Shown here piece after piece: positions 1-63,341 of a DNA stretch of 63,341 nucleotides. This DNA comes from a virus. The translations under genes were made by a program, and so were the position numbers. Each line of letters starts with the position of its first letter. Within the stretch, counting starts at the first letter, position 1. Below the pieces are notes generated by a model that worked only from the letters and a program-made list of their open reading frames with translations, was not told the DNA's origin and did no database searches. The stretch covers positions 1-63,341 of IMG/VR virus record IMGVR_UViG_3300042691_038058; one strand, 5' to 3'.

Positions 1-286
1 TTAGTCCTTCTATTACAGTATGAGTGTTATGTAGGATTTGAACACCTTCGTTCTCGCACATCTGTTGCAAGAGCTGAAATGGCTGTTTGCTAATCTCTAC
101 CTCATGATTGCCGCAAATTAATAGTTTATATTTAGCTCGCTGCTCACCATACCAGTTCAAGAACTTTTTGACTTCTTCGTGAGTCCCATGATAGGTGAAG
201 TCGCCTGCATGAATAATCATGTCGCAAGCTGGCATAACTAGCTTCTTATGATGCTGGTGAGTATCACTTATGCATGCTATCTTCAT
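1..286 (-). CDS. Metallophosphoesterase (calcineurin-like), C-terminus cut by window edge
   Basis: The visible N-terminal 95 residues carry the metal-binding signatures of the calcineurin-like phosphoesterase fold in order: SDTH (D8, H10), HAGDF (G28, D29) and CGNHE (G59-N60-H61-E62). Such enzymes hydrolyse phosphodiesters or phosphomonoesters using two metal ions; the substrate cannot be told from this sequence. The start at 286 follows GAGG five bases upstream, and its ATG overlaps the stop of the gene before it. It is the most downstream visible gene of a long minus-strand chain of small genes. The C-terminal half, which would hold the remaining metal-binding histidines, lies outside the window. 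Confidence 0.88.
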   Translation of the reverse strand, partial: MKIACISDTHQHHKKLVMPACDMIIHAGDFTYHGTHEEVKKFLNWYGEQRAKYKLLICGNHEVEISKQPFQLLQQMCENEGVQILHNTHTVIEGL

Positions 287-411
287 GTCATCCTCATGTT
301 TGCTAGCCAATAGCTATATAATTTATAGTGCTCGTCCCACTCAAATCCTAGCCTATCAACCGCAAGCACAAAATCTATAAGTATAAAAAACTCAGTATTA
401 ATGCTCTTCAA
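283..411 (-). CDS. Tiny protein, 42 aa, TTG start, KL-core microprotein
   Basis: The protein is unrecognised. It starts with TTG, preceded by GGAG at five-base spacing, and its TGA stop overlaps the ATG of the phosphoesterase. A hydrophobic stretch (FFILIDFVLAVDRLGF) gives it the same helix plus (K/R/D)RLG pattern as many other small proteins of this arm. The tight overlaps on both sides are the main evidence that it is translated. The non-ATG start makes it uncertain. Confidence 0.5.
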   Translation of the reverse strand: MKSINTEFFILIDFVLAVDRLGFEWDEHYKLYSYWLANMRMT

Positions 412-559
412 TTGGTCTCCAATAATAAAATAATGAAGCTATACGAGGTCTAGGAATCTGTAGTCTTATGAGAACGTCATGCAGCTCTCTTATGCACGTC
501 AGATCTTTTTTATAAGAGCGCTCGCTATTACCAGCTATTATAGTCGAAGTCAAATGCAT
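398..559 (-). CDS. Small protein, 53 aa, KL-core microprotein
   Basis: The protein is unrecognised. The ATG at 559 is preceded by AAGG at six-base spacing, lies inside the end of the upstream gene in another frame, and the gene runs into the next small gene with a 14-base overlap. The middle contains ELHDVLIRLQIPRPRIAS, the helix plus RL(Q)I pattern shared by the microprotein family. It fills what would otherwise be a gap in the overlapping gene chain. Confidence 0.6.
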   Translation of the reverse strand: MHLTSTIIAGNSERSYKKDLTCIRELHDVLIRLQIPRPRIASLFYYWRPIEEH

Positions 560-830
560 GCTTTACCTTTGCCACTATGCTATCTTTAAAGCTCATGTTG
601 CGAGTATATATAGCAGTAAAACCATTGCTTGCATGCCAGATGCCTCGCAGTATACCAAACTCTGCCTTATCGTCTCGTGTATCTTCATCCTCGATGATAT
701 CTCTTATAAGTCTATACATTCTATGTAGTCTAACATAGTCTTCTTCTTCGCGTTGAGCTAGATATATTCGCAGTCCAAATATAGCAGAGAACCTATATAT
801 GAAAGCCTTAGTCTTCAAGTTCAAGAGCAT
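528..830 (-). CDS. Hypothetical protein, 100 aa
   Basis: The protein is unrecognised. The start at 830 is chosen because GGAG lies six bases upstream; an in-frame start at 860 has no such site and would increase the overlap with the upstream gene. The N-terminal half is hydrophobic and basic (LNLKTKAFIYRFSAIFGLRI). It is followed by a charged stretch rich in E, D and R and an aromatic C-terminus (FDFDYNSW). The neighbours on both sides overlap it, so it is probably part of one polycistronic message. Confidence 0.6.
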   Translation of the reverse strand: MLLNLKTKAFIYRFSAIFGLRIYLAQREEEDYVRLHRMYRLIRDIIEDEDTRDDKAEFGILRGIWHASNGFTAIYTRNMSFKDSIVAKVKHAFDFDYNSW

Positions 831-981
831 CGCTGACTCCAAATCTAGCAGATGTATCATGTAGCATATACGTCCAGAAAAAACTCATAGTAACTAGAGC
901 AAGAGTGTCAGGTCTGTTTATTTCTAGCTTATCTAGCATGCTAGAAAAACCTAACACAATTCTAGTATACTTCACCTGCAT
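808..981 (-). CDS. Small protein, 57 aa, KL-core microprotein
   Basis: The protein is unrecognised. The start is placed at the ATG at 981, inside the end of the preceding 35-aa gene, with a G-rich stretch about nine bases upstream; an in-frame GTG at 996 is the alternative. The core VLGFSSMLDKLEINRPDTLA matches the family pattern of a hydrophobic helix ending in KLE(I), followed by a polar turn and a second helix. Confidence 0.55.
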   Translation of the reverse strand: MQVKYTRIVLGFSSMLDKLEINRPDTLALVTMSFFWTYMLHDTSARFGVSDALELED

Positions 982-1079
982 AAACCAAGCCCCCACAGCG
1001 TATAAAACATGCGTTTCTTTATATGCATATCATAGCTATATGGAATACCGCCACGATAGTATACACTAGGCTTGCTCAT
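972..1079 (-). CDS. Tiny protein, 35 aa
   Basis: The protein is unrecognised. It starts four bases after a GGAG site and overlaps the genes on both sides by 10-14 bases, as is usual in this region. It is basic and rich in aromatic residues (VYYRGGIPYSY, then MFYTLWGLGL near the C-terminus). The short length makes the call tentative; the ribosome binding site and the overlaps are the support. Confidence 0.45.
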   Translation of the reverse strand: MSKPSVYYRGGIPYSYDMHIKKRMFYTLWGLGLCR

Positions 1080-1242
1080 CCAACTCCTCTAAGAGATCTA
1101 GCTTGGCTACCAGCTCACGAATATCCATGGCTGCATCTGCTACGCCATGCCAGTCTTCTTGCTCTAGCTTTAGCTTCAGATACTCGGTCATGCCATGCTT
1201 TTCTCTAGTTAATCTGGCTTTCTCACTTTTGCCGTCAAACAT
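1066..1242 (-). CDS. Small charged helical protein, 58 aa
   Basis: The protein is unrecognised. It starts at an ATG with GGAGG at six-base spacing and overlaps the end of the NTP pyrophosphatase gene. It is highly charged and predicted to be helical, ending in ELVAKLDLLEELDEQA, which resembles the KL-core pattern but is more acidic. Translational coupling to the pyrophosphatase gene is likely from the 8-base overlap. Confidence 0.6.
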   Translation of the reverse strand: MFDGKSEKARLTREKHGMTEYLKLKLEQEDWHGVADAAMDIRELVAKLDLLEELDEQA

Positions 1243-1549
1243 CCTTAGCCTCCGGCTCTAGTACAATTCGCTTATCAAACACACCTCGCTCTTCGGCTTT
1301 CTTCTTACCTACTTCAAACACACTTTCTTCTAGGCCATGAGCTTTACAGAGTGCAGCAAGAACCTCTAAAACATCCGCTAGCTCTTCTACTAGCTCAGTA
1401 TCGGTTGCACCTTTTACTTCTAGTGCTTCTTCTATGAGCTTCTCGCGTAATAGAGCTTTGAATTCTGTCTCATCCGCCACTCTAATATTTAGTTGTCGTC
1501 CGCTGGCTGCTGCTAGCTCTGGAATTCTGTCTCTAATTAGCTTCTTCAT
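1235..1549 (-). CDS. MazG/PRA-PH-like nucleoside triphosphate pyrophosphatase, 104 aa
   Basis: This small all-alpha NTP pyrophosphatase family hydrolyses (d)NTPs or phosphoribosyl-ATP to monophosphate and pyrophosphate. Visible signatures are the N-terminal KLIRDRIPE, then KLIEEALEV (E40-E41, E44) and EELADVLEVL (E55-E56, D59), the acidic residues that hold magnesium in this family. The length is typical for the compact phage or plasmid versions. A phage enzyme of this kind could cleanse the nucleotide pool or alter (p)ppGpp-related signalling, but the substrate is not evident. Its ATG overlaps the TGA of the upstream lipoprotein-like gene (ATGA), indicating coupling. Confidence 0.85.
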   Translation of the reverse strand: MKKLIRDRIPELAAASGRQLNIRVADETEFKALLREKLIEEALEVKGATDTELVEELADVLEVLAALCKAHGLEESVFEVGKKKAEERGVFDKRIVLEPEAKDV

Positions 1550-1761
1550 TTCTCCACTTCCTTTATGTTATAGGGATTTGCTATCAGATCTATGTGCTCG
1601 CTTGTAGACAAGTCTAGGCAGTCTAGAGCTGATGCTCCATAGGCTCCATGATGATATTCGCTGCATCTGTAGACGGTATGATCAGTAGTCACTAGATAAT
1701 AGACTTCTCGCTTAGATATACTAGTACAGCTTATGGCTAACACTAACATAATTATTCTCAT
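1546..1761 (-). CDS. Small exported or lipoprotein-like protein, 71 aa
   Basis: The N-terminus MRIIMLVLAISC is hydrophobic and ends in a lipobox-like AISC (Cys12), which would allow lipid attachment after signal peptidase II cleavage. The -2 residue is atypical, so a simple signal peptide or membrane anchor is also possible. The mature part is polar with two further cysteines and several histidines and tyrosines. Small phage lipoproteins often act in superinfection exclusion; that is only a suggestion from topology. The gene ends in ATGA with the pyrophosphatase gene. Confidence 0.6.
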   Translation of the reverse strand: MRIIMLVLAISCTSISKREVYYLVTTDHTVYRCSEYHHGAYGASALDCLDLSTSEHIDLIANPYNIKEVEK

Positions 1762-1764
1762 GGC

Positions 1765-1878
1765 TTACTCCCAGACTATTACACCGCTCATTAGTATACT
1801 CCAATAAGCAGATTCATTGATGACTTCAAGCTTGAGCAGAACTTTTGCTAAACGTTTAAATTCATTGCCATTATACAT
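1765..1878 (-). CDS. Tiny protein, 37 aa, KL-core microprotein
   Basis: The protein is unrecognised. GAGGA lies about six bases before the ATG. The core RLAKVLLKLEVINESAYW closely follows the family pattern of a helix, KLE(V)I, an N/D turn and a second helix. Its stop is three bases before the next start. Confidence 0.55.
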   Translation of the reverse strand: MYNGNEFKRLAKVLLKLEVINESAYWSILMSGVIVWE

Positions 1879-1890
1879 TCTATTCCTCAG

Positions 1891-2040
1891 CTAGTCCTCC
1901 TCAGTGTAATCATCATAGAAGTGCCGCAGCAGCAGACTAAGCAGAATTAAGGCATCGCTGTGATCTATAACGCCTAGCTTGCGCAGCAGGAATATCATGC
2001 GCTCTTCTAGATACGCGGCGCCCTCATTCCCAGTCTTCAT
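1891..2040 (-). CDS. Small protein, 49 aa, KL-core microprotein
   Basis: The protein is unrecognised. The core MIFLLRKLGVIDHSDALILL is one of the clearest examples of the family motif, with an amphipathic helix, KLGVI, a D-containing turn and a second Leu-rich helix. The C-terminus is acidic (DDYTEED). There is no clear ribosome binding site, but the start lies within the preceding gene (17-base overlap), suggesting coupled translation. Confidence 0.55.
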   Translation of the reverse strand: MKTGNEGAAYLEERMIFLLRKLGVIDHSDALILLSLLLRHFYDDYTEED

Positions 2041-2149
2041 ACATTCGTCTTACCGCTATAATACTAAACATAATTCTAGCCTCATAGTAGTCTAGTAGGC
2101 CTAGGCGCCATACTGCATAGATAACTCCTTCTTCTATACGCTTATTCAT
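2024..2149 (-). CDS. Small protein, 41 aa, KL-core microprotein
   Basis: The protein is unrecognised. VIYAVWRLGLLDYYEARIMF fits the family motif (helix, RLGLLD, second helix). The C-terminus is VRRMYEDWE. It overlaps the next gene by 17 bases in another frame. The ribosome binding site is weak. Confidence 0.5.
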   Translation of the reverse strand: MNKRIEEGVIYAVWRLGLLDYYEARIMFSIIAVRRMYEDWE

Positions 2150-2167
2150 TTAGCCAGCGCTTCTTTT

Positions 2168-2278
2168 CTAGTCGCAGTATCTTCCTCTGCTGCCTAGTTT
2201 CCAGTTAACTTCGTCGCCTATTATCTCTATCCGCCATAAAAAATGCCAGAGCATGTATGTAGCCATACGGTCAGTCAT
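2168..2278 (-). CDS. Tiny protein, 36 aa, KL-core microprotein
   Basis: The protein is unrecognised. MLWHFLWRIEIIGDEVNWKL matches the pattern with RIEII in place of KLGII. It starts four bases after the stop of the preceding gene with only a weak GGA upstream, so re-initiation or coupling is likely. Confidence 0.45.
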   Translation of the reverse strand: MTDRMATYMLWHFLWRIEIIGDEVNWKLGSRGRYCD

Positions 2279-2282
2279 AGAG

Positions 2283-2504
2283 CTATTCCAGCATCTTGTC
2301 TATAGCTAGAGCTGCTCGGGATTCAGCTAGCAACTCGTCATCATCATCTGCATACATCTCATACTCTTCTACTAGCTCTTGGTCAGTCATATTGTAGAGT
2401 CCTTTAAAACTACTGCCATAGTTAATATGATCACTAAGATCAAATGAACTCTCTGTATAGTCAGATAGCATATCTATTAGTTTTTGCCGTGTAGTCTCGT
2501 TCAT
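2283..2504 (-). CDS. Small acidic protein, 73 aa
   Basis: The protein is unrecognised. AGGA lies six bases before the ATG. It is strongly acidic, with a run of four aspartates (YADDDDELLAE) and few basic residues. Acidic small phage early proteins are sometimes DNA mimics or polymerase and nuclease inhibitors; nothing here proves such a role. A TATA-rich sequence (TATATTTATACC on the minus strand) lies upstream around 2520-2530 and could be a promoter. Confidence 0.6.
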   Translation of the reverse strand: MNETTRQKLIDMLSDYTESSFDLSDHINYGSSFKGLYNMTDQELVEEYEMYADDDDELLAESRAALAIDKMLE

Positions 2505-2546
2505 ACTAGATCCTTTGATGGTATAAATATACTGCCTGCTAGAGTA

Positions 2547-2562
2547 CGAGGCTTTCGCCTCG
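2547..2562 (-). terminator. Stem-loop after the 94-aa gene
   Basis: CGAGGC and GCCTCG form a perfect 6-bp stem with a four-base loop (GAAA on the transcribed strand) eight bases beyond the stop of the upstream gene. There is no U-tract, so it may be an RNA 3'-end stabiliser or attenuator rather than a full terminator. Confidence 0.4.
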
Positions 2563-2569
2563 CCTAGAT

Positions 2570-2854
2570 CTATTGCTCAAAAGCTGGTTCGTCTACTCTA
2601 GATATCAAGTTGAGCTCACTGTCAAGCTCTAGCTCTGAAATTGTGTCTGAGTCTGCTGCGTGCTTTTCCCAGATAGAGCGAAGAAAGTTATCCATTACTG
2701 GGTCAGTTTCGAAAACTCTGCTGCCGCTGGCGTCATCTTCCCAGGGACCTTCTATAGAGCTGAAATGCTGCTCGCTGCCATCGGCATAGCGCAGGCTGAC
2801 AAAGCTATTGATATCGCCTTCATATCTGACTGATACACTTAGCAACTTAGACAT
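2570..2854 (-). CDS. Hypothetical acidic protein, 94 aa
   Basis: The protein is unrecognised. GGAG lies four bases before the ATG. The N-terminal half looks like beta strands (LLSVSVRYEGDINSFVSLRY) and the C-terminal half is acidic and helical (SELELDSELNLISRVDEPAFEQ). It is flanked by a terminator upstream and a hairpin downstream, so it appears to be a single-gene transcription unit. Confidence 0.65.
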   Translation of the reverse strand: MSKLLSVSVRYEGDINSFVSLRYADGSEQHFSSIEGPWEDDASGSRVFETDPVMDNFLRSIWEKHAADSDTISELELDSELNLISRVDEPAFEQ

Positions 2855-2895
2855 GCTGCTCCCTAGTTAGGCTGACTGAATTATCAACCACGCGT

Positions 2896-2910
2896 TTATA
2901 TCGGGCCTGC
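2896..2910 (-). promoter_or_regulatory. Diverged copy of the leader element ahead of the 94-aa gene
   Basis: The minus strand reads CAGGCCCGATATAAACG, related to the ACAGACTCGATATA element found before other single-gene cassettes. It lies 42 bases before the 94-aa gene and just beyond the terminator of the 66-aa gene. It is a candidate promoter core. Confidence 0.4.
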
Positions 2911-2936
2911 CGAAGCCAGCTCTGGTATAGAAATGT

Positions 2937-2970
2937 AAAAAACCAGCAGCGCAGTTTAACTGGCTGCTGG
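2937..2970 (-). terminator. Rho-independent terminator after the 66-aa gene
   Basis: On the minus strand CCAGCAGC and GCTGCTGG form a perfect 8-bp stem, with additional inner pairing (CAGT/ACTG), followed directly by six U residues. It lies twelve bases beyond the stop of the acidic 66-aa gene. Confidence 0.8.
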
Positions 2971-2982
2971 CGCTAGTGCTAG

Positions 2983-3183
2983 CTATTCTTCAAAGTCATC
3001 ACTGTAGTCTTCTAGCTCATCGCCTACATCTAGGTTCTCGAAGTCTAGTGCAAGAACCTCTTGATCGATGTTCTCGAACTCGCCGTCGTCTGGCAGCTCA
3101 TCGAACTCGCTAAAGCCAAACTCGTTTTCTAGGTTTACTGTAAGCTTATAAGGCAAGCCGTCATTCTCATACAAATAGCCCAT
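2983..3183 (-). CDS. Very acidic small protein, 66 aa
   Basis: The protein is unrecognised. The start at 3183 is chosen because GGAG lies five bases upstream; a longer in-frame start at 3273 would overlap the preceding gene by over 100 bases. About a third of the residues are D or E, with almost no basic residues after position 13, ending in EDYSDDFEE. This composition is compatible with a DNA-mimic type inhibitor, which is only an inference. A strong terminator follows. Confidence 0.7.
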   Translation of the reverse strand: MGYLYENDGLPYKLTVNLENEFGFSEFDELPDDGEFENIDQEVLALDFENLDVGDELEDYSDDFEE

Positions 3184-3409
3184 AGCCGCTCCTTTCTGCA
3201 CTTGCAGTTGTTTGTAAGATAACCTTGGTTTTTGACTCATAGGAGTCGTATCTGTTAATCTGCTTGAAATCACTCGCTACAGAGTTAAAGAATTCCAGCG
3301 CATCCTCTAGCTCATAGAAGTCAGGACTCTCTGCTATAGTTTCGTCGTCTGCTAGCGAGAAGAACACCGTATATAGCGGATACTTCATAGTGTGCAAAAC
3401 CAGTCTCAT
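3167..3409 (-). CDS. Hypothetical protein, 80 aa
   Basis: The protein is unrecognised. Its ATG overlaps the TGA of the upstream 54-aa gene (ATGA), and its end overlaps the next gene by 17 bases. The N-terminal strand-rich part (LYTVFFSLADDETIAESPDF) is followed by a helical segment (ELEDALEFFNSVASDF). The overlaps on both sides support a three-gene operon with the WGPG protein and the acidic 66-aa protein. Confidence 0.65.
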   Translation of the reverse strand: MRLVLHTMKYPLYTVFFSLADDETIAESPDFYELEDALEFFNSVASDFKQINRYDSYESKTKVILQTTASAERSGYGLFV

Positions 3410-3570
3410 GCCACCTCCTCTGCTATACAGTCGATTAGCTGCATGTTGGCCTCATAGATCTCTGCCTTTAGTTCTGCCACCTCAACACAGCCTGGACCCC
3501 ACAACTCCCAGTGAACATCTAGTCGCTTCTCAAGCTCTTCAATCTTCTCAATAAGCCGTTGCTTTTCCAT
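3406..3570 (-). CDS. WGPG small protein, 54 aa (copy 1)
   Basis: The protein is unrecognised. It consists of two helical charged segments joined by WELWGPG. The protein encoded at 5892-6050 is a paralogue with the same N-terminal ME(K/R)xxLIxxIExLE pattern and FWGPG turn. Both genes share a leader with the CGATATA element, CATGAGATAAAA and a G-rich ribosome binding site followed by ATTT. The gene is first in a small operon and ends in ATGA with the next gene. Confidence 0.7.
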   Translation of the reverse strand: MEKQRLIEKIEELEKRLDVHWELWGPGCVEVAELKAEIYEANMQLIDCIAEEVA

Positions 3571-3594
3571 AAATCCCCCTTTTATCTCATGTGT

Positions 3595-3610
3595 TTATAT
3601 CGAATCTGTT
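3595..3610 (-). promoter_or_regulatory. Leader element (ACAGATTCGATATAA) before the WGPG gene
   Basis: The minus strand reads CAACAGATTCGATATAAACA followed by CATGAGATAAAAGGGGG and the start codon. It is the same block found before the cassettes at 6079 and 7552. The position just ahead of the ribosome binding site suggests a promoter core or an mRNA leader signal. Confidence 0.55.
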
Positions 3611-3628
3611 GTAGCAGACCTAGACCTC

Positions 3629-3760
3629 TCAAACTATACTAATTTTATGCAGAGTATTTATCCAGATTGCTTTCCTGTAGCCTCTAAATTCAAAAACTAC
3701 AAGAACAAATGCCATTCCCCATATAGTTTTAAGCAGTAGTAGATCGCCTTCGCTGTCCAT
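3629..3760 (-). CDS. Possible single-pass membrane microprotein, 43 aa
   Basis: The protein is unrecognised. LLLLKTIWGMAFVLVVFEF could form one membrane helix, followed by a basic segment (RGYRKAIW). There is no good ribosome binding site, and the start lies 15 bases beyond the preceding stop. It is kept because it fits the gene chain and orientation; it could be a chance reading frame. Confidence 0.4.
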   Translation of the reverse strand: MDSEGDLLLLKTIWGMAFVLVVFEFRGYRKAIWINTLHKISIV

Positions 3761-3775
3761 GTCTAGTTCAGCCTG

Positions 3776-3949
3776 CTAGAAATCACTGTTGAATAGCCTG
3801 AGCACTCGTTCTCTAAAAGAGCTGTAGTCTCTCTTATTTAGAATGCCTAACTTGCTCATAGCCAGCATGATGCTTATACACCTAGTCATCTTGTTTAGCT
3901 GATCTCGCTCTCTAGAGACCTTTCGCTGAATTCTTTTCTCATAGAACAT
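3776..3949 (-). CDS. Small basic protein, 57 aa, KL-core microprotein
   Basis: The protein is unrecognised. GGAGG lies five bases before the ATG, a strong site. The N-terminus is basic (MFYEKRIQRKVSRERDQ), followed by the family core IMLAMSKLGILNKRDY and an Arg-rich end. The positive charge would allow nucleic acid contact, which is an inference. Confidence 0.6.
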   Translation of the reverse strand: MFYEKRIQRKVSRERDQLNKMTRCISIMLAMSKLGILNKRDYSSFRERVLRLFNSDF

Positions 3950-3959
3950 CTAGACCTCC

Positions 3960-4142
3960 CTAGTTTAAAAAACTCCACATAATCTCGTGATTTATGAGCT
4001 CGCAGTTCCGGCTCGCTATAGCCTCTAGATCGCTGCCCGTTATTATCTCTAGTCTAAATAGCGCCACTATAAAATAGCGCATCGCAATCTTTCTCTCATA
4101 GCGACACATAGTCCTCCCCTGAAATCCAGTTAACTTATCCAT
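3960..4142 (-). CDS. Small protein, 60 aa, KL-core microprotein (tandem copy A)
   Basis: The protein is unrecognised. It is clearly paralogous to the next upstream gene: both have FQG(R/K), RYxRK and VALF(R/K)LE(I/L)IT. The core FIVALFRLEIITGSDLEAIA is typical of the family. The gene overlaps its paralogue by eight bases. The pair is the clearest evidence that the family grew by tandem duplication. Confidence 0.65.
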   Translation of the reverse strand: MDKLTGFQGRTMCRYERKIAMRYFIVALFRLEIITGSDLEAIASRNCELINHEIMWSFLN

Positions 4143-4302
4143 AGGGTCTACCTACCCGTAGCCAGCTTATATTGCCCATGCTTACTAGTTGACTGCTAGT
4201 TATCAGTTCTAGTTTAAACAGCGCCACTAAAAAGCAGCGCTCCATAACCTTTCTCCGATAGCGCAGCAGAGCCTTTCCTTGAAAGTCACATAGCTCTGTC
4301 AT
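4135..4302 (-). CDS. Small protein, 55 aa, KL-core microprotein (tandem copy B)
   Basis: The protein is unrecognised. The start at 4302 follows AGGAG at nine-base spacing; an in-frame ATG at 4311 is too close to that site. It shares FQGKALLRYRRK and FLVALFKLELITSSQL with the downstream paralogue. The C-terminal part (NISWLRVGRPYG) is unlike the paralogue's. Confidence 0.6.
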   Translation of the reverse strand: MTELCDFQGKALLRYRRKVMERCFLVALFKLELITSSQLVSMGNISWLRVGRPYG

Positions 4303-4303
4303 A

Positions 4304-4402
4304 CTACTCATCTCCTATACCTAGCCTAGCTACTATATCTAGCATAACCCAGCTCATCCAGTATCTTAGACGTGTAGTTTTTCTACTAGTTATTGCCACC
4401 AT
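4304..4402 (-). CDS. Tiny protein, 32 aa, KL-core microprotein
   Basis: The protein is unrecognised. GGAG is six bases before the ATG. It consists of a basic N-terminus (TSRKTTRLRYW) and the family core VMLDIVARLGIGDE, ending right after the motif. It is one of the shortest members, showing the core alone may be sufficient. Confidence 0.5.
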   Translation of the reverse strand: MVAITSRKTTRLRYWMSWVMLDIVARLGIGDE

Positions 4403-4424
4403 AATCTACTCCAGTTCGTGCGAT

Positions 4425-4631
4425 TTACCGTTTTTCCATGCACTTTCTGAGGTCATCTGCCATATCGTATGACATTCTTGCTCTGGGGCTATGGATACAT
4501 TTGGCATAATATTTGTGACAGTCTTTTTGAGCTTCTTCTGAGCTTAACCTTGCGTCTCTGGCTACCCCGGAGGTTGCTACCGTTATTTGACATAGGAGTG
4601 CGATGGTTTTGATTATTTCGATTGCTTCCAT
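4425..4631 (-). CDS. Probable exported Cys-containing small protein, 68 aa
   Basis: The protein is unrecognised. AGGAG lies nine bases before the ATG. The N-terminus (MEAIEIIKTIALLCQITVAT) is hydrophobic and could be a signal peptide or anchor, with a possible cleavage near SGVA. The rest is polar and has three cysteines (DCHKYYAKC and LRKC) that could form disulphides outside the cytoplasm. It overlaps the upstream microprotein gene by 19 bases. Confidence 0.6.
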   Translation of the reverse strand: MEAIEIIKTIALLCQITVATSGVARDARLSSEEAQKDCHKYYAKCIHSPRARMSYDMADDLRKCMEKR

Positions 4632-4744
4632 AAGAGGTTACTCCTTTTGCTATATAGAGATTGAACTCGCCCTGATCCTGTTGCAACGCCTATTCGCAGC
4701 AGCATATCAAGCACTAGCATCGTTAGTCTAAAGTCTAGACACAT
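4613..4744 (-). CDS. Small protein, 43 aa, KL-core microprotein
   Basis: The protein is unrecognised. GAGG lies nine bases before the ATG. The core LTMLVLDMLLRIGVATGSGR follows the family pattern with RIGV. The C-terminus is basic (YSKRSNLLWKQSK). Confidence 0.5.
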   Translation of the reverse strand: MCLDFRLTMLVLDMLLRIGVATGSGRVQSLYSKRSNLLWKQSK

Positions 4745-4758
4745 AACTTACTACCTCA

Positions 4759-4986
4759 CTATATACCTAGTCTAGACAGTATTCTGCCCATCATAAAGCT
4801 AATCAGAAGACCTAGGAGCTTGTCTGCTTCTACATAGGTATCAGCCCTACTTGGAGAGCTAGAAGCCTCACCTGCCTGGGACGAGGCTTCGACTTCGTCA
4901 ACTTTAGAATTGCTACTAGAGCTCTCAGAGGCTAGACCGCCTAGACCTACTAGCGAGCGCTCTAAATCTGCTTCATAAACCACCAT
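4759..4986 (-). CDS. Ser/Glu-rich small protein with C-terminal KL-core, 75 aa
   Basis: The protein is unrecognised. GGAGAGG precedes the ATG. Residues 18-50 are a low-complexity Ser/Ala/Glu linker. The C-terminus LLGLLISFMMGRILSRLGI is a hydrophobic helix ending in RLGI, as in the microprotein family, here placed at the very end of a disordered tail. It may be membrane associated. Confidence 0.6.
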   Translation of the reverse strand: MVVYEADLERSLVGLGGLASESSSSNSKVDEVEASSQAGEASSSPSRADTYVEADKLLGLLISFMMGRILSRLGI

Positions 4987-5007
4987 GAATGCACCTCTCC
5001 GGGTGTC

Positions 5008-5021
5008 ATATCGAATCTGTT
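5008..5021 (-). promoter_or_regulatory. Leader element (ACAGATTCGATAT) before the 75-aa gene
   Basis: The minus strand reads AACAGATTCGATATGACAC, 22 bases before the start of the 75-aa gene. It matches the conserved cassette element. Confidence 0.5.
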
Positions 5022-5184
5022 GGAGTTATACAAGTGATTAATATTACTGGCGTGTGTAGGCGAAGAGGGTGGGGGTCTAGCCGCGAACAGCCTCGTCCCA
5101 TGCTCTGGCTCACGTCGGTCACGCGCGCCTGCCGGATGTCAGGCTAGTGGCAGGCCAACTGAGCTCCCGCGGCGTAGCAGTGTC
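5022..5184 (-). other. GC-rich gene-free gap, possible structured leader or small RNA
   Basis: No reading frame with a credible start is seen. The stretch is richer in G and C than its surroundings and contains a perfect 7-bp inverted repeat (GCCTGCC at 5127-5133 with GGCAGGC at 5149-5155). It lies between a TTGACACTGCTACGCC block and the next CGATATG leader element, so it may be transcribed leftward. Confidence 0.35.
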
Positions 5185-5215
5185 AAAAAAAAGGCAGGAG
5201 TGTTATGCTCCTGCC
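5185..5215 (-). terminator. Rho-independent terminator after the 161-aa gene
   Basis: On the minus strand GGCAGGAG and CTCCTGCC form an 8-bp stem with a 7-base loop followed by eight U residues. It lies just beyond the stop at 5226. Confidence 0.85.
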
Positions 5216-5225
5216 TGCTAGATGA

Positions 5226-5711
5226 CTAGCCTAACAGATGTCTTAGGTGGGCTGGGATAGCCTCGATCTTGATCTCGACCTTTGGCTTAAGGCTTTCTAG
5301 CTGACTAGTGATCTCTGTTTCGATAGCCTGTCTAGCCTCTTGGTCTGTTGTTATTGCCAGTAGCTGGCGAAGGGCTCTGACTGTCTCATTGCTGGAACCA
5401 CGGCGGGATCCAGGATTCTTGGCTGTGTAGCTGAAGCTGCCGCCGCCATTGAACTCTGAGTTCTTCCTAACCCAGTTGTTGATTAGGCCGGTGACATACT
5501 TAGCCAACTCTGCTGGCTGAGAGAAATACTTGGTCTTGCCTTCGTCGCTCATCTCTATCTCGCCTTCTAGGAAGCCGCTGATGAGTATCTGCTTCAGCTC
5601 TGCCTTGTCGCTGTCTGTGAGCACGCTGGCTAGAGTCACGTCGCCGTTCAGAACATAGTCTGGCTTGACTTTAAGGACCGCGTTTGTGACTGCTCTCTTT
5701 TGATTTACCAT
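5226..5711 (-). CDS. Cassette paralogue 1, 161 aa, unknown function
   Basis: The protein is unrecognised. It is one of three paralogues (with 6601-7092 and 7631-8122) sharing MSDEGK(T/A)KYF(S/T)QPAEL, KYVxGLxNNWxRK, KNPGSRxGSxNET and a C-terminal AIPAHLRHL. It looks like a soluble mixed protein: a variable N-terminal third, a conserved central helix and a basic glycine-serine segment that could contact nucleic acid. AGGGG lies six bases before the ATG. The gene has its own leader element and terminator and is the most diverged of the three. Confidence 0.75.
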   Translation of the reverse strand: MVNQKRAVTNAVLKVKPDYVLNGDVTLASVLTDSDKAELKQILISGFLEGEIEMSDEGKTKYFSQPAELAKYVTGLINNWVRKNSEFNGGGSFSYTAKNPGSRRGSSNETVRALRQLLAITTDQEARQAIETEITSQLESLKPKVEIKIEAIPAHLRHLLG

Positions 5712-5730
5712 TTTTAACCCCTTAGTTACA

Positions 5731-5752
5731 GCCGAGGCGCTAGTGCTTCGGC
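5731..5752 (-). promoter_or_regulatory. Leader hairpin upstream of the 161-aa gene
   Basis: GCCGAAGC and GCCTCGGC on the minus strand pair over 8 positions with one A-C mismatch and a 6-base loop, about 20 bases before the start codon. The two sister genes have a different hairpin at the corresponding place, so the structure rather than the sequence is kept. Confidence 0.45.
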
Positions 5753-5760
5753 ATATGAAT

Positions 5761-5773
5761 AAATCGAGTCGGT
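5761..5773 (-). promoter_or_regulatory. Leader element (CCGACTCGATTTA) before the 161-aa gene
   Basis: The minus strand reads ACCGACTCGATTTATTCATATG, a variant of the cassette element placed 50 bases before the start codon, upstream of the leader hairpin. Confidence 0.5.
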
Positions 5774-5785
5774 TTTTTATAAGGT

Positions 5786-5846
5786 GAGGGAGCTTTGGGT
5801 CGCTGAAGCCTGGCGTTTAAAGAGCAGCTCCCTCGGAGCTTCAGCG
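5786..5846 (-). other. Interleaved 9-bp inverted repeats (pseudoknot or switch)
   Basis: GAGGGAGCT (5786-5794) is complementary to AGCTCCCTC (5826-5834), and CGCTGAAGC (5801-5809) is complementary to GCTTCAGCG (5838-5846). The two perfect 9-bp pairings are interleaved, which is the topology of an H-type pseudoknot, or else two mutually exclusive hairpins. The element lies between the stop of the WGPG gene at 5892 and the leader element of the next cassette. Confidence 0.65.
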
Positions 5847-5891
5847 TGCGGTTGACCTCATCAGCCGCCAAATTATCGCTTGCGCGAACGG

Positions 5892-6050
5892 TCAATTCTC
5901 GATCATAAGGTCAAGCAGCTTAAACTTAAGCTCGCTAATCTCGTAGCCGATCATGACTACTTCTGCACTGCCGGGTCCCCAGAACTCTGCATAGACCTTT
6001 GCCTTATACTCTAGTAGCTCGATAGCCTGAATCAGCTGCAGTCTTTCCAT
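5892..6050 (-). CDS. WGPG small protein, 52 aa (copy 2)
   Basis: The protein is unrecognised. It is a paralogue of the 54-aa protein at 3406-3570, with the same helix, FWGPG turn and second helix layout, and starts MERLQLIQAIELLE. The leader shares the CGATATA element, CATGAGATAAAA and a run of six G before ATTTATGG. It stands as a single-gene cassette. Confidence 0.7.
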   Translation of the reverse strand: MERLQLIQAIELLEYKAKVYAEFWGPGSAEVVMIGYEISELKFKLLDLMIEN

Positions 6051-6078
6051 AAATTCCCCCCTTTTTATCTCATGTTTG

Positions 6079-6093
6079 TATATCGAGTCTGTC
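6079..6093 (-). promoter_or_regulatory. Leader element (GACAGACTCGATATA) before WGPG copy 2
   Basis: The minus strand reads GACAGACTCGATATACAAACATGAGAT, 29 bases before the start codon. It has the full consensus. Confidence 0.6.
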
Positions 6094-6146
6094 GAGGAGT
6101 GTGCGCGCTCTGTCTGTCAGCCTAGGCCTGCTGGCGTAGCAGTGTC

Positions 6147-6170
6147 AAAAAAGGAGGGCTTTCGCCCTCC
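6147..6170 (-). terminator. Rho-independent terminator after the 100-aa gene
   Basis: GGAGGGC and GCCCTCC form a 7-bp stem with a GAAA loop on the minus strand, followed by six U residues that run into the TTGACACTGC block. It is four bases from the stop at 6174. Confidence 0.85.
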
Positions 6171-6173
6171 GGT

Positions 6174-6476
6174 CTAGAAGTTCTCCAGCAATCTGGTTGC
6201 CTCGCCATAGCTCTCTTCGAAGTCCTCAGGCTCCATAGCCTCTCTCAGCTCTTCAGCTATCTGTCTAAAATGCTCAACCAGCTCAGTCATCTGACTCTTA
6301 TCCATCTCACTAAGTATCGACTCTGTCTGCTGGTCATTAAAGCCTTCGCTGGCTGAATAGATCTCATCAATCTCTTCTTCTGATACTGCAGTCACAAAAC
6401 TCTTCACCAGGATGTGTGCACTGGGCGCACTCTCAAAACTCTCAAGAACTGCCAACATGTCATTGGTTGTTATCAA
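6174..6476 (-). CDS. Acidic helical protein, 100 aa, TTG start
   Basis: The protein is unrecognised. The start codon is TTG, six bases after a strong AGGAGG. It is acidic (net strongly negative) and mostly helical: VSEEEIDEIYSASEGF, ILSEMDKSQMTELVEHF, EELREAMEPEDFEESYG. It forms a single-gene cassette with leader element and terminator. A role as an inhibitor by acidic mimicry is possible but unproven. Confidence 0.7.
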   Translation of the reverse strand: MITTNDMLAVLESFESAPSAHILVKSFVTAVSEEEIDEIYSASEGFNDQQTESILSEMDKSQMTELVEHFRQIAEELREAMEPEDFEESYGEATRLLENF

Positions 6477-6524
6477 AGCTGACCTCCTAGCTGCTGAGAT
6501 GACCTATTCATCTCATTCATGTTT

Positions 6525-6540
6525 ATATATCGAGTCTGTC
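6525..6540 (-). promoter_or_regulatory. Leader element (GACAGACTCGATATATA) before the 100-aa gene
   Basis: The minus strand reads GACAGACTCGATATATAAAC followed by ATGAATGAGAT, 49 bases before the TTG start. Confidence 0.6.
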
Positions 6541-6568
6541 TGAGCTGGCTCGCTGGCGTAGCAGTGTC

Positions 6569-6594
6569 AAAAAAGGCGGGACTTTCGTCCCGCC
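6569..6594 (-). terminator. Rho-independent terminator after cassette paralogue 2
   Basis: GGCGGGAC and GTCCCGCC form an 8-bp stem with a GAAA loop on the minus strand, followed by six U residues, seven bases beyond the stop at 6601. Confidence 0.85.
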
Positions 6595-6600
6595 TACTAG

Positions 6601-7092
6601 CTAGAACTTAATCAGATGTCTTAGGTGAGCTGGGATCGCATCACTATTTATCTCGACCTTTGGCTTAAGGCTTTCTAGCTGACTAGCGATCTCGGCTTCG
6701 ATAGCCTGCTTCGCTTCTGAATCGCTAGTGATAGCCAAGAGCTGGCGAAGGGCTCTGACTGTCTCGTTGCTAGAGCCTTTGCGACTGCCAGGGTTTTTCA
6801 CCTGATACTTCTGGCCACCATTCAGCTCGGTGGCCTTACGCAGCCAGTTGTTAACAAGGCCAACCACATACTTTCTTAGCTCTGCTGGCTGAGAGAAATA
6901 CTTGGTCTTACCCTCGTCACTCATCTCTACCTCGCCACTCATAAAACCCTTGCAGATGATGTCGACTGTCTTCTCTTTATCTGCACTGGTCATCATATCT
7001 GCTGCAGAGACCGGACCATCAAACTCATAGGCCACTCCGCGATCTGCTAGTACACTAACAATAGCTGCTACAGTTGCTTTACGCTGATTCAT
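6601..7092 (-). CDS. Cassette paralogue 2, 163 aa, unknown function
   Basis: The protein is unrecognised. It is closest to paralogue 3, with long identical stretches in the second half and an identical 77-base block covering the start codon and leader (7070-7146 equals 8100-8176). The N-terminal 40 residues differ most. AGGGGG lies four bases before the ATG. The conserved KNPGSRKGSSNETVRALRQL segment is basic and could bind nucleic acid or a protein partner. Confidence 0.75.
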   Translation of the reverse strand: MNQRKATVAAIVSVLADRGVAYEFDGPVSAADMMTSADKEKTVDIICKGFMSGEVEMSDEGKTKYFSQPAELRKYVVGLVNNWLRKATELNGGQKYQVKNPGSRKGSSNETVRALRQLLAITSDSEAKQAIEAEIASQLESLKPKVEINSDAIPAHLRHLIKF

Positions 7093-7146
7093 ATAACCCC
7101 CTAGTTGGCAAGCTTTATGCTTGCTTTGTTGTTATTAGATCGAGTC
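7070..7146 (-). repeat. 77-base direct repeat, copy A
   Basis: It is identical to 8100-8176 and covers the first codons, ribosome binding site, leader hairpin (GCAAGC-ATAAA-GCTTGC at 7108-7124) and leader element core. It shows a recent duplication or gene conversion between cassettes 2 and 3. Confidence 0.9.
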
Positions 7147-7150
7147 TGTT
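7135..7150 (-). promoter_or_regulatory. Leader element (AACAGACTCGATCTAA) before paralogue 2
   Basis: The minus strand reads TTTAACAGACTCGATCTAATAAC, 43 bases before the start codon. Confidence 0.55.
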
Positions 7151-7262
7151 AAAGTGCAGTTCATCATTTTAGGTGTCTGAACTGCCAACTGCCCACCGGA
7201 TGCTAATAAGCTAGCCCAAGCCAATGTCCATACAGGACTTTTACAACCATCTGGTTGTTGTT
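7151..7262 (-). ncRNA. Candidate small RNA or decayed cassette
   Basis: This gap lies between two leader elements and has no credible protein gene. It contains a perfect 8-bp inverted repeat (GCAGTTCA 7156-7163 with TGAACTGC 7178-7185) near the leftward 3' end, and hairpins ACAACC-ATCT-GGTTGT and GTCC-N5-GGAC near the 5' end. A short leftward transcript of about 100 bases is possible; a decayed gene is the alternative. Confidence 0.3.
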
Positions 7263-7279
7263 TATATATCGAGTCTGTC
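7263..7279 (-). promoter_or_regulatory. Leader element (AGACAGACTCGATATATA) without an obvious gene
   Basis: It has the full consensus on the minus strand but is followed only by the structured 7151-7262 stretch, unlike all other copies. Confidence 0.55.
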
Positions 7280-7343
7280 TGAGCTGGCTTGCTAGCCTGC
7301 TGGCGTAGCAGTGTCAATATATAGAGGAGAGGACAGGCAGAGC

Positions 7344-7523
7344 CTACCCTTTCCTCCAGTACTCCAGATACTTCACCACCTCTTCTCGATCTCCAAAGAA
7401 CTCTATCGCCCTCTTCTTATAATCCTCTAACTCTGACTGATTCTTAAACACTCTGCCATTCTGATTCCACTCATGACTGACTATCATCTGATCAAGAACA
7501 CTATCATTATAACTCTCTTCCAT
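7344..7523 (-). CDS. Small protein, 59 aa
   Basis: The protein is unrecognised. The start at 7523 follows six G residues at four-base spacing; an in-frame upstream start at 7547 lies within the leader. It is charged with several aromatic residues and ends in a helix (EEVVKYLEYWRKG). It is a single-gene cassette with a leader like those of the WGPG genes. Confidence 0.65.
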   Translation of the reverse strand: MEESYNDSVLDQMIVSHEWNQNGRVFKNQSELEDYKKRAIEFFGDREEVVKYLEYWRKG

Positions 7524-7551
7524 AAAACCCCCCTTTATTAATCTCATATTA

Positions 7552-7567
7552 GTATATCGAGTCTGTC
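7552..7567 (-). promoter_or_regulatory. Leader element (GACAGACTCGATATAC) before the 59-aa gene
   Basis: The minus strand reads GACAGACTCGATATACTAATATGAGAT, 29 bases before the start codon. Confidence 0.6.
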
Positions 7568-7595
7568 TGAGCTGGCTTGCTGGCGTAGCAGTGTC

Positions 7596-7623
7596 AAAAA
7601 AAAGAGGGGGACTTTCGTCCCCC
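7596..7623 (-). terminator. Rho-independent terminator after cassette paralogue 3
   Basis: GGGGGAC and GTCCCCC form a 7-bp stem with a GAAA loop on the minus strand, followed by a CUC bulge and eight U residues. The TTGACACTGC block overlaps the U-tract. Confidence 0.85.
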
Positions 7624-7630
7624 GATTGAC

Positions 7631-8122
7631 CTATCTGTCTAGCAGATGGCGTAGGTGAGCTGGGATGGCGTCGAAGTTTATCTCGACTTTGGGTTTGATG
7701 GTCTCGAGTTGGCTAGCGATCTCGGCTTCAATCGCTCGTCTCGCGTCCTGGTCATCGGTTATCGTCAGCAGTTGCTTAAGAGCTTTAATCGTCTCGTTTC
7801 CAGATCCTGCTCTAGAACCAGGGTTTTTCACCTGATACTTCTGGCCACCGTTTAGTTCTGGCGCCTTACGTAGCCAGTTGTTAACAAGGCCAACCACATA
7901 CTTTCTTAGCTCTGCTGGCTGAGTGAAATACTTGGCCTTGCCTTCATCGCTCATCTCGACCTCGCCTTCTAGAAAACCCTTGCAGATCATGTCTACTGTC
8001 TTAGACCTATCATTCTCGGTCATGAGATCACTCGCATTCACAGGACCGTTGAACTCGTAGCTGATGCCTTTGTCAGAGAGAACGAACAGGATCGCAGACA
8101 CAGTTGCTTTACGCTGATTCAT
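7631..8122 (-). CDS. Cassette paralogue 3, 163 aa, unknown function
   Basis: The protein is unrecognised. It shares the conserved MSDEGKAKYFTQPAEL, KYVVGLVNNWLRK and KNPGSRAGSGNET segments with paralogues 1 and 2, and its ribosome binding site and leader are identical to those of paralogue 2. The family layout (variable N-terminus, conserved core, conserved HLRHL tail) would suit a common scaffold with different targets. Confidence 0.75.
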   Translation of the reverse strand: MNQRKATVSAILFVLSDKGISYEFNGPVNASDLMTENDRSKTVDMICKGFLEGEVEMSDEGKAKYFTQPAELRKYVVGLVNNWLRKAPELNGGQKYQVKNPGSRAGSGNETIKALKQLLTITDDQDARRAIEAEIASQLETIKPKVEINFDAIPAHLRHLLDR

Positions 8123-8176
8123 ATAACCCCCTAGTTGGCAAGCTTTATGCTTGCTTTGTTGTTATTAGATCGAGTC
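8100..8176 (-). repeat. 77-base direct repeat, copy B
   Basis: It is identical to 7070-7146 and includes the leader hairpin GCAAGC-ATAAA-GCTTGC at 8138-8154. Confidence 0.9.
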
Positions 8177-8180
8177 AGTC
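8165..8180 (-). promoter_or_regulatory. Leader element (GACTGACTCGATCTAA) before paralogue 3
   Basis: The minus strand reads GACTGACTCGATCTAATAAC with one change from the copy before paralogue 2. Confidence 0.55.
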
Positions 8181-8470
8181 TAGACCGGCAACCCTTGCGC
8201 AGGCGCTGCCCGCCACCGGCCTCGTAGACTATATCGAGCCGGTTTAAAATTATAAAACAGTTTTAACAGGTTTAAAAAAATTTAACCGGTTAGGACCGGG
8301 TAACCTCTAAACCATCTAACCTTACTTCGAGCCGGTCAGGTTCTGGTACCCTGCGAACTCTGGCAGAGCACTTTTTCATAAAAATAGGGCCCACTGGCCT
8401 CTGATCCCTAATAGATCAAACACAGAGGTACCGGTACCCTAATTTTTTTATAATATTTTTTTATTATTTT
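8181..8470. other. Gene-free palindrome-rich and AT-rich region
   Basis: No convincing gene is present. The stretch holds many ACCGG/CCGGT words, a 10-bp palindrome TAACCGGTTA (8283-8292), a 12-bp palindrome GGTACCGGTACC (8427-8438), a further leader-like element (GGCTCGATATA on the minus strand, 8231-8243), and then 33 consecutive A/T bases (8441-8473). Repeated GC-rich binding words next to an AT-rich tract are typical of replication origins or multi-site operators; either is an inference. Confidence 0.5.
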
Positions 8471-8599
8471 TTAACAGCGTGGCCAGAAATAACCGCCGCC
8501 TCGCCAACTCGAACACTGACTCATCTCGTGCTTTATAACATCCAGCTTATCTATGAACTCTAGAATATACAACAGATGCTCTAGATCAACTCTACTCAT
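8471..8599 (-). CDS. Small protein, 42 aa, KL-core microprotein
   Basis: The protein is unrecognised. LEHLLYILEFIDKLDVIKHE matches the family pattern with KLDVI. The C-terminus has two cysteines and aromatic residues (CSSWRGGGYFWPRC). The ATG overlaps the TGA of the upstream 25-aa frame (ATGA). It is the last gene of the right-hand microprotein cluster. Confidence 0.5.
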   Translation of the reverse strand: MSRVDLEHLLYILEFIDKLDVIKHEMSQCSSWRGGGYFWPRC

Positions 8600-8673
8600 A
8601 ACTCAGCCAACCCCAGCCTCAACAGCGTAAACCACATGCTCAACTCTACATAGAACTCTTCATCAATACTCAT
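8596..8673 (-). CDS. Tiny protein, 25 aa, KL-core microprotein
   Basis: The protein is unrecognised. It contains MWFTLLRLGLAEL, the bare family core. Its start overlaps the stop of the upstream gene and its stop overlaps the next start. The very short length means it could be only a translational coupling device. Confidence 0.4.
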   Translation of the reverse strand: MSIDEEFYVELSMWFTLLRLGLAEL

Positions 8674-8926
8674 CATCAAACCGCTCCACTAGCGTAAATC
8701 TTCTCGTGGCCACCACACGACCTGCGTCGTCCCAGAAACTCAAACTCGCGCCATAGACTTCCTGAGGATTCACAAACTCAAAATTACCCAGCCTATTCAG
8801 CGTCAGCTTCGGCCTCTTCTCCCAGACCACCAGATAGTCCATTCCCTCCAGAATACCCAGAGCATTAAACACATCTAGCAGCCGCATCATCGCGTCAAAA
8901 TTATCTAGGCTTATAGGTTGATGCAT
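8663..8926 (-). CDS. Hypothetical protein, 87 aa, N-terminal KL-core
   Basis: The protein is unrecognised. The N-terminus has the family core (MMRLLDVFNALGILEGMDYL), followed by a strand-rich basic domain (VVWEKRPKLTLNRLGNFEFV, then VVATRRFTLVERF). It is the largest protein of the family seen here and shows the core fused to an extra domain. The start overlaps the upstream gene by 26 bases. Confidence 0.6.
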   Translation of the reverse strand: MHQPISLDNFDAMMRLLDVFNALGILEGMDYLVVWEKRPKLTLNRLGNFEFVNPQEVYGASLSFWDDAGRVVATRRFTLVERFDDEY

Positions 8927-9065
8927 ACCAGCTCAGCGCTCCCATCCAGTCCACAAACTCCTGAAACGACGTGGCTCTATCGAGCAAATCCAGCCGCTGC
9001 ACCGTGAGAAACATATCTCGCACCACTCGCATATCTTCGCCCGCCATGAGCTCACGCCAGCTCAT
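8901..9065 (-). CDS. Small protein, 54 aa, KL-core microprotein
   Basis: The protein is unrecognised. The start at 9065 is chosen because its ATG overlaps the preceding TGA (ATGA); an upstream in-frame start at 9092 would add nine residues. The core VVRDMFLTVQRLDLLDRATS matches the family. Confidence 0.55.
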   Translation of the reverse strand: MSWRELMAGEDMRVVRDMFLTVQRLDLLDRATSFQEFVDWMGALSWYASTYKPR

Positions 9066-9238
9066 GGTTCTATACCATGCGCTACGCCGCAATAATAGAG
9101 TCTGCTTCCGCTGCCATCAGGCAGCCGGTTCGCCTCTATCATATCGTCTGCTGAGAAAATCCAGATCGTCACCTCGTCACAGACGAAGAGTCTGCCGATA
9201 GTGGCCCAGATAGTCTTGCGTGCTTCAAAGTCTGTCAT
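9062..9238 (-). CDS. Small protein, 58 aa
   Basis: The protein is unrecognised. It looks strand-rich rather than helical (IWATIGRLFVCDEVTIWIFS) and lacks the clear KL-core. It overlaps the genes on both sides (14 bases upstream, 4 bases downstream). Confidence 0.55.
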   Translation of the reverse strand: MTDFEARKTIWATIGRLFVCDEVTIWIFSADDMIEANRLPDGSGSRLYYCGVAHGIEP

Positions 9239-9398
9239 AACTAGTTATTATATAGCCTTCGCTGCCCCAATCGATATAGCCAGCCATGCGCACACTCACC
9301 AGGCCGATTAATCCGAGCTGATGCAGGATGCGAAGCATCGGGCAGATTGCTCGCAGCTCATCGGCCGAATATATGCGCACTTGCTCATTGTCCGCCAT
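9225..9398 (-). CDS. Small protein, 57 aa, KL-core microprotein
   Basis: The protein is unrecognised. The start at 9398 follows GGAG at five-base spacing; an in-frame start at 9449 lies inside the upstream gene without a site. The core CPMLRILHQLGLIGLVSVRM matches the family, followed by a strand-like tail. Confidence 0.6.
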   Translation of the reverse strand: MADNEQVRIYSADELRAICPMLRILHQLGLIGLVSVRMAGYIDWGSEGYIITSYDRL

Positions 9399-9498
9399 TG
9401 CGTCTCCGATCAAGATAGATGACGACCCAGGGTGCTGCCAGTGTGGCAACTAGCTGCGCGGCCGCGAGTACGACACGCAGTAGTTCATATGTGGTCAT
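9385..9498 (-). CDS. Single-pass membrane microprotein, 37 aa
   Basis: GAGG lies six bases before the ATG. VVLAAAQLVATLAAPWVVIYL is a convincing membrane helix followed by DRRRNGGQ, which by the positive-inside rule places the C-terminus in the cytoplasm. Function is unknown; small phage membrane proteins of this kind include superinfection-exclusion and lysis-timing factors. Confidence 0.6.
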   Translation of the reverse strand: MTTYELLRVVLAAAQLVATLAAPWVVIYLDRRRNGGQ

Positions 9499-9628
9499 AC
9501 CAGGCCTCGTGATCGCCATAGATCTCTAGTTTTCTGATTATTTTGAGCAGCGCATAGGTCTCTATGATATCGCGTATGTCTAGCTGTGAGTTTATTACGC
9601 CGTTTAGTCTTAGTAGTCGTTGTGGCAT
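9485..9628 (-). CDS. Small protein, 47 aa, KL-core microprotein
   Basis: The protein is unrecognised. GGAG lies seven bases before the ATG, inside the upstream gene. The core IIETYALLKIIRKLEIYGDH matches the family (KLEI, then a D turn). The N-terminus is basic. Confidence 0.6.
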   Translation of the reverse strand: MPQRLLRLNGVINSQLDIRDIIETYALLKIIRKLEIYGDHEAWYDHI

Positions 9629-9735
9629 AGCAGCTCTCCGTATTTGATCGCACGCCAGTCTATGTTTAGATTCAAGAGCGCATAGAGTATGAGCATGCGA
9701 TGAATCTGATCTTCGGTAAATAGATACTGAGTCAT
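9610..9735 (-). CDS. Small protein, 41 aa, KL-core microprotein, first gene of the leftward cluster
   Basis: The protein is unrecognised. IHRMLILYALLNLNIDWRAI matches the family with NLNI in place of KLGI. There is only a weak AAGAG site. It is the first gene after the strand switch, so the promoter for the right-hand cluster should lie in 9736-9902. Confidence 0.5.
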   Translation of the reverse strand: MTQYLFTEDQIHRMLILYALLNLNIDWRAIKYGELLCHNDY

Positions 9736-9822
9736 AGTGGTCTCTTAGGTGAGTTAAGTAGTTGTAACCTAACTGGCAGGGGCCCCCTAACCGCTTCGCG
9801 GATCAGGTAAATGCGTGAGAAT

Positions 9823-9861
9823 ATTATACTAGATTGACTCGATGAGATGGTAGAATATAGA
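9823..9861. promoter_or_regulatory. Divergent promoter region at the strand switch
   Basis: On the minus strand TATAAT (9828 to 9823) could drive the leftward cluster. On the plus strand TTGACT (9834-9839), a 16-base spacer and TATAGA (9856-9861) form a fair sigma-70-type promoter for the His-rich gene. The plus strand also contains GACTCGAT, the core of the leftward leader element. Confidence 0.45.
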
Positions 9862-9902
9862 CTATAGAAAAACTGAGCTACTTAAATGAACAGGAGCATC
9901 AC

Positions 9903-10208
9903 GTGAAAGAATTTCCAGACTGGGACAAGTGGATACTTCAAAAGAAGGCCGATGAGCAGATAGAAGAGATATTGCAAAAAAGCGAAGCTCATTTCCAAAG
10001 AGCAATAGCTAATTTCAATAATCAAGTTAAACCAAAACATATTAAGTATCATAAAGATGCCGGACATGCATATGCTTCAATAGATCACCCTGCTGCACAT
10101 GTTCAGCTAAGCAATCCAAAACATCAAGAAAAATTCGACGATCATGTTAATAGCTGGTTATCTTTACATGATGAGTCTGGATCAGACAAATATCCGCATG
10201 ATCACTAA
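9903..10208 (+). CDS. His-rich small protein, 101 aa
   Basis: The protein is unrecognised. It starts with GTG, six bases after AGGAG. The N-terminal half is a charged helix (ILQKKADEQIEEILQKSEAHF). The C-terminal half is rich in histidine (KPKHIKYHKDAGHAYASIDH, ending KYPHDH) and could bind metal. It is the first rightward gene and is followed 13 bases later by the ADP-ribosyltransferase, so a role in the same takeover module is possible. Confidence 0.65.
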   Translation: MKEFPDWDKWILQKKADEQIEEILQKSEAHFQRAIANFNNQVKPKHIKYHKDAGHAYASIDHPAAHVQLSNPKHQEKFDDHVNSWLSLHDESGSDKYPHDH

Positions 10209-10221
10209 CACTTAGATATTT

Positions 10222-10854
10222 ATGGAAAAAATATCATATCTACATAACGGACAATGGGTACTCGAGAAAGGATCTAGACAGAAGAAAATTCCGTTTAACC
10301 CAGATAAGGATATATCTAACAAAGATAGATATAGTGTGCAAGGATGGGTGACTGGTGATGTTACTAGTAGTGTAGATAAGCAGGATATTCCTCGCATGAG
10401 CGGCAACATGAGAGCTAGAGCTCTTAATAAATTAATGAGACTAGCTCAATATAGAAAAAATCCAATAACTAACAAACTAGAGTTTTTGCTACATAGAGGC
10501 GACAATAGTGCTGAAAATTATGCTAGGCGCAATAAGGGCGATCACTATCATAACGATGAAATGACAAGTTGGTCATGGACTCCAGGTATTGCTGCAGGTT
10601 TTTCACACAATGCTAGTTTCGGAGCAGATGCTAAGCCAGGCGACTTCTCGAGCGCGTGGGTTCCTGAAGATGACATACATAGTATGCCTAAGATGTATGG
10701 ACACAGAGGTGGACTGCATGAGCCTGATGGGGCTGCTCTTGGGCCAAACGAGCCAGACGAAGACTGGGGATCTAGCGCCAAAGAACAGCAGCAGTCTGCA
10801 TACGGAGAGGATGAGATTCTGGTTGCACCAGGAAAGTTTAAAATCCACAAATAA
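10222..10854 (+). CDS. Mono-ADP-ribosyltransferase, R-S-E class, 210 aa
   Basis: The protein shows the three signatures of arginine-type ADP-ribosyltransferases in order: an arginine in LLHRG (R92), a Ser-Thr-Ser-like strand in TSWSWTPGIAAGF (S116-T120), and an ExE catalytic pair in GEDEILVAPGKFKI (E196, E198). The enzyme transfers ADP-ribose from NAD to protein; in T4 the Alt and Mod enzymes modify host RNA polymerase and translation factors. It lies 59 bases before a phage sigma factor gene, which fits control of host transcription. The N-terminus MEKISYLHNGQWVLEK is shared in pattern with two other proteins here and may be a targeting tag. No clear ribosome binding site is seen. The family call is firm; the target is inferred. 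Confidence 0.85.
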   Translation: MEKISYLHNGQWVLEKGSRQKKIPFNPDKDISNKDRYSVQGWVTGDVTSSVDKQDIPRMSGNMRARALNKLMRLAQYRKNPITNKLEFLLHRGDNSAENYARRNKGDHYHNDEMTSWSWTPGIAAGFSHNASFGADAKPGDFSSAWVPEDDIHSMPKMYGHRGGLHEPDGAALGPNEPDEDWGSSAKEQQQSAYGEDEILVAPGKFKIHK

Positions 10855-10901
10855 AATAGTCTAAAAAGTAAAGGCATACAAGCAGCATGTAGGCTAATCG
10901 G

Positions 10902-10907
10902 TATAAT
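10902..10907 (+). promoter_or_regulatory. TATAAT box six bases before the sigma gene
   Basis: TATAAT is followed by CATTTC and the ATG. No -35 match is present at 16-18 bases upstream (CAAGCA at 17). The spacing would put the transcript start at or next to the A of the ATG, giving a leaderless message. Confidence 0.55.
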
Positions 10908-10913
10908 CATTTC

Positions 10914-11603
10914 ATGAGCAATAGACTAAAGATTTATTTAGAGCAGATGGGTGCTATACCGATGCTGACTCTTAAAGAGGAACTCTACTTTGCTAAGCTC
11001 GCTTTTGAAGGCGATGAGGCAGCCAAGCAGCGATTAGTAGAGTCAAATCTGCGACTAGTAGTCTCTATAGCTAAGAAATATACCTATAGCGGCATGGATC
11101 TGCTAGATCTTATACAAGAGGGAAATCTTGGCCTCATGAAGGCCGTAGAGAAATTTGAGTATAAGCGTGGCTATAGATTTAGCACTTATGCAACATGGTG
11201 GATACGTCAGTCTATTACTAGAGCCATAGCAGACACTGGAAGAACTGTTCGACTGCCAGTGCATTTAGTAGAGAGTGTAAATAAAATATTTCAGATCATG
11301 AGTCAGCATGTTCGTCTATATGGCAAAGAACCTAATCTAGAAGAACTTAGTAAACTTATGAACATGAAAGAAGATAAGTTAAAAGATCTGCTAGAGATAG
11401 CTAAGATACCACTATCACTAGACAGTAGTCCTAATTCAGAAGAAGACAGAAGTCTACTAGATAGACTGCATAAGTCTAGCATAGAATTCAGTGCCGACAA
11501 GCTAGATACAGAAGATATAGCACGTAACCTAAAGATAATACTGAAAACTCTTTCACCGCGAGAAGAGAAGATAATGCGTATAAAGTTTGGTATCTCAGAC
11601 TAG
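10914..11603 (+). CDS. Sigma-70-family factor truncated before region 4.2, 229 aa
   Basis: Region 1.2 is present ([16 protein letters not shown], residues 9-23), as are region 2 (38-107, with [22 protein letters not shown] and the -10-reading, DNA-melting [15 protein letters not shown] at 87-101), region 3 (about 114-188) and region 4.1 ([15 protein letters not shown], 213-227). The protein then stops, so the region 4.2 helix-turn-helix that reads -35 boxes is absent. No continuation is found in other frames. It should direct host core polymerase to promoters defined by the -10 box, as T4 gp55 does. No ribosome binding site precedes the ATG. Several structural genes here have TATAAT without a -35. 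Confidence 0.9.
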
Positions 11604-11610
11604 CAGTCTG
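11596..11610 (+). other. Perfect hairpin spanning the sigma stop codon
   Basis: CAGACT-AGC-AGTCTG forms a 6-bp stem with a 3-base loop and contains the TAG stop. It is followed immediately by TAAAAT. It may mark a 3' end or affect termination of translation. Confidence 0.5.
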
Positions 11611-11611
11611 A

Positions 11612-11617
11612 TAAAAT
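11612..11617 (+). promoter_or_regulatory. TAAAAT box seven bases before the 44-aa gene
   Basis: TGATAAAAT is followed by ATAAGCT and the ATG, a spacing that again predicts a leaderless transcript. No -35 match lies upstream. Confidence 0.4.
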
Positions 11618-11624
11618 ATAAGCT

Positions 11625-11759
11625 ATGGAAAAAGTTACCTACTTATATAATGGTCAGTGGAGCTTAGCGAAGACTGAACAGCCTTTTCAAGCGGGTGAGA
11701 TTCATGAGCTTGAAGTTCATCCACATATCGATCATCTATATAAAGTAAAAACTAAATAA
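11625..11759 (+). CDS. NGQW miniprotein, 44 aa
   Basis: The first 16 residues, MEKVTYLYNGQWSLAK, match the start of the ADP-ribosyltransferase at 10 of 16 positions, including NGQW at 9-12. The rest is acidic and His-rich (ELEVHPHIDHLYKVKTK). It appears to be a free-standing version of the tag. No ribosome binding site is present. The shared sequence with a known enzyme family member in the same operon is the main support. Confidence 0.65.
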   Translation: MEKVTYLYNGQWSLAKTEQPFQAGEIHELEVHPHIDHLYKVKTK

Positions 11760-11774
11760 GATAAGAGGCATCTA

Positions 11775-12569
11775 ATGTCGCCACTAGATAAACCAAATCA
11801 GCAGTATCCTAAAACAGCCAAGTCATATCCATCTATGATGCCTGATCTTATAACTGATATAAGCATCAGAGGCGAATCCTGGGATCAGATAGTTCAAAAC
11901 AGAGGCATACGCTTTGTGCATCGCATGGCAGCGCCATGCCCTAACATGAAAAGTCTAGACGATAACAACCACGATCCAGATTGTGCATTTTGCGACAATA
12001 GTCAGATAATATATATACAAGAAAAAGAGATATTTGGTGTTTTTACTAATAATTCACTAGAAAAACTATTTGAAGTCCAAGGAGTCTGGGAAATAGGGAC
12101 AGCGGTGATAACGTTCCCTACCGAGTATCCAGATGGCAATCAGGCTGACTTCAATATATTTGATAAGTTATTGTGCCCTGATTTTCAGATACGTCTAACT
12201 GACCTGAGACAATATGACGGAACAAGTGGAGCAACCAGCGTCAAGTATCCAATAATAAGAGTTTTCGATATATCGTCCGTAGTTAATGGCGCACTTAAGA
12301 AGTATGTGCAAGATGTTGATTTTACTATAGTTAATGGCAATATAGTCTGGGTCGCAGGAAAAGCTCCTAGCTATGATAGCATAGAAGATATAGGTGAAGT
12401 GCTATCTATAACATATTCCGCGAATCCTGTGTATAATGTAATGCAGAACATGCATGAGATACGCGCCACGCAGCAGATGGTCAATGGTCAAAAAGTAGCT
12501 AAACGATTGCCTCAGCATATTATGGTTAAGCGAGATTTTTTATTTAAGCCGGATGGTAAGGAGCTCTAG
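11775..12569 (+). CDS. Putative neck or head-tail connector protein with Cys cluster, 264 aa
   Basis: AGAGG lies six bases before the ATG. Residues about 54-75 contain CPNMKS, DPDC and FCDN, a four-Cys arrangement like a small zinc site seen in some phage head-completion proteins. The rest is strand-rich with VQDVDFTIVNGNIVW, typical of virion proteins. Its place at the head of the tail gene block supports a neck or connector role. Function is inferred mainly from position. Confidence 0.55.
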   Translation: MSPLDKPNQQYPKTAKSYPSMMPDLITDISIRGESWDQIVQNRGIRFVHRMAAPCPNMKSLDDNNHDPDCAFCDNSQIIYIQEKEIFGVFTNNSLEKLFEVQGVWEIGTAVITFPTEYPDGNQADFNIFDKLLCPDFQIRLTDLRQYDGTSGATSVKYPIIRVFDISSVVNGALKKYVQDVDFTIVNGNIVWVAGKAPSYDSIEDIGEVLSITYSANPVYNVMQNMHEIRATQQMVNGQKVAKRLPQHIMVKRDFLFKPDGKEL

Positions 12570-12582
12570 CCAGCATTTAAGA

Positions 12583-12588
12583 TATAAT
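12583..12588 (+). promoter_or_regulatory. TATAAT box before the Nudix fusion gene
   Basis: AAGATATAATGTAAGG lies 27 bases before the start codon. There is no -35 match at 17 bases (GGAGCT). Confidence 0.45.
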
Positions 12589-12615
12589 GTAAGGGCAAGA
12601 GATATTTGGAGTACT

Positions 12616-14127
12616 ATGCCTCAAGCAGCCAGTAAAAAACAATATAGATTTATGATGCAGATCCTTCATGGGAAAGGCAAGTGCACTCAGGCTCGTGGAT
12701 GTCCACCTAAAAGTGTAGCCGCAAAATACTCTTCAAATTCAGATGCGCCAGAAAGTAAAAACAAAAATAGAGGCGGCGATTGGACTAGCGAGCACCATGA
12801 AAAACATGGCAAGGGCGAAAAAACAGAGCGCAAATCTAAAAAGAAACTTAAAAAATCATTTGAGCAATATTATAGAGGACAGGGGGTAGGTCTTGTTGTT
12901 ACTGACGATAGTGGGCATATTCTTGTTGGCATTGGAAACGATGGTAAATGGCAAACGCCAGGAGGGCACGTTGATCCCGGTGAAGATTTTGTCCAAGCAG
13001 CAAAAAGAGAACTTAAAGAAGAGACAGGACTAGACGCTGGAGATCTAAATGAAATTGGTCATGCTAAGATAAACGGTAATGACTCTAAAGTATTTCTAGT
13101 AGATTCTTTTGACGGAAAACCAAAAGATACACATGAACTTAAAGATCTGCAGTTTGCACCTCTTCATAGTCTATTAGACTGGGAACTGCGGGATTGCTGC
13201 AGAGTAGGGCTAGAAATGTATGCGCACTCTGCCTTAAAAAAATCCAGCAAACTACAAGATCTAGTTATATTAGAGAAACTAAATAAAAATATACTTCGTG
13301 GTGATAATCAGCGAACTGCTACATTTGACATAAGTCATGGCGAAGCACTGAAGCTCATAGGTAATGGCTGCTTCAGAATGCTTAGCACTGCCGTTAAAGA
13401 TATGAGTGATGAGGATTTTAGAGATGTCAAGATAGATTCCTATACTATAAGCCTAAGAAAACACATGAATGATGTGTATTCTGGTCGTATAAGTGATGGC
13501 CATAAAGTAATACATCAATTTACTAATAAGTCACTGCCTCAGCTCTGTGCAGATGTCATGTCTGTATTCGAGTGGTACTCAGATGAAGATGAAAAAGTAT
13601 TCGACATACTAGACGATGAAAAACTTTCAGATGACGCTATATATGGCGGACTAGAGCAACTTGCAGATAATTATCGAAAACACAATCTTGCCAATATCTA
13701 CACTGAAGTAGAAAATATGCGAAAAGAGATACGCAATGGCGTTGCGGTAGACCTTCAGCAAGTAGAGTCTAAGATAATGGCGCTATTTGATAAGCTAGAG
13801 AATTCGCTACTAACTGTCGTAGATAAGCACAACAAACTAAACCAAGATGCTGGCAAAGAAATAGAAGATCTAGAGTCTAGGTTGTTAGAACTGCAAGAGA
13901 AAGTAGATGAACTTTCTAAAAAACCCTCTAAAGTAGATGTCGTACAATCTAAAAAGATAGATCCAAAAAAGGTCTACGAAAATGAATACATGTACTTACC
14001 TAGACCAAAAATAGAAATAGATAATAAAGGTCAAATATCTATAACATTTGACAAAGAATGGACAGATCTAGAAAAATCTAACTTCCTATGTGACATGAAA
14101 GCCAGAATAATTAAAAAGGCACGCTAA
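12616..14127 (+). CDS. Nudix hydrolase domain fused to a structural-type coiled-coil protein, 503 aa
   Basis: The start at 12616 has GGAG at four-base spacing; an in-frame start at 12553 would overlap the upstream gene. The N-terminus (AASKKQYRFMMQILHG, then RGCPPKSVAAKYS) resembles basic segments found in other phage virion-linked proteins. A complete Nudix box follows at residues 117-139 (GGHVDPGE with seven residues, then RELKEETGL), the magnesium-binding motif that hydrolyses nucleoside diphosphate-X compounds. Residues about 220-503 are helical with a coiled coil (DLESRLLELQEKVDELSKK). A Nudix enzyme inside the morphogenesis block is unusual and may mean the enzyme is carried in the virion. 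Confidence 0.8.
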   Translation: MPQAASKKQYRFMMQILHGKGKCTQARGCPPKSVAAKYSSNSDAPESKNKNRGGDWTSEHHEKHGKGEKTERKSKKKLKKSFEQYYRGQGVGLVVTDDSGHILVGIGNDGKWQTPGGHVDPGEDFVQAAKRELKEETGLDAGDLNEIGHAKINGNDSKVFLVDSFDGKPKDTHELKDLQFAPLHSLLDWELRDCCRVGLEMYAHSALKKSSKLQDLVILEKLNKNILRGDNQRTATFDISHGEALKLIGNGCFRMLSTAVKDMSDEDFRDVKIDSYTISLRKHMNDVYSGRISDGHKVIHQFTNKSLPQLCADVMSVFEWYSDEDEKVFDILDDEKLSDDAIYGGLEQLADNYRKHNLANIYTEVENMRKEIRNGVAVDLQQVESKIMALFDKLENSLLTVVDKHNKLNQDAGKEIEDLESRLLELQEKVDELSKKPSKVDVVQSKKIDPKKVYENEYMYLPRPKIEIDNKGQISITFDKEWTDLEKSNFLCDMKARIIKKAR

Positions 14128-14849
14128 TGCTAGATGTAGGTCATGAGTTAGAAAATTTAAAACACAGACTGATGGCAAAAGGCTTTTCTCTAGATGAGGC
14201 TGAAAGCATTTGCGATAGTGCATCTGATAATGTAAGAGAAGCTGTAATAGATATGGTAGCTGATGCTCTAGAAGAGGCTGTTATAGACGGAGGAGACCAT
14301 AACTCTCATAAATTTGTACAAGAGCTTATGGCGATACGCGATGGAAATCTGTTTAAGATAACTACACTATCTGGAAAAACTGACTTTTCGGAACCGCCGT
14401 TCCCTATGTTGCCAAAACTACTATCTAATGCAAAAATGGCCCATGATGGCTCTAGATATAAAAAAATACCTATGCGCGAAAGATCTAGCGAAAGCTCAAT
14501 GCCAAAAACTATAGAAAACGCAATAAAACAAATCAATAAGCAAAGACTGCAATTAAAGGCAGACAAGCAGGCAAGACTTGAAAAGCAAAGAGGCGGATCC
14601 AGTGATCCTACAGAGTCTATAGACACAATAGAGGCGCTACCTGTGCCGCAGCATGAATACACATATGATAATTCAAAGTCTGTTGCAACTCAATTTAGAA
14701 CCGCAAGCGATAAGCAAGATCCTAATTCAAAATGGGTAAGGCCTGCTAAAAAGGCCGATATGACTGAAAAGCTAGAGCAGATAAATAATCAGCTCCAGGA
14801 CAGAATAGACGATGCCATACGCTACATTATGGCACAATACGGAGGATGA
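14127..14849 (+). CDS. Putative virion protein, 240 aa
   Basis: The ATG overlaps the preceding stop (TAATG), so translation is coupled to the Nudix fusion. The N-terminal 60 residues are acidic and helical. The centre contains FKITTLSGKTDFSEPPFPML and LLSNAKMAHDGSRYKKIPMR, a strand pattern common in neck and tail-completion proteins. The C-terminal half is charged and helical. The role is inferred from position between connector candidates and the sheath. Confidence 0.5.
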   Translation: MLDVGHELENLKHRLMAKGFSLDEAESICDSASDNVREAVIDMVADALEEAVIDGGDHNSHKFVQELMAIRDGNLFKITTLSGKTDFSEPPFPMLPKLLSNAKMAHDGSRYKKIPMRERSSESSMPKTIENAIKQINKQRLQLKADKQARLEKQRGGSSDPTESIDTIEALPVPQHEYTYDNSKSVATQFRTASDKQDPNSKWVRPAKKADMTEKLEQINNQLQDRIDDAIRYIMAQYGG

Positions 14850-14852
14850 TCT

Positions 14853-15542
14853 ATGGCTTTTGTTATGTCAGAAGTTGCTCTCCAAAGACTTGTACAGCTA
14901 GGAATAGCTAACCTAAAAAATAACAGAGCTGCATTTGATTGCATATTTGCACAGTTTCTTAGAAATGAAATGCAGGCGTCCTATGGTCAAGCACACATAG
15001 ACAAGATATATAATTGGTTTACTACTACAAAAATACCTGTACTACAGGCATGGTCCTTTGACCCTACTAAAGTGCCTTCTTTTACGATACATCTTGCAGA
15101 TGAGAGTGAGGATGAGAGCAGGGCTGCCGTTTCAGATTATTTTGGTTCTGGCGAGAACTCTGAGATGTTGACTGGTGTCTCTAGCGTTTCATTAGATATA
15201 GGGATACATGCCGATAAGTCTAAGGATCATGTTCTTTGGCTTTACTATATACTAAACTATATTCTCTATAAAGAAAAGATGGCTGGGTATAATCTTGGTC
15301 TGCAATTATATACATTTAGAGCCTCTGAGTACAATAAAGAGAGCAAGTATATGGCTGATAACGTCTGGTCTAGATGGATAAGATTTAGATGCACAGTCCA
15401 GAACTATCTTGAGGGCGATCAATATGTAGAGCCAGTACTAGAGCTAGATATAGGTGCTACTACGAACAGCGACATTAATATGTCAGATGGCGATATAGAA
15501 GAAGTAGTTACAAACATAAGTCAGTATCGGAGCGATGTATGA
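14853..15542 (+). CDS. Putative tail terminator or sheath-completion protein, 229 aa
   Basis: GGAGG lies seven bases before the ATG. The protein has an N-terminal helical part, a central strand and loop part (VPSFTIHLADESEDESRAAVSDYFG) and a C-terminal strand-rich part ending in an acidic tail. The position two genes before the sheath is where contractile phages place the tail terminator. The assignment rests on synteny, not on a motif. Confidence 0.5.
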   Translation: MAFVMSEVALQRLVQLGIANLKNNRAAFDCIFAQFLRNEMQASYGQAHIDKIYNWFTTTKIPVLQAWSFDPTKVPSFTIHLADESEDESRAAVSDYFGSGENSEMLTGVSSVSLDIGIHADKSKDHVLWLYYILNYILYKEKMAGYNLGLQLYTFRASEYNKESKYMADNVWSRWIRFRCTVQNYLEGDQYVEPVLELDIGATTNSDINMSDGDIEEVVTNISQYRSDV

Positions 15543-15784
15543 ATGATAATTTGAAAGCTGAGATAAAAAAAATGGAACTAGAGCGTCATGCCGCCTCTTC
15601 AGCGAAAGGACTAGCTCAGAAGAGAGTGAAGTTTGATGTCTGGTTTTCACAAAGAAAAGATCTTATACCACCTATACATAAAAAAGAAATATTGGCTGCT
15701 GACTTTAAGGCCAGGGGGCTAGAATCAGAAGCCACCATGGAACAGTTTGATAGGGCCCTTAAATTATATGGTGTTAGTATTTAA
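15539..15784 (+). CDS. Small helical protein, 81 aa
   Basis: The protein is unrecognised. Its start overlaps the preceding stop (ATGA). It is basic and helical (LKAEIKKMELERHAASSAKG) with a C-terminal helix (EATMEQFDRALKLYG). It sits directly before the sheath gene and is probably an assembly or virion factor. Confidence 0.55.
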   Translation: MNDNLKAEIKKMELERHAASSAKGLAQKRVKFDVWFSQRKDLIPPIHKKEILAADFKARGLESEATMEQFDRALKLYGVSI

Positions 15785-15798
15785 CTAAATATGCATGT

Positions 15799-15804
15799 TA
15801 TAAT
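15799..15804 (+). promoter_or_regulatory. TATAAT box before the sheath gene
   Basis: CATGTTATAATGATT, with an extended TG, lies 33 bases before the ATG. There is no -35 match at 17 bases (AGTATT). Confidence 0.55.
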
Positions 15805-15837
15805 GATTAAAGCAATAATGACGCAATAGGAGAAAGT

Positions 15838-18018
15838 ATGGCGATTAATGTATCCTTCAATGGCGCAACTATTTATAGGCCTGGTGCTTATTCTAAGTTG
15901 ACAATAGATTTAGGTGGTAATTTTCCGCTTGGTATCGTAGGTCTAGTGGCAATATTTGGTGAATCTACTAGAGGTAAACCTGGTAGTGAAGAAGCCGATA
16001 TGTCTAGAAATTTTTTCTTACCTAATCAGATTTCTGAAGTAAGACAAAAATACGGATCTGGTCCGATCGTAGATGCGATGAACTTTCTATTTTCTCCAGC
16101 TTCTGATGGTGCTGTGCCTAATGGTGCACAGGCTGTTTATATTTATAAAACTAATTCGTCCACTAGAGCCACTATGTCATTGCCAAACTCATTCGGCACT
16201 GTTCGCTCTCTTGAGCACGGAATAGGTGGAAATACTATTACTTTCTCTGCAGAAGAAACGGCTGAAGTTGCGCCAATGTCTGAATCATCTGCGGATTTTG
16301 ACGAGTCACTTATTGCTGCTGGATCATTCGATATCTATGTTAACGGTGTTAAGAGTTCTGTAAGTGTTGCAGGCGGTTATGCCGACAACGCTGCGCTAGC
16401 TGCTGACGCTGCTACGTGGTCTGTTGCTGACGTATCATTTACTGTTAGCGGCGTTGATGGCGCATCTTCTCTATCTATAGAAATTGATGCAGATCCATTA
16501 GCGAGCCGAAATGGTTCTGGTAAAGCACTAGAACTTAAAGATGGCACTGGTGCACCTCTTGCTGCAATGAATATTGCCGAGGGTCTTGAAGTATCATCTC
16601 AAGAATCAAAAATGACACTTACTCTTAAGCAAACAAGAGACTTACTAGAAGAGCAAGAACTTATTGGCGGTAACGTTGTTATGCAGGTTGGTTTTAGCGG
16701 AGCTAGTGCAACTGCTACAGTAGAAGTAACGTCTAGTTCAATTATTCTAGATGCTGGCTCAGCGATCTCAATAAGCAAAGAGTCTTATCCAACCCTACTT
16801 CAACTAGTTAACGCGATAAATCTTAATCCAGGCTGGAAAGCTTCTCTTACTAGCACGCTATATAACTCATTATCACCTAGCGTACTTGATGAAGTTACTA
16901 TTGGTGCGAAATGTTCAAATTCATTAACTATCAAGCCTGCTCGTATCAAAAAAGATGCGTCTGAAGTGGCAAGCTTTTTTAAAGATTCATCTATTGCAGA
17001 TATCGATGATCAATCTGCTGTTGGTCTAGTTGATGCGATGAGTGAAGCTGGACTTTCTGGTGGAGCTCTTGGAGCAACAACTACGTCTTCTATAACTGCA
17101 GCTTTAGCGGCATTCGAAGAGATCAGAGTTAGCGCTGTGGTTCCTCTATTTTCTAGAGATGCAATCCTAGCCTCAGATACTCCTTCTAGTGATATTGCAG
17201 ATAACACAACAGATTCCTCGTCTAGCTACACAATACTTGGTATACATCAGGCAGTTAAGACTCACTGTAACTTAATGAGTACTACAAAAAATAGAAGTGA
17301 GAGACAGGCTTATCTTTCTTATAAAAATAGCTTTGATGCATGTAGAGAGAGATCTGGTCTACTTGCTGATCCGCGTATACAGCTATGTATTCAGGACACT
17401 AAGAATACTGATTCTCAGGGTAACATAAAGTGGTTTCAGCCTTGGGCACAATCATGTATGCTTGCTGGAGCTCGTTGCGGTTCGCCAATAGGAACTCCTC
17501 TAACGTTTAAATTCTTTAATGTTAGCGGAATTAGACACACCTCTCAGTCGATGTCTACCCCTGAAGAAGATATCGTACAAGACTTTAATCCTAATGTTAA
17601 ATACAACGAAGCTATACAAGGCGGAATAACTTTCTTTGAGCAGCCTCAGTCTGGTGGTATCAGATGTCTTCTTGATAATACCACTTATCAAAAAGACGGA
17701 AACTGGGTATACAACAGAGCAAATGTTATGTATGCTGCAGACGTGTTAAGTTTTGATTTTAGAAATCAACTTGAAAACGTATTTGTTGGTAAAAAGAATA
17801 CCATATCTGTATCTGAAGTTAGATCTATTGCCTCATCGCTATTAAGCACATATCTTGCACAAGGAATAACAGTATCTACTACTGCCGCACCAAATGGCTA
17901 TAAAGATCTATCTGTTAAGATAACTGGCAATACGATCAACATAAGTTTAGTAGCTGTTTTAGTTGAAGGCATTGATTTCGTACTTAATGATATAACTATC
18001 ACAAGAGCTGAAGCTTAA
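15838..18018 (+). CDS. Contractile tail sheath protein, 726 aa
   Basis: AGGAG lies five bases before the ATG. The N-terminus has the typical sheath opening IYRPGAYSK and a strand that leads into GIVGLVAIFGESTRG. The C-terminal 200 residues match the conserved sheath core: PWAQSCMLAGARC, GITFFEQPQSGG, the NVMYAADVLSFDFRNQL handshake region and the final strand with GIDFVLNDITI. A variable insert at about residues 110-400 decorates the surface. The sheath contracts to drive the tube through the host envelope. Its own upstream TATAAT box suits high late expression. Confidence 0.92.
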   Translation: MAINVSFNGATIYRPGAYSKLTIDLGGNFPLGIVGLVAIFGESTRGKPGSEEADMSRNFFLPNQISEVRQKYGSGPIVDAMNFLFSPASDGAVPNGAQAVYIYKTNSSTRATMSLPNSFGTVRSLEHGIGGNTITFSAEETAEVAPMSESSADFDESLIAAGSFDIYVNGVKSSVSVAGGYADNAALAADAATWSVADVSFTVSGVDGASSLSIEIDADPLASRNGSGKALELKDGTGAPLAAMNIAEGLEVSSQESKMTLTLKQTRDLLEEQELIGGNVVMQVGFSGASATATVEVTSSSIILDAGSAISISKESYPTLLQLVNAINLNPGWKASLTSTLYNSLSPSVLDEVTIGAKCSNSLTIKPARIKKDASEVASFFKDSSIADIDDQSAVGLVDAMSEAGLSGGALGATTTSSITAALAAFEEIRVSAVVPLFSRDAILASDTPSSDIADNTTDSSSSYTILGIHQAVKTHCNLMSTTKNRSERQAYLSYKNSFDACRERSGLLADPRIQLCIQDTKNTDSQGNIKWFQPWAQSCMLAGARCGSPIGTPLTFKFFNVSGIRHTSQSMSTPEEDIVQDFNPNVKYNEAIQGGITFFEQPQSGGIRCLLDNTTYQKDGNWVYNRANVMYAADVLSFDFRNQLENVFVGKKNTISVSEVRSIASSLLSTYLAQGITVSTTAAPNGYKDLSVKITGNTINISLVAVLVEGIDFVLNDITITRAEA

Positions 18019-18023
18019 TTAGT

Positions 18024-18029
18024 TATAAT
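18024..18029 (+). promoter_or_regulatory. TATAAT box before the EF-hand gene
   Basis: TTAGTTATAATCTT lies 17 bases before the ATG, just after the sheath stop. There is no -35 match (ACAAGA at 17). Confidence 0.5.
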
Positions 18030-18046
18030 CTTAAAACGAGAAATAT

Positions 18047-18763
18047 ATGAAAAAATTACTAGAACTTGAGAAAAAACTTTTGGAAGCCAGGGAAGCGCTG
18101 GAAAAGCAAGCAGCGATGCTAAGCGATGGTTCAGATACTATGAGTGTTGGCTCTTCTATGGTAAACACTGCAAAATCTGAAGACAGTAAATCTTCACATA
18201 AAGGCAAGCGACATAAACTAGATGTCGATGGCGATGGAGAAATTGAAGCTGAAGATCTTGCGGCTCTTCGTCAAAAAAAGAAGAAGTCTAAAGAGCAGTT
18301 AGCTAAATTTGGATCACAGGGTGCACCTTTGGGGTCTAATCTTGGTTCTTCTATCACTGCTGGTATCTCTGGCGGTGGTGTAAATGTCAAGAAGAAAGAA
18401 GATAAGCATCCGGACGAGAAAGAAGATAAGAAGCTTATAGCTGAAGCGCTTGATCGTCACAACGAAAAGAAACATGGCGAAGATAAAGACGAAGATTCTG
18501 CTAAAAAAGAAATGAAGCTTAAGAAGAGCGAAGAGGTCCTAATTTCTTTTCCAAATGGCCAATGGGCTCTTACAAAGTCTAAAAAAGATTCTGAAAAATC
18601 AAATACGGACGACGGTTCCATTTTGTCAGAGCCTCAACACAGAGGGGCTAGTGGCAAAGGAAGAATCCGCATGGATTCAATTCGTGCAAAAACTGGAAAT
18701 CCAGAAGATATGATGATACGAGCAGAAGAAAAGGCTGAAAAAGCAAAAAGTAAAAAACCGTAA
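18047..18763 (+). CDS. EF-hand protein with NGQW motif, 238 aa
   Basis: The protein has an N-terminal coiled helix (residues 1-24), then a canonical 12-residue EF-hand loop DVDGDGEIEAED (59-70, with acidic residues at positions 1, 3, 5 and 12) that should bind calcium. It continues as a long lysine/glutamate-rich, probably disordered tail. Residues 163-177 (EVLISFPNGQWALTK) repeat the NGQW pattern of the ADP-ribosyltransferase and the 44-aa miniprotein. It lies between sheath and tube genes and is followed by a strong terminator. It may be a packaged or tail-associated accessory protein; this is an inference. Confidence 0.75.
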   Translation: MKKLLELEKKLLEAREALEKQAAMLSDGSDTMSVGSSMVNTAKSEDSKSSHKGKRHKLDVDGDGEIEAEDLAALRQKKKKSKEQLAKFGSQGAPLGSNLGSSITAGISGGGVNVKKKEDKHPDEKEDKKLIAEALDRHNEKKHGEDKDEDSAKKEMKLKKSEEVLISFPNGQWALTKSKKDSEKSNTDDGSILSEPQHRGASGKGRIRMDSIRAKTGNPEDMMIRAEEKAEKAKSKKP

Positions 18764-18796
18764 TCCGCAAATTCTATGTCTATAGATATGCTACTG

Positions 18797-18823
18797 GGCC
18801 CTCGAAAGAGGGCCTTTGTTTTT
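18797..18823 (+). terminator. Rho-independent terminator after the EF-hand gene
   Basis: GGCCCTC and GAGGGCC form a 7-bp stem with a GAAA loop followed by TTTGTTTTT. Confidence 0.9.
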
Positions 18824-18841
18824 GCTTAAGTATATAGCTGA

Positions 18842-18847
18842 TATAAT
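18842..18847 (+). promoter_or_regulatory. TATAAT box before the first tube gene
   Basis: AGCTGATATAATCTATAAG, with an extended TG, follows the terminator by 18 bases and lies 65 bases before the ATG. There is no clear -35 at 17 bases (TTTTTG is within the terminator tract). Confidence 0.55.
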
Positions 18848-18911
18848 CTATAAGTTTACATAAGTAAGCACAAATTCAAGGTACGTGGAACCGAACCACA
18901 GGGAGTTTTTT

Positions 18912-19478
18912 ATGGCAGGACAAGTTCCTTCTTTTATTACCGGCGCAAACGCCAAAATTAAGTTAGGCAGTATGACTATGGCTTATGCTCAAGATGTCAG
19001 CTACTCAGTTGATGTAGCTACTATTGGCGTAGAGACAATCGGTCGATTTGAAGTAGTTACAAATGAGCCTATATCTTATTATGTTAGCGGCACTCTTAGT
19101 GTAATCAGATATACTAAAGCAGCTACTCAGATGACTGGAAGAACTAGCATACCAGGTTCATCTAATAATGGTAACTCTATCAATGAATGGCAAGATACTA
19201 CTACAAATTCTGTAGTTGGCGATCAATTTGATCCGGCTAAAATAATATCTTCTAAAACTTTTGATCTAGAAATATTTTCTAAACTAGCCTCAGATAATCC
19301 TGTTGGTGGACCGGTAGAATCTATCGTGAAAATACGCGATTGTCGTTTTACTAGAAAATCAGGTTCAGTAACTAAACGTGGTCTTATAGTAGATCAGTTT
19401 AGCTTCACTGCTGTACTCATGAATCACGATGATGATACCGCGGCAGGAACTTCTGGAGACATTGATCTCAACGGATAA
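18912..19478 (+). CDS. Tail tube protein paralogue 1, 188 aa
   Basis: The start at 18912 follows GGGAG at six-base spacing; an in-frame GTG at 18885 lies in the leader. The protein has the tube layout of an N-terminal FITGANAKIKLG strand, MAYAQDVSYSVDV, a VSGTLSVIRYTK strand and a C-terminal IRDCRFTRKSGSV followed by VDQFSFTAV. It forms the inner tube through which DNA passes. It is the first of four tandem paralogues. Confidence 0.85.
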   Translation: MAGQVPSFITGANAKIKLGSMTMAYAQDVSYSVDVATIGVETIGRFEVVTNEPISYYVSGTLSVIRYTKAATQMTGRTSIPGSSNNGNSINEWQDTTTNSVVGDQFDPAKIISSKTFDLEIFSKLASDNPVGGPVESIVKIRDCRFTRKSGSVTKRGLIVDQFSFTAVLMNHDDDTAAGTSGDIDLNG

Positions 19479-19499
19479 TTTCCGTAAAATGAGGCAAGA

Positions 19500-20099
19500 A
19501 TGGCGGGAATAACGCCTTCGTTCATAACTGGGGCAAACGCTAAGATAAAGTTAGGTAGTCTAACTATGGCGTTTGCTACAGATGTTTCTTATCAGTTAAC
19601 CATAAGTCATGTAGGCGTAAGGGCCATGGGCATGCTAGAAGTAGCAAGCTATGAACCTACATCCTATGCTGTTTCAGGTACTTTTTCTGTAATACGCTAC
19701 ACTAAAGAAGCAGGCTCTGATCAAGTTTCGCTAGTAAGATTTGTAGATGGACAGGCCGAGATTTCATCTGCTGGTCAAGCTATTGTAGGCGCAAGCAAAG
19801 GTGGCAACTCAGTAAATGAATGGAACGACGCCAATTCTGGACGCATAGGCGATCAACTGGATCCAGGACTTATACTTAGCTCGCTTACATTTGACTTAGA
19901 GATATATGTTAAATCTAAATTTGAAACAAATGAAAATATACCTGTTCTTAGAATAAGAGATTGTCGTATAACTGGAAAATCTGGGTCGTTAAATAAGCGC
20001 GCACTTATGACTGATCAGTTTTCTTTTAACGGTATACTTATGGATAGCGACGGAGATAGGTCATCCTCTCACTCAACGACAAAAAGAGATCTGAGTTAA
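19500..20099 (+). CDS. Tail tube protein paralogue 2, 199 aa
   Basis: GAGG lies five bases before the ATG. It is clearly related to paralogue 1 (PSFITGANAKIKLGSLTMAF, VSGTFSVIRYTKEA, LRIRDCRITGKSG, TDQFSFNGIL) with a longer central loop. It may form the tube together with paralogue 1 or be a specialised ring at one tail end. Confidence 0.82.
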   Translation: MAGITPSFITGANAKIKLGSLTMAFATDVSYQLTISHVGVRAMGMLEVASYEPTSYAVSGTFSVIRYTKEAGSDQVSLVRFVDGQAEISSAGQAIVGASKGGNSVNEWNDANSGRIGDQLDPGLILSSLTFDLEIYVKSKFETNENIPVLRIRDCRITGKSGSLNKRALMTDQFSFNGILMDSDGDRSSSHSTTKRDLS

Positions 20100-20101
20100 T
20101 C

Positions 20102-20659
20102 ATGAGCAAAATTAGACCATTTTTTTTTACAGGTGCACGAGCAAAAATAAAGGTCAATAATAAGACTCTTGCCTACGCAACCAATATATCGTATTCGATT
20201 GATATAAATCACTCTGCGCCAGTGCTGTTGGGTATGTATGAGGCCTCTTCCGTAGAGCCTTTAAGCTATAAAGTTAATGGTGAGTTTACTATAATAAGAT
20301 ATGTCTCTGGTATCTCTGATGCTAACATAGTAAACACTGCAGACAAAGAGACTGGCAACGGAATAGGAAACTGGAAGAGCTTCAACAGTCCGGCAAATGA
20401 TCCTCTTAAATATGCCACTGATTCTAGAACTAACGAATCGCTTAATCCAGGCAGACTAGATCAGGCTTCTGGCTTTGATATAGAAATATGGCAGGACAAC
20501 GTTCCAGCTGCTAAAATAAGAAATGCCAGAATTACGCGTGCTAGCTTTAGTGTATCAGTAGATACGCTTGCACAGCAAGTATTTTCTTTTACAGCACTTT
20601 ATGCAGATGAGGATAGCTTTCTGGCTGATTTTTCAGGCAGAGGGCAACAATTTGACTAA
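20102..20659 (+). CDS. Tail tube protein paralogue 3, 185 aa
   Basis: It starts two bases after the previous stop with only a weak site. It keeps FFTGARAKIKVNNKTLAYATN, NGEFTIIRY and a C-terminal IRNARITRASFSV and FSFTALYADED. It is more diverged than paralogues 1 and 2. Confidence 0.75.
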   Translation: MSKIRPFFFTGARAKIKVNNKTLAYATNISYSIDINHSAPVLLGMYEASSVEPLSYKVNGEFTIIRYVSGISDANIVNTADKETGNGIGNWKSFNSPANDPLKYATDSRTNESLNPGRLDQASGFDIEIWQDNVPAAKIRNARITRASFSVSVDTLAQQVFSFTALYADEDSFLADFSGRGQQFD

Positions 20660-20661
20660 CT

Positions 20662-21186
20662 ATGAGTGGACAAAATAAGCTAGATAATTTTAATTTATTA
20701 GAGAGTGTAGCTAGTAACGCAATTAGTGGCGTTGGTTCTATAGTGGCGGCAAAACCCGTTGCTAAATATTTTAGCGGTGCTAGATGTATACTTAGAGTTA
20801 ACGGTAATATACTAGCTTTTGCCACCGGGATATCTTGGACTATACACACCGAAGCTGAAGAGATAACAACTATAGACTCCTATATGCCGCATGAACTTGC
20901 TCCAAATCGTGTAAAAGTAAACGGCACTATATCTGGCCTTAGAATACCAGGCAATGGTCCGGGCTATAAGCTTATGCAGGCTAACATGTTAAATTTTGCA
21001 CATCAAAAATATATAGATATAGAAGTTCGCGATTCACAGACAGATAATTTAATTTTTCAGACAAATAAAGCACTTATAACTAGAAGATCAGAGTCAGTAA
21101 GGTCAGAAGGAATGGCAGAAATGACATTAGACTTTATGGCAATTGGTTTTATAGATGAAGTGGTCAATCCAGCTAAGCCAGGATAG
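20662..21186 (+). CDS. Tail tube-like protein paralogue 4, 174 aa
   Basis: It starts two bases after the previous stop. A 30-residue N-terminal helical extension precedes FSGARCILRVNGNILAFATG, which aligns with the start of the other tube proteins, and NRVKVNGTISGLRIP. The last strands end in MTLDFMAIGF. It is the most distant paralogue and may be a tube initiator or terminator ring near the baseplate; that is an inference. Confidence 0.7.
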   Translation: MSGQNKLDNFNLLESVASNAISGVGSIVAAKPVAKYFSGARCILRVNGNILAFATGISWTIHTEAEEITTIDSYMPHELAPNRVKVNGTISGLRIPGNGPGYKLMQANMLNFAHQKYIDIEVRDSQTDNLIFQTNKALITRRSESVRSEGMAEMTLDFMAIGFIDEVVNPAKPG

Positions 21187-21213
21187 CATCTGCTGATTTT
21201 GCGCATATTTGCG

Positions 21214-21219
21214 TATAAT
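21214..21219 (+). promoter_or_regulatory. TATAAT box before the chaperone gene
   Basis: TTTGCGCATATTTGCGTATAATAAA contains a 10-base direct repeat (TTTGCGYATA) whose second copy runs into the TATAAT. It is 28 bases before the ATG, with no -35 (TGCTGA at 17). The repeat could bind a regulator. Confidence 0.5.
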
Positions 21220-21247
21220 AAATAAAAATAAGCACTAAGGAGAGGTC

Positions 21248-21625
21248 ATGGAACTTCCAAAGAATGAAAAATCTTTTGACGTAAGTTTAATAGGCGAGAC
21301 AACTGGGAAAAAATACGAGGGCACTTTTACTGTAAAGTGCGTATTGAACATTTCAGATAAAAGACGCCTAGAGATAGAGCGATCTAGATTATCAGCAGAT
21401 ACGGTAAATCCGTCTGTTAGTCTATCTGCAATTTCTGGTGTTGTGGCAAATCTTAGAATAAGAGTAGTTCAGGGACCAGAATGGTTCAAGCAATCTATAG
21501 ATAATCTTGATTTTCTAGATGAAGATATTTTGTATGAAGTATTCTCAAAATGTATGGAAAAAAGCGAAGAATGGACCTCTGAAGTCAAAAAGAAGTCTGT
21601 TGGGGAACCTCTAGCGGGAAACTGA
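21248..21625 (+). CDS. Tail assembly chaperone, G-type short product, 125 aa
   Basis: AAGGAG lies five bases before the ATG. The position after the tube and before the tape measure, the size and the mixed strand and helix layout are those of gpG-type chaperones, which coat the tape measure protein during tail assembly. The gene ends at a GGGAAAC slippery heptamer directly followed by TGA, so a fraction of ribosomes should shift by -1 and make a longer G-T fusion. Confidence 0.85.
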   Translation: MELPKNEKSFDVSLIGETTGKKYEGTFTVKCVLNISDKRRLEIERSRLSADTVNPSVSLSAISGVVANLRIRVVQGPEWFKQSIDNLDFLDEDILYEVFSKCMEKSEEWTSEVKKKSVGEPLAGN

Positions 21626-21650
21626 CGGCGGGAGATCTAGAGGGTCTCCC
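21616..21650 (+). promoter_or_regulatory. Programmed -1 ribosomal frameshift site
   Basis: The heptamer G-GGA-AAC (21616-21622) is in the correct register of the upstream frame and is followed at once by its TGA stop. A stem GGGAGA/TCTCCC (21630-21635 with 21645-21650) begins seven bases after the heptamer, an optimal distance for a stimulatory structure. The -1 frame is open from 21583 to 22065. Confidence 0.9.
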
Positions 21651-22065
21651 AGTATACGAGGCTATACATAACATAGCAATTTCAAATAGTTTGCTTAAAG
21701 CAGACTCTCTAGACTCCACCGAGTTATTTCTACGAAGTTGGTGGAGCAAAACTTATAATAGGCCACTAAAAGATCCGCTGCTTAACTCTTACAATGTTTA
21801 CGAGTTACTATATGAATTTTTTGATAAACATGAGAGAGAAAAGCAGCGCGAAAGACGACTTGAGGAAGAAACTGATAAAATAGAAGATGATAAGCGCCAG
21901 AAAGCACTTGATTGGGCTGATGAACAGGAGCGCGCCGAGATGGAGTCTACTGCAAACAGCAATAATTCGCAGCAGCGCACTGACGATCAAGAAGAATGGA
22001 TGGTGCAGGAGTTAAAGAAGCAGTATGGCGATAATTTTGGAGACGACGTCAACATCGATTTTTAA
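21622..22065 (+). CDS. Tail assembly chaperone T-domain, made only by -1 frameshift
   Basis: The reading frame has no ribosome binding site or credible start of its own, and connects to the upstream chaperone through the slippery site, giving a 272-residue fusion. The T part has a helical RSWWSKTYNRPLKDPLL segment and a long charged helix (HEREKQRERRLEEETDKIED). In lambda-type systems the T part binds the tube protein while the G part holds the tape measure. Confidence 0.85.
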   Translation: MTAGDLEGLPVYEAIHNIAISNSLLKADSLDSTELFLRSWWSKTYNRPLKDPLLNSYNVYELLYEFFDKHEREKQRERRLEEETDKIEDDKRQKALDWADEQERAEMESTANSNNSQQRTDDQEEWMVQELKKQYGDNFGDDVNIDF

Positions 22066-22074
22066 AGGTTAAGT

Positions 22075-25000
22075 ATGCAGCAACCGAACACAAAGCGAGA
22101 TAATAAGAGTGTAGCCGATGAAGCAGCGGAGTATGCCAGACAAAATTCCGTATTTGCAAATGTAGACGCTCTTTCTGGCAATTTAAAGACAGTTGCACAA
22201 TCGCTATTGCAACAACTAGAGCAGAACGTTGCCATAATCAAAAGACAGAATGAAATAGCGATAAAAAAAATTCAAACATCTAACATGTCCCCCGAAGATG
22301 CATCTGGTGCGATTACTGACATTGAGAACGACGCAATATCGTCAATTCAACGATTCTATTCTCAGGCTGCTACACAACTACATAAACACTCTGCAGTAAT
22401 TTCTACAGAAAGAAATATTTCTAGAAGTATAGCTACTTCATCTCATTCAGCTGGAATGGCGATATCTTATAGAGACTATATAGGGGATAGCGATGTTCGA
22501 TACTCTTCTGCAATAAGTCTAGAGCAGCAACAGCAGATATTTAAAAAAGCTGCGCATGAGAAGAGTCGTGAGCGCACTGAATTAATGCGCACGATAAATG
22601 AATCAAAAGATAGATCTCCTGAACAAGTAGCAGCAGACACCAAGCGACTAGAAGAAATTGACAGAGAAATAGCACTTTCTTCAAAAAAGTCAGCGGCATA
22701 TAAAAAAGCTGGCGAAGTAAAGCGTGTGAGCGAGTATGGTGATGAGAAAGTACAGAGACGAATTGAAGGTTTTTTAGAAGATTTTGCTGAAGACGTAGGA
22801 TTTGATGAGCTTAAAGAAGAGGTTAGAGCTGGTAAAAAGAGTTCAAGAGATTACAGGGCCGACAGAGCTGCTAATGTTGCAACTATAAAAAATATTCAGC
22901 AAGGCACGTGGTCTAGTAAGGCTCTTGGCTTAGGTTTGAGTAAAGATGTTGCTGCTCTTACTGAGGGCAAAGGCATAGATGAATTAAGGAAAATGCAGGC
23001 CACAGCATTTGAGACAAAGCAGTCAGCCGATCAAAGTGGAGATATAGACGCGATACTTAAGGCCGGTAAAGAACTGGATGCTTTAACTAAAACTGTAGAA
23101 AAGCTAAATAAAGTTCAGCAAGATAATTTGAAGTTAGGCGAAATTAACAGGCAAAAAGAGCAGCAAAAAGAAAGGCAAGAGCGCCAAGAAGGCGTTGGCG
23201 GTGGTTATCTTGGAGCGGCTGCGATGTTTGGCGGTGGAGCGGCTAAGATTTACGAGGATCTATTCGTAGAAGGTGAGCTAAGAAAAACAAGAGCCAATAC
23301 TGTACTACAACAGCAAGCAAATCAAATTGTTATGGGCAATATTAGGGGAGTGGACAATCTGAGCATATCAGATTTGTCTCAAAGTATATATGCAAAACAA
23401 GCAGAAAATGAAGCGATTGAATTGCAAAAAAATAGTCAATTAGTTGGTGGCGCGCAAATACTTAATCAAGCCAGGAGAAACACCAGGGCTGCGGGTCTTT
23501 TTGGTCTTCTTAATATTTTTGGAGATGCAAAGGCCGTGGCAGAAGGTACAGTTAGTGCAGAAAAAGTTGCAGCTACAGCCGAAACTATAAAACAAGAAAA
23601 AATAGCAGCCAATGCGTATGAAACTTATCTAGGTAATAAGTACATGGACAGAGGGATAGGCTTAGCTAGAGCCAGTATTGGCAACAATGCAGCGCTTGAC
23701 TACGCAAAAAAAATAGCAATTACAGGTGAGTATGGCGGCGGTGAACTTGATCGCTTAAGTAATTACGGAGTAAGCTACGATGATGTAATTAGAAATATGC
23801 CTACCATGGTAAAGGGTAGGTTTAAGAAAGGCGAGTTTGGAAGTGTATTTCAGACAGCCGGTCTTCTTGAGCAAAAAGGAGTAATGACTGAGGCCGATTA
23901 TATACAGCTAGCGGCTCAAAATAATCGTGCTGGTGGCACTCAAAAAGACTTAAATCAATCTATTGCTATAGGTATACAAGAAGGATTTGACAACGATTTT
24001 ATTAAAGAGCTGGGTCACACAATTACTGACCTTAATGTGACAATGCAAAAATACGGTGGCGGAAATATGCAACTTGGACAGTCTATTATGTCACTGGTAT
24101 CTCAATTTAAAAAATCTGGCTTCACTGACTCAGCTGCCAGAGCAGCAGCAGTAGAGTCAATTCAAAAAACAACAGATAGATCTTCTTCCACTAGTCGAAG
24201 TTTTGCCACTGCTGTAGAGGCTAATGAGTTAATGAATAAAGGCCTTAATCCTTTAGAGGCATTTAGAGTTGCTGAAATGAGTTTGGATGAAGTTAAGCGT
24301 GCAAAAGATCTATTAGAAAAAAAAGCAAAAGGAGGACTCACTGAGGACGAAAAATCAAAGTTAGAGGCACTTGAGAGCGGTGGCGTTAATGCTGAAAACA
24401 TCTCTAAAGCATATTACAGTAAGCTCAGAAAATCATTCACTACTGATCTTCTTTCAATGCCAACTAGTGGACCTGAGCTTCTTCAATTAAATGATATGTT
24501 ACAAGAAGGTAATAATCCGGATAAGACGGTTGAGTACATGAAGAAAAACGAGCAAAAGCTTAGACAAATAATGGGTAAACAAAGATTTAGTGAACTTATG
24601 TCTAGACTTACTCCTGCAAATGCTAATTTAAGTGATCAAACAAATACTCTACCAGATACTCCGCAAGCTTCTGTCGATAAGGCACAAGCATCTAAGCAAG
24701 AGCAAGAACGACTATATGCGCAGAAAGCATTTGAAAAACTCTTTGGACAGTACGAGAAAAGTCCGACTAAAGGTTTAGAAGAGCTTATGGCAAAATTTGC
24801 TGGAGCTATAGCTAGTACAGATGTATCAAAACCTAAACCAAAATCAACTGAAGACATGAAAGATGGTGCTGCTAAAACTATTGTTGATGGTGCTGAAAGC
24901 TTTGCAACAGTAATAAGAGGTGCTGCCGATTATTTTCATGAAAAAATTACTGGAAAGAAGTCACCTGGACAATCGGCTCAAACAAATGTGACAACTGTAA

Positions 25001-25086
25001 ATTCTACTAAGCAATTACAGCAGAATAACGCTGGGGTAAAACAAGAAAAGAAGCCCACAAACAACACGACTGGAAAATCAGAATGA
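22075..25086 (+). CDS. Tail tape measure protein, 1003 aa
   Basis: AAGG lies six bases before the ATG. The protein is long and mainly helical with many coiled-coil stretches (residues about 130-370), a glycine-rich hydrophobic segment (GGGYLGAAAMFGGGAAK, about 378-394) and a low-complexity C-terminus. Its position directly after the frameshifted chaperones is diagnostic. At about 0.15 nm per residue it predicts a tail near 150 nm. Confidence 0.88.
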   Translation: MQQPNTKRDNKSVADEAAEYARQNSVFANVDALSGNLKTVAQSLLQQLEQNVAIIKRQNEIAIKKIQTSNMSPEDASGAITDIENDAISSIQRFYSQAATQLHKHSAVISTERNISRSIATSSHSAGMAISYRDYIGDSDVRYSSAISLEQQQQIFKKAAHEKSRERTELMRTINESKDRSPEQVAADTKRLEEIDREIALSSKKSAAYKKAGEVKRVSEYGDEKVQRRIEGFLEDFAEDVGFDELKEEVRAGKKSSRDYRADRAANVATIKNIQQGTWSSKALGLGLSKDVAALTEGKGIDELRKMQATAFETKQSADQSGDIDAILKAGKELDALTKTVEKLNKVQQDNLKLGEINRQKEQQKERQERQEGVGGGYLGAAAMFGGGAAKIYEDLFVEGELRKTRANTVLQQQANQIVMGNIRGVDNLSISDLSQSIYAKQAENEAIELQKNSQLVGGAQILNQARRNTRAAGLFGLLNIFGDAKAVAEGTVSAEKVAATAETIKQEKIAANAYETYLGNKYMDRGIGLARASIGNNAALDYAKKIAITGEYGGGELDRLSNYGVSYDDVIRNMPTMVKGRFKKGEFGSVFQTAGLLEQKGVMTEADYIQLAAQNNRAGGTQKDLNQSIAIGIQEGFDNDFIKELGHTITDLNVTMQKYGGGNMQLGQSIMSLVSQFKKSGFTDSAARAAAVESIQKTTDRSSSTSRSFATAVEANELMNKGLNPLEAFRVAEMSLDEVKRAKDLLEKKAKGGLTEDEKSKLEALESGGVNAENISKAYYSKLRKSFTTDLLSMPTSGPELLQLNDMLQEGNNPDKTVEYMKKNEQKLRQIMGKQRFSELMSRLTPANANLSDQTNTLPDTPQASVDKAQASKQEQERLYAQKAFEKLFGQYEKSPTKGLEELMAKFAGAIASTDVSKPKPKSTEDMKDGAAKTIVDGAESFATVIRGAADYFHEKITGKKSPGQSAQTNVTTVNSTKQLQQNNAGVKQEKKPTNNTTGKSE

Positions 25087-25256
25087 TATTTGTCATACTA
25101 TTTTTTTCAATATTTATTCTATCTAAAATTATACAATTTTTAGACATTAAATTTCAACTAAATTTAATAAAGCCAAATACAGTGGAAGACGACATACGAT
25201 ATATAAGAAATTCACAAGAGTATTGGATAATAAAAGATCTATATCATGACAAATAA
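25083..25256 (+). CDS. Small membrane-anchored protein, 57 aa
   Basis: The ATG overlaps the tape measure stop (ATGA) and the gene ends inside the hub gene start. MIFVILFFSIFILSKIIQFL is a clear membrane segment, followed by a soluble part. It is unrecognised; its coupling to tape measure and hub genes suggests a role in injection or assembly at the membrane, or a tail-tip peptide. Confidence 0.6.
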   Translation: MIFVILFFSIFILSKIIQFLDIKFQLNLIKPNTVEDDIRYIRNSQEYWIIKDLYHDK

Positions 25257-27204
25257 AGTAAAAGTAAAAACCCCAAATGGGTTATTTATAGTATACAACT
25301 ATAGAGAAAGATTTGGCAATAAATACATAAATAAAGATGAGTTTGAGCCTGATCAAGTTATATTAAACTCTGCATCTCTTTTGTCTATGGCAACAAATAA
25401 GAGCAAGGGAGCTCCCGCTGGCACTTTTGAAATAAGACTAGCTGCTTCTAAAAATTGGGTAAGTGCTATAACACCAGGCAGTTGGTGTGTAATTTTAATG
25501 TCAAATTCTCAAATAGGCGTTGGAGCTAAATACAACCACACAGATACGGTAAATGAAAAATCATTTAAGATGCTAGGAAGAATAGACTCCGTTAGAAGTG
25601 TATCATCGGTTAATCCACAAGATGGCTCTACCTTAAAATATTATGTTGTGACTGGAACTGACTGGGGTACTATATTTAACAGCATGCTATATGTGGATCC
25701 TCTTGGTAGAAATCCAGAGGAAACTGCCGTGGGTATGGCACTAAGTTTTCTATACACAGACTTTATACAAAGATCTAATGTAGAAGGAAGCGTTGGTAAG
25801 AGTTCAAAGAGCACGCCAATAAGTAAAGATAAGCAGACTAGTGGTGCTCTTGCTGATATGACTAAGACTAGTTCAGAGGTAAAAGAGGCAGCAAAAAATA
25901 AATCTGCCATAGATAACACTCCTGCCAAATCTGAAGTAGCTGATAAAGCTGCGAAAAATAAAAATTATTTTAATGTTTCTGATACTATTGATTTTTTAAT
26001 AAAACTCTGGGGCGTCAATCAAAATAATGCCAAGGCACTTTTTGGCGATAAGATTAATCAAGTTACTCAGGGAAAACTTCTAGGGAGAGCCCAGAACGAA
26101 TTTAGGTTGCCAGACAAGTTAAAAAAATACATGAATTTGAAAGAAAATACAGGAACTGGATTTATAGATACAAAAAGTGGGTGCGGAATACTCGTCGATT
26201 ATGATAAATATAGTGGTAAAGACGATTCTTTTGTTTTTCTAACTCATGATAGCGTTTATGGCGAGCATACTATGTGGGACGTCATAACTCGTAACATGAA
26301 TAGACTCACTAGTGAACTTATAGCAGAAGTTAGATTTGAAAATGAAAGCACGCCGTCCCTAGCGTTATACAATAGGTGCAAACCATTCGTAGTAGATAAA
26401 TCTCGTTTATATAATGATAGCTATTATGTTGGTGATGGCAAGTCTAGTGACTCAGTTAGTAGTCTTGTAGATCAATATGTTTCTGAATTTAAGAATATAA
26501 GATGTATAGAAATAGACTACAACGATGTATTGTTTAGTAGCTGCGGAACCAACTGGAGAGATAAGATCAATTTCGTAGAGGTATCTATAGATGCCTCGTA
26601 TGCGTTTAGCGGCACTGACACTCAGGCTATGGCAAACTATCTTGCTCTTGGTAGCAATTTCTATGATCCCAGATCTATAGCGAGAGATGGCCTTAGGAGC
26701 AGGCGAGAGACAACATACGTTCTCCCTAACGCAGTTATAGCCCGTGATGCTGACATTAGTAAGATGCATGGCCTAAAATATTTAATGAAAGAATGGTATT
26801 TCCATACTCACACTATGCTAAACGGATCACTGCATCTAGTAGGACAGGATCGATATATTCAGGTTGGTGACAATATCAAGATAGACTCTAGAGTTTTAGA
26901 CATAAATAACAACTTCAACGATATTCAGAAAAATAAAAAAGAAACAATTTTCTTTATTGCACATGTTGAATCGATATCTCACAATATTTCATATGAAGAA
27001 GATCATCGATCTTTTACTACAAACATAGTATTTTCTAGAGGTATATTTGTAGATGAAAACTTAAATAGAATACAGACCGATAGTGGTGGCGCACTAGATC
27101 AGGATGCCTCGCTTCTAACGCCTACTGAAGAAAAGAACTACAGAGCATCGACCTCTTCATCTTTTGCTGATCCAGATGCACAAAAATTAGGTGGCAATAA
27201 ATGA
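25246..27204 (+). CDS. Baseplate hub protein (gp27/GpD-like), 652 aa
   Basis: The N-terminal domain shows the hub pattern of APAGTFEIRLAASKNW, then ITPGSWCVILM and MLGRIDSVRSVSSV followed by YYVVTGTDWG, the strand and loop order of the tube-like hub domains. A Lys/Ala-rich linker is at about 175-245. The C-terminal half has two further strand-rich domains (LAEVRFENESTPSLALYNRC and the IQVGDNIKIDSRVLD region). The hub joins tail tube and spike; the gene overlaps the spike gene. Confidence 0.75.
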   Translation: MTNKVKVKTPNGLFIVYNYRERFGNKYINKDEFEPDQVILNSASLLSMATNKSKGAPAGTFEIRLAASKNWVSAITPGSWCVILMSNSQIGVGAKYNHTDTVNEKSFKMLGRIDSVRSVSSVNPQDGSTLKYYVVTGTDWGTIFNSMLYVDPLGRNPEETAVGMALSFLYTDFIQRSNVEGSVGKSSKSTPISKDKQTSGALADMTKTSSEVKEAAKNKSAIDNTPAKSEVADKAAKNKNYFNVSDTIDFLIKLWGVNQNNAKALFGDKINQVTQGKLLGRAQNEFRLPDKLKKYMNLKENTGTGFIDTKSGCGILVDYDKYSGKDDSFVFLTHDSVYGEHTMWDVITRNMNRLTSELIAEVRFENESTPSLALYNRCKPFVVDKSRLYNDSYYVGDGKSSDSVSSLVDQYVSEFKNIRCIEIDYNDVLFSSCGTNWRDKINFVEVSIDASYAFSGTDTQAMANYLALGSNFYDPRSIARDGLRSRRETTYVLPNAVIARDADISKMHGLKYLMKEWYFHTHTMLNGSLHLVGQDRYIQVGDNIKIDSRVLDINNNFNDIQKNKKETIFFIAHVESISHNISYEEDHRSFTTNIVFSRGIFVDENLNRIQTDSGGALDQDASLLTPTEEKNYRASTSSSFADPDAQKLGGNK

Positions 27205-28313
27205 GAATATCAAACGATCTTCCTAAAGAATATATAGAGGACGAGCATAATCTTTTTAGCGGCGCAAGCAATAGGGATTATTCTATTAAAGTTGGAACAG
27301 TTAGGGAGTTGGTTTACTCAAGTGAAAAAAATCAAACCAAATATATAGTTGAGACAATAGATAGAGGTAGACTCGTACCTATAACATGTACAATTTTAGT
27401 CAAGTTTGGTGGACTATATAACTATGAAGAGTTTAATCTAAGAGGCTTTGATCCTGGTAGCTCCAATGTAAGCTATGGAAATCTAAAGTGCGTAGCAGGT
27501 GATACAGTTCTAGTGGCCTGCATAAATGGTCAGATCTTAGAAGGCGTAATAATTGGTGCATTGTCACACCTAGGCAGAAAAGAAATTCTACCTGCAGACG
27601 GCAGCATATCGTATATAAAAGAATTTAATGGAATACAGGAAGTAATAAACAGCAGTGGCGAATATCGTGTAACTTTTAAAGGTATTCCAACTAACATAAG
27701 TGCGCTTAATTCTCCGCCAAGCGAGAATTCGCTCTATCCAGAACCAGAATACAACTATGAAATTGGCTCTAGCTTTTATCAATTCGACAAAAACGGTTCA
27801 TATTTTTTAACGGATAACTCAACTACTGGACCGCAATATCTAATGCTAGATAAAGAGCAAAATAAGATATTTATAGGCTCAGGTAAAACACTCCTTACTA
27901 TCGACAAGGAAGAGGAATCCTACACTATAGATAATAAACTAACTACTTTTAACTCTGAAGAAGAGTTTAATGTAAATACAAAGAAAACTGCTTTTAAATC
28001 TAGCGAAGAGTGGAGTCTTGAGACCAAGAAGACCTTGGTAAAATCATCTGAACTAATAGATGCAGAGGCAAAAGACATAAAGACTAAGGGCAACTGGTCT
28101 CAAGAAGGCGACATGGCTATAAAAGGAAACATATCGCAGAAAGGTGACACAGAAATACAGGGCAAACTTACTACCTCAGGCGAGACACTTTTAGCAGGAG
28201 GAAAGTACCCTCTTATATATGAAATAACTAGAATACAGGGCACTGGAAATCTGGGTAGTCCGGTTATTAGCCAAGCTATAGTAAAACTTACTAAAAAAAC
28301 AAAAGCATCATGA
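27201..28313 (+). CDS. Baseplate central spike protein (gpV/gp5-like), 370 aa
   Basis: The ATG overlaps the preceding stop (ATGA). The N-terminal domain has an OB-fold-like pattern (RGRLVPITCTILVKFGGLY, then GDTVLVACINGQILEGVIIG). Residues about 255-335 are short repeats with Thr, Lys and Ser (FNVNTKKTAFKSSEEWSLET and the following units), as in triple-stranded beta-helix spikes. It pierces the outer envelope. No lysozyme domain is seen. Confidence 0.78.
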   Translation: MRISNDLPKEYIEDEHNLFSGASNRDYSIKVGTVRELVYSSEKNQTKYIVETIDRGRLVPITCTILVKFGGLYNYEEFNLRGFDPGSSNVSYGNLKCVAGDTVLVACINGQILEGVIIGALSHLGRKEILPADGSISYIKEFNGIQEVINSSGEYRVTFKGIPTNISALNSPPSENSLYPEPEYNYEIGSSFYQFDKNGSYFLTDNSTTGPQYLMLDKEQNKIFIGSGKTLLTIDKEEESYTIDNKLTTFNSEEEFNVNTKKTAFKSSEEWSLETKKTLVKSSELIDAEAKDIKTKGNWSQEGDMAIKGNISQKGDTEIQGKLTTSGETLLAGGKYPLIYEITRIQGTGNLGSPVISQAIVKLTKKTKAS

Positions 28314-29260
28314 AGTCAATAGTAAATATTATAGATGCAGACATATCTAGAAGACTAGAAGAGCTAGGCAACGATAGGGAAATTCTTAAAGATCTTGTTG
28401 AACTAGAAAAAGAGTTATTTAGACTAGATTCTGTATGTAAAGAGGAAGAGGCTGATATAAGAATTGACTTAAATTCTTTATATAGAGAGCTTCGTCATTT
28501 TAGTGGCAAATGGCCAAGGGTCTATGAGTCTGCAGAGATAGAAAGATGGCCTCTAGTAGCAGGAATAAGCGACGACGATTGTAATCCTTATTTTCCAATA
28601 AGTCGAACAAGACAAAGCATAGGCAGCGGTATATCTCCGCACTTTATAAGCACTTCAGCTGGTTCTGGCATATGGTCAAGAGATAGGGCCTATGCTGGAG
28701 CAACAGAGCCAGAATTACGTCAGCAGGCAATAGTTGCTCTAACCTTACTACATGGAGTTGCATCAAGCCAGGACAGCACGCCGTCAATGAATGACGTGAC
28801 TAAATTTAAGCTATGGCAATGTAAGCCGCAGCTAGCAGCCTGGAAAAGCAAGATATCCAGAGACCTGGTTACTGACCTATACAACGCCGAGATAGAGACT
28901 GAAAAAATATTCTGGCAAGATTTAGACTCTAAGATAGAGGCAATACTGGCTTCAATACCACAGAGTCTAGATGATAATAGTCTAGAAAAACTTAGATCAC
29001 AAAAAATAAAAGACTGTATTCAGTATATCATAACTGATGTAAATAGCAAGATTTCTAATAGAATCAAATACTTAGAATCTAGATCAGAAAAAAGAGAAAA
29101 AGAGTTCTTTAGCATAATAAAATTACGTCTAACTCAATCTAACGGTACACTAGCTAGATTGAATGATATTAGATTTCAAATTAGCGTAAGTAGAGCCCTA
29201 ATCGAAGACTGCCTAAGCTCCATAAACACCTTAAATATTTTAAAGACAAGGAAAGCGTAA
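28310..29260 (+). CDS. Helical baseplate-associated protein, 316 aa
   Basis: The protein is unrecognised. The start overlaps the spike stop (ATGA). N- and C-terminal parts are long charged helices; the centre (SGSGIWSRDRAYAGATEPEL) is glycine and serine rich. Position between spike and wedge genes supports a baseplate role. Confidence 0.5.
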   Translation: MKSIVNIIDADISRRLEELGNDREILKDLVELEKELFRLDSVCKEEEADIRIDLNSLYRELRHFSGKWPRVYESAEIERWPLVAGISDDDCNPYFPISRTRQSIGSGISPHFISTSAGSGIWSRDRAYAGATEPELRQQAIVALTLLHGVASSQDSTPSMNDVTKFKLWQCKPQLAAWKSKISRDLVTDLYNAEIETEKIFWQDLDSKIEAILASIPQSLDDNSLEKLRSQKIKDCIQYIITDVNSKISNRIKYLESRSEKREKEFFSIIKLRLTQSNGTLARLNDIRFQISVSRALIEDCLSSINTLNILKTRKA

Positions 29261-29272
29261 CTATTTTCAGTA

Positions 29273-29278
29273 TATAAT
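29273..29278 (+). promoter_or_regulatory. TATAAT box before the 279-aa baseplate gene
   Basis: TCAGTATATAATATTATTCGGAG lies 16 bases before the ATG, in one of the few gaps within the baseplate block. There is no -35 match at 17 bases. Confidence 0.5.
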
Positions 29279-29294
29279 ATTATTCGGAGTTTAT

Positions 29295-30134
29295 ATGGCC
29301 GAAAATAAGACAGTATCTGAAAGATATGCGACGGTATCCAGTAACTGGTACAAGCAGTTTCCCTATACTTTTAGGTGGCGAAAAACAGATAGTGAGTCTA
29401 GCTATTTTAACCTACCCATATCGCCTCGCAACATTCAGATAAATACTCATTTTGCTACAGCAGTAGTGCCCACTATGTATGGAACTATCGAGGAGCATTC
29501 GGAGCAGCGCTATTTTGACATAAATATATCTGGCACAACGGGTATGGCTCCGCTCTATCATAAAAAAGAAGCCAAAGCTGGATCAACTAGACCAGCTGAG
29601 GGTCGAAGCGGTTTTACTATAGATATAAATGCAAATCCAGCTTCATCTTTTTTTAGAAAAACGCGCAGCCTTATAGACAAGATACAGCAGCAATATAGCG
29701 AAGTAAAAGGTGCGTCGGAAAGTGTTGCTGTTAGCGCAATAAAAAATGACGAATCTGGCTACGTAGCTTTTCATAATTTTTACAAGTTTCTACTAGAGTA
29801 CAAGGACAGCGTTGCTCTGGGTAAAAAACCAAAGACCGGTCACCCACTATCCTTCTTTAACTACAAAGATAATAATGCCTACGACGTTAGCATTACCAGT
29901 TTCTCGATGACCAGAGACGCCTCAAGTCCACTATTATATAACTATAGCATATCTATGAGAGCCTATAACCTTAGATCAATTGATGATGCTATAAAACCTG
30001 TTTCGCTAGACCTAGGTCGCTTCGGACTAGATGGGCTGAACACAACAGAATTTTCAAAGATATCTAATAAAGTAAGAGCTGCAAAAAATACTGCTTACGG
30101 TATAGTTTCAGCCTTTAAATCTATAGGTTTATAA
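29295..30134 (+). CDS. Putative baseplate protein, 279 aa
   Basis: CGGAG lies five bases before the ATG. YFNLPISPRNIQINTHFAT, TMYGTIEEHSEQRYFDINISG and YNYSISMRAYNL resemble proteins that sit next to the hub in contractile tails. The middle is helical and lysine-rich. The last base of its stop is the A of the next ATG. The specific role is not clear. Confidence 0.55.
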   Translation: MAENKTVSERYATVSSNWYKQFPYTFRWRKTDSESSYFNLPISPRNIQINTHFATAVVPTMYGTIEEHSEQRYFDINISGTTGMAPLYHKKEAKAGSTRPAEGRSGFTIDINANPASSFFRKTRSLIDKIQQQYSEVKGASESVAVSAIKNDESGYVAFHNFYKFLLEYKDSVALGKKPKTGHPLSFFNYKDNNAYDVSITSFSMTRDASSPLLYNYSISMRAYNLRSIDDAIKPVSLDLGRFGLDGLNTTEFSKISNKVRAAKNTAYGIVSAFKSIGL

Positions 30135-31732
30135 TGCTAGTAGACATGGAAGGAGCTATAGAGCCGCTATCCAAGCTAGATCTCTGGGTCAAGGTCAGAG
30201 AGAATTCTCTGCTTACTCTGGCAGATATTCCAGAACTAATAAGACTGAGATGGCCTTATTTTAGAGACAACTGGGAAACGCTCAGAGCCACATATCTTGA
30301 CTTTGTTTCTAGCTATCAGGATCCAGAGCGCCTCAGAAGTGAAATAGAATTATTTACTCGCTTTATAAGAACTGAAAGAAATTCTAAAAATAAAAAAAAC
30401 CCATTTGATAATAAGAATATCATATATATATTTTATTCTATATTCGACTCTACGAATATAAATTCAATAGCACTAAACGGCGAAGAATCTGCAATAGTTA
30501 AATCAAAAATAGAAGAAGTGCAGAAATATATAAGATCAGATTTTCTCAACATGCGCTCTGAGCTAGAAATAGAGCGAGACGCCATGGCTGATAAAGTTGG
30601 ATTACAAGACGATAGCTATAACACAGTCTATAAAAGAAGTTCACGCCCAGCTAGAGTTGATGTCAAAAATAAAGACATGAATGCCATGAATGAGTTGATG
30701 AAATCAATAGACATGATAAACTATATATTGGCTAACTATTTTTCACTAGAAACTGCATCGGTTGATCCTTTTGCACTAGCAAAAGCTAATGCAAATAACC
30801 CAGATATTGATATAATCTCATACCTTTCTGGCACACTAGTTAAGTTAAATTATGGTGAAGATCTGCAGTCTCTTGCTCAAAGAACACTAGGATCACCTGA
30901 TAGATGGATAGACATAGCTATAGCTAATGGCTTAAAACCGCCTTATATTGATGAGGTTGGCCAAAAACTCTTTATAATGTCTAACGGCGTAGACAATAAG
31001 ATAAATATCAGCGGATTACTTCTTGGTCAACCAGCGCTAGATCTTTTTTATGTTGGTCAGCCTATACTGCTGCAGTCCACGACTCAAAATTTTCCAGAGC
31101 AGCGAGTAGTTGCAGCAATACGACAGATTCCTATATCTGACGACATAATACTAGAACTAGATGGTGAAAAAGATCTAGACCGCTATAAAGTATCAGAAGG
31201 AGCTTACGTTAGAGTTTATAAATCTAATACGATAAATAGTTCCTTTTTTGTTCTAATACCGTCCTCTGATCCTCTACCAGATGACCTAAGAAGTGAAACG
31301 CCTTGGTTTTTAAAAACAAGTGACAACATAGAAAAGCGACAAAAAGTAGACTTAAGTATAAATACTGAAGGTGACTTAGTTTTTAACTCTAATAACGACA
31401 TACAGCCAGTCTATGGAATAGAGAACTCCATACAGGCTATCAAGTTAAAGATGTCAGTTGAACAGGGTGAACTTATTAGACATAAAGACTATGGCCTTAT
31501 AAGTGTAATCGGTGACAGCAACATAGATGTGGACGCGGTGAGAAGAATTTTAGTTGACTCTATAGATTCTGCCATAAAAGCAGATACTAGATTTTCTAAC
31601 ATAGAGTCCCTGAATATAGAGTATGTGAATAGTCTGGACTCAAAGCCAGTATCAGCATTTAAGGTTAAATTGATAGTTAAACTGGCTGGATCAGATCAGA
31701 ATATACCCATAAGCTTTAACATAAATATATAG
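30134..31732 (+). CDS. Baseplate wedge protein: LysM-like domain plus gp25/W-like domain, 532 aa
   Basis: The ATG overlaps the preceding stop (TAATG). Residues 1-210 are helical and charged. Residues about 236-281 (VKLNYGEDLQSLAQRTLG, then IAIANGLKPPYID and GQKLFI) fit a LysM module, which binds peptidoglycan or acts as a structural joint. The C-terminus (about 410-532) has the gp25 signature DIQPVYGIENSIQAIKLKM followed by EQGELIRHKDYGL. In many phages these are separate genes; here they form one wedge protein. Confidence 0.75.
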   Translation: MLVDMEGAIEPLSKLDLWVKVRENSLLTLADIPELIRLRWPYFRDNWETLRATYLDFVSSYQDPERLRSEIELFTRFIRTERNSKNKKNPFDNKNIIYIFYSIFDSTNINSIALNGEESAIVKSKIEEVQKYIRSDFLNMRSELEIERDAMADKVGLQDDSYNTVYKRSSRPARVDVKNKDMNAMNELMKSIDMINYILANYFSLETASVDPFALAKANANNPDIDIISYLSGTLVKLNYGEDLQSLAQRTLGSPDRWIDIAIANGLKPPYIDEVGQKLFIMSNGVDNKINISGLLLGQPALDLFYVGQPILLQSTTQNFPEQRVVAAIRQIPISDDIILELDGEKDLDRYKVSEGAYVRVYKSNTINSSFFVLIPSSDPLPDDLRSETPWFLKTSDNIEKRQKVDLSINTEGDLVFNSNNDIQPVYGIENSIQAIKLKMSVEQGELIRHKDYGLISVIGDSNIDVDAVRRILVDSIDSAIKADTRFSNIESLNIEYVNSLDSKPVSAFKVKLIVKLAGSDQNIPISFNINI

Positions 31733-31740
31733 GAAGACGC

Positions 31741-34700
31741 ATGGCTAACGTAGAGATTAAAAGCTATAATCAAATTCTGGGAGCAATGGTAAGAAAAATC
31801 ATTGCCGATACTGCGATAAATGACGTCAATACCGGATCCGCGCTGCTAACTCTACTTGAAGCGGCTGCCTCTAATGACTTTGAAAACAATGTTGCCATAC
31901 TGAATGTTCTAGAGCTAATGAACATAGACGCCGTTAGAAACAACGATCTAGACTCTTATGGCTCTAATTATGGCCTTACTAGAAACGTCGCGGCTAGAGC
32001 TTCAGGTCAAATCAAGATTACCGATACAAATATCACAAAGAGAAGCACCAGATTATACTCAATAAAGCCTGCCCCTATAAGAGGAGCTACTACTCTGTAC
32101 GTGGCAAATGCATCTGAGTGGAATCTCACTGGAAATCTCTATATTGGTAGAGGTACTCAGAATTTTGAAGGTCCAATTCCATATACATCCATTACAGACA
32201 ATGGTAGTTTTTATACTATAACTCTAGGAGCCTCGCTTCAGAAAGATCATCTTCTTACTGACAGCGTTATAGATGGCCAAGGGACAGCTGATAGGCAGAT
32301 ACCAGCTAATACGCTAGTAAGAATACCTGCAAATAACGTTAGTCCAGATATCAGCTATGTAACGCTAAGAAATGCGGTAATTCCAGCTGGTGAAACATTT
32401 GTGGACTCAGTTCCCGTTGTTGCAGTAAACGCTGGCACATCTGGAAATGCTGGGATAAACACCATAACAAGATTTTCGACGCCGCCATTTTTGGGCGCTG
32501 CTGTAACAAATACTATTGCTTTTACTAATGGCAGAGATGCAGAATCAGATGAATCTTTTAGAGATAGAATAAAAGCATATTCGAACTCTTTATCGAGAGG
32601 TACTCGTCAAGCTATATTATCAGCTATATACGGTGTTTCTGAGGAAACAGATGGCAAGCAGGTTGAATCTGCCAATATAACAGAGCCAGCATCAATAGCA
32701 GACCCAAGCATTATCTATATAGATGATGGTCAAGGTTTTCAACCAAGCTATAAAGGACAGTCTGTAGATCTATTGTTGGCCTCAGCTAATGGCAGCGAAG
32801 AATTTTTACAGCTCGCTAACTATCCTCTACCTAGAGCTCAGGTAGTAAATCTTGCAGAAGCGCCATATCTATTAGCAGACTCTATGACTCTTAAAGTTGA
32901 AGTAGATGGACTAGAGGAATCTATCGTTCTTTATGATTCTGATTTTAGCAATATTTCTTCTGTGAGTATCTATGATCTAGCTACAACAATAAACACTAAA
33001 TCAGTCAGCTTTAAGTGTAGATTGACAGAGAATTCGTCTAGACTTCTACTGTATCCAACAGATCATACAGCTGAGACAATTAAAGTCACAGGAGATGGTG
33101 GGAGATTCGATGCTAACTCATCGCTAAAATTTCCATTAAATGAATTTTCAAATATAAAACTATATAAAAATAATAAACTGCTAAGAGAAAAAGAGCTGTC
33201 TGCTTCTGTAGCGACCGTAGAATTTTCTACATGGGGAATATCTACTGGCGGTAACTTAATAATTTCTGTGGACGATACTCCGCCTCAAGATCGTAGTTTT
33301 ACACTATTAGATTTTGGCGCCAGTAGCTTTTTTTCTGTAACTCTTCAAGACTGGGTTCGTGTATTTAACTATAAGTTTGCAGGATTGACTGCTACGGCAA
33401 CTGCTGCTGGAAGGCTTGTTGTTACATCAAATAAAGGTGGCGAAGAGTCTTCTATTAAGATAGTTGGCGGATCATATCTAGAAAACATGTTTAGCTCTCA
33501 GACACTAGAGTCTAGTGGTCAAAATTCTGATTTTATCCTTAATAGGCAGAATGGTAATCTACAAATTAAAGTAGATATAGAGGCTGGAGATACTATCACA
33601 GCCGGATCAAGTGACTCAAAGGGATTCATAGTATCCAGCGCTGCATCTAACGGAATATTTAATTTATCTAACGATTCTAGTAATAGACCCGCAGAGATGG
33701 TCATTGTAGCAGATGCTGCAAGAGTTGTTCCAAGATCGCTTAGTCTACCAATTGCGTCTACTATAACTCTACTAGATCAAGGCAACAGCATTATGAGAAT
33801 AATGTCTAGTGCCATATCTTCGTTTAGCAATGTACAAGCTGGTGACTATATCTATATAGTTAGCAGAGGCGAAACTAGAGCAAATCCACTAATTGATCCG
33901 CCTGGATCAGGCAGCTGGGTAGATGACGCTTCTAGCGGTCTATTTAAGGTACATGCAAAAGGCGAACATTTATATGCTGGAGTAGACAGCTACCTAGATG
34001 TAAAAAATGTAAACATGGTTTCTGGCGGATCTTATGCAATATTGGATGCGCTTGATATTCAGGCATTCTATTCCGATAAGTATCCGCAGATATGGAGAGC
34101 TTCTTCGCTGTCAGCTCCAGTCTCTGCTAGCATAAATGAAGTAGTTGCATCTATTAACAGTTTAATTAAAGGCGTAGAAGCAAAAACTTTTAGAACAAGC
34201 TATATAAAAATTACTTCAGCTACTGAAACAAGTGGAAGCATTGCTATACCTGTTTCTGTAGGTGCAGCATCTAGAGTTTTTAATACTGCACAAGGCACTC
34301 AGCTTGGAACTGAGTCGCATATAGCGAATGTTATTCCAAGCAAAAGTTACTTAACAATGTTTAAACGATCTGAGCCAGAATCAGATAATGTTTGGCTAGA
34401 TAGACACGTTTATAGCGAAATAAGAGGTTCACTTACTGCAAACTCACAGCCTAGCATTGACGGCTCTGGTTTTTATTCTGAAACATTAACTGACACTGCT
34501 ACGGATTTTTTAAATGATATAAGCTATGACGATTTCATAGAAATAACAAGTGGTCAAAATAAGGGCCAATCAAGAAATATTAGGTCCATATTAAGCTCAA
34601 GTCAAATAGGCACAAGAAACTCTACGCCTAGAACTCTAATGGATTACACTGCTGGAGATGAGTATAGTGCAGTTAAAGGTCTAGAACTTTCATCCGAAGA

Positions 34701-37700
34701 TAATATCGTAATGATACTAGACAATGATCCTATAGCTAAAACCATAGATATGCCACTCTCAAGAACTGGTCAGATCAATAGCGGTTCGCAGCTTTCAAAT
34801 TTCATACCTACTAGCATAGCATTCTCTGCAGATGACATAGATAACGAGTCTGGTATTGATTTCGGTAAAGCAGATATCTGGGGCACTTTGCCATCTCAGG
34901 GGAGCACTAACTTTAACGACTACAATATATGGTTTAGAGCTAGAAACTGGTATTATGATAATGGCGCAGCCATGATAATAAGAGCTAGCGACTATGGTCC
35001 AATAGGCGAACAATATACTTTTGGAATCGACTACCCTAGTACTGCCGATAGCGAGAGCACGCTTGTGCAATCTACAATTCCAGGCGTAACTTCTTTTAGA
35101 TATGTATTTGGTTCAAACAGCGCAATAAATACAGACATCTCTCCAGGAGACCAGTTCACACTGACAGACTTAGGCTCTAGCATACTTAGGTTAAAATTTC
35201 CTACTACTGCTAGTGTTAATTCTATAAATATAGGTGATGTCATATCTATAGGTGAAACAAGCGGATTTTCAACAGCAAATTGCGGAACTTTCAGCATTCT
35301 TCAAAAGGATGATATCGCTAAAACACTAGATTTTTATAGCATAGACGGAGTAGCAACAGCAGTAGGTTCAGCTTCAGTTCAAGAGATAGTATGCGTTGCA
35401 GACTCTAGTGGAAGTCTAAATGGAAGCTATTTTATAGTTAGCGCAGCAAATGGCGATACGGTTAAATTCTGGTATGACAATAACAACAGCGGTACACTAG
35501 AGCCTGCTTCAATAGCTACAACTAGAAGCTGGGAGATCGACATCCTTAACGATGACACAGATATAGATGTCGCCACAAAAACTGCCATCATAATGGCAGG
35601 AGACCCAGCCTTTGCTTCTGTGACAAATGCCTCTGGAACTTCTGCCACCATATCTATAGTAGATGCAGTCAATGGCCCAGTTACTGCAGGCCAAGACGGA
35701 GTAGTGCCTACAGGTTTTACATTTTTACTAGATATAGCTGGAGTTGCTGACAGCTATGAAACTATAAATCTAGTAAATAAGCTAGAAATTTTCTCTATAA
35801 AACAGAATACTATTGCAGACATAGTTGCTAAAATAAATACAAATCCTATGCTTGAAGCAGTAGAGCACACATCTGGCACATTGATTAAGGCCACTAGAGA
35901 TATAACTGGCGTCGCTATCAATGAAGTAGCCTACTATCATAATCCTAATCCTTCTAGCAATTATCATGATTTTATATCTTTCTGGGACTCAAAGAACTGG
36001 ATATCAAGTTTTCAAAATGCTAATCCTAATTTTCAACTTAAAAAACCACTAGTTCTAGTAGGCGTAACGCCACTATACGAGCTAGATACTGCAATAAATC
36101 TAGATGGAACTACTGGTGAAAAATTTAAACTTATACCATCAACTCTAGATAATCTAGCACATCATATGACACATAGAGCGCTTTCACAGCTAAATATAGT
36201 GTCTAGAGTTTCTGTTGCCAATGACAGCAGTTCAATACAGATAAAATCACAGCAGCTTGGATCTAGTGGAGCTATAGAAATAGTGGGTGGTAGTGCAAAT
36301 AACGCAAAATTTAAATTAATAGGAAGCTCTCAGATAGTTGAAGATTCTGATAATTTCTTGCAGTTTAAAATACCAGCTTCGCCAAATACACTTCAGCCAG
36401 GACACCATGTTCAACTTGAAAATGACTATGGGGTTGAGCGCATAAGCAGACTAGGTCAAAATGACAGTATAGATGTTGTTAAGAAGAATGACAGCACTTG
36501 CGAGTACATGTATAATTCTAAGAATACTAATTTTAATCAGTATACTAAGATAAATATAGTAGATGCTCACTCGCTAGATCCAATTAGCTATCCTACTCCT
36601 GGAATTGTCTGGCGATGGACTCATGATGATTCAGGTTCATATCTCATATTGTCAGATACAGACGAAGGATCCGTAGACTACAATCCGCAAATGCGAAATG
36701 CAATAGGTGCATTAACATCAAATAGCGAAATTCATCAAGAAGTAACTCAGGCTGGAGACTCTGATGACAATCTAGTTTTCAGAGTAACTTCTTCTGGAGT
36801 ACCTGATCATGCAGATTATCTTAGATTTATAAACAGTGCTGATTCTAGCTGGATCGCATGGTTTTCTGTAGACGGTAATCTAACGCCTCCTGTTATGCTG
36901 ATAGGCGGAACCCCATCTGTGCAGACAGTTGGTTGTCAGCCAGATGTAGCAAACTCACTTAATGCTTCTTACTTTATATTACAAACTCCAAACGGAGATA
37001 CTGTTAAATTCTGGTATGACAATAATAACGCCGGAGCAACAGAGCCAGCAGTAGGTACTACTACTAGGTCGGTAGAGATTAACATAGACACAGATGACGA
37101 CGTAAATGAAGTAGCCGTTAAAACAGCAGCAGCAATAGACAGCGATCTAGCTTTTGCTAGCGCGGCAGTGACACCTGGAGGAATTATTACCGGGTCTCCT
37201 ACTGTTCATGATATCGATTGTGAGCCAGACATAGCTAATTCACTAGATGGTTCTTACTTTACACTTAATGCTGGAAACGGCGACGTGGTTAAATTCTGGT
37301 ATGATAACAATGATGCTGGCACAACTGAGCCTGGTTTAGGCATACCAGGATCACCGTCTATACAGCTTATCGAATGTCAGCCAGATGTATCTAATTCACT
37401 GGATACTTCTTATTTTGTACTAGAAGCTGGTAACGGAGATACAGTTAAATTCTGGTATGACAATAATAATGCCGGAGCAGCTGAACCAGCAGTAGGTACT
37501 ACTACTAGATCGCTAGAGATTAATATAGACACGAACGATGATGTGAATCAGGTTGCTGCTAAAACAGCTAATGCGATCGATAATGATTCAGCTTTTGCTA
37601 GTGCAATAGTAACACCAGGCGTAATAATGCCAGGATCTGGGGTGCCTTCTATACAAAGAATTCAGCTGCAACCAGATATCTCCAACTCACTTAATGGTTC

Positions 37701-40700
37701 TTATTTTGTACTAGAAGCTGGTAACGGAGATACTGTTAAATTCTGGTATGACAATAATAACAGCGGAACAGCTGAGCCTGCAGTAGGAACCACTACTAGG
37801 TCAGTAGAGATCAATTCCATATCTACAAATGATGATTCTGATGCAGTAGCTACACATACAGCTACAGCAATATCATCTGATATAGCTTTTGCAAGTGTGC
37901 TAATAACGCCTGAAATTTCTAATACAGGGTTCGTTGCGCAACTTAATTCCTCTAATCAATCTTTAGCAGATGCTTTTGGTAACTCAGTAGCTATCAGCGG
38001 AGACTACGCAGTGGTAGGAGCACCTCAAGATGACGGCTCTACTGACACTATCACTACTGCTGGTGAAGCTTATATTTTTAAAAGAAATCAAGGTGGAGCA
38101 AACAACTGGGGTTTAATAAAGACACTTAATTCACCCAATGAGGACACAGATGACGCATTCGGCTATTCAGTCGCTATAGATGGTGACTATATAGTAGTAG
38201 GTGCATATGGCGATGAAGGTTCTACTGGTACTATTGGTACTGGTGAAGCCTATGTCTATAAAAAAGATCAGGGTGGAGCCGATAACTGGGGCTTAATTAA
38301 GACACTTAATTCCGACAATGAAGATGATGGAGACACATTTGGTAACTCAGTAGCTATAGACGGTAATTATATAGTAGTAGGGGCTAGAACAGATCATGGT
38401 ACTGCTGATGCTATTGGTAGTGCTGGTGAAGCCTATGTCTACAAAAAAGATCAGGGTGGTGTTGATAACTGGGGCTTAATTAAGATACTTAATTCCGACA
38501 ATGAAGATACTGGAGATCAATTTGGTTGGTCAGTAGCTATTAGTGGTGATTACATAGCAGTAGGGGCATTCGTTGATGACGGATCCATAGACGCTATTAT
38601 TGACGCTGGTGAAGTTTATGTCTTCAAAAAAGATCAGGGTGGTGTTGATAACTGGGGCTTAATTAAGATACTTAATTCCGACAATGAAGATACTGCAGAT
38701 CAATTTGGTTATTCAGTAGCTATTAGTGGTGACTATATAGTAGTAGGTGCATATGGCGATGACGGATCTACTGATGCTATAAGTAGCGCTGGTGAAGCCT
38801 ATGTATTTTATAAAGATCAAGGCGGAACTGACAATTGGGGTTTAATTAAGACGCTTAATTCTTCCAATGAAGATGCAAATGATTATTTTGGCTGGTCAGT
38901 AGCTATTAGCGGTAACTATATAGTAGTAGGTGCACCTTTCGATAGAGGTATTGCTGATGGCGTTAGTAGCGCTGGTGAGGCTTACTTATTCTATAAAAAT
39001 CAAGGCGGGACTGATAACTGGGGTTTCTTAAAACAACTTAACTCACCTAATGAGAACGGAGATAGATTTGGAAGTCAAGTGGCTGTAGACGGCGACAATA
39101 TAGTGGTTGGAGCATCTTCTGATGACGGCTCTACTGAAACTTTAAATGACGCTGGTGAAGCATATATATATAGTATCAATCTTGCAACTCCAACTCCAGC
39201 GTCTATAGATTTAGCAAATGCTGACTCTGGACCGGTAGCGATTGGCACTGACGGTACTCCTGCTACTAATTTTACATTTAGTGTGGTTTTGACTGGAACA
39301 CCTGACGGTCTAAGTCCTGCGACAATAACAGTGACTAATTCTGCTGATGGTCCAGTTAATGCTGGAGTTGACGGCACTACACCTACGAATTTTATTTTGT
39401 CAATAGATACTATTGGCGTAGCGGGTGTTCCTGCTGTTCCTTCCGATAGATCAGTAGAGATTAATGTAGATACAGATGACGATGTTCTAGCAGTAGCTAC
39501 TAAAACAGCTGATGCGATCGATAATGATTCAGCTTTTGCTAGTGCAACAGTGACAACCACGACGGTTCCTGGCAATATCGCTATACAGACAATAGGCTGT
39601 CAACCAGACGTCTCTAACTCACTTAATGGTTCTTATTTTGTACTAGAAGCTGGTAACGGAGATACTGTTAAATTCTGGTATGACAACAATAACAGCGGAA
39701 CAGTTGAACCTGCGGTAGGAACCACTACTAGGTCGCGAGAGATTAATATAAGCACCAATGATGATTTTGAAGAAGTGGCTACTAAGACGGCGAATATTAT
39801 TGACAATGATTCAGCTTTTGCTAGCGCAATAGTAACAACTACAACTGCACCAGTAATAACCCCTGGCTCTTATATTAAAGCAGCAGCTACTCCTAGCGGT
39901 TACAATTGTATATATACAAAAATATCAGGCGATTACATGTTCGCTGTCGGATCTAATGGCCTGCTATCATCAGTTTTCATACATAAGAAAAATCAAGGTG
40001 GATTAAATAACTGGGGACTAATCAAGACGCTGCCTTTTAGCGGATTCAATAGTATTATTATTGATGCAGATGGAGACTATCTAGTCGTCGGTGCTTTTGA
40101 GGACGGCGGTTCTACTAATGCTATCAGTGCTGCTGGTGAAGCCTACGTCTACAAAAAAGATCAGGGCGGAATTGATAACTGGGGACTTACTGCTACACTT
40201 AATTCACCAGATGAAGACTTGTACGATCGATTTGGTACCTATGTTGCAATAAGCGGAAACTATATCGCGGTACATGCTGCAGGTGACGATGGTTTTACTG
40301 ATACAGTCAATGATGCTGGCGAAGTATATATATTTAAGAAAGATACGGGACTAGAGAGCTGGAGCTTAATCAAGAGTTTTACTCCTGGATTTGAGGTTGC
40401 TGGCAACAATAGTGGCGCGCCTTTACATTTAAGTGGTGATTATTTAGTATTAAAGCCATCTAACTTATCTTCAATTATTAATTCAACTATTATTGTGTAT
40501 AAGAAAGACCAGGGCGGAGTTGATAACTGGGGATTAGTCAAAACTATCACTGCTCCAAATTTTTCTACTTGGCCACCAAATGGTAATTTTGGCTATTCAG
40601 TAAATATTAGTGGCGACTATATCATAGCACTTGAAACTCCATATGAATATCTGCATATTTTTAAGAAAAATTACGGCGGAACTGAAAATTGGGGCTTGAT

Positions 40701-43386
40701 TAAAACGTTAACATCGCCTAACCCAGATGCCGGCGATTTATTTGGCTGGTCAGCCGCTATCAGTGGCAACTACATAATAGTAGGCGCATATAGTGATGAT
40801 GGTTCTACTGATACAACTGTTGACGCTGGTGAAGCGTATGTATTCTATAAAGATCAAGGCGGAGTTGATAACTGGGGATTACTTTCTACATTAAATAACC
40901 CTTTTGAAAACGTTGGAACCAGTTTTGGCTCCGGTGTTTCCATTTCTAGTAATTTTATAGCAACGACTGGCGCAGACGGCGGTAATGCTAAAGCTTACAT
41001 ATTTAATACTGCTGGCTCTGGCAGTGGAACAACTGTTAATTCTGCTACTATAACTGTAACCAATGCACAAGTTGGTTTAATAACTGCTGGAGTAGACGGT
41101 GCTGGTGCTGATGCTACTGGTTTTAACTTTTCTCTGATTTCTCCTGGAACAGGCGAGACTATAAGCGGCGCAACTATAACTGTAAATAATGCAGACAATG
41201 GTTTAGTAGCTGCAGGTGCTGACGGTACTCCATCTACGAATTTTAATTTTAGTGTAGTAACTGCTGGTTCTGATGATGGTTTTGCTCTAGCTTCTATAAC
41301 AGCAACTAGCTCGCAAAATGGCCCGATAACTGCAGGCTCAAATGGATCGCCTTCACCTGGATTTATATTTGGTGTGACGACTAATGGCGTAGCTGATGCT
41401 ACTGTGCCTATATCTGCAGATAATATTGTTAGAGTAGACGTATTAAGTACAGATACACCTAATCAGATAATAGCCAAACTAGGCATAGCACTCTCTATTA
41501 ATGGTATATCTAGTGACTTTAGCATAGGTCAAACTCCTGGAGCTACACTTTCTCAGGTAACCGAGGGCAGCTTATTAACATTATTTTCTGAAAGTGGTAT
41601 AGCAGTAGACGGCTGGAGTACAGGTAATTTCTGTAAAAATACTGGCTCTAATGTGATTGGTGGACTTCCTATAGTGGCAGTAAATCAATCTGCCAAATAT
41701 CTAGACGTAGAAAATCCAGATGGAAAAGCTATGTCTGCTACAGAGATAGGTGGAAACGAGATTATAATATCTGCAGCACCTGCACTAGAATGGCATCTAG
41801 CACACTCAGCGCCTAATAAGATTCAGTCTATAGCTATAGCTTCGAATATAGCAACTGCAACTACAGAAAATCCTCATGGTCTAGACGTTGGCGATATTTT
41901 TACAGCCATAGATATTCCAAGCAGTGCGAGTCCAAATACTGGAATAGTTCTAAGCATAGTAGACTCAAATAAATTTACGTACGCCTCAACTAATTCAAAT
42001 GCGCTAAGTATTTCTCCTGCAGGTCTAATTCTCAAACCTGGGCAAACTAGAACTCGCTACAAGATTGAGTCACTTGGGCATAACGGTATGAATAGGCTTT
42101 CTTTGGTTGATGGTGACTCGCCTAAATTTTTAAGTTGTGGTGCAGCAGTAGACGACTTACTGTTAGTAAGTGGATCTAGCTTTGGCTCTGCAAATAACGG
42201 TGCGTTTAGAATACTGGCGCTAGACAACGATTCTATTGTCTATAGAAATATGCAGGCGCTAGAAAAGCTGGACACATTTGTTGCCTTTAATAATTATAGC
42301 CTAGAGCCAACATGGACATCTAATTCTAATATCGTAATTGGCATACCTGGAACTTTTAGTAATTTGAGTATTGGTGACTGGGTTAAGAAAACAACAGACG
42401 AAGACACACTGCTGGTTCAAGTAAGTGGATTTAATTCTTCGCTTGCTAAAGATGCTACAATAGTTACACTAAGTAGTAGCTACACTGGAGACAGCGGAAA
42501 CTCTCCTTCTCATGCACTAGATCAAAACTCAGATATAGGCAAAGGCGTTTACTTAAATAATGCATCTGATATTAGAATACTAGAAGGCGACTCAGCAAGA
42601 GTTAGTGACAACTTATTCATTAGTGAAAATACAAGCGATAGCTGGTTTAGTCTTTCTAATTCAGGAAACTTTGATATCCAGGATCTAGGAACAGATGGCT
42701 TATCTGGTAGACAGTATATTAGAGTAAATAATTCTAGTGGACTTTCTGAAATAGATGTTAGTGCTGGCTTAGCAAATAGTAAATTCTTAATAACTGAAAA
42801 TGATGACAATAAGTTTACGTCAATAAGAGAAGTCTATCATACAGCCATAGATCCGCTAAACGAAAATAGACGTATAGTATATCTTTCTGGAGGAGATCGC
42901 GATTATAAATGGAATGAGAACAACTCTAGCTTTATATCTAGTGTAGGTAAAATTGGCTATGATAACTCGATAGTAGTTGGTATAGACGGTTATAAATACT
43001 ATACAGGACTACTCAGAAAAGTTCAAAGAATTGTAGATGGATTTGACCCTGATTCGTCCTCTTTTCCTGGCAGAAAAGCAGTTGGAAGTGCGATAGAAGT
43101 TCTTCCGCCTATACCTGTTAAAGTATCTATATCTGTAGACATAACAACACAAGATGGTGTTAACTTAAGTGAGATAACCGACGAGATAGCTTCAGCAATA
43201 ATAAGCTATGTGTCTAATCTTGGAGTAGGCGAAGACGTGATACTCTCTGACATAATTGTAAGAATTAAGAATATAGTAGGTGTTGAAGCGGTAACATTTG
43301 TTTCGCCTACACCAAACAACGAAAGAATATCTATATCTGAGGGCGAAAAAGCTTTTATTCAGCCTTCTGATATTAGTATTACCTAA
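31741..43386 (+). CDS. Giant baseplate J-like wedge protein with two seven-bladed propellers, 3881 aa
   Basis: AGGA lies eight bases before the ATG. The first 330 residues match the J family (AINDVNTGSALLTLLEAAA, NDLDSYGSNYGL, ESDESFRDRIKAYSNSLSRG) and the last 100 match its C-terminus (PIPVKVSISVDITTQ, then VGEDVILSDIIVRIKNIVGV). Between them lie about 3,400 residues of beta-rich repeats: six copies of a GSYFVLEAGNGDTVKFWYDN module and two blocks of seven FG-GAP-like units (residues about 2062-2480 and 2709-3093). J proteins normally have 300-500 residues. The insert probably projects from the baseplate rim as an adhesin. The frame is intact throughout. Confidence 0.88.
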   Translation: MANVEIKSYNQILGAMVRKIIADTAINDVNTGSALLTLLEAAASNDFENNVAILNVLELMNIDAVRNNDLDSYGSNYGLTRNVAARASGQIKITDTNITKRSTRLYSIKPAPIRGATTLYVANASEWNLTGNLYIGRGTQNFEGPIPYTSITDNGSFYTITLGASLQKDHLLTDSVIDGQGTADRQIPANTLVRIPANNVSPDISYVTLRNAVIPAGETFVDSVPVVAVNAGTSGNAGINTITRFSTPPFLGAAVTNTIAFTNGRDAESDESFRDRIKAYSNSLSRGTRQAILSAIYGVSEETDGKQVESANITEPASIADPSIIYIDDGQGFQPSYKGQSVDLLLASANGSEEFLQLANYPLPRAQVVNLAEAPYLLADSMTLKVEVDGLEESIVLYDSDFSNISSVSIYDLATTINTKSVSFKCRLTENSSRLLLYPTDHTAETIKVTGDGGRFDANSSLKFPLNEFSNIKLYKNNKLLREKELSASVATVEFSTWGISTGGNLIISVDDTPPQDRSFTLLDFGASSFFSVTLQDWVRVFNYKFAGLTATATAAGRLVVTSNKGGEESSIKIVGGSYLENMFSSQTLESSGQNSDFILNRQNGNLQIKVDIEAGDTITAGSSDSKGFIVSSAASNGIFNLSNDSSNRPAEMVIVADAARVVPRSLSLPIASTITLLDQGNSIMRIMSSAISSFSNVQAGDYIYIVSRGETRANPLIDPPGSGSWVDDASSGLFKVHAKGEHLYAGVDSYLDVKNVNMVSGGSYAILDALDIQAFYSDKYPQIWRASSLSAPVSASINEVVASINSLIKGVEAKTFRTSYIKITSATETSGSIAIPVSVGAASRVFNTAQGTQLGTESHIANVIPSKSYLTMFKRSEPESDNVWLDRHVYSEIRGSLTANSQPSIDGSGFYSETLTDTATDFLNDISYDDFIEITSGQNKGQSRNIRSILSSSQIGTRNSTPRTLMDYTAGDEYSAVKGLELSSEDNIVMILDNDPIAKTIDMPLSRTGQINSGSQLSNFIPTSIAFSADDIDNESGIDFGKADIWGTLPSQGSTNFNDYNIWFRARNWYYDNGAAMIIRASDYGPIGEQYTFGIDYPSTADSESTLVQSTIPGVTSFRYVFGSNSAINTDISPGDQFTLTDLGSSILRLKFPTTASVNSINIGDVISIGETSGFSTANCGTFSILQKDDIAKTLDFYSIDGVATAVGSASVQEIVCVADSSGSLNGSYFIVSAANGDTVKFWYDNNNSGTLEPASIATTRSWEIDILNDDTDIDVATKTAIIMAGDPAFASVTNASGTSATISIVDAVNGPVTAGQDGVVPTGFTFLLDIAGVADSYETINLVNKLEIFSIKQNTIADIVAKINTNPMLEAVEHTSGTLIKATRDITGVAINEVAYYHNPNPSSNYHDFISFWDSKNWISSFQNANPNFQLKKPLVLVGVTPLYELDTAINLDGTTGEKFKLIPSTLDNLAHHMTHRALSQLNIVSRVSVANDSSSIQIKSQQLGSSGAIEIVGGSANNAKFKLIGSSQIVEDSDNFLQFKIPASPNTLQPGHHVQLENDYGVERISRLGQNDSIDVVKKNDSTCEYMYNSKNTNFNQYTKINIVDAHSLDPISYPTPGIVWRWTHDDSGSYLILSDTDEGSVDYNPQMRNAIGALTSNSEIHQEVTQAGDSDDNLVFRVTSSGVPDHADYLRFINSADSSWIAWFSVDGNLTPPVMLIGGTPSVQTVGCQPDVANSLNASYFILQTPNGDTVKFWYDNNNAGATEPAVGTTTRSVEINIDTDDDVNEVAVKTAAAIDSDLAFASAAVTPGGIITGSPTVHDIDCEPDIANSLDGSYFTLNAGNGDVVKFWYDNNDAGTTEPGLGIPGSPSIQLIECQPDVSNSLDTSYFVLEAGNGDTVKFWYDNNNAGAAEPAVGTTTRSLEINIDTNDDVNQVAAKTANAIDNDSAFASAIVTPGVIMPGSGVPSIQRIQLQPDISNSLNGSYFVLEAGNGDTVKFWYDNNNSGTAEPAVGTTTRSVEINSISTNDDSDAVATHTATAISSDIAFASVLITPEISNTGFVAQLNSSNQSLADAFGNSVAISGDYAVVGAPQDDGSTDTITTAGEAYIFKRNQGGANNWGLIKTLNSPNEDTDDAFGYSVAIDGDYIVVGAYGDEGSTGTIGTGEAYVYKKDQGGADNWGLIKTLNSDNEDDGDTFGNSVAIDGNYIVVGARTDHGTADAIGSAGEAYVYKKDQGGVDNWGLIKILNSDNEDTGDQFGWSVAISGDYIAVGAFVDDGSIDAIIDAGEVYVFKKDQGGVDNWGLIKILNSDNEDTADQFGYSVAISGDYIVVGAYGDDGSTDAISSAGEAYVFYKDQGGTDNWGLIKTLNSSNEDANDYFGWSVAISGNYIVVGAPFDRGIADGVSSAGEAYLFYKNQGGTDNWGFLKQLNSPNENGDRFGSQVAVDGDNIVVGASSDDGSTETLNDAGEAYIYSINLATPTPASIDLANADSGPVAIGTDGTPATNFTFSVVLTGTPDGLSPATITVTNSADGPVNAGVDGTTPTNFILSIDTIGVAGVPAVPSDRSVEINVDTDDDVLAVATKTADAIDNDSAFASATVTTTTVPGNIAIQTIGCQPDVSNSLNGSYFVLEAGNGDTVKFWYDNNNSGTVEPAVGTTTRSREINISTNDDFEEVATKTANIIDNDSAFASAIVTTTTAPVITPGSYIKAAATPSGYNCIYTKISGDYMFAVGSNGLLSSVFIHKKNQGGLNNWGLIKTLPFSGFNSIIIDADGDYLVVGAFEDGGSTNAISAAGEAYVYKKDQGGIDNWGLTATLNSPDEDLYDRFGTYVAISGNYIAVHAAGDDGFTDTVNDAGEVYIFKKDTGLESWSLIKSFTPGFEVAGNNSGAPLHLSGDYLVLKPSNLSSIINSTIIVYKKDQGGVDNWGLVKTITAPNFSTWPPNGNFGYSVNISGDYIIALETPYEYLHIFKKNYGGTENWGLIKTLTSPNPDAGDLFGWSAAISGNYIIVGAYSDDGSTDTTVDAGEAYVFYKDQGGVDNWGLLSTLNNPFENVGTSFGSGVSISSNFIATTGADGGNAKAYIFNTAGSGSGTTVNSATITVTNAQVGLITAGVDGAGADATGFNFSLISPGTGETISGATITVNNADNGLVAAGADGTPSTNFNFSVVTAGSDDGFALASITATSSQNGPITAGSNGSPSPGFIFGVTTNGVADATVPISADNIVRVDVLSTDTPNQIIAKLGIALSINGISSDFSIGQTPGATLSQVTEGSLLTLFSESGIAVDGWSTGNFCKNTGSNVIGGLPIVAVNQSAKYLDVENPDGKAMSATEIGGNEIIISAAPALEWHLAHSAPNKIQSIAIASNIATATTENPHGLDVGDIFTAIDIPSSASPNTGIVLSIVDSNKFTYASTNSNALSISPAGLILKPGQTRTRYKIESLGHNGMNRLSLVDGDSPKFLSCGAAVDDLLLVSGSSFGSANNGAFRILALDNDSIVYRNMQALEKLDTFVAFNNYSLEPTWTSNSNIVIGIPGTFSNLSIGDWVKKTTDEDTLLVQVSGFNSSLAKDATIVTLSSSYTGDSGNSPSHALDQNSDIGKGVYLNNASDIRILEGDSARVSDNLFISENTSDSWFSLSNSGNFDIQDLGTDGLSGRQYIRVNNSSGLSEIDVSAGLANSKFLITENDDNKFTSIREVYHTAIDPLNENRRIVYLSGGDRDYKWNENNSSFISSVGKIGYDNSIVVGIDGYKYYTGLLRKVQRIVDGFDPDSSSFPGRKAVGSAIEVLPPIPVKVSISVDITTQDGVNLSEITDEIASAIISYVSNLGVGEDVILSDIIVRIKNIVGVEAVTFVSPTPNNERISISEGEKAFIQPSDISIT
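35368..39840 (+). repeat. Six copies of a WYDNN module in the J-like gene
   Basis: Copies begin near 35368, 36907, 37198, 37360, 37645 and 39580. Each encodes SYFxLxxxNGDTVKFWYDNN, then a TTRSxEI strand and a KTAxAIxxDxAFAS helix; the third copy lacks the second half. Copies 5 and 6 have long identical DNA stretches, showing recent duplication. Confidence 0.85.
37927..39180 (+). repeat. FG-GAP-like propeller block 1 in the J-like gene (7 units)
   Basis: Seven units of about 58 residues carry FG(N/Y/W)SVAI(S/D)GDYIVVGA, a D-rich turn, AGEAYVFKKDQGG and DNWGLIKTL. The count of seven and the length per unit fit a seven-bladed beta-propeller. Confidence 0.85.
39868..41020 (+). repeat. FG-GAP-like propeller block 2 in the J-like gene (7 diverged units)
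   Basis: Seven units are recognisable by SGDY or SGNY strands and NWGL motifs, with more variation in the first, fourth and fifth. The block is separated from the first by one WYDNN module. Confidence 0.75.
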
Positions 43387-43394
43387 GGTTAAAT

Positions 43395-45524
43395 ATGCCC
43401 GCAAACAAGAACATGATCGATAGTTTACATGATCAAATGCCTGCGCTTTTTAACACGCAGCAAAACACTGTTTGGAAGGCACTCATAGGTACCGTTGGAG
43501 AATCAGATCAGGAGACTCTGGAGCTTATCGAGGCTGTAAGAAATCAGTTTTTTGTAAAAACAGCAAGCAGGCCATATCTAGATAGACTTGGTGCTGCAAA
43601 TATGGTTCAGAGACCTAGATTTATTGGCATGGATGATCCTACCTTTAGGCGGTTTATTCCAGTAATGGCTTATAATCCAAAGCAAGTAAAGGCTATATTT
43701 GATGATCTTGTAGATATTTTCTATAACAAAGAGTCAACAACATCTTATACATCATCGATACTGAATGAGCCTTTTAGTCTTAAAGATGGCTGGGAGCTAG
43801 AGTACGAGATAGACTCGTACACTAAAGAACGAATAGTATTCAATGAGAGTGAATTTACCAATATAGGCAGCGCATCAGCCATAGAAGTAGTCTCTGTAAT
43901 AAATAGACAAGCCTCTGGTTCTTATGCTATAGCTTTTGAGAATGCTATAACTAAAAAAGTGTCCATAAGAATATTCACTAACACTGTTGGAGCAAGAGGA
44001 TCAGTCGCTATAACTGGCGGAAGAGCAAATATAGCTTTTCAATTTGATGGTTTTAATACTGAGGCAGGATTTGGCACTGCTACGGAATGGCAGATAACGA
44101 AAATAGGCGATTCTGTCACAATGACATATACAGGCAATGGTGAGTATCCTGGCATAGATCAGCTGGAAGAAGGCGATGTAGTTATAATAGACAGAGCTGG
44201 CAACGCTGGTAGTTTTTTAATAACAGAGCTAGATGCTGTCGCTAACTATATTAAATTTAATAACCTATTTGCCACGCCAGAAACTTTTACCACATCTTCG
44301 TCTTCTATAGTGAGATTTATGACACCGGTAAAAAACAATGTCTTTCTTAAAGAGAGACGAGCTATAGTCTGGGAAGTTTCGCCTGGAGAAATAGTAGTTG
44401 AGGTTCCGTCATCTCCACCAGTAGTTAGACGAAATAGAAAAGGTGCTTGCCATATAAACGGAGTAGTTTCAGAAGTTATCTCATTCAGTAGTTCTTCTGC
44501 GAACCTAACACTAGTAAATCCAGATAAATTTCCAGAAACTGGAGCACAGTTCTACTTCATACCTCAGAATGAAATACAGACGCTTTTTCCAGATACGGGA
44601 GACGTAAACGAATTTAATTTCAACAGCAGACTAGTAAGTGATATGCCAATATACACCTATAGTTCTAGGGTTGGAAATCTGCTGCAAGGCATAACTCCAG
44701 AATTGCCAACAATTTCTTCACTAAATCAGTTTAATTTATCTTCGGCTAATAGGAATTCTGCAAATCTAATAACAGTAACTACAGCTACACCCCACAACTA
44801 TTCAGTAGGTAAGTATGTGATAATAGAAAATGCAGTTCAGGGTGCTGGAAGCGGTCCTTCTACCAATGGGACATGGCAAATTAAGAACATACTAAGTAAT
44901 ACTCAGTTTCAGGCATATTCATTTGCTGGTTCGAGCGGTGCTAGAAATTCTAGCGGTGGAACTGTAAGGATGGAGGACGCGGCAAGCTCAGAAATTGGTG
45001 GCGTAGTTATGCTTAGGTCATCTATCATGCAAGAGCGTACTCCTGGACCTTATCTGTGGGATGAGTCCGCTGACTTCGTACTATCTTCACTTACCGCCTC
45101 GCTTATAACTAGTATAAAAGCAGGCACTACTAAAAAGAACATAGAGATAGGGCCAAATAGCATACCTGACGCAGAGGGTAGACTTATATTTGATTTTGGC
45201 ACAGAGAGGCAAGAAGGTCCTGTAAGATACTTTTATAAGCCAAATAGTTCAATAATAGCGCTTGACCCAGCCTATATATTTAAAAAAGATCATGACTACG
45301 GATCATCTGTGACCATGATAAGAAGACGTGGCGGTATACAATTTCAAGGGCTTGGATCAGAGAGAGCGCCATATATAACAGATCCATCTGTTGCTACAGA
45401 GATATTGAAAGATCTAATGAAAAAAGTAAAGTCAGTCGGTATATTCTTAAACTTTATAGTTAGATATCCGGCGCAATATTATTCAACGATTGATGTTTAT
45501 TCTAGTGGCATAGATCCTGGATAA
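43395..45524 (+). CDS. Tail protein I-like baseplate protein with extension, 709 aa
   Basis: AAGG lies six bases before the ATG. The N-terminus (LHDQMPALFNTQQNTVWKAL, then ETLELIEAVRNQFFVKTA and YLDRLGAANMV) matches the I family that pairs with J at the baseplate rim. The following 600 residues are strand-rich with a hydrophobic C-terminal helix. P2 gpI is under 200 residues, so this is a long extended version that may carry fibre attachment surfaces. Confidence 0.7.
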   Translation: MPANKNMIDSLHDQMPALFNTQQNTVWKALIGTVGESDQETLELIEAVRNQFFVKTASRPYLDRLGAANMVQRPRFIGMDDPTFRRFIPVMAYNPKQVKAIFDDLVDIFYNKESTTSYTSSILNEPFSLKDGWELEYEIDSYTKERIVFNESEFTNIGSASAIEVVSVINRQASGSYAIAFENAITKKVSIRIFTNTVGARGSVAITGGRANIAFQFDGFNTEAGFGTATEWQITKIGDSVTMTYTGNGEYPGIDQLEEGDVVIIDRAGNAGSFLITELDAVANYIKFNNLFATPETFTTSSSSIVRFMTPVKNNVFLKERRAIVWEVSPGEIVVEVPSSPPVVRRNRKGACHINGVVSEVISFSSSSANLTLVNPDKFPETGAQFYFIPQNEIQTLFPDTGDVNEFNFNSRLVSDMPIYTYSSRVGNLLQGITPELPTISSLNQFNLSSANRNSANLITVTTATPHNYSVGKYVIIENAVQGAGSGPSTNGTWQIKNILSNTQFQAYSFAGSSGARNSSGGTVRMEDAASSEIGGVVMLRSSIMQERTPGPYLWDESADFVLSSLTASLITSIKAGTTKKNIEIGPNSIPDAEGRLIFDFGTERQEGPVRYFYKPNSSIIALDPAYIFKKDHDYGSSVTMIRRRGGIQFQGLGSERAPYITDPSVATEILKDLMKKVKSVGIFLNFIVRYPAQYYSTIDVYSSGIDPG

Positions 45525-45533
45525 GCGTTATCC
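45519..45533 (+). other. Perfect hairpin spanning the stop codon of the I-like gene
   Basis: GGATAA-GCG-TTATCC forms a 6-bp stem with a 3-base loop and contains the TAA stop. A TATAAT box follows three bases later, as with the hairpin at the sigma gene stop. Confidence 0.5.
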
Positions 45534-45536
45534 TGG

Positions 45537-45542
45537 TATAAT
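45537..45542 (+). promoter_or_regulatory. TATAAT box before the first fibre gene
   Basis: TCCTGGTATAATTTAAG, with an extended TG, lies 33 bases before the ATG. There is no -35 match (ATCCTG at 17). Confidence 0.55.
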
Positions 45543-45575
45543 TTAAGTGATTTATAATAGTTACAAGGAACTAGC

Positions 45576-48500
45576 ATGGCCGTATTGGGAAGAGTTCTGA
45601 TTGGTTCGGCAGAACGTCTTGATTTACAAGATCTTTTAAGCGTAGACTCTTATACTCAGGGTGACTTCAAATACCTAATGAAGTCATTCGTGGGATCAGA
45701 TCGTCCGTATATTCTTAAAGGATTCGAGGTTGTAGATCCTAGTAATTCTATAGGATCTCAGACTGTGGCTATCAATATAGCTAACTCAGTAGTCTACTAT
45801 CCAGAATCAAGTGCTGGTCCATTTTTTTATGGCCTAGAAGAAGGCGATCCTAACGCGGCGCCGCTAGTTCCAGAACTTAGAAAAAATGCTACAAATTATG
45901 TTTATCTTGTATTGACAACTTTTGAATCAGCAAAAGACACACGCGCTTTCTGGGATCCAGATAAAGAAGGCGGAGTTGGTGGCGAATTTACGCAAGACAT
46001 AAACACTGAATCTGTACTTACAGCAGATGTGAATGTTTCTGCCGCATCATTTCCCGACAATGTAATTCCTATATGTAAAATAAAAGTCGGTACAAATTTC
46101 ATTGAATCTATAGAAGACTGCCGCGACATGATGTTTAGGTTAGGTACCGGTGGTCTTGGTCCAAACCCGCTAGCAAGATATGAATTTAGAGAAGAGCCTC
46201 TTGCAGCATATAAAAGACTAGAGCCAAATACAACAATATCTAATAAGTCTGATCCAAACTCTTTTAGAGGTGGCGATAAAAATATCCATACGCTAAAAGA
46301 ATGGATGGACGTAGTCATGACAAGACTACTAGAATTAAGCGGTAGTACATATTGGTATGAGGACACATCCACATACAGCTTGATAAACGTATTTAAAGAT
46401 GCTCTAGCTACTTCAATAAGATCTAAAGGAACCTGGGAAAATTCTGACAGTACACCTGGTCAACTTAGTTGGACTGAAGACATTGTTCTTCAATCTATGA
46501 CTGATCTTAAAGATATAATCATACGATCTGGCAGCAAGACACTATTAAATAATCAGGTAATGTTTGTACAGCATGAGAGAGATCTGCAGGCAAACAGCGG
46601 TACTGTGCCACTAGACTGGTTTAATGGGTTGCCATATGTTAACGGAGATCTTGGCTACTTTGAAAATCTATCTAAGGGTGACTGGATAAAGAGATCTGGC
46701 GACGGAGATAATCTATATCTAAGAGTAGAAGAATTTTATGATTCTATAAGTCTAGGTGGAGGAACTACTACGCCATCTCAGGCTAAATCTATCAGACTAA
46801 GTGCAGCATACTCTGGAGCAAGCGGCTCTTCTCAGGGCATATATACTAAGGGTCAATTTTTAGCCTCTGAAGTTCAAGTTGCTGATAGAACAGACCCTGT
46901 TCTTTATGAGGCAGGCGGAAATCTTTGTTGGTTAGCATCGAGATCAGACAGAGTACTCAATGTATCCAATTTGTCTTGCACTCAATTACTAATAGATATT
47001 ACAGATCATGACGGAGAGCGAGCTAAATGTACAAAGATAGCACACGGCTTATCTGACAAACAGAGAATAAAAATACTAGCAACTAGTAATTTTAATGGTG
47101 AATATCAAGTAGAGGTTGAAAGCAGCGATATATTTTTCATATCAAAAACTGGTGGACCTTTTTTAGACGAGCTATCCAGACCTGCTTATTACGCTACAGC
47201 AACAACTTCTGCTAACTCTACTGCATATGGTTTTTCACTTGAATCTGCTAATCATGGCCTAGATGTAGACGGCAACGTATTCATAGCAGGCAGCGGTAAC
47301 TTCAATGGCGAGTTCAAGGTGTTTCCTAAAACTGCCACTCAGTTCACGTTTCCTATAGCTGGTCCAATAGTTGCTGAAAATTACACCTCTGGTTTTCCAA
47401 AGGCTACGTCTATTGAGATGTATGTTAGAGCAGATCTTGGTCCTACTAAAATTGAGCAAGGCGAAAGTAAAGAGATAGGTAAAGTAGATTCTCAAAATAT
47501 AATGTCATTTATAGGCATGGATAATTCAGCGATGATGAAACCTGTCTATGCTACAGAACTAAACTACAATACACTAGATGGTTTTGTAAATTATAATTCA
47601 AGTTCAGCAGATAGTCTAACGGAAAGAGCTTCAAAATTAACTGCCATGATGGCAGATAGAATTCAAGATAGAAATCTAACTTTTGAACTTCAGAATGTTC
47701 ATGCTATAGTTAGTAATCCAAATGGATCTTATCAAGATATCGCTGTTTTTGCAAAAACAGGCTATACACCTAAGCTTGTAGTTATTCAGCCATCTACTGG
47801 CTATAAGACAGAATTGACGCTAACAAGCACAGTTAGTCTACAGGCAAATCAAACGGCCTATTTCTCTATAAACAGAAATAGCAATAGTGCAATAGGCAGT
47901 CTAGCATCACTAATAGTCGTAGACAATGATCAGTTGCCGTTAAGTGAGAACATATTTGTATTCGCCATAAGAGGAAGCACCGGCTCTGTAATGCTCTGGG
48001 ATAAGACTCCTGTAAGAGAATATGAATCAATAATAGCAGATGTAGTAGCCGAAGTTACTGAAATAACGCTTCCAGCAGCCTCCAACATAACCAGCAATCA
48101 ATACTTCCTGATAAACTCAGGCCTTGACTTAAACAAATACTATGTCTGGTTTAATAAAGATAGCACAGGTGTAAATCCACTAGTAATAGGCAGAATAGGC
48201 ATAACTGTAAATATATCTAGCGCTGATACAGCTGCAACTGTTGCACAAAAAACAGCCAATGCTATAGTAGCTACTGCGTCATTAGATTTTAGCGTCATAA
48301 ATAATTTTAATGGCACCATAACTGTGACTAATACACTTGCTGGCTTCTGTACAGACGCTGAAAACTTTAACGTAGGCAGTGGTTTTGGTGTCTTTATAGA
48401 GATAGATGGATCTGGCTCAGCGCTGCATACAGTTTCTGACGGTGACTTGCTTGAGGCAGCCATTAAAAAACTAGATCAAAAAATCTATGAGGTCATGCTC

Positions 48501-49262
48501 TCTACTCCTGAGCAAGCCTATGAAGAAAAAATAAATGTCACATCGCTGATAGCATCTGGAACTACTCTGAATCTTCCGCTTGATTCTAAGAATAGCAATC
48601 AGGTTAAAAGTTACACGGTTGGCGAAGGTCAACTAGAACTATTCTTAAATGGCCAATATCTAACAGTTGGCCAAGACTGGCTTGAAGTAGGATCAGCTGG
48701 AGCGATGTCTAAACAGATAGTTACGCTTCAAGATCTTAATCTTAGTGACGTACTGCTATTCAGAATTGACAACCATACTATTGGTTCTGGTGGTTCAGAG
48801 TCCGCTTATGGCGAAATAAATACTGCATCTAACGTTGGCCTAGGCGCTGCTGTTTTTCAGTCTAAAGTTGGAGAAGATCTGCGCTTTAGAACACTAGTTG
48901 CTGGCGCCGGTATGTCTATATCTCAGACTTCAGATTCACTAGTTATAAGTTCTGCTCCTACGGGTGCCCTGCTCAATGTAGTAACAATAAATGGCACAAA
49001 CTATGATCCGCTTTCTTCTAATGATGTTATTTTAGTAAATAACTTAGGCTTAAACGTCGATATAACGCTTCCTTCTGCGAGTCTAAACTCTGGCAAACGC
49101 TTTGACATTAAGAAGATAGATGGCGGAAATATTGTTAGGATAAAGGGCGTTTCTGGCGATACTCTAGATGGCATAGATATATTCTCTAGCTCATTAGATA
49201 TAGCTATTCAATATGAATCTGTAAGCGTAGTGAGCGATGGATCAAACTGGTATATAATTTAA
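45576..49262 (+). CDS. Tail fibre or baseplate fibre protein, 1228 aa
   Basis: AAGGAA lies seven bases before the ATG. The N-terminal 230 residues form a compact attachment-type domain (PYILKGFEVVDPSNS, then NYVYLVLTTFESA and IPICKIKVGTNFIES). The middle is strand-rich. Residues around 850-950 hold a module related to the WYDNN repeats (QYFLINSGLDLNKYYVWFN). Near residue 1085 there is a fibre repeat GEINTASNVGLGAAVF followed by LVAGAGMSI, also found in the later fibre genes. The C-terminus (SSLDIAIQYESVSVVSDG) looks like a trimeric cap. Confidence 0.75.
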   Translation: MAVLGRVLIGSAERLDLQDLLSVDSYTQGDFKYLMKSFVGSDRPYILKGFEVVDPSNSIGSQTVAINIANSVVYYPESSAGPFFYGLEEGDPNAAPLVPELRKNATNYVYLVLTTFESAKDTRAFWDPDKEGGVGGEFTQDINTESVLTADVNVSAASFPDNVIPICKIKVGTNFIESIEDCRDMMFRLGTGGLGPNPLARYEFREEPLAAYKRLEPNTTISNKSDPNSFRGGDKNIHTLKEWMDVVMTRLLELSGSTYWYEDTSTYSLINVFKDALATSIRSKGTWENSDSTPGQLSWTEDIVLQSMTDLKDIIIRSGSKTLLNNQVMFVQHERDLQANSGTVPLDWFNGLPYVNGDLGYFENLSKGDWIKRSGDGDNLYLRVEEFYDSISLGGGTTTPSQAKSIRLSAAYSGASGSSQGIYTKGQFLASEVQVADRTDPVLYEAGGNLCWLASRSDRVLNVSNLSCTQLLIDITDHDGERAKCTKIAHGLSDKQRIKILATSNFNGEYQVEVESSDIFFISKTGGPFLDELSRPAYYATATTSANSTAYGFSLESANHGLDVDGNVFIAGSGNFNGEFKVFPKTATQFTFPIAGPIVAENYTSGFPKATSIEMYVRADLGPTKIEQGESKEIGKVDSQNIMSFIGMDNSAMMKPVYATELNYNTLDGFVNYNSSSADSLTERASKLTAMMADRIQDRNLTFELQNVHAIVSNPNGSYQDIAVFAKTGYTPKLVVIQPSTGYKTELTLTSTVSLQANQTAYFSINRNSNSAIGSLASLIVVDNDQLPLSENIFVFAIRGSTGSVMLWDKTPVREYESIIADVVAEVTEITLPAASNITSNQYFLINSGLDLNKYYVWFNKDSTGVNPLVIGRIGITVNISSADTAATVAQKTANAIVATASLDFSVINNFNGTITVTNTLAGFCTDAENFNVGSGFGVFIEIDGSGSALHTVSDGDLLEAAIKKLDQKIYEVMLSTPEQAYEEKINVTSLIASGTTLNLPLDSKNSNQVKSYTVGEGQLELFLNGQYLTVGQDWLEVGSAGAMSKQIVTLQDLNLSDVLLFRIDNHTIGSGGSESAYGEINTASNVGLGAAVFQSKVGEDLRFRTLVAGAGMSISQTSDSLVISSAPTGALLNVVTINGTNYDPLSSNDVILVNNLGLNVDITLPSASLNSGKRFDIKKIDGGNIVRIKGVSGDTLDGIDIFSSSLDIAIQYESVSVVSDGSNWYII

Positions 49263-49272
49263 TTGGAGTTTT

Positions 49273-49713
49273 ATGACTTATAGACCTTATGCAGCTATAT
49301 CAAGTCTAGTTGATTCTTCTAGGGTTAGAAGTTACCTACTAAACAATTCAGGGCTTACTATACAGAAGCACGCGCCAGTTAGACTAAGCACAAGCGGCGA
49401 TCTTTCGGTAATAGACGTATCGCTAGATGCTCACGCACTTGGAGTAGTTGGAATAGCTAGCGACGTTATAAACAATGGCGATTATGGTTATGCTATAACT
49501 CATGGAAAAGTCGAAGATGTGTCCTCTTTTAATTTTGGCGATTTCATATATGTATCCAAGACTGGTGGTCTAACTAACATCCTGCCTAGCGAAGGCGTTG
49601 GCGGTTTTACTTCAGGAGACTGGGTTATAAAAGTTGGAGTAATAGGCAAAAACAAAGATAATCCACTATTAATGGATCTTTTTATTAACTTTCAGATTAT
49701 AGGTCAACTATAG
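49273..49713 (+). CDS. Small beta-rich virion protein, 146 aa
   Basis: TGGAG lies four bases before the ATG. The strand pattern (VRLSTSGDLSVIDVS, GVVGIASDVINNGDYGYAIT, GKVEDVSSFNFGDFIYVS) resembles small SH3-like decoration domains that cap phage fibres or capsids. Position between fibre genes favours a fibre accessory. Confidence 0.55.
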   Translation: MTYRPYAAISSLVDSSRVRSYLLNNSGLTIQKHAPVRLSTSGDLSVIDVSLDAHALGVVGIASDVINNGDYGYAITHGKVEDVSSFNFGDFIYVSKTGGLTNILPSEGVGGFTSGDWVIKVGVIGKNKDNPLLMDLFINFQIIGQL

Positions 49714-49714
49714 T

Positions 49715-49900
49715 ATGCAGTCATCCACTAAAAAAGTAAACGTAGAGAAACTAACAGAAGAAGAATTGCAGAAAGTTCAAGAACTTATATCTAGCAGAGT
49801 ATCTAACATATTAAATAAAGCAGACAAAGATATAAATAAATTACTGTCTAGATATGGACTTAAAGCTCAGATTTTCTTTGAGATGAGCAGGAAGGAATAG
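49715..49900 (+). CDS. Small helical protein, 61 aa, between fibre genes
   Basis: The protein is unrecognised. It starts two bases after the previous stop and ends two bases before the next start. It is charged and helical (VEKLTEEELQKVQELISSRV). A fibre-assembly chaperone role is possible from position and size. Confidence 0.55.
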   Translation: MQSSTKKVNVEKLTEEELQKVQELISSRVSNILNKADKDINKLLSRYGLKAQIFFEMSRKE

Positions 49901-49901
49901 C

Positions 49902-50414
49902 ATGGTTGAGATCAGTAAACTATCTAAGATTATTGATGGTGCCAATAGAAGCATCAGTTTATCTACCAACACTATAGTAGTAGATAATATAAAGATAAAG
50001 TTAGGCAGTAGTGATTTTATTACTTTCTCTGGAATCATAACAGGTGCAAGAACCATAACTATGCCTGATAATGATGTTGATCTTGGCCAAATACAAGAAG
50101 ATATTCAGGATCTGCAGGACTCAATTGCTGGTGTTCAGAGTCTTGTACCGACTAAAGAAAAATATTTGATGAGTGCACAGCCATCAAATCTTATCTATAT
50201 AGATCTTCAGTATGAGGCTATAGAAGAAACTATAGAAGTTTCAGTAGATAGACTTCTGCTACATGAAGACGACGATTACACTGTCTCAATAGTAGAAATA
50301 GTGCCTACCGTTTTTGTAACTAGAATAACCTGGGCCGGCGACGTTGCAGTTGGCGGAGATCAAGCACTGGACACTACCGATGTTATAAGAGTTAAATACT
50401 ATTATCAAGGCTAG
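49902..50414 (+). CDS. Short fibre protein, 170 aa
   Basis: GGAAGGA lies just before the ATG. The protein has an N-terminal strand part (TFSGIITGARTITMPDN), a short helix (QEDIQDLQDSIAGVQSL) and a C-terminal domain (IYIDLQYEAIEETIEVSVDRL, then VTRITW and LDTTDVIRVKYYYQG) that is related to the last 100 residues of the 1130-aa fibre downstream. Confidence 0.65.
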   Translation: MVEISKLSKIIDGANRSISLSTNTIVVDNIKIKLGSSDFITFSGIITGARTITMPDNDVDLGQIQEDIQDLQDSIAGVQSLVPTKEKYLMSAQPSNLIYIDLQYEAIEETIEVSVDRLLLHEDDDYTVSIVEIVPTVFVTRITWAGDVAVGGDQALDTTDVIRVKYYYQG

Positions 50415-50417
50415 TCG

Positions 50418-50490
50418 TTGACATTCTTATAGTTATACTCGTTCATGTTTAACCTAAAAATATGTTAAAATATACTCACAAATAACATAT
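50418..50490 (+). promoter_or_regulatory. Sigma-70-type promoter with inverted repeat
   Basis: TTTAAC (50448-50453), a 17-base spacer and TATACT (50471-50476) form a promoter with both boxes, unlike the TATAAT-only sites elsewhere in the tail block. A perfect 8-bp inverted repeat (ATATGTTA 50460-50467 with TAACATAT 50483-50490) overlaps the -10 and could be an operator or leader hairpin. A TTGACA at 50418-50423 has no partner at normal spacing. Confidence 0.55.
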
Positions 50491-50509
50491 CTTTAAAGGG
50501 GGATAACGA

Positions 50510-50632
50510 GTGTTTGTAACTATTCAAAAATACTATATTAATAAAAATTCAAAAGCAAAGTCTAATTTTAGACCTGAGTCTGAGCTTAAATCTAGGTCTA
50601 AATCACCCATTGCAATTATTTTTGTTAAATAG
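50510..50632 (+). CDS. Small basic protein, 40 aa, GTG start
   Basis: The protein is unrecognised. AGGGGG lies seven bases before GTG, one of the strongest sites in the right half. The product is basic with many Lys and Ser and a hydrophobic C-terminus (SKSPIAIIFVK). It stands alone behind its own promoter in front of the 1130-aa fibre gene. It might be a leader peptide for that gene. Confidence 0.5.
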   Translation: MFVTIQKYYINKNSKAKSNFRPESELKSRSKSPIAIIFVK

Positions 50633-50672
50633 TAATAATTATTATAAGAAATTTTTTTAAAAAAGGAAACGT

Positions 50673-53600
50673 ATGTCGGTAAATCCAGTAAAAGGTAAAT
50701 TTTTTAGGCTTCTAAATGGTGAAGCACTAAGAGCAAGAAACGCCGCAGATGATGGCGATATTGAAATATTAAAAGTAGGTGGGAGTGGGCCTGATCAAGA
50801 TAAGGTCATATTAAGCGAAATCCCAAAAATAGTAAATCTTACGATAGATTCTAATTTAAGCACTGAATCCTATGTAGATAGCGAGATCAGCAGCGTTAAT
50901 GATAGGATCGATGATCACGTTCAAGGGCTCGCTGAAAAGCATAATGCGGATGATATCGTAGTCGCTGCAGGCATTACAAATCTTGCAGCCACAGATGTTC
51001 AGGGTGCCTTATCCGAGCTACAAGGCGATATTAACACGATTAACTCAACACTTGGTGGTTTAAGTTTTTCTGCAGAAAACATCTCATTTGCTCCTATTGG
51101 TGCCATTGAGGCAGAGGACGTCCAGGCTGCTATTGAAGAGCTAGATACTGAAAAAGTAGCTAAAGCTGGCGACGAGATGTCTGGTGCTTTGACATTTGAT
51201 GAAGCATCTTTTGCCACATCTAGCTTATCGTCTACACAACTAGGCTTTACCACTACGGCTGGAGATTATTCAACAAACATTGGAGCCGTAGACGGTTTTG
51301 CAATTACATACAATGATCCGGGTGGAGATGTTGTCATCAGTACGGAAGTATATGATGGAGTAGTATCTTTAAACTACGCCTCTAACGGAACTACATATGA
51401 TGGTTCTATTACAATAGAAACTTCTACTGGTATAGTGTTTCAGAAAAATGATATAGTTAACCAGTTTGTATCAACCGTATCGATTAATGCTGATGCATTA
51501 GTATTAGATTTTCAAGATCAAAACTCAGGTCTTACGTCTAATACCAGCTATCAGCATAACGTAGCAAGCATTGCAGTAAATAACGGAAGTGGAGTTGCTA
51601 GTTTTACCGCGGAACCTAACTTGCCAGTTTCAAACATAGGGTTTGACGGATTGGCTCCTGCTCCTACTCTAGACACACACTTAACTTCTAAGAAGTATGT
51701 TGATGATCAATTTACTGCAGTAGAGGATGCTGTCTCTGATCACGTAAATAATCTAACTGGCGCTCATGCTGCCTCAGCTATTTCTTTTTCTAACAGCTAT
51801 GTTGACAGCAACATATCTGCTATAGAAGTTCAAGCTGCCATTCAAGAGTTAGATGTTGAGAAAGTTAAAAAGTCTGGCGATACGATGACGGGAACGCTCA
51901 TCATTAATCCTGCTTCAGGAAATGCGGCGGAATTGCTTGATTTAAATATTGGAATTCCTTCTTGGGGCCCTAACTACATTGCTGTTGCAATGGAAGACGG
52001 TAGTCCAAAACAATTCTATGCAGGATCAGGAGATCAACTAGGAGCTTTTGCTGGAACCGCTTCTAAAAAAGTTCTTATTGCTTCAGGTTTTTCATCTGGG
52101 GCTGCTTCCGGAATAGTACAGGTTGCTTCAGGAGATGCTCAGGTAAGCGGAAACTCCGGAGGGGTGGATGTTTTTTCTGGAAATGCTGTTGGAGGAATCT
52201 CTGGAGCTGCTAGATTGCTATCTGGAGCCGGAAGTTCAAATTCTGGAGCTGCGGTTGTAGCTTCTGGAGCTGCACAAACTACTGGAGCTGTTCAAATTCA
52301 GTCAGGTAATGCCTCTGCTGGTAACTCTGGTCATATTTTTCTATATACAGGTACTGCTACAGGAACTAAGGGCAGTATTTTGATTAATACTGAAATGAAC
52401 TTTCAGAATGCTGGTAAAATTACTAATCTACAAAATGCTGTTTCTGCTCAAGACGCTGTTGCAAAATCTCAATTAGATGCTGGTTTAGCACTTAAACTAG
52501 ATCTTGCTGGCGGAACAATGTCTGGAAACATTGCTATGGGCAGCAATAGCATTACTAACTTAGTAATGACAAGCGATGCTCACAGTGCTGCCACTAAAGA
52601 ATATGTTGATAATCTAGCTGAAGGTTTACACGTTCACGCTCCTGCTAGAGTAATTGCTGTAGTAGATATCGGTAGTGCTAATTTTTCTGCTGGTATTATT
52701 GATTTATCTTCTACTCCAGTGGATCTTATCGACGGTGTAGGTTCATGGGTAGTTGGTCAGCGTGTTATCCTTGCTAATCAAGAAAATGATGAATTTAGCG
52801 AACAAAACGGTATCTACGAAGTTAGTGCTGTAAGTGCAGGAGAAATTACTGAGCTCTCAAGAGCTGCAGACTTTAATTCTCCACAAGAAGCTGCTGGTGG
52901 TGACTTTATCTTCGTACAAGAAGGTACTCAGTATGCTGATACTGGTTGGGTTCAGACAGAAACTGTTGCAACAATAGACGTAAGTCCTATTAGATTCTTG
53001 CAATTCTCTGGTGCTGGTTCTTATCAGGCCGGTGATGGTCTAGATCTTGACGGTACAGTCTTTAGCGTTAATGTTAGTGAAATTGCTGGTTCAGGATTGG
53101 TTCACGATGGCAGTAACAATCTTAAACTTACAGACACTGGAGTAACTGCTGCGATTTATGGTACAACTGCTGCAAAAACAGCTAGTTTTACTGTCGATGC
53201 ACAGGGTAGATTATCGGCCGCTTCTGAACAAGATATCAGCATCCTATCAACTCAAGTAAGTGATTTTCAATCTGCTGTAAGAAATGAACTATCTGTCGGT
53301 GATACTAGTTCAATTGATATGAGCTATTCGTCTGGTCAATTTTCTGCTGATTTAGTGCTTGATCCGGTTAATAGTGCATTAGCTGTTGGGATTTCAGGTC
53401 TTTCATTGCAAAACACTGCAGTAACTGCTGCACCTTATGGTTTAACTGCCGCAAAAGCTGTTAGTTTTACTGTAGACGCACAAGGTCGATTGACATCTGC
53501 TTCTGAGCAAGATATTAGTATTGTATCTACTCAAGTAAGTGATTTTCAATCTGCTGTAAGAAATGAACTATCGTCAGGTGACGGATTAGACTACGACTCT

Positions 53601-54065
53601 GCTACTGGTGTATTCTCTGTTGACCTAAAATCTGCTGGTGGTCTAAAAATTGATGCTACAGAATTAGCAGTTGAACCTGCTGATTTTGCTGGTGACGGAT
53701 TAGAAGATGACGGTAGCGATAACTTAAAAATTAAATTAGACGGTTCATCACTTTCAGTTTCTGCTAGTGGTATAAAGTCTAATATAATTTGGCACAAACA
53801 AGCTATTGATCTTTTAGCCGCTGACATAACAAACGGCTATGTAGATCTTGCATATCTTGCAGAAGATAAGTCAATAGTTGCTTTTGTAGATCGTCTAGCT
53901 ATTCATGAGGGTGCATCAACTGGTGACAGCTTGAATGACTACTGGGTAGAAACTGTTGGTGGTGTTACTCGTGTTCGTTTTATGAATGCGTTGACATCCC
54001 CAGGACCTCAGGCGCTTGCTGCAACTGATAACTTGTTTTTCACGTATCAAAGAAAGGCTAGCTAA
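50673..54065 (+). CDS. Long tail fibre protein, 1130 aa
   Basis: AAGGAAA precedes the ATG. The protein has the collar repeat ATDVQGALSEL and AEDVQAAIEELDTEKV, a segment of short Gly/Ala/Ser repeats (IASGFSSGAASGIVQVASGD, and VVASGAAQTTGAVQIQSGNA) suited to an extended triple helix, and two tandem repeats with TAAKTASFTVDAQGRL and TAAKAVSFTVDAQGRL. It ends in the domain shared with the 170-aa protein. It is followed by a terminator. It probably forms a long receptor-binding fibre. Confidence 0.8.
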   Translation: MSVNPVKGKFFRLLNGEALRARNAADDGDIEILKVGGSGPDQDKVILSEIPKIVNLTIDSNLSTESYVDSEISSVNDRIDDHVQGLAEKHNADDIVVAAGITNLAATDVQGALSELQGDINTINSTLGGLSFSAENISFAPIGAIEAEDVQAAIEELDTEKVAKAGDEMSGALTFDEASFATSSLSSTQLGFTTTAGDYSTNIGAVDGFAITYNDPGGDVVISTEVYDGVVSLNYASNGTTYDGSITIETSTGIVFQKNDIVNQFVSTVSINADALVLDFQDQNSGLTSNTSYQHNVASIAVNNGSGVASFTAEPNLPVSNIGFDGLAPAPTLDTHLTSKKYVDDQFTAVEDAVSDHVNNLTGAHAASAISFSNSYVDSNISAIEVQAAIQELDVEKVKKSGDTMTGTLIINPASGNAAELLDLNIGIPSWGPNYIAVAMEDGSPKQFYAGSGDQLGAFAGTASKKVLIASGFSSGAASGIVQVASGDAQVSGNSGGVDVFSGNAVGGISGAARLLSGAGSSNSGAAVVASGAAQTTGAVQIQSGNASAGNSGHIFLYTGTATGTKGSILINTEMNFQNAGKITNLQNAVSAQDAVAKSQLDAGLALKLDLAGGTMSGNIAMGSNSITNLVMTSDAHSAATKEYVDNLAEGLHVHAPARVIAVVDIGSANFSAGIIDLSSTPVDLIDGVGSWVVGQRVILANQENDEFSEQNGIYEVSAVSAGEITELSRAADFNSPQEAAGGDFIFVQEGTQYADTGWVQTETVATIDVSPIRFLQFSGAGSYQAGDGLDLDGTVFSVNVSEIAGSGLVHDGSNNLKLTDTGVTAAIYGTTAAKTASFTVDAQGRLSAASEQDISILSTQVSDFQSAVRNELSVGDTSSIDMSYSSGQFSADLVLDPVNSALAVGISGLSLQNTAVTAAPYGLTAAKAVSFTVDAQGRLTSASEQDISIVSTQVSDFQSAVRNELSSGDGLDYDSATGVFSVDLKSAGGLKIDATELAVEPADFAGDGLEDDGSDNLKIKLDGSSLSVSASGIKSNIIWHKQAIDLLAADITNGYVDLAYLAEDKSIVAFVDRLAIHEGASTGDSLNDYWVETVGGVTRVRFMNALTSPGPQALAATDNLFFTYQRKAS

Positions 54066-54080
54066 TAGCTTTTAAAGTTC

Positions 54081-54098
54081 GGGGCGCTTCGGCGCCCC
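54081..54098 (+). terminator. Rho-independent terminator with UUCG loop
   Basis: GGGGCGC and GCGCCCC form a 7-bp stem closed by the very stable TTCG loop, followed by a weak TTCTT tract, 16 bases after the fibre stop. Confidence 0.75.
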
Positions 54099-54117
54099 TT
54101 CTTAAATAGGAGAACTC

Positions 54118-55389
54118 GTGACCTTACCTATTAATCCAAAATTTATTTCTGCTGACATGGCTACGGATGCTGAGGTTGAAGCAATTGAATCAGGCCTTCA
54201 GACGCAGATAAACACAATAACTGATACATCGCCTTTTCCAAATATGATATTTGTAAACAGCAAATCAGACTTTCCTGCTGCTGTTTCTGGTGTAATAACA
54301 CTAGCTGCTAACGTTACTTATTTTATAACTACTACCGTTGACTTGACTGGAGACAGGCTGGTTGGTAGTCAAAACACGACCATAATAGGCGGTTCATCAG
54401 AGAACTGCTTCCTTATATCTACTGGGCTAAGTTCCAGTACGGCGCTACTAAGTTCTGCTTGGTCCATACCAATGAGAAACATCTCAATCACACACGGCAC
54501 AGCACTAAATCTAGATGCTACTGGAAATGCCAACCAGGCTATCGACTGGTTCGGGGTGAACTTCACCAACTGTGCTAGCGTGGGGCTAATCAAGAGCTAT
54601 AACAACTTTATCATGACTGACTGCGCGTTGCTAAGCTCAGCTAACATGACTTTTGACGGCACGATATCAACTGTGGGTTTCGATCAGTGTTTGTTTACTG
54701 GTATTGCAGGTCAGACTACTTTAAATTTCCCATCTACACTGACTATAAGCAGAAGAATACGAGTAATCTATTCTTCGTTCGTTGCTTTTGGCGGAGCTAC
54801 TGCCATTTTTGTTGATCCCGCAGTTACTTTTACAGCTGGCGCAGAAAGTTACATACTAATTACAGTTAATTTTAGTGGTGGAGCTACTTACACTGGTGGA
54901 TTGACCTATACAAGCAACACAGCCTTATTCCAAAACTGTAAAGGTATTACAAATACCGCCTCAATTGGATTGATGTCATTTTCAAATAACGCAACAGAAA
55001 ATCCCATAGTAACACAAGGCGTATTTGAAAAAATTGAAGGAACAACCGTTGCATCTTCAATAAATCAAAAATTTTCACATACTAATAACAGACTAACCTA
55101 TACTGGCGGTATTACTAAAGAATTTGTTGTTACAGCTTCTGTATCGGCAAATTCGGTATCAACACAAGCCGCCAATATAACAATCAGAATTGCAAAAAAT
55201 GGAACAACTATAGCAGATTCTGAGTCTCAAGCTACTACCTCTCAAGCAGGTAGAAATGAAAACTTTTTCTGTCAGACAATAGCGACTTTAGTGCCAAATG
55301 ACTTTATAGAGATGTTTATAGCTAACAATACTACTGTTAACAACTTATTAGCTACAGAGTTAAACTTAATCGTAAGGGCGGCTGAATAA
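54118..55389 (+). CDS. Beta-helix tail fibre or tailspike-like protein, 423 aa, GTG start
   Basis: It starts with GTG, five bases after AGGAG. Residues about 45-280 show short strands with Asn and Cys turns (SIPMRNISITHGTALNLDAT, FGVNFTNCASVGLI, FDQCLFTGIAG) typical of right-handed parallel beta-helices. The last 115 residues (KEFVVTASVSANSVSTQAAN, FIEMFIANNTTVNNL) look like a jelly-roll cap seen on other phage adhesins. No catalytic residues for a depolymerase could be assigned. Confidence 0.65.
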   Translation: MTLPINPKFISADMATDAEVEAIESGLQTQINTITDTSPFPNMIFVNSKSDFPAAVSGVITLAANVTYFITTTVDLTGDRLVGSQNTTIIGGSSENCFLISTGLSSSTALLSSAWSIPMRNISITHGTALNLDATGNANQAIDWFGVNFTNCASVGLIKSYNNFIMTDCALLSSANMTFDGTISTVGFDQCLFTGIAGQTTLNFPSTLTISRRIRVIYSSFVAFGGATAIFVDPAVTFTAGAESYILITVNFSGGATYTGGLTYTSNTALFQNCKGITNTASIGLMSFSNNATENPIVTQGVFEKIEGTTVASSINQKFSHTNNRLTYTGGITKEFVVTASVSANSVSTQAANITIRIAKNGTTIADSESQATTSQAGRNENFFCQTIATLVPNDFIEMFIANNTTVNNLLATELNLIVRAAE

Positions 55390-56909
55390 TGAAAAGAATA
55401 AACGTAACGCTAATATCACCTAGTAAAGTTTTATCTGCTTATAAGAATAACTCCGAATATCAGACCTGGATCGACACATGTATTGCTCAAGGTGTTTGGG
55501 GAGCTTCTGGAAACTACTCAATTGAGGTTTTAGACGCTACAGCTGAACTAGAAGCTAAAAGACAAGCTGCTGAAGTTACTCCTAAGTCTGTTTTCGATTC
55601 TCATTTTAATAATACTAGCAATCCTCACTCTGTAACAAAAGCACAGATTGGACTGTCAAATGTAGACAATACAAGTGACGCTAATAAGCCTATTTCAAGT
55701 GCTACTCAATCTGCACTTGACTTAAAAGAAAATACAGCTAACAGAGGCGCGCTAAATGGATACGCTCCTCTAGAAGCAGGCAAAGTTCCGAGTGCGTATC
55801 TGCCATCTTATGTTGATGAAGTTTTAGAGTTTTCACAGCTGTCGCAGTTTCCTACTACAGGTGAACAGTCTGTGGTATATTTAGCGCTTGACACTAATAA
55901 AGCATATAGATGGTCAGGCTCTACTTATGTTGAAGTTTCTCCATCAGACGTAAATTCTGTAAACGGGTTTACTGGAATAGTTACATTGCAAAAGTCTGAT
56001 TTAGGGCTAGGCAGCGTGGATAACGTATCTGCTGCTAACCTAAGAACAAGATCAACTCACACAGGAAATGAAACTGTATTAAGCTGGAATGAAAGTTCCA
56101 CGCCATCCGTTCCATCTGTAGGGGTCTCAACCTATGTTAAAGATGTTGGCGGAAGACAGATGTTTGCTCAGATTGGTAAATCTGGTGTAGATTATTCTTT
56201 TCAACCTTTCTTTGCAAGAAATGCAGTATTTGCTTTTAAGGCAAATGGTAACGCAACAACATCAACTGTATTTGGCGGTGCAGCTCCTACAGGTAACGGA
56301 ACAGCCACAATTCGAAACGTTGCTACAACAAACTTTTTCACTTGGATGAGGCGTGTTGGTTATGTTTCAGCTGCCACAGGCAACGCATCTTCAGGTCTTA
56401 GAAGTACAGTTCTTCAGTTTGGAATCGGTAATGGAACAGGCAGAGGAGGTTTCCATTTTGTTGCAAGATTTGGGATAAGTGATGCAACCCTTGCAACAGG
56501 TGCGAGACTATTTGTTGGATTAACCTCAAGTAATGCTGTACTTGGAAATGCTGAACCATCAAGTTTTACTAACATTATAGGTGTAGGCTTGGATGCGGCC
56601 GATACAACACTTCAAATCATGCATAACGACGGAACGGGTACCGCTACAAAGATAGATCTTGGGGCCAGCTTTCCAGAATCAACAAATACTGATTTCTATG
56701 AGCTATCTCTATATTGCCCGCCTAATGGAATTGAGGTTGATTATCAGGTCGTGAACTTATCTACTGGAGTTTCTACAACTGGTGCAATTATTACAAATAT
56801 TCCACTAAATACTCAATTACTTACTTGGCAGATCTGGAGACACAATGCAGCAACGGGTCTAGCAGTTGGCGTTGATGTGGCTTCGGTGTATCTAGAAACA
56901 GATAACTAG
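55389..56909 (+). CDS. Tail fibre with collar motif and lectin-like C-terminus, 506 aa
   Basis: The ATG overlaps the preceding stop (TAATG). The N-terminal 60 residues contact the previous protein or act as an adapter. FDSHFNNTSNPHSVTKAQIG and LSNVDNTSDANKPIS are the phage tail-collar signature. FTGIVTLQKSDLGLGSVDNV is a second copy of the collar pattern. The last 230 residues are strand-rich with a jelly-roll or lectin pattern (GFHFVARFGISDATLA, FYELSLYCPPNGIEVDYQVV) and probably bind the receptor. Confidence 0.75.
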   Translation: MKRINVTLISPSKVLSAYKNNSEYQTWIDTCIAQGVWGASGNYSIEVLDATAELEAKRQAAEVTPKSVFDSHFNNTSNPHSVTKAQIGLSNVDNTSDANKPISSATQSALDLKENTANRGALNGYAPLEAGKVPSAYLPSYVDEVLEFSQLSQFPTTGEQSVVYLALDTNKAYRWSGSTYVEVSPSDVNSVNGFTGIVTLQKSDLGLGSVDNVSAANLRTRSTHTGNETVLSWNESSTPSVPSVGVSTYVKDVGGRQMFAQIGKSGVDYSFQPFFARNAVFAFKANGNATTSTVFGGAAPTGNGTATIRNVATTNFFTWMRRVGYVSAATGNASSGLRSTVLQFGIGNGTGRGGFHFVARFGISDATLATGARLFVGLTSSNAVLGNAEPSSFTNIIGVGLDAADTTLQIMHNDGTGTATKIDLGASFPESTNTDFYELSLYCPPNGIEVDYQVVNLSTGVSTTGAIITNIPLNTQLLTWQIWRHNAATGLAVGVDVASVYLETDN

Positions 56910-56962
56910 AAATACTAGTAAAATTAGCCATATAAGTTAAACTTGTATAAGCCTTAATCCGG

Positions 56963-56968
56963 TATAAT
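56963..56968 (+). promoter_or_regulatory. TATAAT box before the tandem fibre genes
   Basis: AATCCGGTATAATTATAG lies 48 bases before the ATG of the first of three tandem fibre paralogues. There is no -35 match (AACTTG at 17). No such box precedes the second or third copy. Confidence 0.55.
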
Positions 56969-57015
56969 TATAGTATTAAGCAGTATTTTGCTTTAATATA
57001 GTTATAGGACTAGGC

Positions 57016-59697
57016 ATGCCGTTTACAAAGCAAGATCTTAGACAGATAGAAGCCAAAACACAAAATTTTAAGCAGCTAGGCTTAACTCAGGGCTCTCATC
57101 TAGGCCAGATAATAAGCAAGATCAACACAGACCTAGATTTTCCACTAAAACTATCAGCCTCTTTTCCTACGCCAGACTCAAAGATAAATTTCTCAGATTC
57201 TGCCATACTAGGTCCAGATGGTGTCACCAAAGTTCATCCGCCTATTCAAGGTCAAATATTTACTGATCTAGCTTCTCTATGGATAGATTTCCAGGCTCAA
57301 ACAGTATCTAATACATCAGACTTTGAGATAACATGGCCTACGTCTAATACGGTTGGCTATTATAGGATAGCAGTGTTTACTCTTACTACTGCTGGCAATA
57401 TTCTTGCATTGTTTTCAAGTGAGGCTGCCTCTGAAGCTAGCCTACCAGACGCAGGCGGATTCTTTATTCCAAGCGGAATATCTATAGGCTACGCAGTACT
57501 GCAATGTACTCATGCTGATGGTAAATTTAAAACTGCTGGCTCAGCATCTAACATAATAGAGAATTCCAATATATTTAGGTTTGACTGGAGAGCTGGCGGT
57601 GGTATAGTTGCTGGCGAAGCTAATACTGCGTCTAATGTAGGTGGTGGTGAAGGCATATTTAAGCAGAAAACTGGTGTTGATCTAGAGTTTAAAACTCTAG
57701 TAGCCGGTTCAAACATAACACTAACTCCAGGTACAGACAGCATTACCATAAGCACACCGCCAGGCGAAACTAATACTGCGTCTAATGTAGGGACTGGAGC
57801 CGGTGTATTTAAGCAGAAAACTGGCGTTGATCTAGAGTTTAAGTCGCTTGTAGCAAGTGGCAGCGCAGTTATTACTCCAGGCACTAATTCCATAGAAATA
57901 AGCACATCATATGGCGAAGCTAATACAGCATCTAACGTAGGAACTGGAGCTGGCATATTCAAACAGAAGACTGGAGTAAACCTAGAATTTAAAACACTAA
58001 CACCAGTTGGAAATCTAGTGCTAACTTCTAGTGCAGATGCTGTAACTTTAAGTGCAATAAATGGTGAAATTAATACAGCATCTAACGTAGGAACTGGAGC
58101 CGGCATATTCAAACAGAAGACTGGAGTAAATCTAGAATTTAAAACACTAGTAGCTGGCACAAATATAAATTTAACTTTTAGTGCTAATTCTGTAAATATA
58201 GATACAATTATCCCACCACAAGAAAATGAGTTGGGCGATATAAGAGTATCTTATCTTAATTATTTAGATTTTCAATCATCTAGACCGGACGGAATTAACT
58301 GGGTGCCCATGGATGGAAGGAGCATAGCCGGCAGTGATTTACTTAATAGCGGAAATGCTAGCGAAAGCGTGCTTATTCCAGACATTTCATCGATACCAGA
58401 ACGCATCTTAAATTCACCAATGCCAGCTATAGGTGCTTGGTTTGGTTATTCAGTAGCTATAGATGGTGATTATATGGTAATAGGATCTCCGTCGGATGAT
58501 GGGTCTGCTGGTAGTCTTTCTCTTGACGGAGATGTCTATATATATAAAAAAGATTTTGGCGGAGTTAACAACTGGGGACTGATAAAGACTCTTACTTTGC
58601 CACTTGGTGATTTTGGCTTTTCAGTAGCCATTAGTGGCAGCTATATTGTAGTAGGAGCACCTTACGAAGGAGGTTCCACTAATGCTATAGGCGGTGCTGG
58701 TGAAGCATATGTCTACAAAAAAGATCAGGGCGGAGTTGACAACTGGGGTTTAATTAAGACGCTTAACTCTTCCAATGAAGATACAAGTGATTATTTTGGC
58801 TCGTCAGTAGCTATTAGCGGTAACTATATAGTAGTAGGGGCACCTCAAGATGACGGATCTACTGATGCTATAAGTAGCGCTGGTGAAGCCTATGTATTTT
58901 ATAAAGATCAAGGCGGAACTGACAATTGGGGTTTAATAAAAACACTTAATTCTTCCAATGAAGATGCAAGTGATAATTTTGGCTGGTCAGTGGCTATAGA
59001 TGATGACTATATGGTAGTAGGAGCTTACGATGATGGTGGCTCTACTGATGCTATAAGTAGCGCTGGTGAAGCCTATGTATTTAAAAAAAATCAGGGTGGA
59101 CCCAATAACTGGGGTTTAATTAAGACGCTTAACTCTTCCAATGAAGATACAAGTGATTATTTTGGCTCGTCAGTAGCTATAGATGGTGACTATATAGTAA
59201 TAGGAGCTTATTTAGATGATGGTACTGCTGATGCTATTAGTAGAGCTGGTGAAGTCTACATATTCAAAAAAGATCAAGGTGGACCTGATAACTGGGGCTT
59301 AATTAAGATACTTAATTCGCCAGATGAAGACATAGATGATTTTTTTGGCAATTCAGTAGCTATAGATGGTGACTATATAGTAGTGGGAGCTTACGATGAC
59401 GGTGGCTCTACTGATGCTATTAGTAGAGCCGGTGAAGTCTACATATTTAAAAAAAATCAGGGTGGACCCAATAACTGGGGATGGATCAAGACTCTGAATT
59501 CGCCTAATGAAAGTAATACTGATAGATTTGGCAATTCGGTAGCTATAGATGGTGAACATATAGTAATAGGGGCTTATTTAGATGATGATATTTCAGAGGG
59601 AGTGCCTAATGCCGGTGAAGCTTATTTATTTATTAAATCTAATAATATCTTATATCTACCGACTGAAAGTAATAAATATATTAAAATAAACAATTAA
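57016..59697 (+). CDS. Propeller fibre paralogue 1, 893 aa
   Basis: AGGA lies six bases before the ATG. The N-terminal 190 residues are a conserved adapter (KQDLRQIEAKTQNFKQLGL, LDFPLKLSASFPTPDSKINF, LWIDFQAQTVSN, GSASNIIENSNIFRFD). Four fibre repeats of the GEANTASNVGTGAGIFKQKT type follow (about 200-395). Then come a short link (DGINWVPMDGR) and seven FG-GAP-like units (about 467-875) that should fold as a seven-bladed propeller. The C-terminus is YLPTESNKYIKINN. It is probably the expressed copy of the set. Confidence 0.8.
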   Translation: MPFTKQDLRQIEAKTQNFKQLGLTQGSHLGQIISKINTDLDFPLKLSASFPTPDSKINFSDSAILGPDGVTKVHPPIQGQIFTDLASLWIDFQAQTVSNTSDFEITWPTSNTVGYYRIAVFTLTTAGNILALFSSEAASEASLPDAGGFFIPSGISIGYAVLQCTHADGKFKTAGSASNIIENSNIFRFDWRAGGGIVAGEANTASNVGGGEGIFKQKTGVDLEFKTLVAGSNITLTPGTDSITISTPPGETNTASNVGTGAGVFKQKTGVDLEFKSLVASGSAVITPGTNSIEISTSYGEANTASNVGTGAGIFKQKTGVNLEFKTLTPVGNLVLTSSADAVTLSAINGEINTASNVGTGAGIFKQKTGVNLEFKTLVAGTNINLTFSANSVNIDTIIPPQENELGDIRVSYLNYLDFQSSRPDGINWVPMDGRSIAGSDLLNSGNASESVLIPDISSIPERILNSPMPAIGAWFGYSVAIDGDYMVIGSPSDDGSAGSLSLDGDVYIYKKDFGGVNNWGLIKTLTLPLGDFGFSVAISGSYIVVGAPYEGGSTNAIGGAGEAYVYKKDQGGVDNWGLIKTLNSSNEDTSDYFGSSVAISGNYIVVGAPQDDGSTDAISSAGEAYVFYKDQGGTDNWGLIKTLNSSNEDASDNFGWSVAIDDDYMVVGAYDDGGSTDAISSAGEAYVFKKNQGGPNNWGLIKTLNSSNEDTSDYFGSSVAIDGDYIVIGAYLDDGTADAISRAGEVYIFKKDQGGPDNWGLIKILNSPDEDIDDFFGNSVAIDGDYIVVGAYDDGGSTDAISRAGEVYIFKKNQGGPNNWGWIKTLNSPNESNTDRFGNSVAIDGEHIVIGAYLDDDISEGVPNAGEAYLFIKSNNILYLPTESNKYIKINN
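57241..57312 (+). repeat. 72-base block identical to 59930-60001
   Basis: It lies in the adapter region of fibre paralogues 1 and 2. The flanking DNA differs, so the identity looks like gene conversion or recent recombination. Confidence 0.85.
57520..57585 (+). repeat. 66-base block shared by all three tandem fibres
   Basis: It is identical to 60209-60274 and 63018-63083. It encodes GKFKTAGSASNIIENSNIFR and the following FD at the end of the adapter domain, just before the variable fibre repeats. Confidence 0.9.
58414..59640 (+). repeat. Seven FG-GAP-like units in fibre paralogue 1
   Basis: Units begin FGYSVAIDGDYMVIGS, FGFSVAISGSYIVVGA, FGSSVAISGNYIVVGA, FGWSVAIDDDYMVVGA, FGSSVAIDGDYIVIGA, FGNSVAIDGDYIVVGA and FGNSVAIDGEHIVIGA. 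They are close to the units of the J-like protein in both protein and DNA. Confidence 0.85.
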
Positions 59698-59704
59698 ATA
59701 CATT

Positions 59705-62410
59705 ATGTCAAACACAAAGCAAGATCTCAGACAAATAAGTTCTAAAACAGATAATTCAAGAGAACTAGGCCTTAGTAATAATTATTTGCTAAGTAATTTA
59801 GTAGACAATATAAATATAGACCTAGATTTTCCACTAAAAATATCAGCGTCATTTCCCACTCCAGATTCAAAAATAAACTTCTCTGACTCAAAAATAATAG
59901 CAGCAGATAATACTGTAAGTATAACTTTACCTATTCAAGGTCAAATATTTACTGATCTAGCTTCTCTATGGATAGATTTCCAGGCTCAAACAGTATCTAA
60001 TCCCTCAGACTTTGAGATAACATGGCCTACGTCTAATACAGTTAGCTATTATAGAATAGCAGGATTTACACTAGTTGGTGCTGGAAAAATATCAGTCATA
60101 TTTTCTGATGAATTTTCTTTAGAGACAAATTTAGAAAATCCAGGTAATTTTTTCGTATCGAGCGGTCTTCCTCTTGGTTACGTAATATTACAATGTACTG
60201 ATTCTAGCGGTAAATTTAAAACTGCTGGCTCAGCATCTAACATAATAGAGAATTCCAATATATTTAGGTTTGACTCTAGATCTGGTGGAGGCGGAGAAGG
60301 CAGCGGCGAAATAAATAATGCTGTTAATGTAGGCATTGGCGAAGGCTTTTATAAGCAGAAAGTTGGAGTTGATTTAAGATTTAAATCTTTAGTTGCAGCC
60401 GGTAATGCCACTATTACTTCTAGCATAGATAGTATATCTATAAGTACTGGAGCTGTAGAAATTAATACAGCCTCTAATACAGGCACAGGCATAGGCTTAT
60501 TTAAGCAAAAAATTGGAACTGATCTACAGTTTAAATCACTAGTAGCTGGTACAGCAACTACTATTAGTAGCATGTCAGACGAAATAATAATATCTACGCC
60601 TCTTGGTGAAACCAATACCGCCTCTAACGTAGGTACTGGTGCTGGTATTTTTAAACAAAAAATTGGAGCAAATCTAGAGTTTAAATCACTAGTGGCTGGA
60701 GCAGGATTTTCTATAAATCAACTATCAGAGTCAATAGAATTAATATCACTTGGCGGTGAGGCCAATACTGCTTCTAACGTTGGAACTGGCATAAATTTTT
60801 TTAAAGATAAAATAGGTGCTAATTTAAGATTTAGGTCTTTAACTTCTGGTTTTGGCACATCTATAGTTTCTGGATCTAACAGCATAACCATAAATGACAC
60901 AACAAATACAGCAGTAAATCCTTATGTGCTAGGTGATATAGTTGAATCTGCTATGAACTATAGTAGTTTTCAAGCAGCTCTTCCAGATGGAAGTACATGG
61001 GTACCTCTAGATGGTAGAGATGTTACCGACAGTGATTTATCAAATAGTGCGTTACTTTCTAGTAATTTTTTAACATTAACTAAAACTTATGAAATATTAA
61101 ATTCACCAATTATTGATGTTGTGGTTGGTGGTCTTTTTGGGCATAGCGTTAGTGTAGATGGTGGTTACATCGTTATCGGTGCGCCAAATCAAAGTAATAT
61201 TCAAGGTAGAGCTTTTATTTTTAAAAAAAATACAACTGGATTTAACGACTGGACATCTATTAAGACACTGACTCATACCTCTTCAATTTATGAACAACCT
61301 CAATTTGGTTGGTCAGTAGCTATTAGCGGCGACTATATAGTGGTAGGGGGACCACTAGGCAGTGGTACTCCAGGTGTAAACCTTCCTAATGCTGGTCAAG
61401 CATATGTATTTAAGAAAGATAGTGGTGGAGTTGACAACTGGGGCTTAATTAAAACACTAAATTCTAATAATCCAGATGCAAGTGATTATTTTGGCTGGTC
61501 AGTAGCTATTAGCGGCGACTATATAGTAGTAGGAGCACCTCAAGATGACGGCTCTACTGAAACTTTAAATGATGCCGGTGAAGCCTATGTATTTAAGAAA
61601 GACAGTGGTGGAGTCGACAACTGGGGCTTAATTAAAACACTAAACTCTAATAATCCAGATGCAAGTGACAAATTTGGTTCTTCAGTTGCAATTAATAGCG
61701 ACTATATAGTAGTAGGAGCACCTCAAGATGACGGAACTGGGCTTACCGATACCATCGGTGATGCTGGTGAAGCCTATGTATTTAAGAAAGACAGCGGTGG
61801 ACCTGACAACTGGGGCTTAATTAAAACACTAAACTCTAATAATCCAGATGCAAGTGACAAATTTGGTTCTTCAGTTGCAATTAATAGCGACTATATAGTA
61901 GTAGGAGCACCTCAAGATGACGGCTCTACTGAAACTTTAAATAACGCTGGTGAAGCCTATGTATTTAAGAAAGATAGTGGCGGAGTTGACAACTGGGGTT
62001 TTGCTCAAACACTTAACTCTAATAGTGAAGATGTATTTTTTTATTTTGGTAATTCAGTTAGTATTAGTGGTGACTATATAATAGTAGGTGCATACAGTGA
62101 TATTTCTGATGGTGCGACTCATGGTAAAGCTTATCTTTATAAAAAAAATACAACTGGAATTGAGAGTTGGGATCTTATAAGGCAGCTTAGTTCACCCAGT
62201 TCCCCTGATGACAATGAGAGTGGAGAAGATTCTTTTGGTTGGTCAGTTGCCATAAATGGAGACAGCGTTATTGTAGGGGCATATAAAGATGGCGGTAATT
62301 TTTCTAGTCCTACATATTCTGGTGAGGTATATGTATTCGATACAAATTTTCAACCAATATCATTAACATTACCAGAAGAATCTGGTAAATATATTAAAAT
62401 TAATAATTAA
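59705..62410 (+). CDS. Propeller fibre paralogue 2, 901 aa
   Basis: It has the same layout as paralogue 1: adapter, four repeats (GEINNAVNVGIGEGFYKQKV and three more), link (DGSTWVPLDGRD), seven FG-GAP-like units and the C-terminus LPEESGKYIKINN. The ATG is only seven bases after the previous stop and has no recognisable ribosome binding site, so translation may depend on re-initiation or be very low. Units 4 and 5 of its propeller are almost identical in DNA. Confidence 0.8.
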   Translation: MSNTKQDLRQISSKTDNSRELGLSNNYLLSNLVDNINIDLDFPLKISASFPTPDSKINFSDSKIIAADNTVSITLPIQGQIFTDLASLWIDFQAQTVSNPSDFEITWPTSNTVSYYRIAGFTLVGAGKISVIFSDEFSLETNLENPGNFFVSSGLPLGYVILQCTDSSGKFKTAGSASNIIENSNIFRFDSRSGGGGEGSGEINNAVNVGIGEGFYKQKVGVDLRFKSLVAAGNATITSSIDSISISTGAVEINTASNTGTGIGLFKQKIGTDLQFKSLVAGTATTISSMSDEIIISTPLGETNTASNVGTGAGIFKQKIGANLEFKSLVAGAGFSINQLSESIELISLGGEANTASNVGTGINFFKDKIGANLRFRSLTSGFGTSIVSGSNSITINDTTNTAVNPYVLGDIVESAMNYSSFQAALPDGSTWVPLDGRDVTDSDLSNSALLSSNFLTLTKTYEILNSPIIDVVVGGLFGHSVSVDGGYIVIGAPNQSNIQGRAFIFKKNTTGFNDWTSIKTLTHTSSIYEQPQFGWSVAISGDYIVVGGPLGSGTPGVNLPNAGQAYVFKKDSGGVDNWGLIKTLNSNNPDASDYFGWSVAISGDYIVVGAPQDDGSTETLNDAGEAYVFKKDSGGVDNWGLIKTLNSNNPDASDKFGSSVAINSDYIVVGAPQDDGTGLTDTIGDAGEAYVFKKDSGGPDNWGLIKTLNSNNPDASDKFGSSVAINSDYIVVGAPQDDGSTETLNNAGEAYVFKKDSGGVDNWGFAQTLNSNSEDVFFYFGNSVSISGDYIIVGAYSDISDGATHGKAYLYKKNTTGIESWDLIRQLSSPSSPDDNESGEDSFGWSVAINGDSVIVGAYKDGGNFSSPTYSGEVYVFDTNFQPISLTLPEESGKYIKINN
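59802..59877 (+). repeat. 76-base block identical to 62512-62587
   Basis: It is shared by the adapter regions of fibre paralogues 2 and 3, with different flanks. Confidence 0.85.
61120..62345 (+). repeat. Seven FG-GAP-like units in fibre paralogue 2
   Basis: Units begin FGHSVSVDGGYIVIGA, FGWSVAISGDYIVVGG, FGWSVAISGDYIVVGA, FGSSVAINSDYIVVGA (twice), FGNSVSISGDYIIVGA and FGWSVAINGDSVIVGA. Confidence 0.85.
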
Positions 62411-62414
62411 AAAT

Positions 62415-63341
62415 ATGTCAATAACTAAACAAGATACTTTTCAGATTGAAGCTAAAACACAAAATTTTAAGCAATTAGGGTTAATTAGTGGTCACCATCT
62501 TGGCCAGATCATAGACAATATAAATATAGACCTAGATTTTCCACTAAAAATATCAGCGTCATTTCCCACTCCAGATTCAAAAATAAATTTTTCAAATTCT
62601 TCTACTATAGCTCCAAGTGGTGCAAATAAAATAGGTCCACCCGTTCAAAGTCAAATATTTACAGACCTATCTTCCTTATGGATAGATTTTCAGGCTCAGA
62701 CCGTTTCTAACCCCTCAGATTTTGAAATAACATGGCCTATTAGTAATACTGTTGGCTATTATAGAGTAGCAGCTTTTAAATTATCAGATACAGGGTCTAT
62801 ACTGGTAGATTTTTCAGATGAATTAGAATATTTTCCCGATGAATCTCCAGCTGTATCAGAGGTATATTTAACAACAGAATCTGATGATGTTCTAACAACA
62901 GAATCTGAAGATATACTATTAATAGAAAATGTTACAGCAACTTTTAATCCAGGTTTTTTATTTTCCGCATTTAGTTCTCCAATAGGTTATATTAAATTAC
63001 AATGTACTGATTCTAGCGGTAAATTTAAAACTGCTGGCTCAGCATCTAACATAATAGAGAATTCCAATATATTTAGGTTTGACTGTAGAGCGCAATCTAG
63101 TATAGGAGACGCGGGTGAAGCTAATACTGCATCTAATATTGGAACCGGCGAAGAAATTTTTAAACAAAAATTAGGTGTTAATTTTGAGTTTAAGTCATTA
63201 ATAGCCGGATCTAACACATCTGTAGTATCAAGCAGTGATTATATAACAATATCTACACCTTTTGGTGAGACAAACACTGCATCTAATGTGGGTACAGGGA
63301 CAGGCTTATTCAAACAAAAAAATGGAACTGATCTGCAGTTT
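62415..63341 (+). CDS. Propeller fibre paralogue 3, cut by window edge (309 aa visible)
   Basis: It starts four bases after the previous stop without a ribosome binding site. The adapter is conserved (KQDTFQIEAKTQNFKQLGL, LDFPLKISASFPTPDSKINF, GSASNIIENSNIFRFD) with a unique insert containing an internal duplication (TTESDDVL then TTESEDIL, about 156-171). At least two GEANTASN-type repeats follow before the edge. Whether a propeller follows cannot be seen. Confidence 0.8.
   Translation, partial: MSITKQDTFQIEAKTQNFKQLGLISGHHLGQIIDNINIDLDFPLKISASFPTPDSKINFSNSSTIAPSGANKIGPPVQSQIFTDLSSLWIDFQAQTVSNPSDFEITWPISNTVGYYRVAAFKLSDTGSILVDFSDELEYFPDESPAVSEVYLTTESDDVLTTESEDILLIENVTATFNPGFLFSAFSSPIGYIKLQCTDSSGKFKTAGSASNIIENSNIFRFDCRAQSSIGDAGEANTASNIGTGEEIFKQKLGVNFEFKSLIAGSNTSVVSSSDYITISTPFGETNTASNVGTGTGLFKQKNGTDLQF

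Follow-up and report, generated by a model that had tools for sequence, protein, structure and literature searches.

A conserved phage RpoD-type sigma factor ending before region 4.2 and the TATAAT promoters without a -35 signal in its phage group

Sigma factor gene and TATAAT boxes of the window

In this work, a stretch of viral DNA of 63,341 nucleotides (the window) was analysed, in which a gene for an RpoD-type sigma factor lies among boxes of the TATAAT type. The window is a stretch of the longer record G001 (165,836 bases), with 99.997% identity over positions 1-34280 and 99.7% over positions 34311-61909. The alignment breaks at 34281-34310, in the region of a 3881-aa ORF (31741-43386) that corresponds to two ORFs of 850 and 3009 aa in G001 (rc 87660-99274); the phage tail region in which this ORF lies is, like others, rich in internal repeats. 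No Rfam match was obtained for the window. The features are as follows.

10902-10907, + strand: -10 box GGTATAAT (promoter CGGTATAAT), 6 bases ahead of the sigma ATG; putative leaderless promoter
10914-11603, + strand: sigma factor gene, 229 aa, with regions 1.2, 2, 3 and 4.1 and without 4.2
11612-11617, + strand: TGATAAAAT box upstream of the small ORF 11625-11759; TGn
12583-12588, + strand: TATAAT within the longest reading of ORF 12553-14127, upstream of the ATG at 12617
15799-15804, + strand: TGTTATAAT upstream of the tail sheath gene 15838-18018; TGn
18024-18029, + strand: TATAAT upstream of ORF 18047-18763
18842-18847, + strand: TGATATAAT upstream of ORF 18885-19478; TGn
21214-21219, + strand: TATAAT upstream of ORF 21248-21625
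29273-29278, + strand: TATAAT upstream of the structural ORF 29295-30134
45537-45542, + strand: TGGTATAAT upstream of ORF 45576-49262; TGn; another TATAAT at 45553
56963-56968, + strand: GGTATAAT upstream of ORF 57016-59697

The 229-aa protein matched the Pfam models of regions 1.2, 2 and 3, and region 4 was unmatched. Its residues 36-227 were aligned by phmmer with residues 374-565 of E. coli sigma70 with zero gaps (residue i corresponding to i+338), and its stop falls at the equivalent of sigma70 residue 567, ahead of the 4.2 helix-turn-helix, with the residues SD after KFGI. When a region-4 HMM was run on six-frame stop-to-stop segments of the window, the frame of the sigma ORF was matched (E 3e-4), and the runner-up (13170-13283, E 0.24) lies away from the sigma gene. 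Region 4.2 was absent from all three frames read through past the sigma stop, and these frames and the HMM scan together rule out a frameshift or second frame restoring it. An earlier note on this DNA had described a sigma factor without region 4.2 that ends two residues past KFGI and had named a second frame restoring it as an observation that would count against this; the gapless alignment bears out the description, and no such frame follows the stop.

The ten boxes that the same note had listed, four with TG and none with a -35 element, were all re-read in the window. TGn precedes those at 15799, 18842, 45537 and 11612, and at a spacing of 16-18 the best -35 match of each of the ten reached between 0 and 3 of 6 positions. 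Counted as a plain hexamer, TATAAT shows no enrichment over the whole window, with 35 occurrences on the + strand and 28 on the - strand (about 45 expected per strand). It lies at most 60 bases upstream of 10 of 33 late start codons, a hand-made list in which two are alternative starts of one gene, compared with 3.7% of random positions (binomial p 2e-7). An N-terminal stretch NGQW(Q/S/T/V)L, seen by eye, is common to several otherwise different proteins, encoded at 10222-10854 and 11625-11759 of the window and at rc 24687, 45923, 124979, 125781 and 126539 of G001, a pattern that would suit a sorting or packaging tag.

Conservation and origin of the truncated sigma factor

Related sigma factors were located at 92 distinct loci by two scans of viral contigs, the second limited to its best 80 of 499. 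Region 4.2 is kept at 77 of them, which include many near-copies of one another, and 14 are truncated. The remaining locus (L123) encodes an RpoD-type phage sigma with an unrelated tail of ~26 residues in place of region 4.2 and was not counted among the truncated ones. In a bacterial MAG (G068:C159), another sigma ends early because its contig stops there; it was likewise left uncounted. The 14 truncated loci are twelve contigs of a main clade plus L092 and L095; the main-clade contigs represent ten distinct sequences, three 100%-identical contigs and the window being counted as one.

The ten main-clade phages, 57-100% identical, share the stop residue of the sigma and its genomic place. In all ten the gene lies immediately upstream of the structural cassette, and the next widely shared gene is a homologue of window ORF 11775-12569. 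The C-termini read KFGISD, KFAISD, KFGLFD, KFCISN, KFGLSD or KFGLAD, and the shared stop residue rules out an assembly error or a contig end as the cause of the truncation in the clade. That the gene is decayed or misassembled, and functionless, is very improbable: the absent C-terminal part is the single point in favour of such a reading, against which stand an open frame and a common end with a mean column identity of 76% across five diverged copies, one and the same locus in ten phages, and a conserved promoter layout of its own. Of the interpretation in the earlier note, the absence of region 4.2 from a sigma70-type protein is supported, and this absence is a stable, conserved trait across the clade.

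All 12 truncated proteins have regions 1.2, 2 and 3 by Pfam, which places them in the RpoD type, and Sigma70_r4 matches three of them weakly (best E 0.0023), the match of L008 falling in region 3. The end of region 4.1, LS.REE.....K, is invariant in all 12, and so the 4.1 stub looks to be under selection. Moreover, the equivalents of E. coli W433, W434, Q437, T440, R441, H455 and E458 are invariant in all 12 truncated sigmas; in E. coli, Q437 and T440 face position -12, and H455 and E458 read TGn (PMC2613000, in excerpt).

The sigmas of L092 and L095 end in KYGIK, one residue short of the main-clade stop. Their phages have backbone genes in common with G001, including a DNA helicase and a GroEL gene (PHROG), and the sigma sits at a different place, between these two genes. 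With the backbone shared and the sigma sitting elsewhere, it seems that an RpoD-type sigma entered this backbone on two or more occasions, and neither version has 4.2. On a tree built from 58 non-redundant sequences, the truncated state requires two changes, and two are also forced by the well-supported branches; very long branches on some rows make placements uncertain.

The TATAAT promoter class in the phage group

In the intergenic DNA of the late strand of G001 (the strand being assigned as late from gene content), TATAAT occurs 33 times versus 9.7 expected from dinucleotides, and GTATAAT 20 times versus 1.5. The opposite strand shows an excess of GTATAAT as well (8 versus 1.1 expected in G001 and 15 versus 1.5 in G044), so the box is not strictly late. 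Five sigma-carrying records were pooled, giving 47 sites at most 60 bases from a start codon. TGn was found at 15 of these sites (2.4 expected) and a G directly ahead of the box at 26 (9.5 expected); the seventh base past the box is an A at 27 of the 47, in several cases the A of ATG. The information in the -35 window was 0.001 bits, and at least four of the six TTGACA positions were matched at a spacing of 16-18 by 3 of the 47 sites, compared with 6-8 at five control spacings. The structural-gene promoters can therefore be described, as the earlier note did, as a -10 box without a -35 signal.

The box lies exactly 6 bases ahead of the start codon at 7 of 58 late-strand sites in the sigma-carrying records and at 17 of 88 in the others, and distances of 5 and 7 do not occur. 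Over five genomes, this distance was found for 22 of 105 TATAAT boxes close to late-strand starts and for 4 of 420 occurrences of 19 permuted hexamers; G047 alone has it at 1 of 21. The spacing suggests leaderless mRNAs whose +1 base would be the A of the start codon. As read by eye, the sigma gene itself has its box 6 bases before the ATG in nine of the ten main-clade phages and 7 bases before it in L007, the box being TATAAC in four of them. The sigma genes of L092 and L095 have TAGAAT 6 bases before the ATG, and L095 also has TATAAT 1 base before it (both by eye).

A Pfam Sigma70_r4 search of G001 returned, at E 5.2e-4 and below the family cut-off, a small protein outside the window through which relatives of the phage could be collected.

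G001 rc 152919-153269: 116-aa Cys-rich protein, between the portal and major head protein genes (PHROG)

Four of these relatives, G043, G044, G046 and G047, show the same promoter class, with GTATAAT on the late strand 11, 16, 12 and 10 times, respectively (0.9, 1.5, 0.7 and 1.5 expected). Of their 77 sites, 29 have TGn (4.3 expected), and there is no -35 information. In both sets TGn before TATAAT is seen as an enrichment, the majority of sites being without it (32/47 and 48/77). The 176-kb record G044 and G001 are colinear, with protein identities mostly of 30-70%; the G044 position that matches the sigma locus holds no sigma. A sigma profile found no clear relative in 23 virus records with the small protein (seven longer than 100 kb); the one weak match (E 0.016) was a sigma2-like domain in a 499-aa protein of G044. 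The same search was negative in 18 fragment records with the small protein, which are short (up to 51 kb), and Pfam Sigma70_r2 in the relatives searched was confined to the G044 domain and another within a G047 frame of 652 aa. Since four relatives in which no sigma relative was found carry matching promoters, the promoter class belongs to the phage group and not to the truncated sigma, and the dedicated sigma/promoter pair claimed in the earlier note is not supported. The host sigma or another factor could read the TATAAT promoters.

Sigma2-like domains lie elsewhere in these genomes. Beyond the window, at rc 36246-36725, G001 encodes another protein that resembles sigma region 2 (159 aa; PF04542, E 1.9e-6) and ends in a proline-rich tail, and whose gene is itself preceded by TGGTATAAT-6-ATG. 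A related domain forms the C-terminal part of the 499-aa protein of G044 (114234-115733, - strand), and that of the 652-aa frame of G047 lies at 149177-149287 (+ strand).

On the early strand, TTGACA occurs 7 times versus 2.0 expected, and it was rejected as part of -35/-10 pairs, coming largely from a repeat. Upstream of early-strand genes in G001 rc 22-64 kb, a stretch that includes the left end of the window, there is a repeated element ACAGAYTCGATA, several times after TTGACACTGCTACGCC, which may serve as a different type of early promoter or operator. A tRNA-like sequence with an apparent CAT anticodon was seen by eye in an early intergenic region at about rc 53860-53950. As to the host, three genome contigs with the small protein belong to Bacteroidota MAGs and look like binned phage contigs. 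A Bacteroidota host was not adopted, because roughly every second late-strand gene in G001 has a Shine-Dalgarno-like box (52/99, control 8) and the promoters are of the TATAAT type. Among isolates, the tail sheath is matched best by Myxococcus phage Mx1 (31%).

Possible function of the truncated sigma factor

We hypothesize that the protein is an accessory phage RpoD-type sigma that has lost region 4.2 and is specific for -10/extended -10 promoters; this is the most likely reading, to which we give about one half of the probability. The truncated sigma would bind the host core polymerase via region 2 and the kept 3-4.1 linker, region 2.4 would read TATAAT, and region 3.0 would read TGn where it is present. 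Such a holoenzyme would open promoters without a -35 box and would favour phage promoters over host -35/-10 promoters, because -35-dependent promoters perform poorly without 4.2, whereas TGn/-10 promoters still work. Region 4.2 was removable at the TGn/-10 promoter lambda Pre* and not at -35/-10 promoters (Kumar et al. 1993, via PMC2613000, in excerpt). The conserved truncation, the conserved residues for -10 and TGn reading and the -10 promoters without a -35 are read from sequence; core binding, activity, timing and selectivity are what we infer. Against the accessory sigma as a required factor stand the matching promoters of relatives in which no such sigma was found, and about two thirds of the sites (32/47) are without TGn, a kind of -10 that performs poorly when 4.2 is missing (mutant work cited in PMC2613000, in excerpt). 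The protein without 4.2 may need help, since a holoenzyme lacking sigma4 shows poor de novo initiation and pauses (PMC7948647, in excerpt).

The 116-aa protein leads to the main rival, at about one quarter, namely a sigma in two parts. The truncated protein would supply regions 1.2-4.1, and the candidate small protein would act as sigma4 in trans, on the beta flap and upstream DNA. The small protein has four cysteines (positions 12, 24, 52 and 64), invariant in 50 aligned relatives and from which a metal site was inferred, and a C-terminal, 4.2-like helix-turn-helix. Sigma70_r4 is matched by 12 of 15 of its relatives at E up to 1 (best 1.7e-6), hhalign aligned it with 29 phage sigma region-4 segments (probability 89%, E 2.1e-6, 39 columns, covering the helix-turn-helix), and two sigma-factor PHROGs are weakly matched by 18 and 14 of 50 small proteins (best 0.0013 and 0.0022). 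Both genes are present in G001. Main-clade sigma contigs come from 12 samples, and in six of these the small protein is present too, in one case on the same contig and in one only as a 53% relative, compared with 0 of 74 samples with other sigmas; the viral-contig scan for the small protein kept 80 of the 82 relatives it found. By tetranucleotide make-up, the true contig pairing was the best of 120 assignments for G001 and four samples, a result helped by G001, where the pair is one record. Across five pairs, one of which is G001 itself, distances correlate (r 0.74), a value reached in 6 of 120 permutations when the true pairing is counted. The two differently derived sigmas of one backbone both lack 4.2, which 77 of the 92 examined loci keep; a sigma4-less holoenzyme initiates poorly (PMC7948647, in excerpt), most boxes have no compensating TGn, and SigO-RsoA is a precedent for a split sigma (PMC8103513, in excerpt). 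The small protein is, however, kept by relatives in which no such sigma was found (the 23 virus records, seven of them >100 kb) and so has a role without the truncated sigma. Its wide presence is partly circular, all records except G001 having been found through it. As read from the alignments, it does not keep the equivalents of R584 and Q589. Its predicted model is of middling confidence (pLDDT 75, pTM 0.44), Foldseek gave nothing significant (best E 1.2), and VIA-align against sigma region 4 gave Z 2.0-2.4, below unrelated rows at 2.7-3.6, with the region 4 rows sitting among other helix-turn-helix proteins. In an unbiased six-frame search with the region-4 HMM, the small protein was the top match of three genomes (G044, G046 and G047), whereas it took third place in G043 and fourth place in G001, all with weak E-values (0.002 to 3.9). 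Neither the L092 and L095 contigs (36.9 and 12.4 kb) nor their samples contain it. Taken as a whole, the picture of a truncated sigma acting with a 4.2-like Cys-rich protein on -35-less, leaderless promoters, a split reached by two sigmas of one backbone, is a tentative one with slightly less than the weight of the two-part sigma itself.

Still less probable, at rather long odds, is that the host sigma reads the -10 promoters and the truncated sigma is mainly a competitor drawing core from host -35/-10 promoters. The promoter class of the relatives in which no such sigma was found agrees with such a role, as does the ability of perfect TGnTATAAT promoters to dispense with a -35 (PMC2613000, in excerpt). 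The -10 and TGn reading residues are nevertheless all invariant, which would be needless for a mere competitor.

T4 gp55 is a late sigma that uses a -10-like element only and has a separate small partner, gp33. The two are named together in PMC11598898 (in excerpt). The parallel drawn with gp55 in the earlier note stands as a functional likeness at most, since phmmer with T4 gp55 and gp33 (E up to 10, ORFs of at least 40 aa) found no homologue of either in G001 or G044, and the suggested gp33-like coactivator did not turn up in them. A gp45-type clamp (PF02916) was found in none of seven records, with a model that matches only 1 of 14 control genomes. The sigma gp36 of phiEco32 is without region-4 homology and serves single-element promoters with starts 6-8 bases downstream (PMC8948821, in excerpt). 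The window sigma resembles it by description in lacking region 4.2 and in its one-element promoters; the phiEco32 element is tAATGTAtA, in contrast to the canonical TATAAT here, often with TGn, and unlike gp36 the window sigma is recognisably of the RpoD type and stops after 4.1. Region-4-less phage sigmas with one-element promoters are thus already known from phiEco32 gp36 and T4 gp55. A laboratory-made E. coli sigma70 minus 4.2 works at an extended -10 promoter (PMC2613000, in excerpt), whereas the phage form is natural and conserved. The candidate split also resembles SigO-RsoA of B. subtilis, where sigma domains are spread over two proteins (PMC8103513, in excerpt); there, SigO carries sigma4 and RsoA sigma2, and here the division would be between 1.2-4.1 and possibly 4.2. 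In the literature searched, judged by title and abstract opening, no phage RpoD-type sigma cut after 4.1 is described, nor was a description found of such a sigma occurring twice in a single backbone with -35-less TATAAT and putative leaderless genes. The small protein had no convincing match in isolate phages (E up to 0.01 for the G001 member and up to 10 for a divergent one) or plasmids.

The truncated sigma would be a natural counterpart of the classic laboratory construct, sigma70 without 4.2, and hence a natural test of what 4.2 does beyond -35 reading. Ahead of many of its genes, the phage group apparently relies on -10 promoters that lack a -35 signal, about one third of them with TGn, and the transcription start is readable from putative leaderless genes. 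Should the small protein turn out to be the partner, it would illustrate how a sigma factor can be divided in two.
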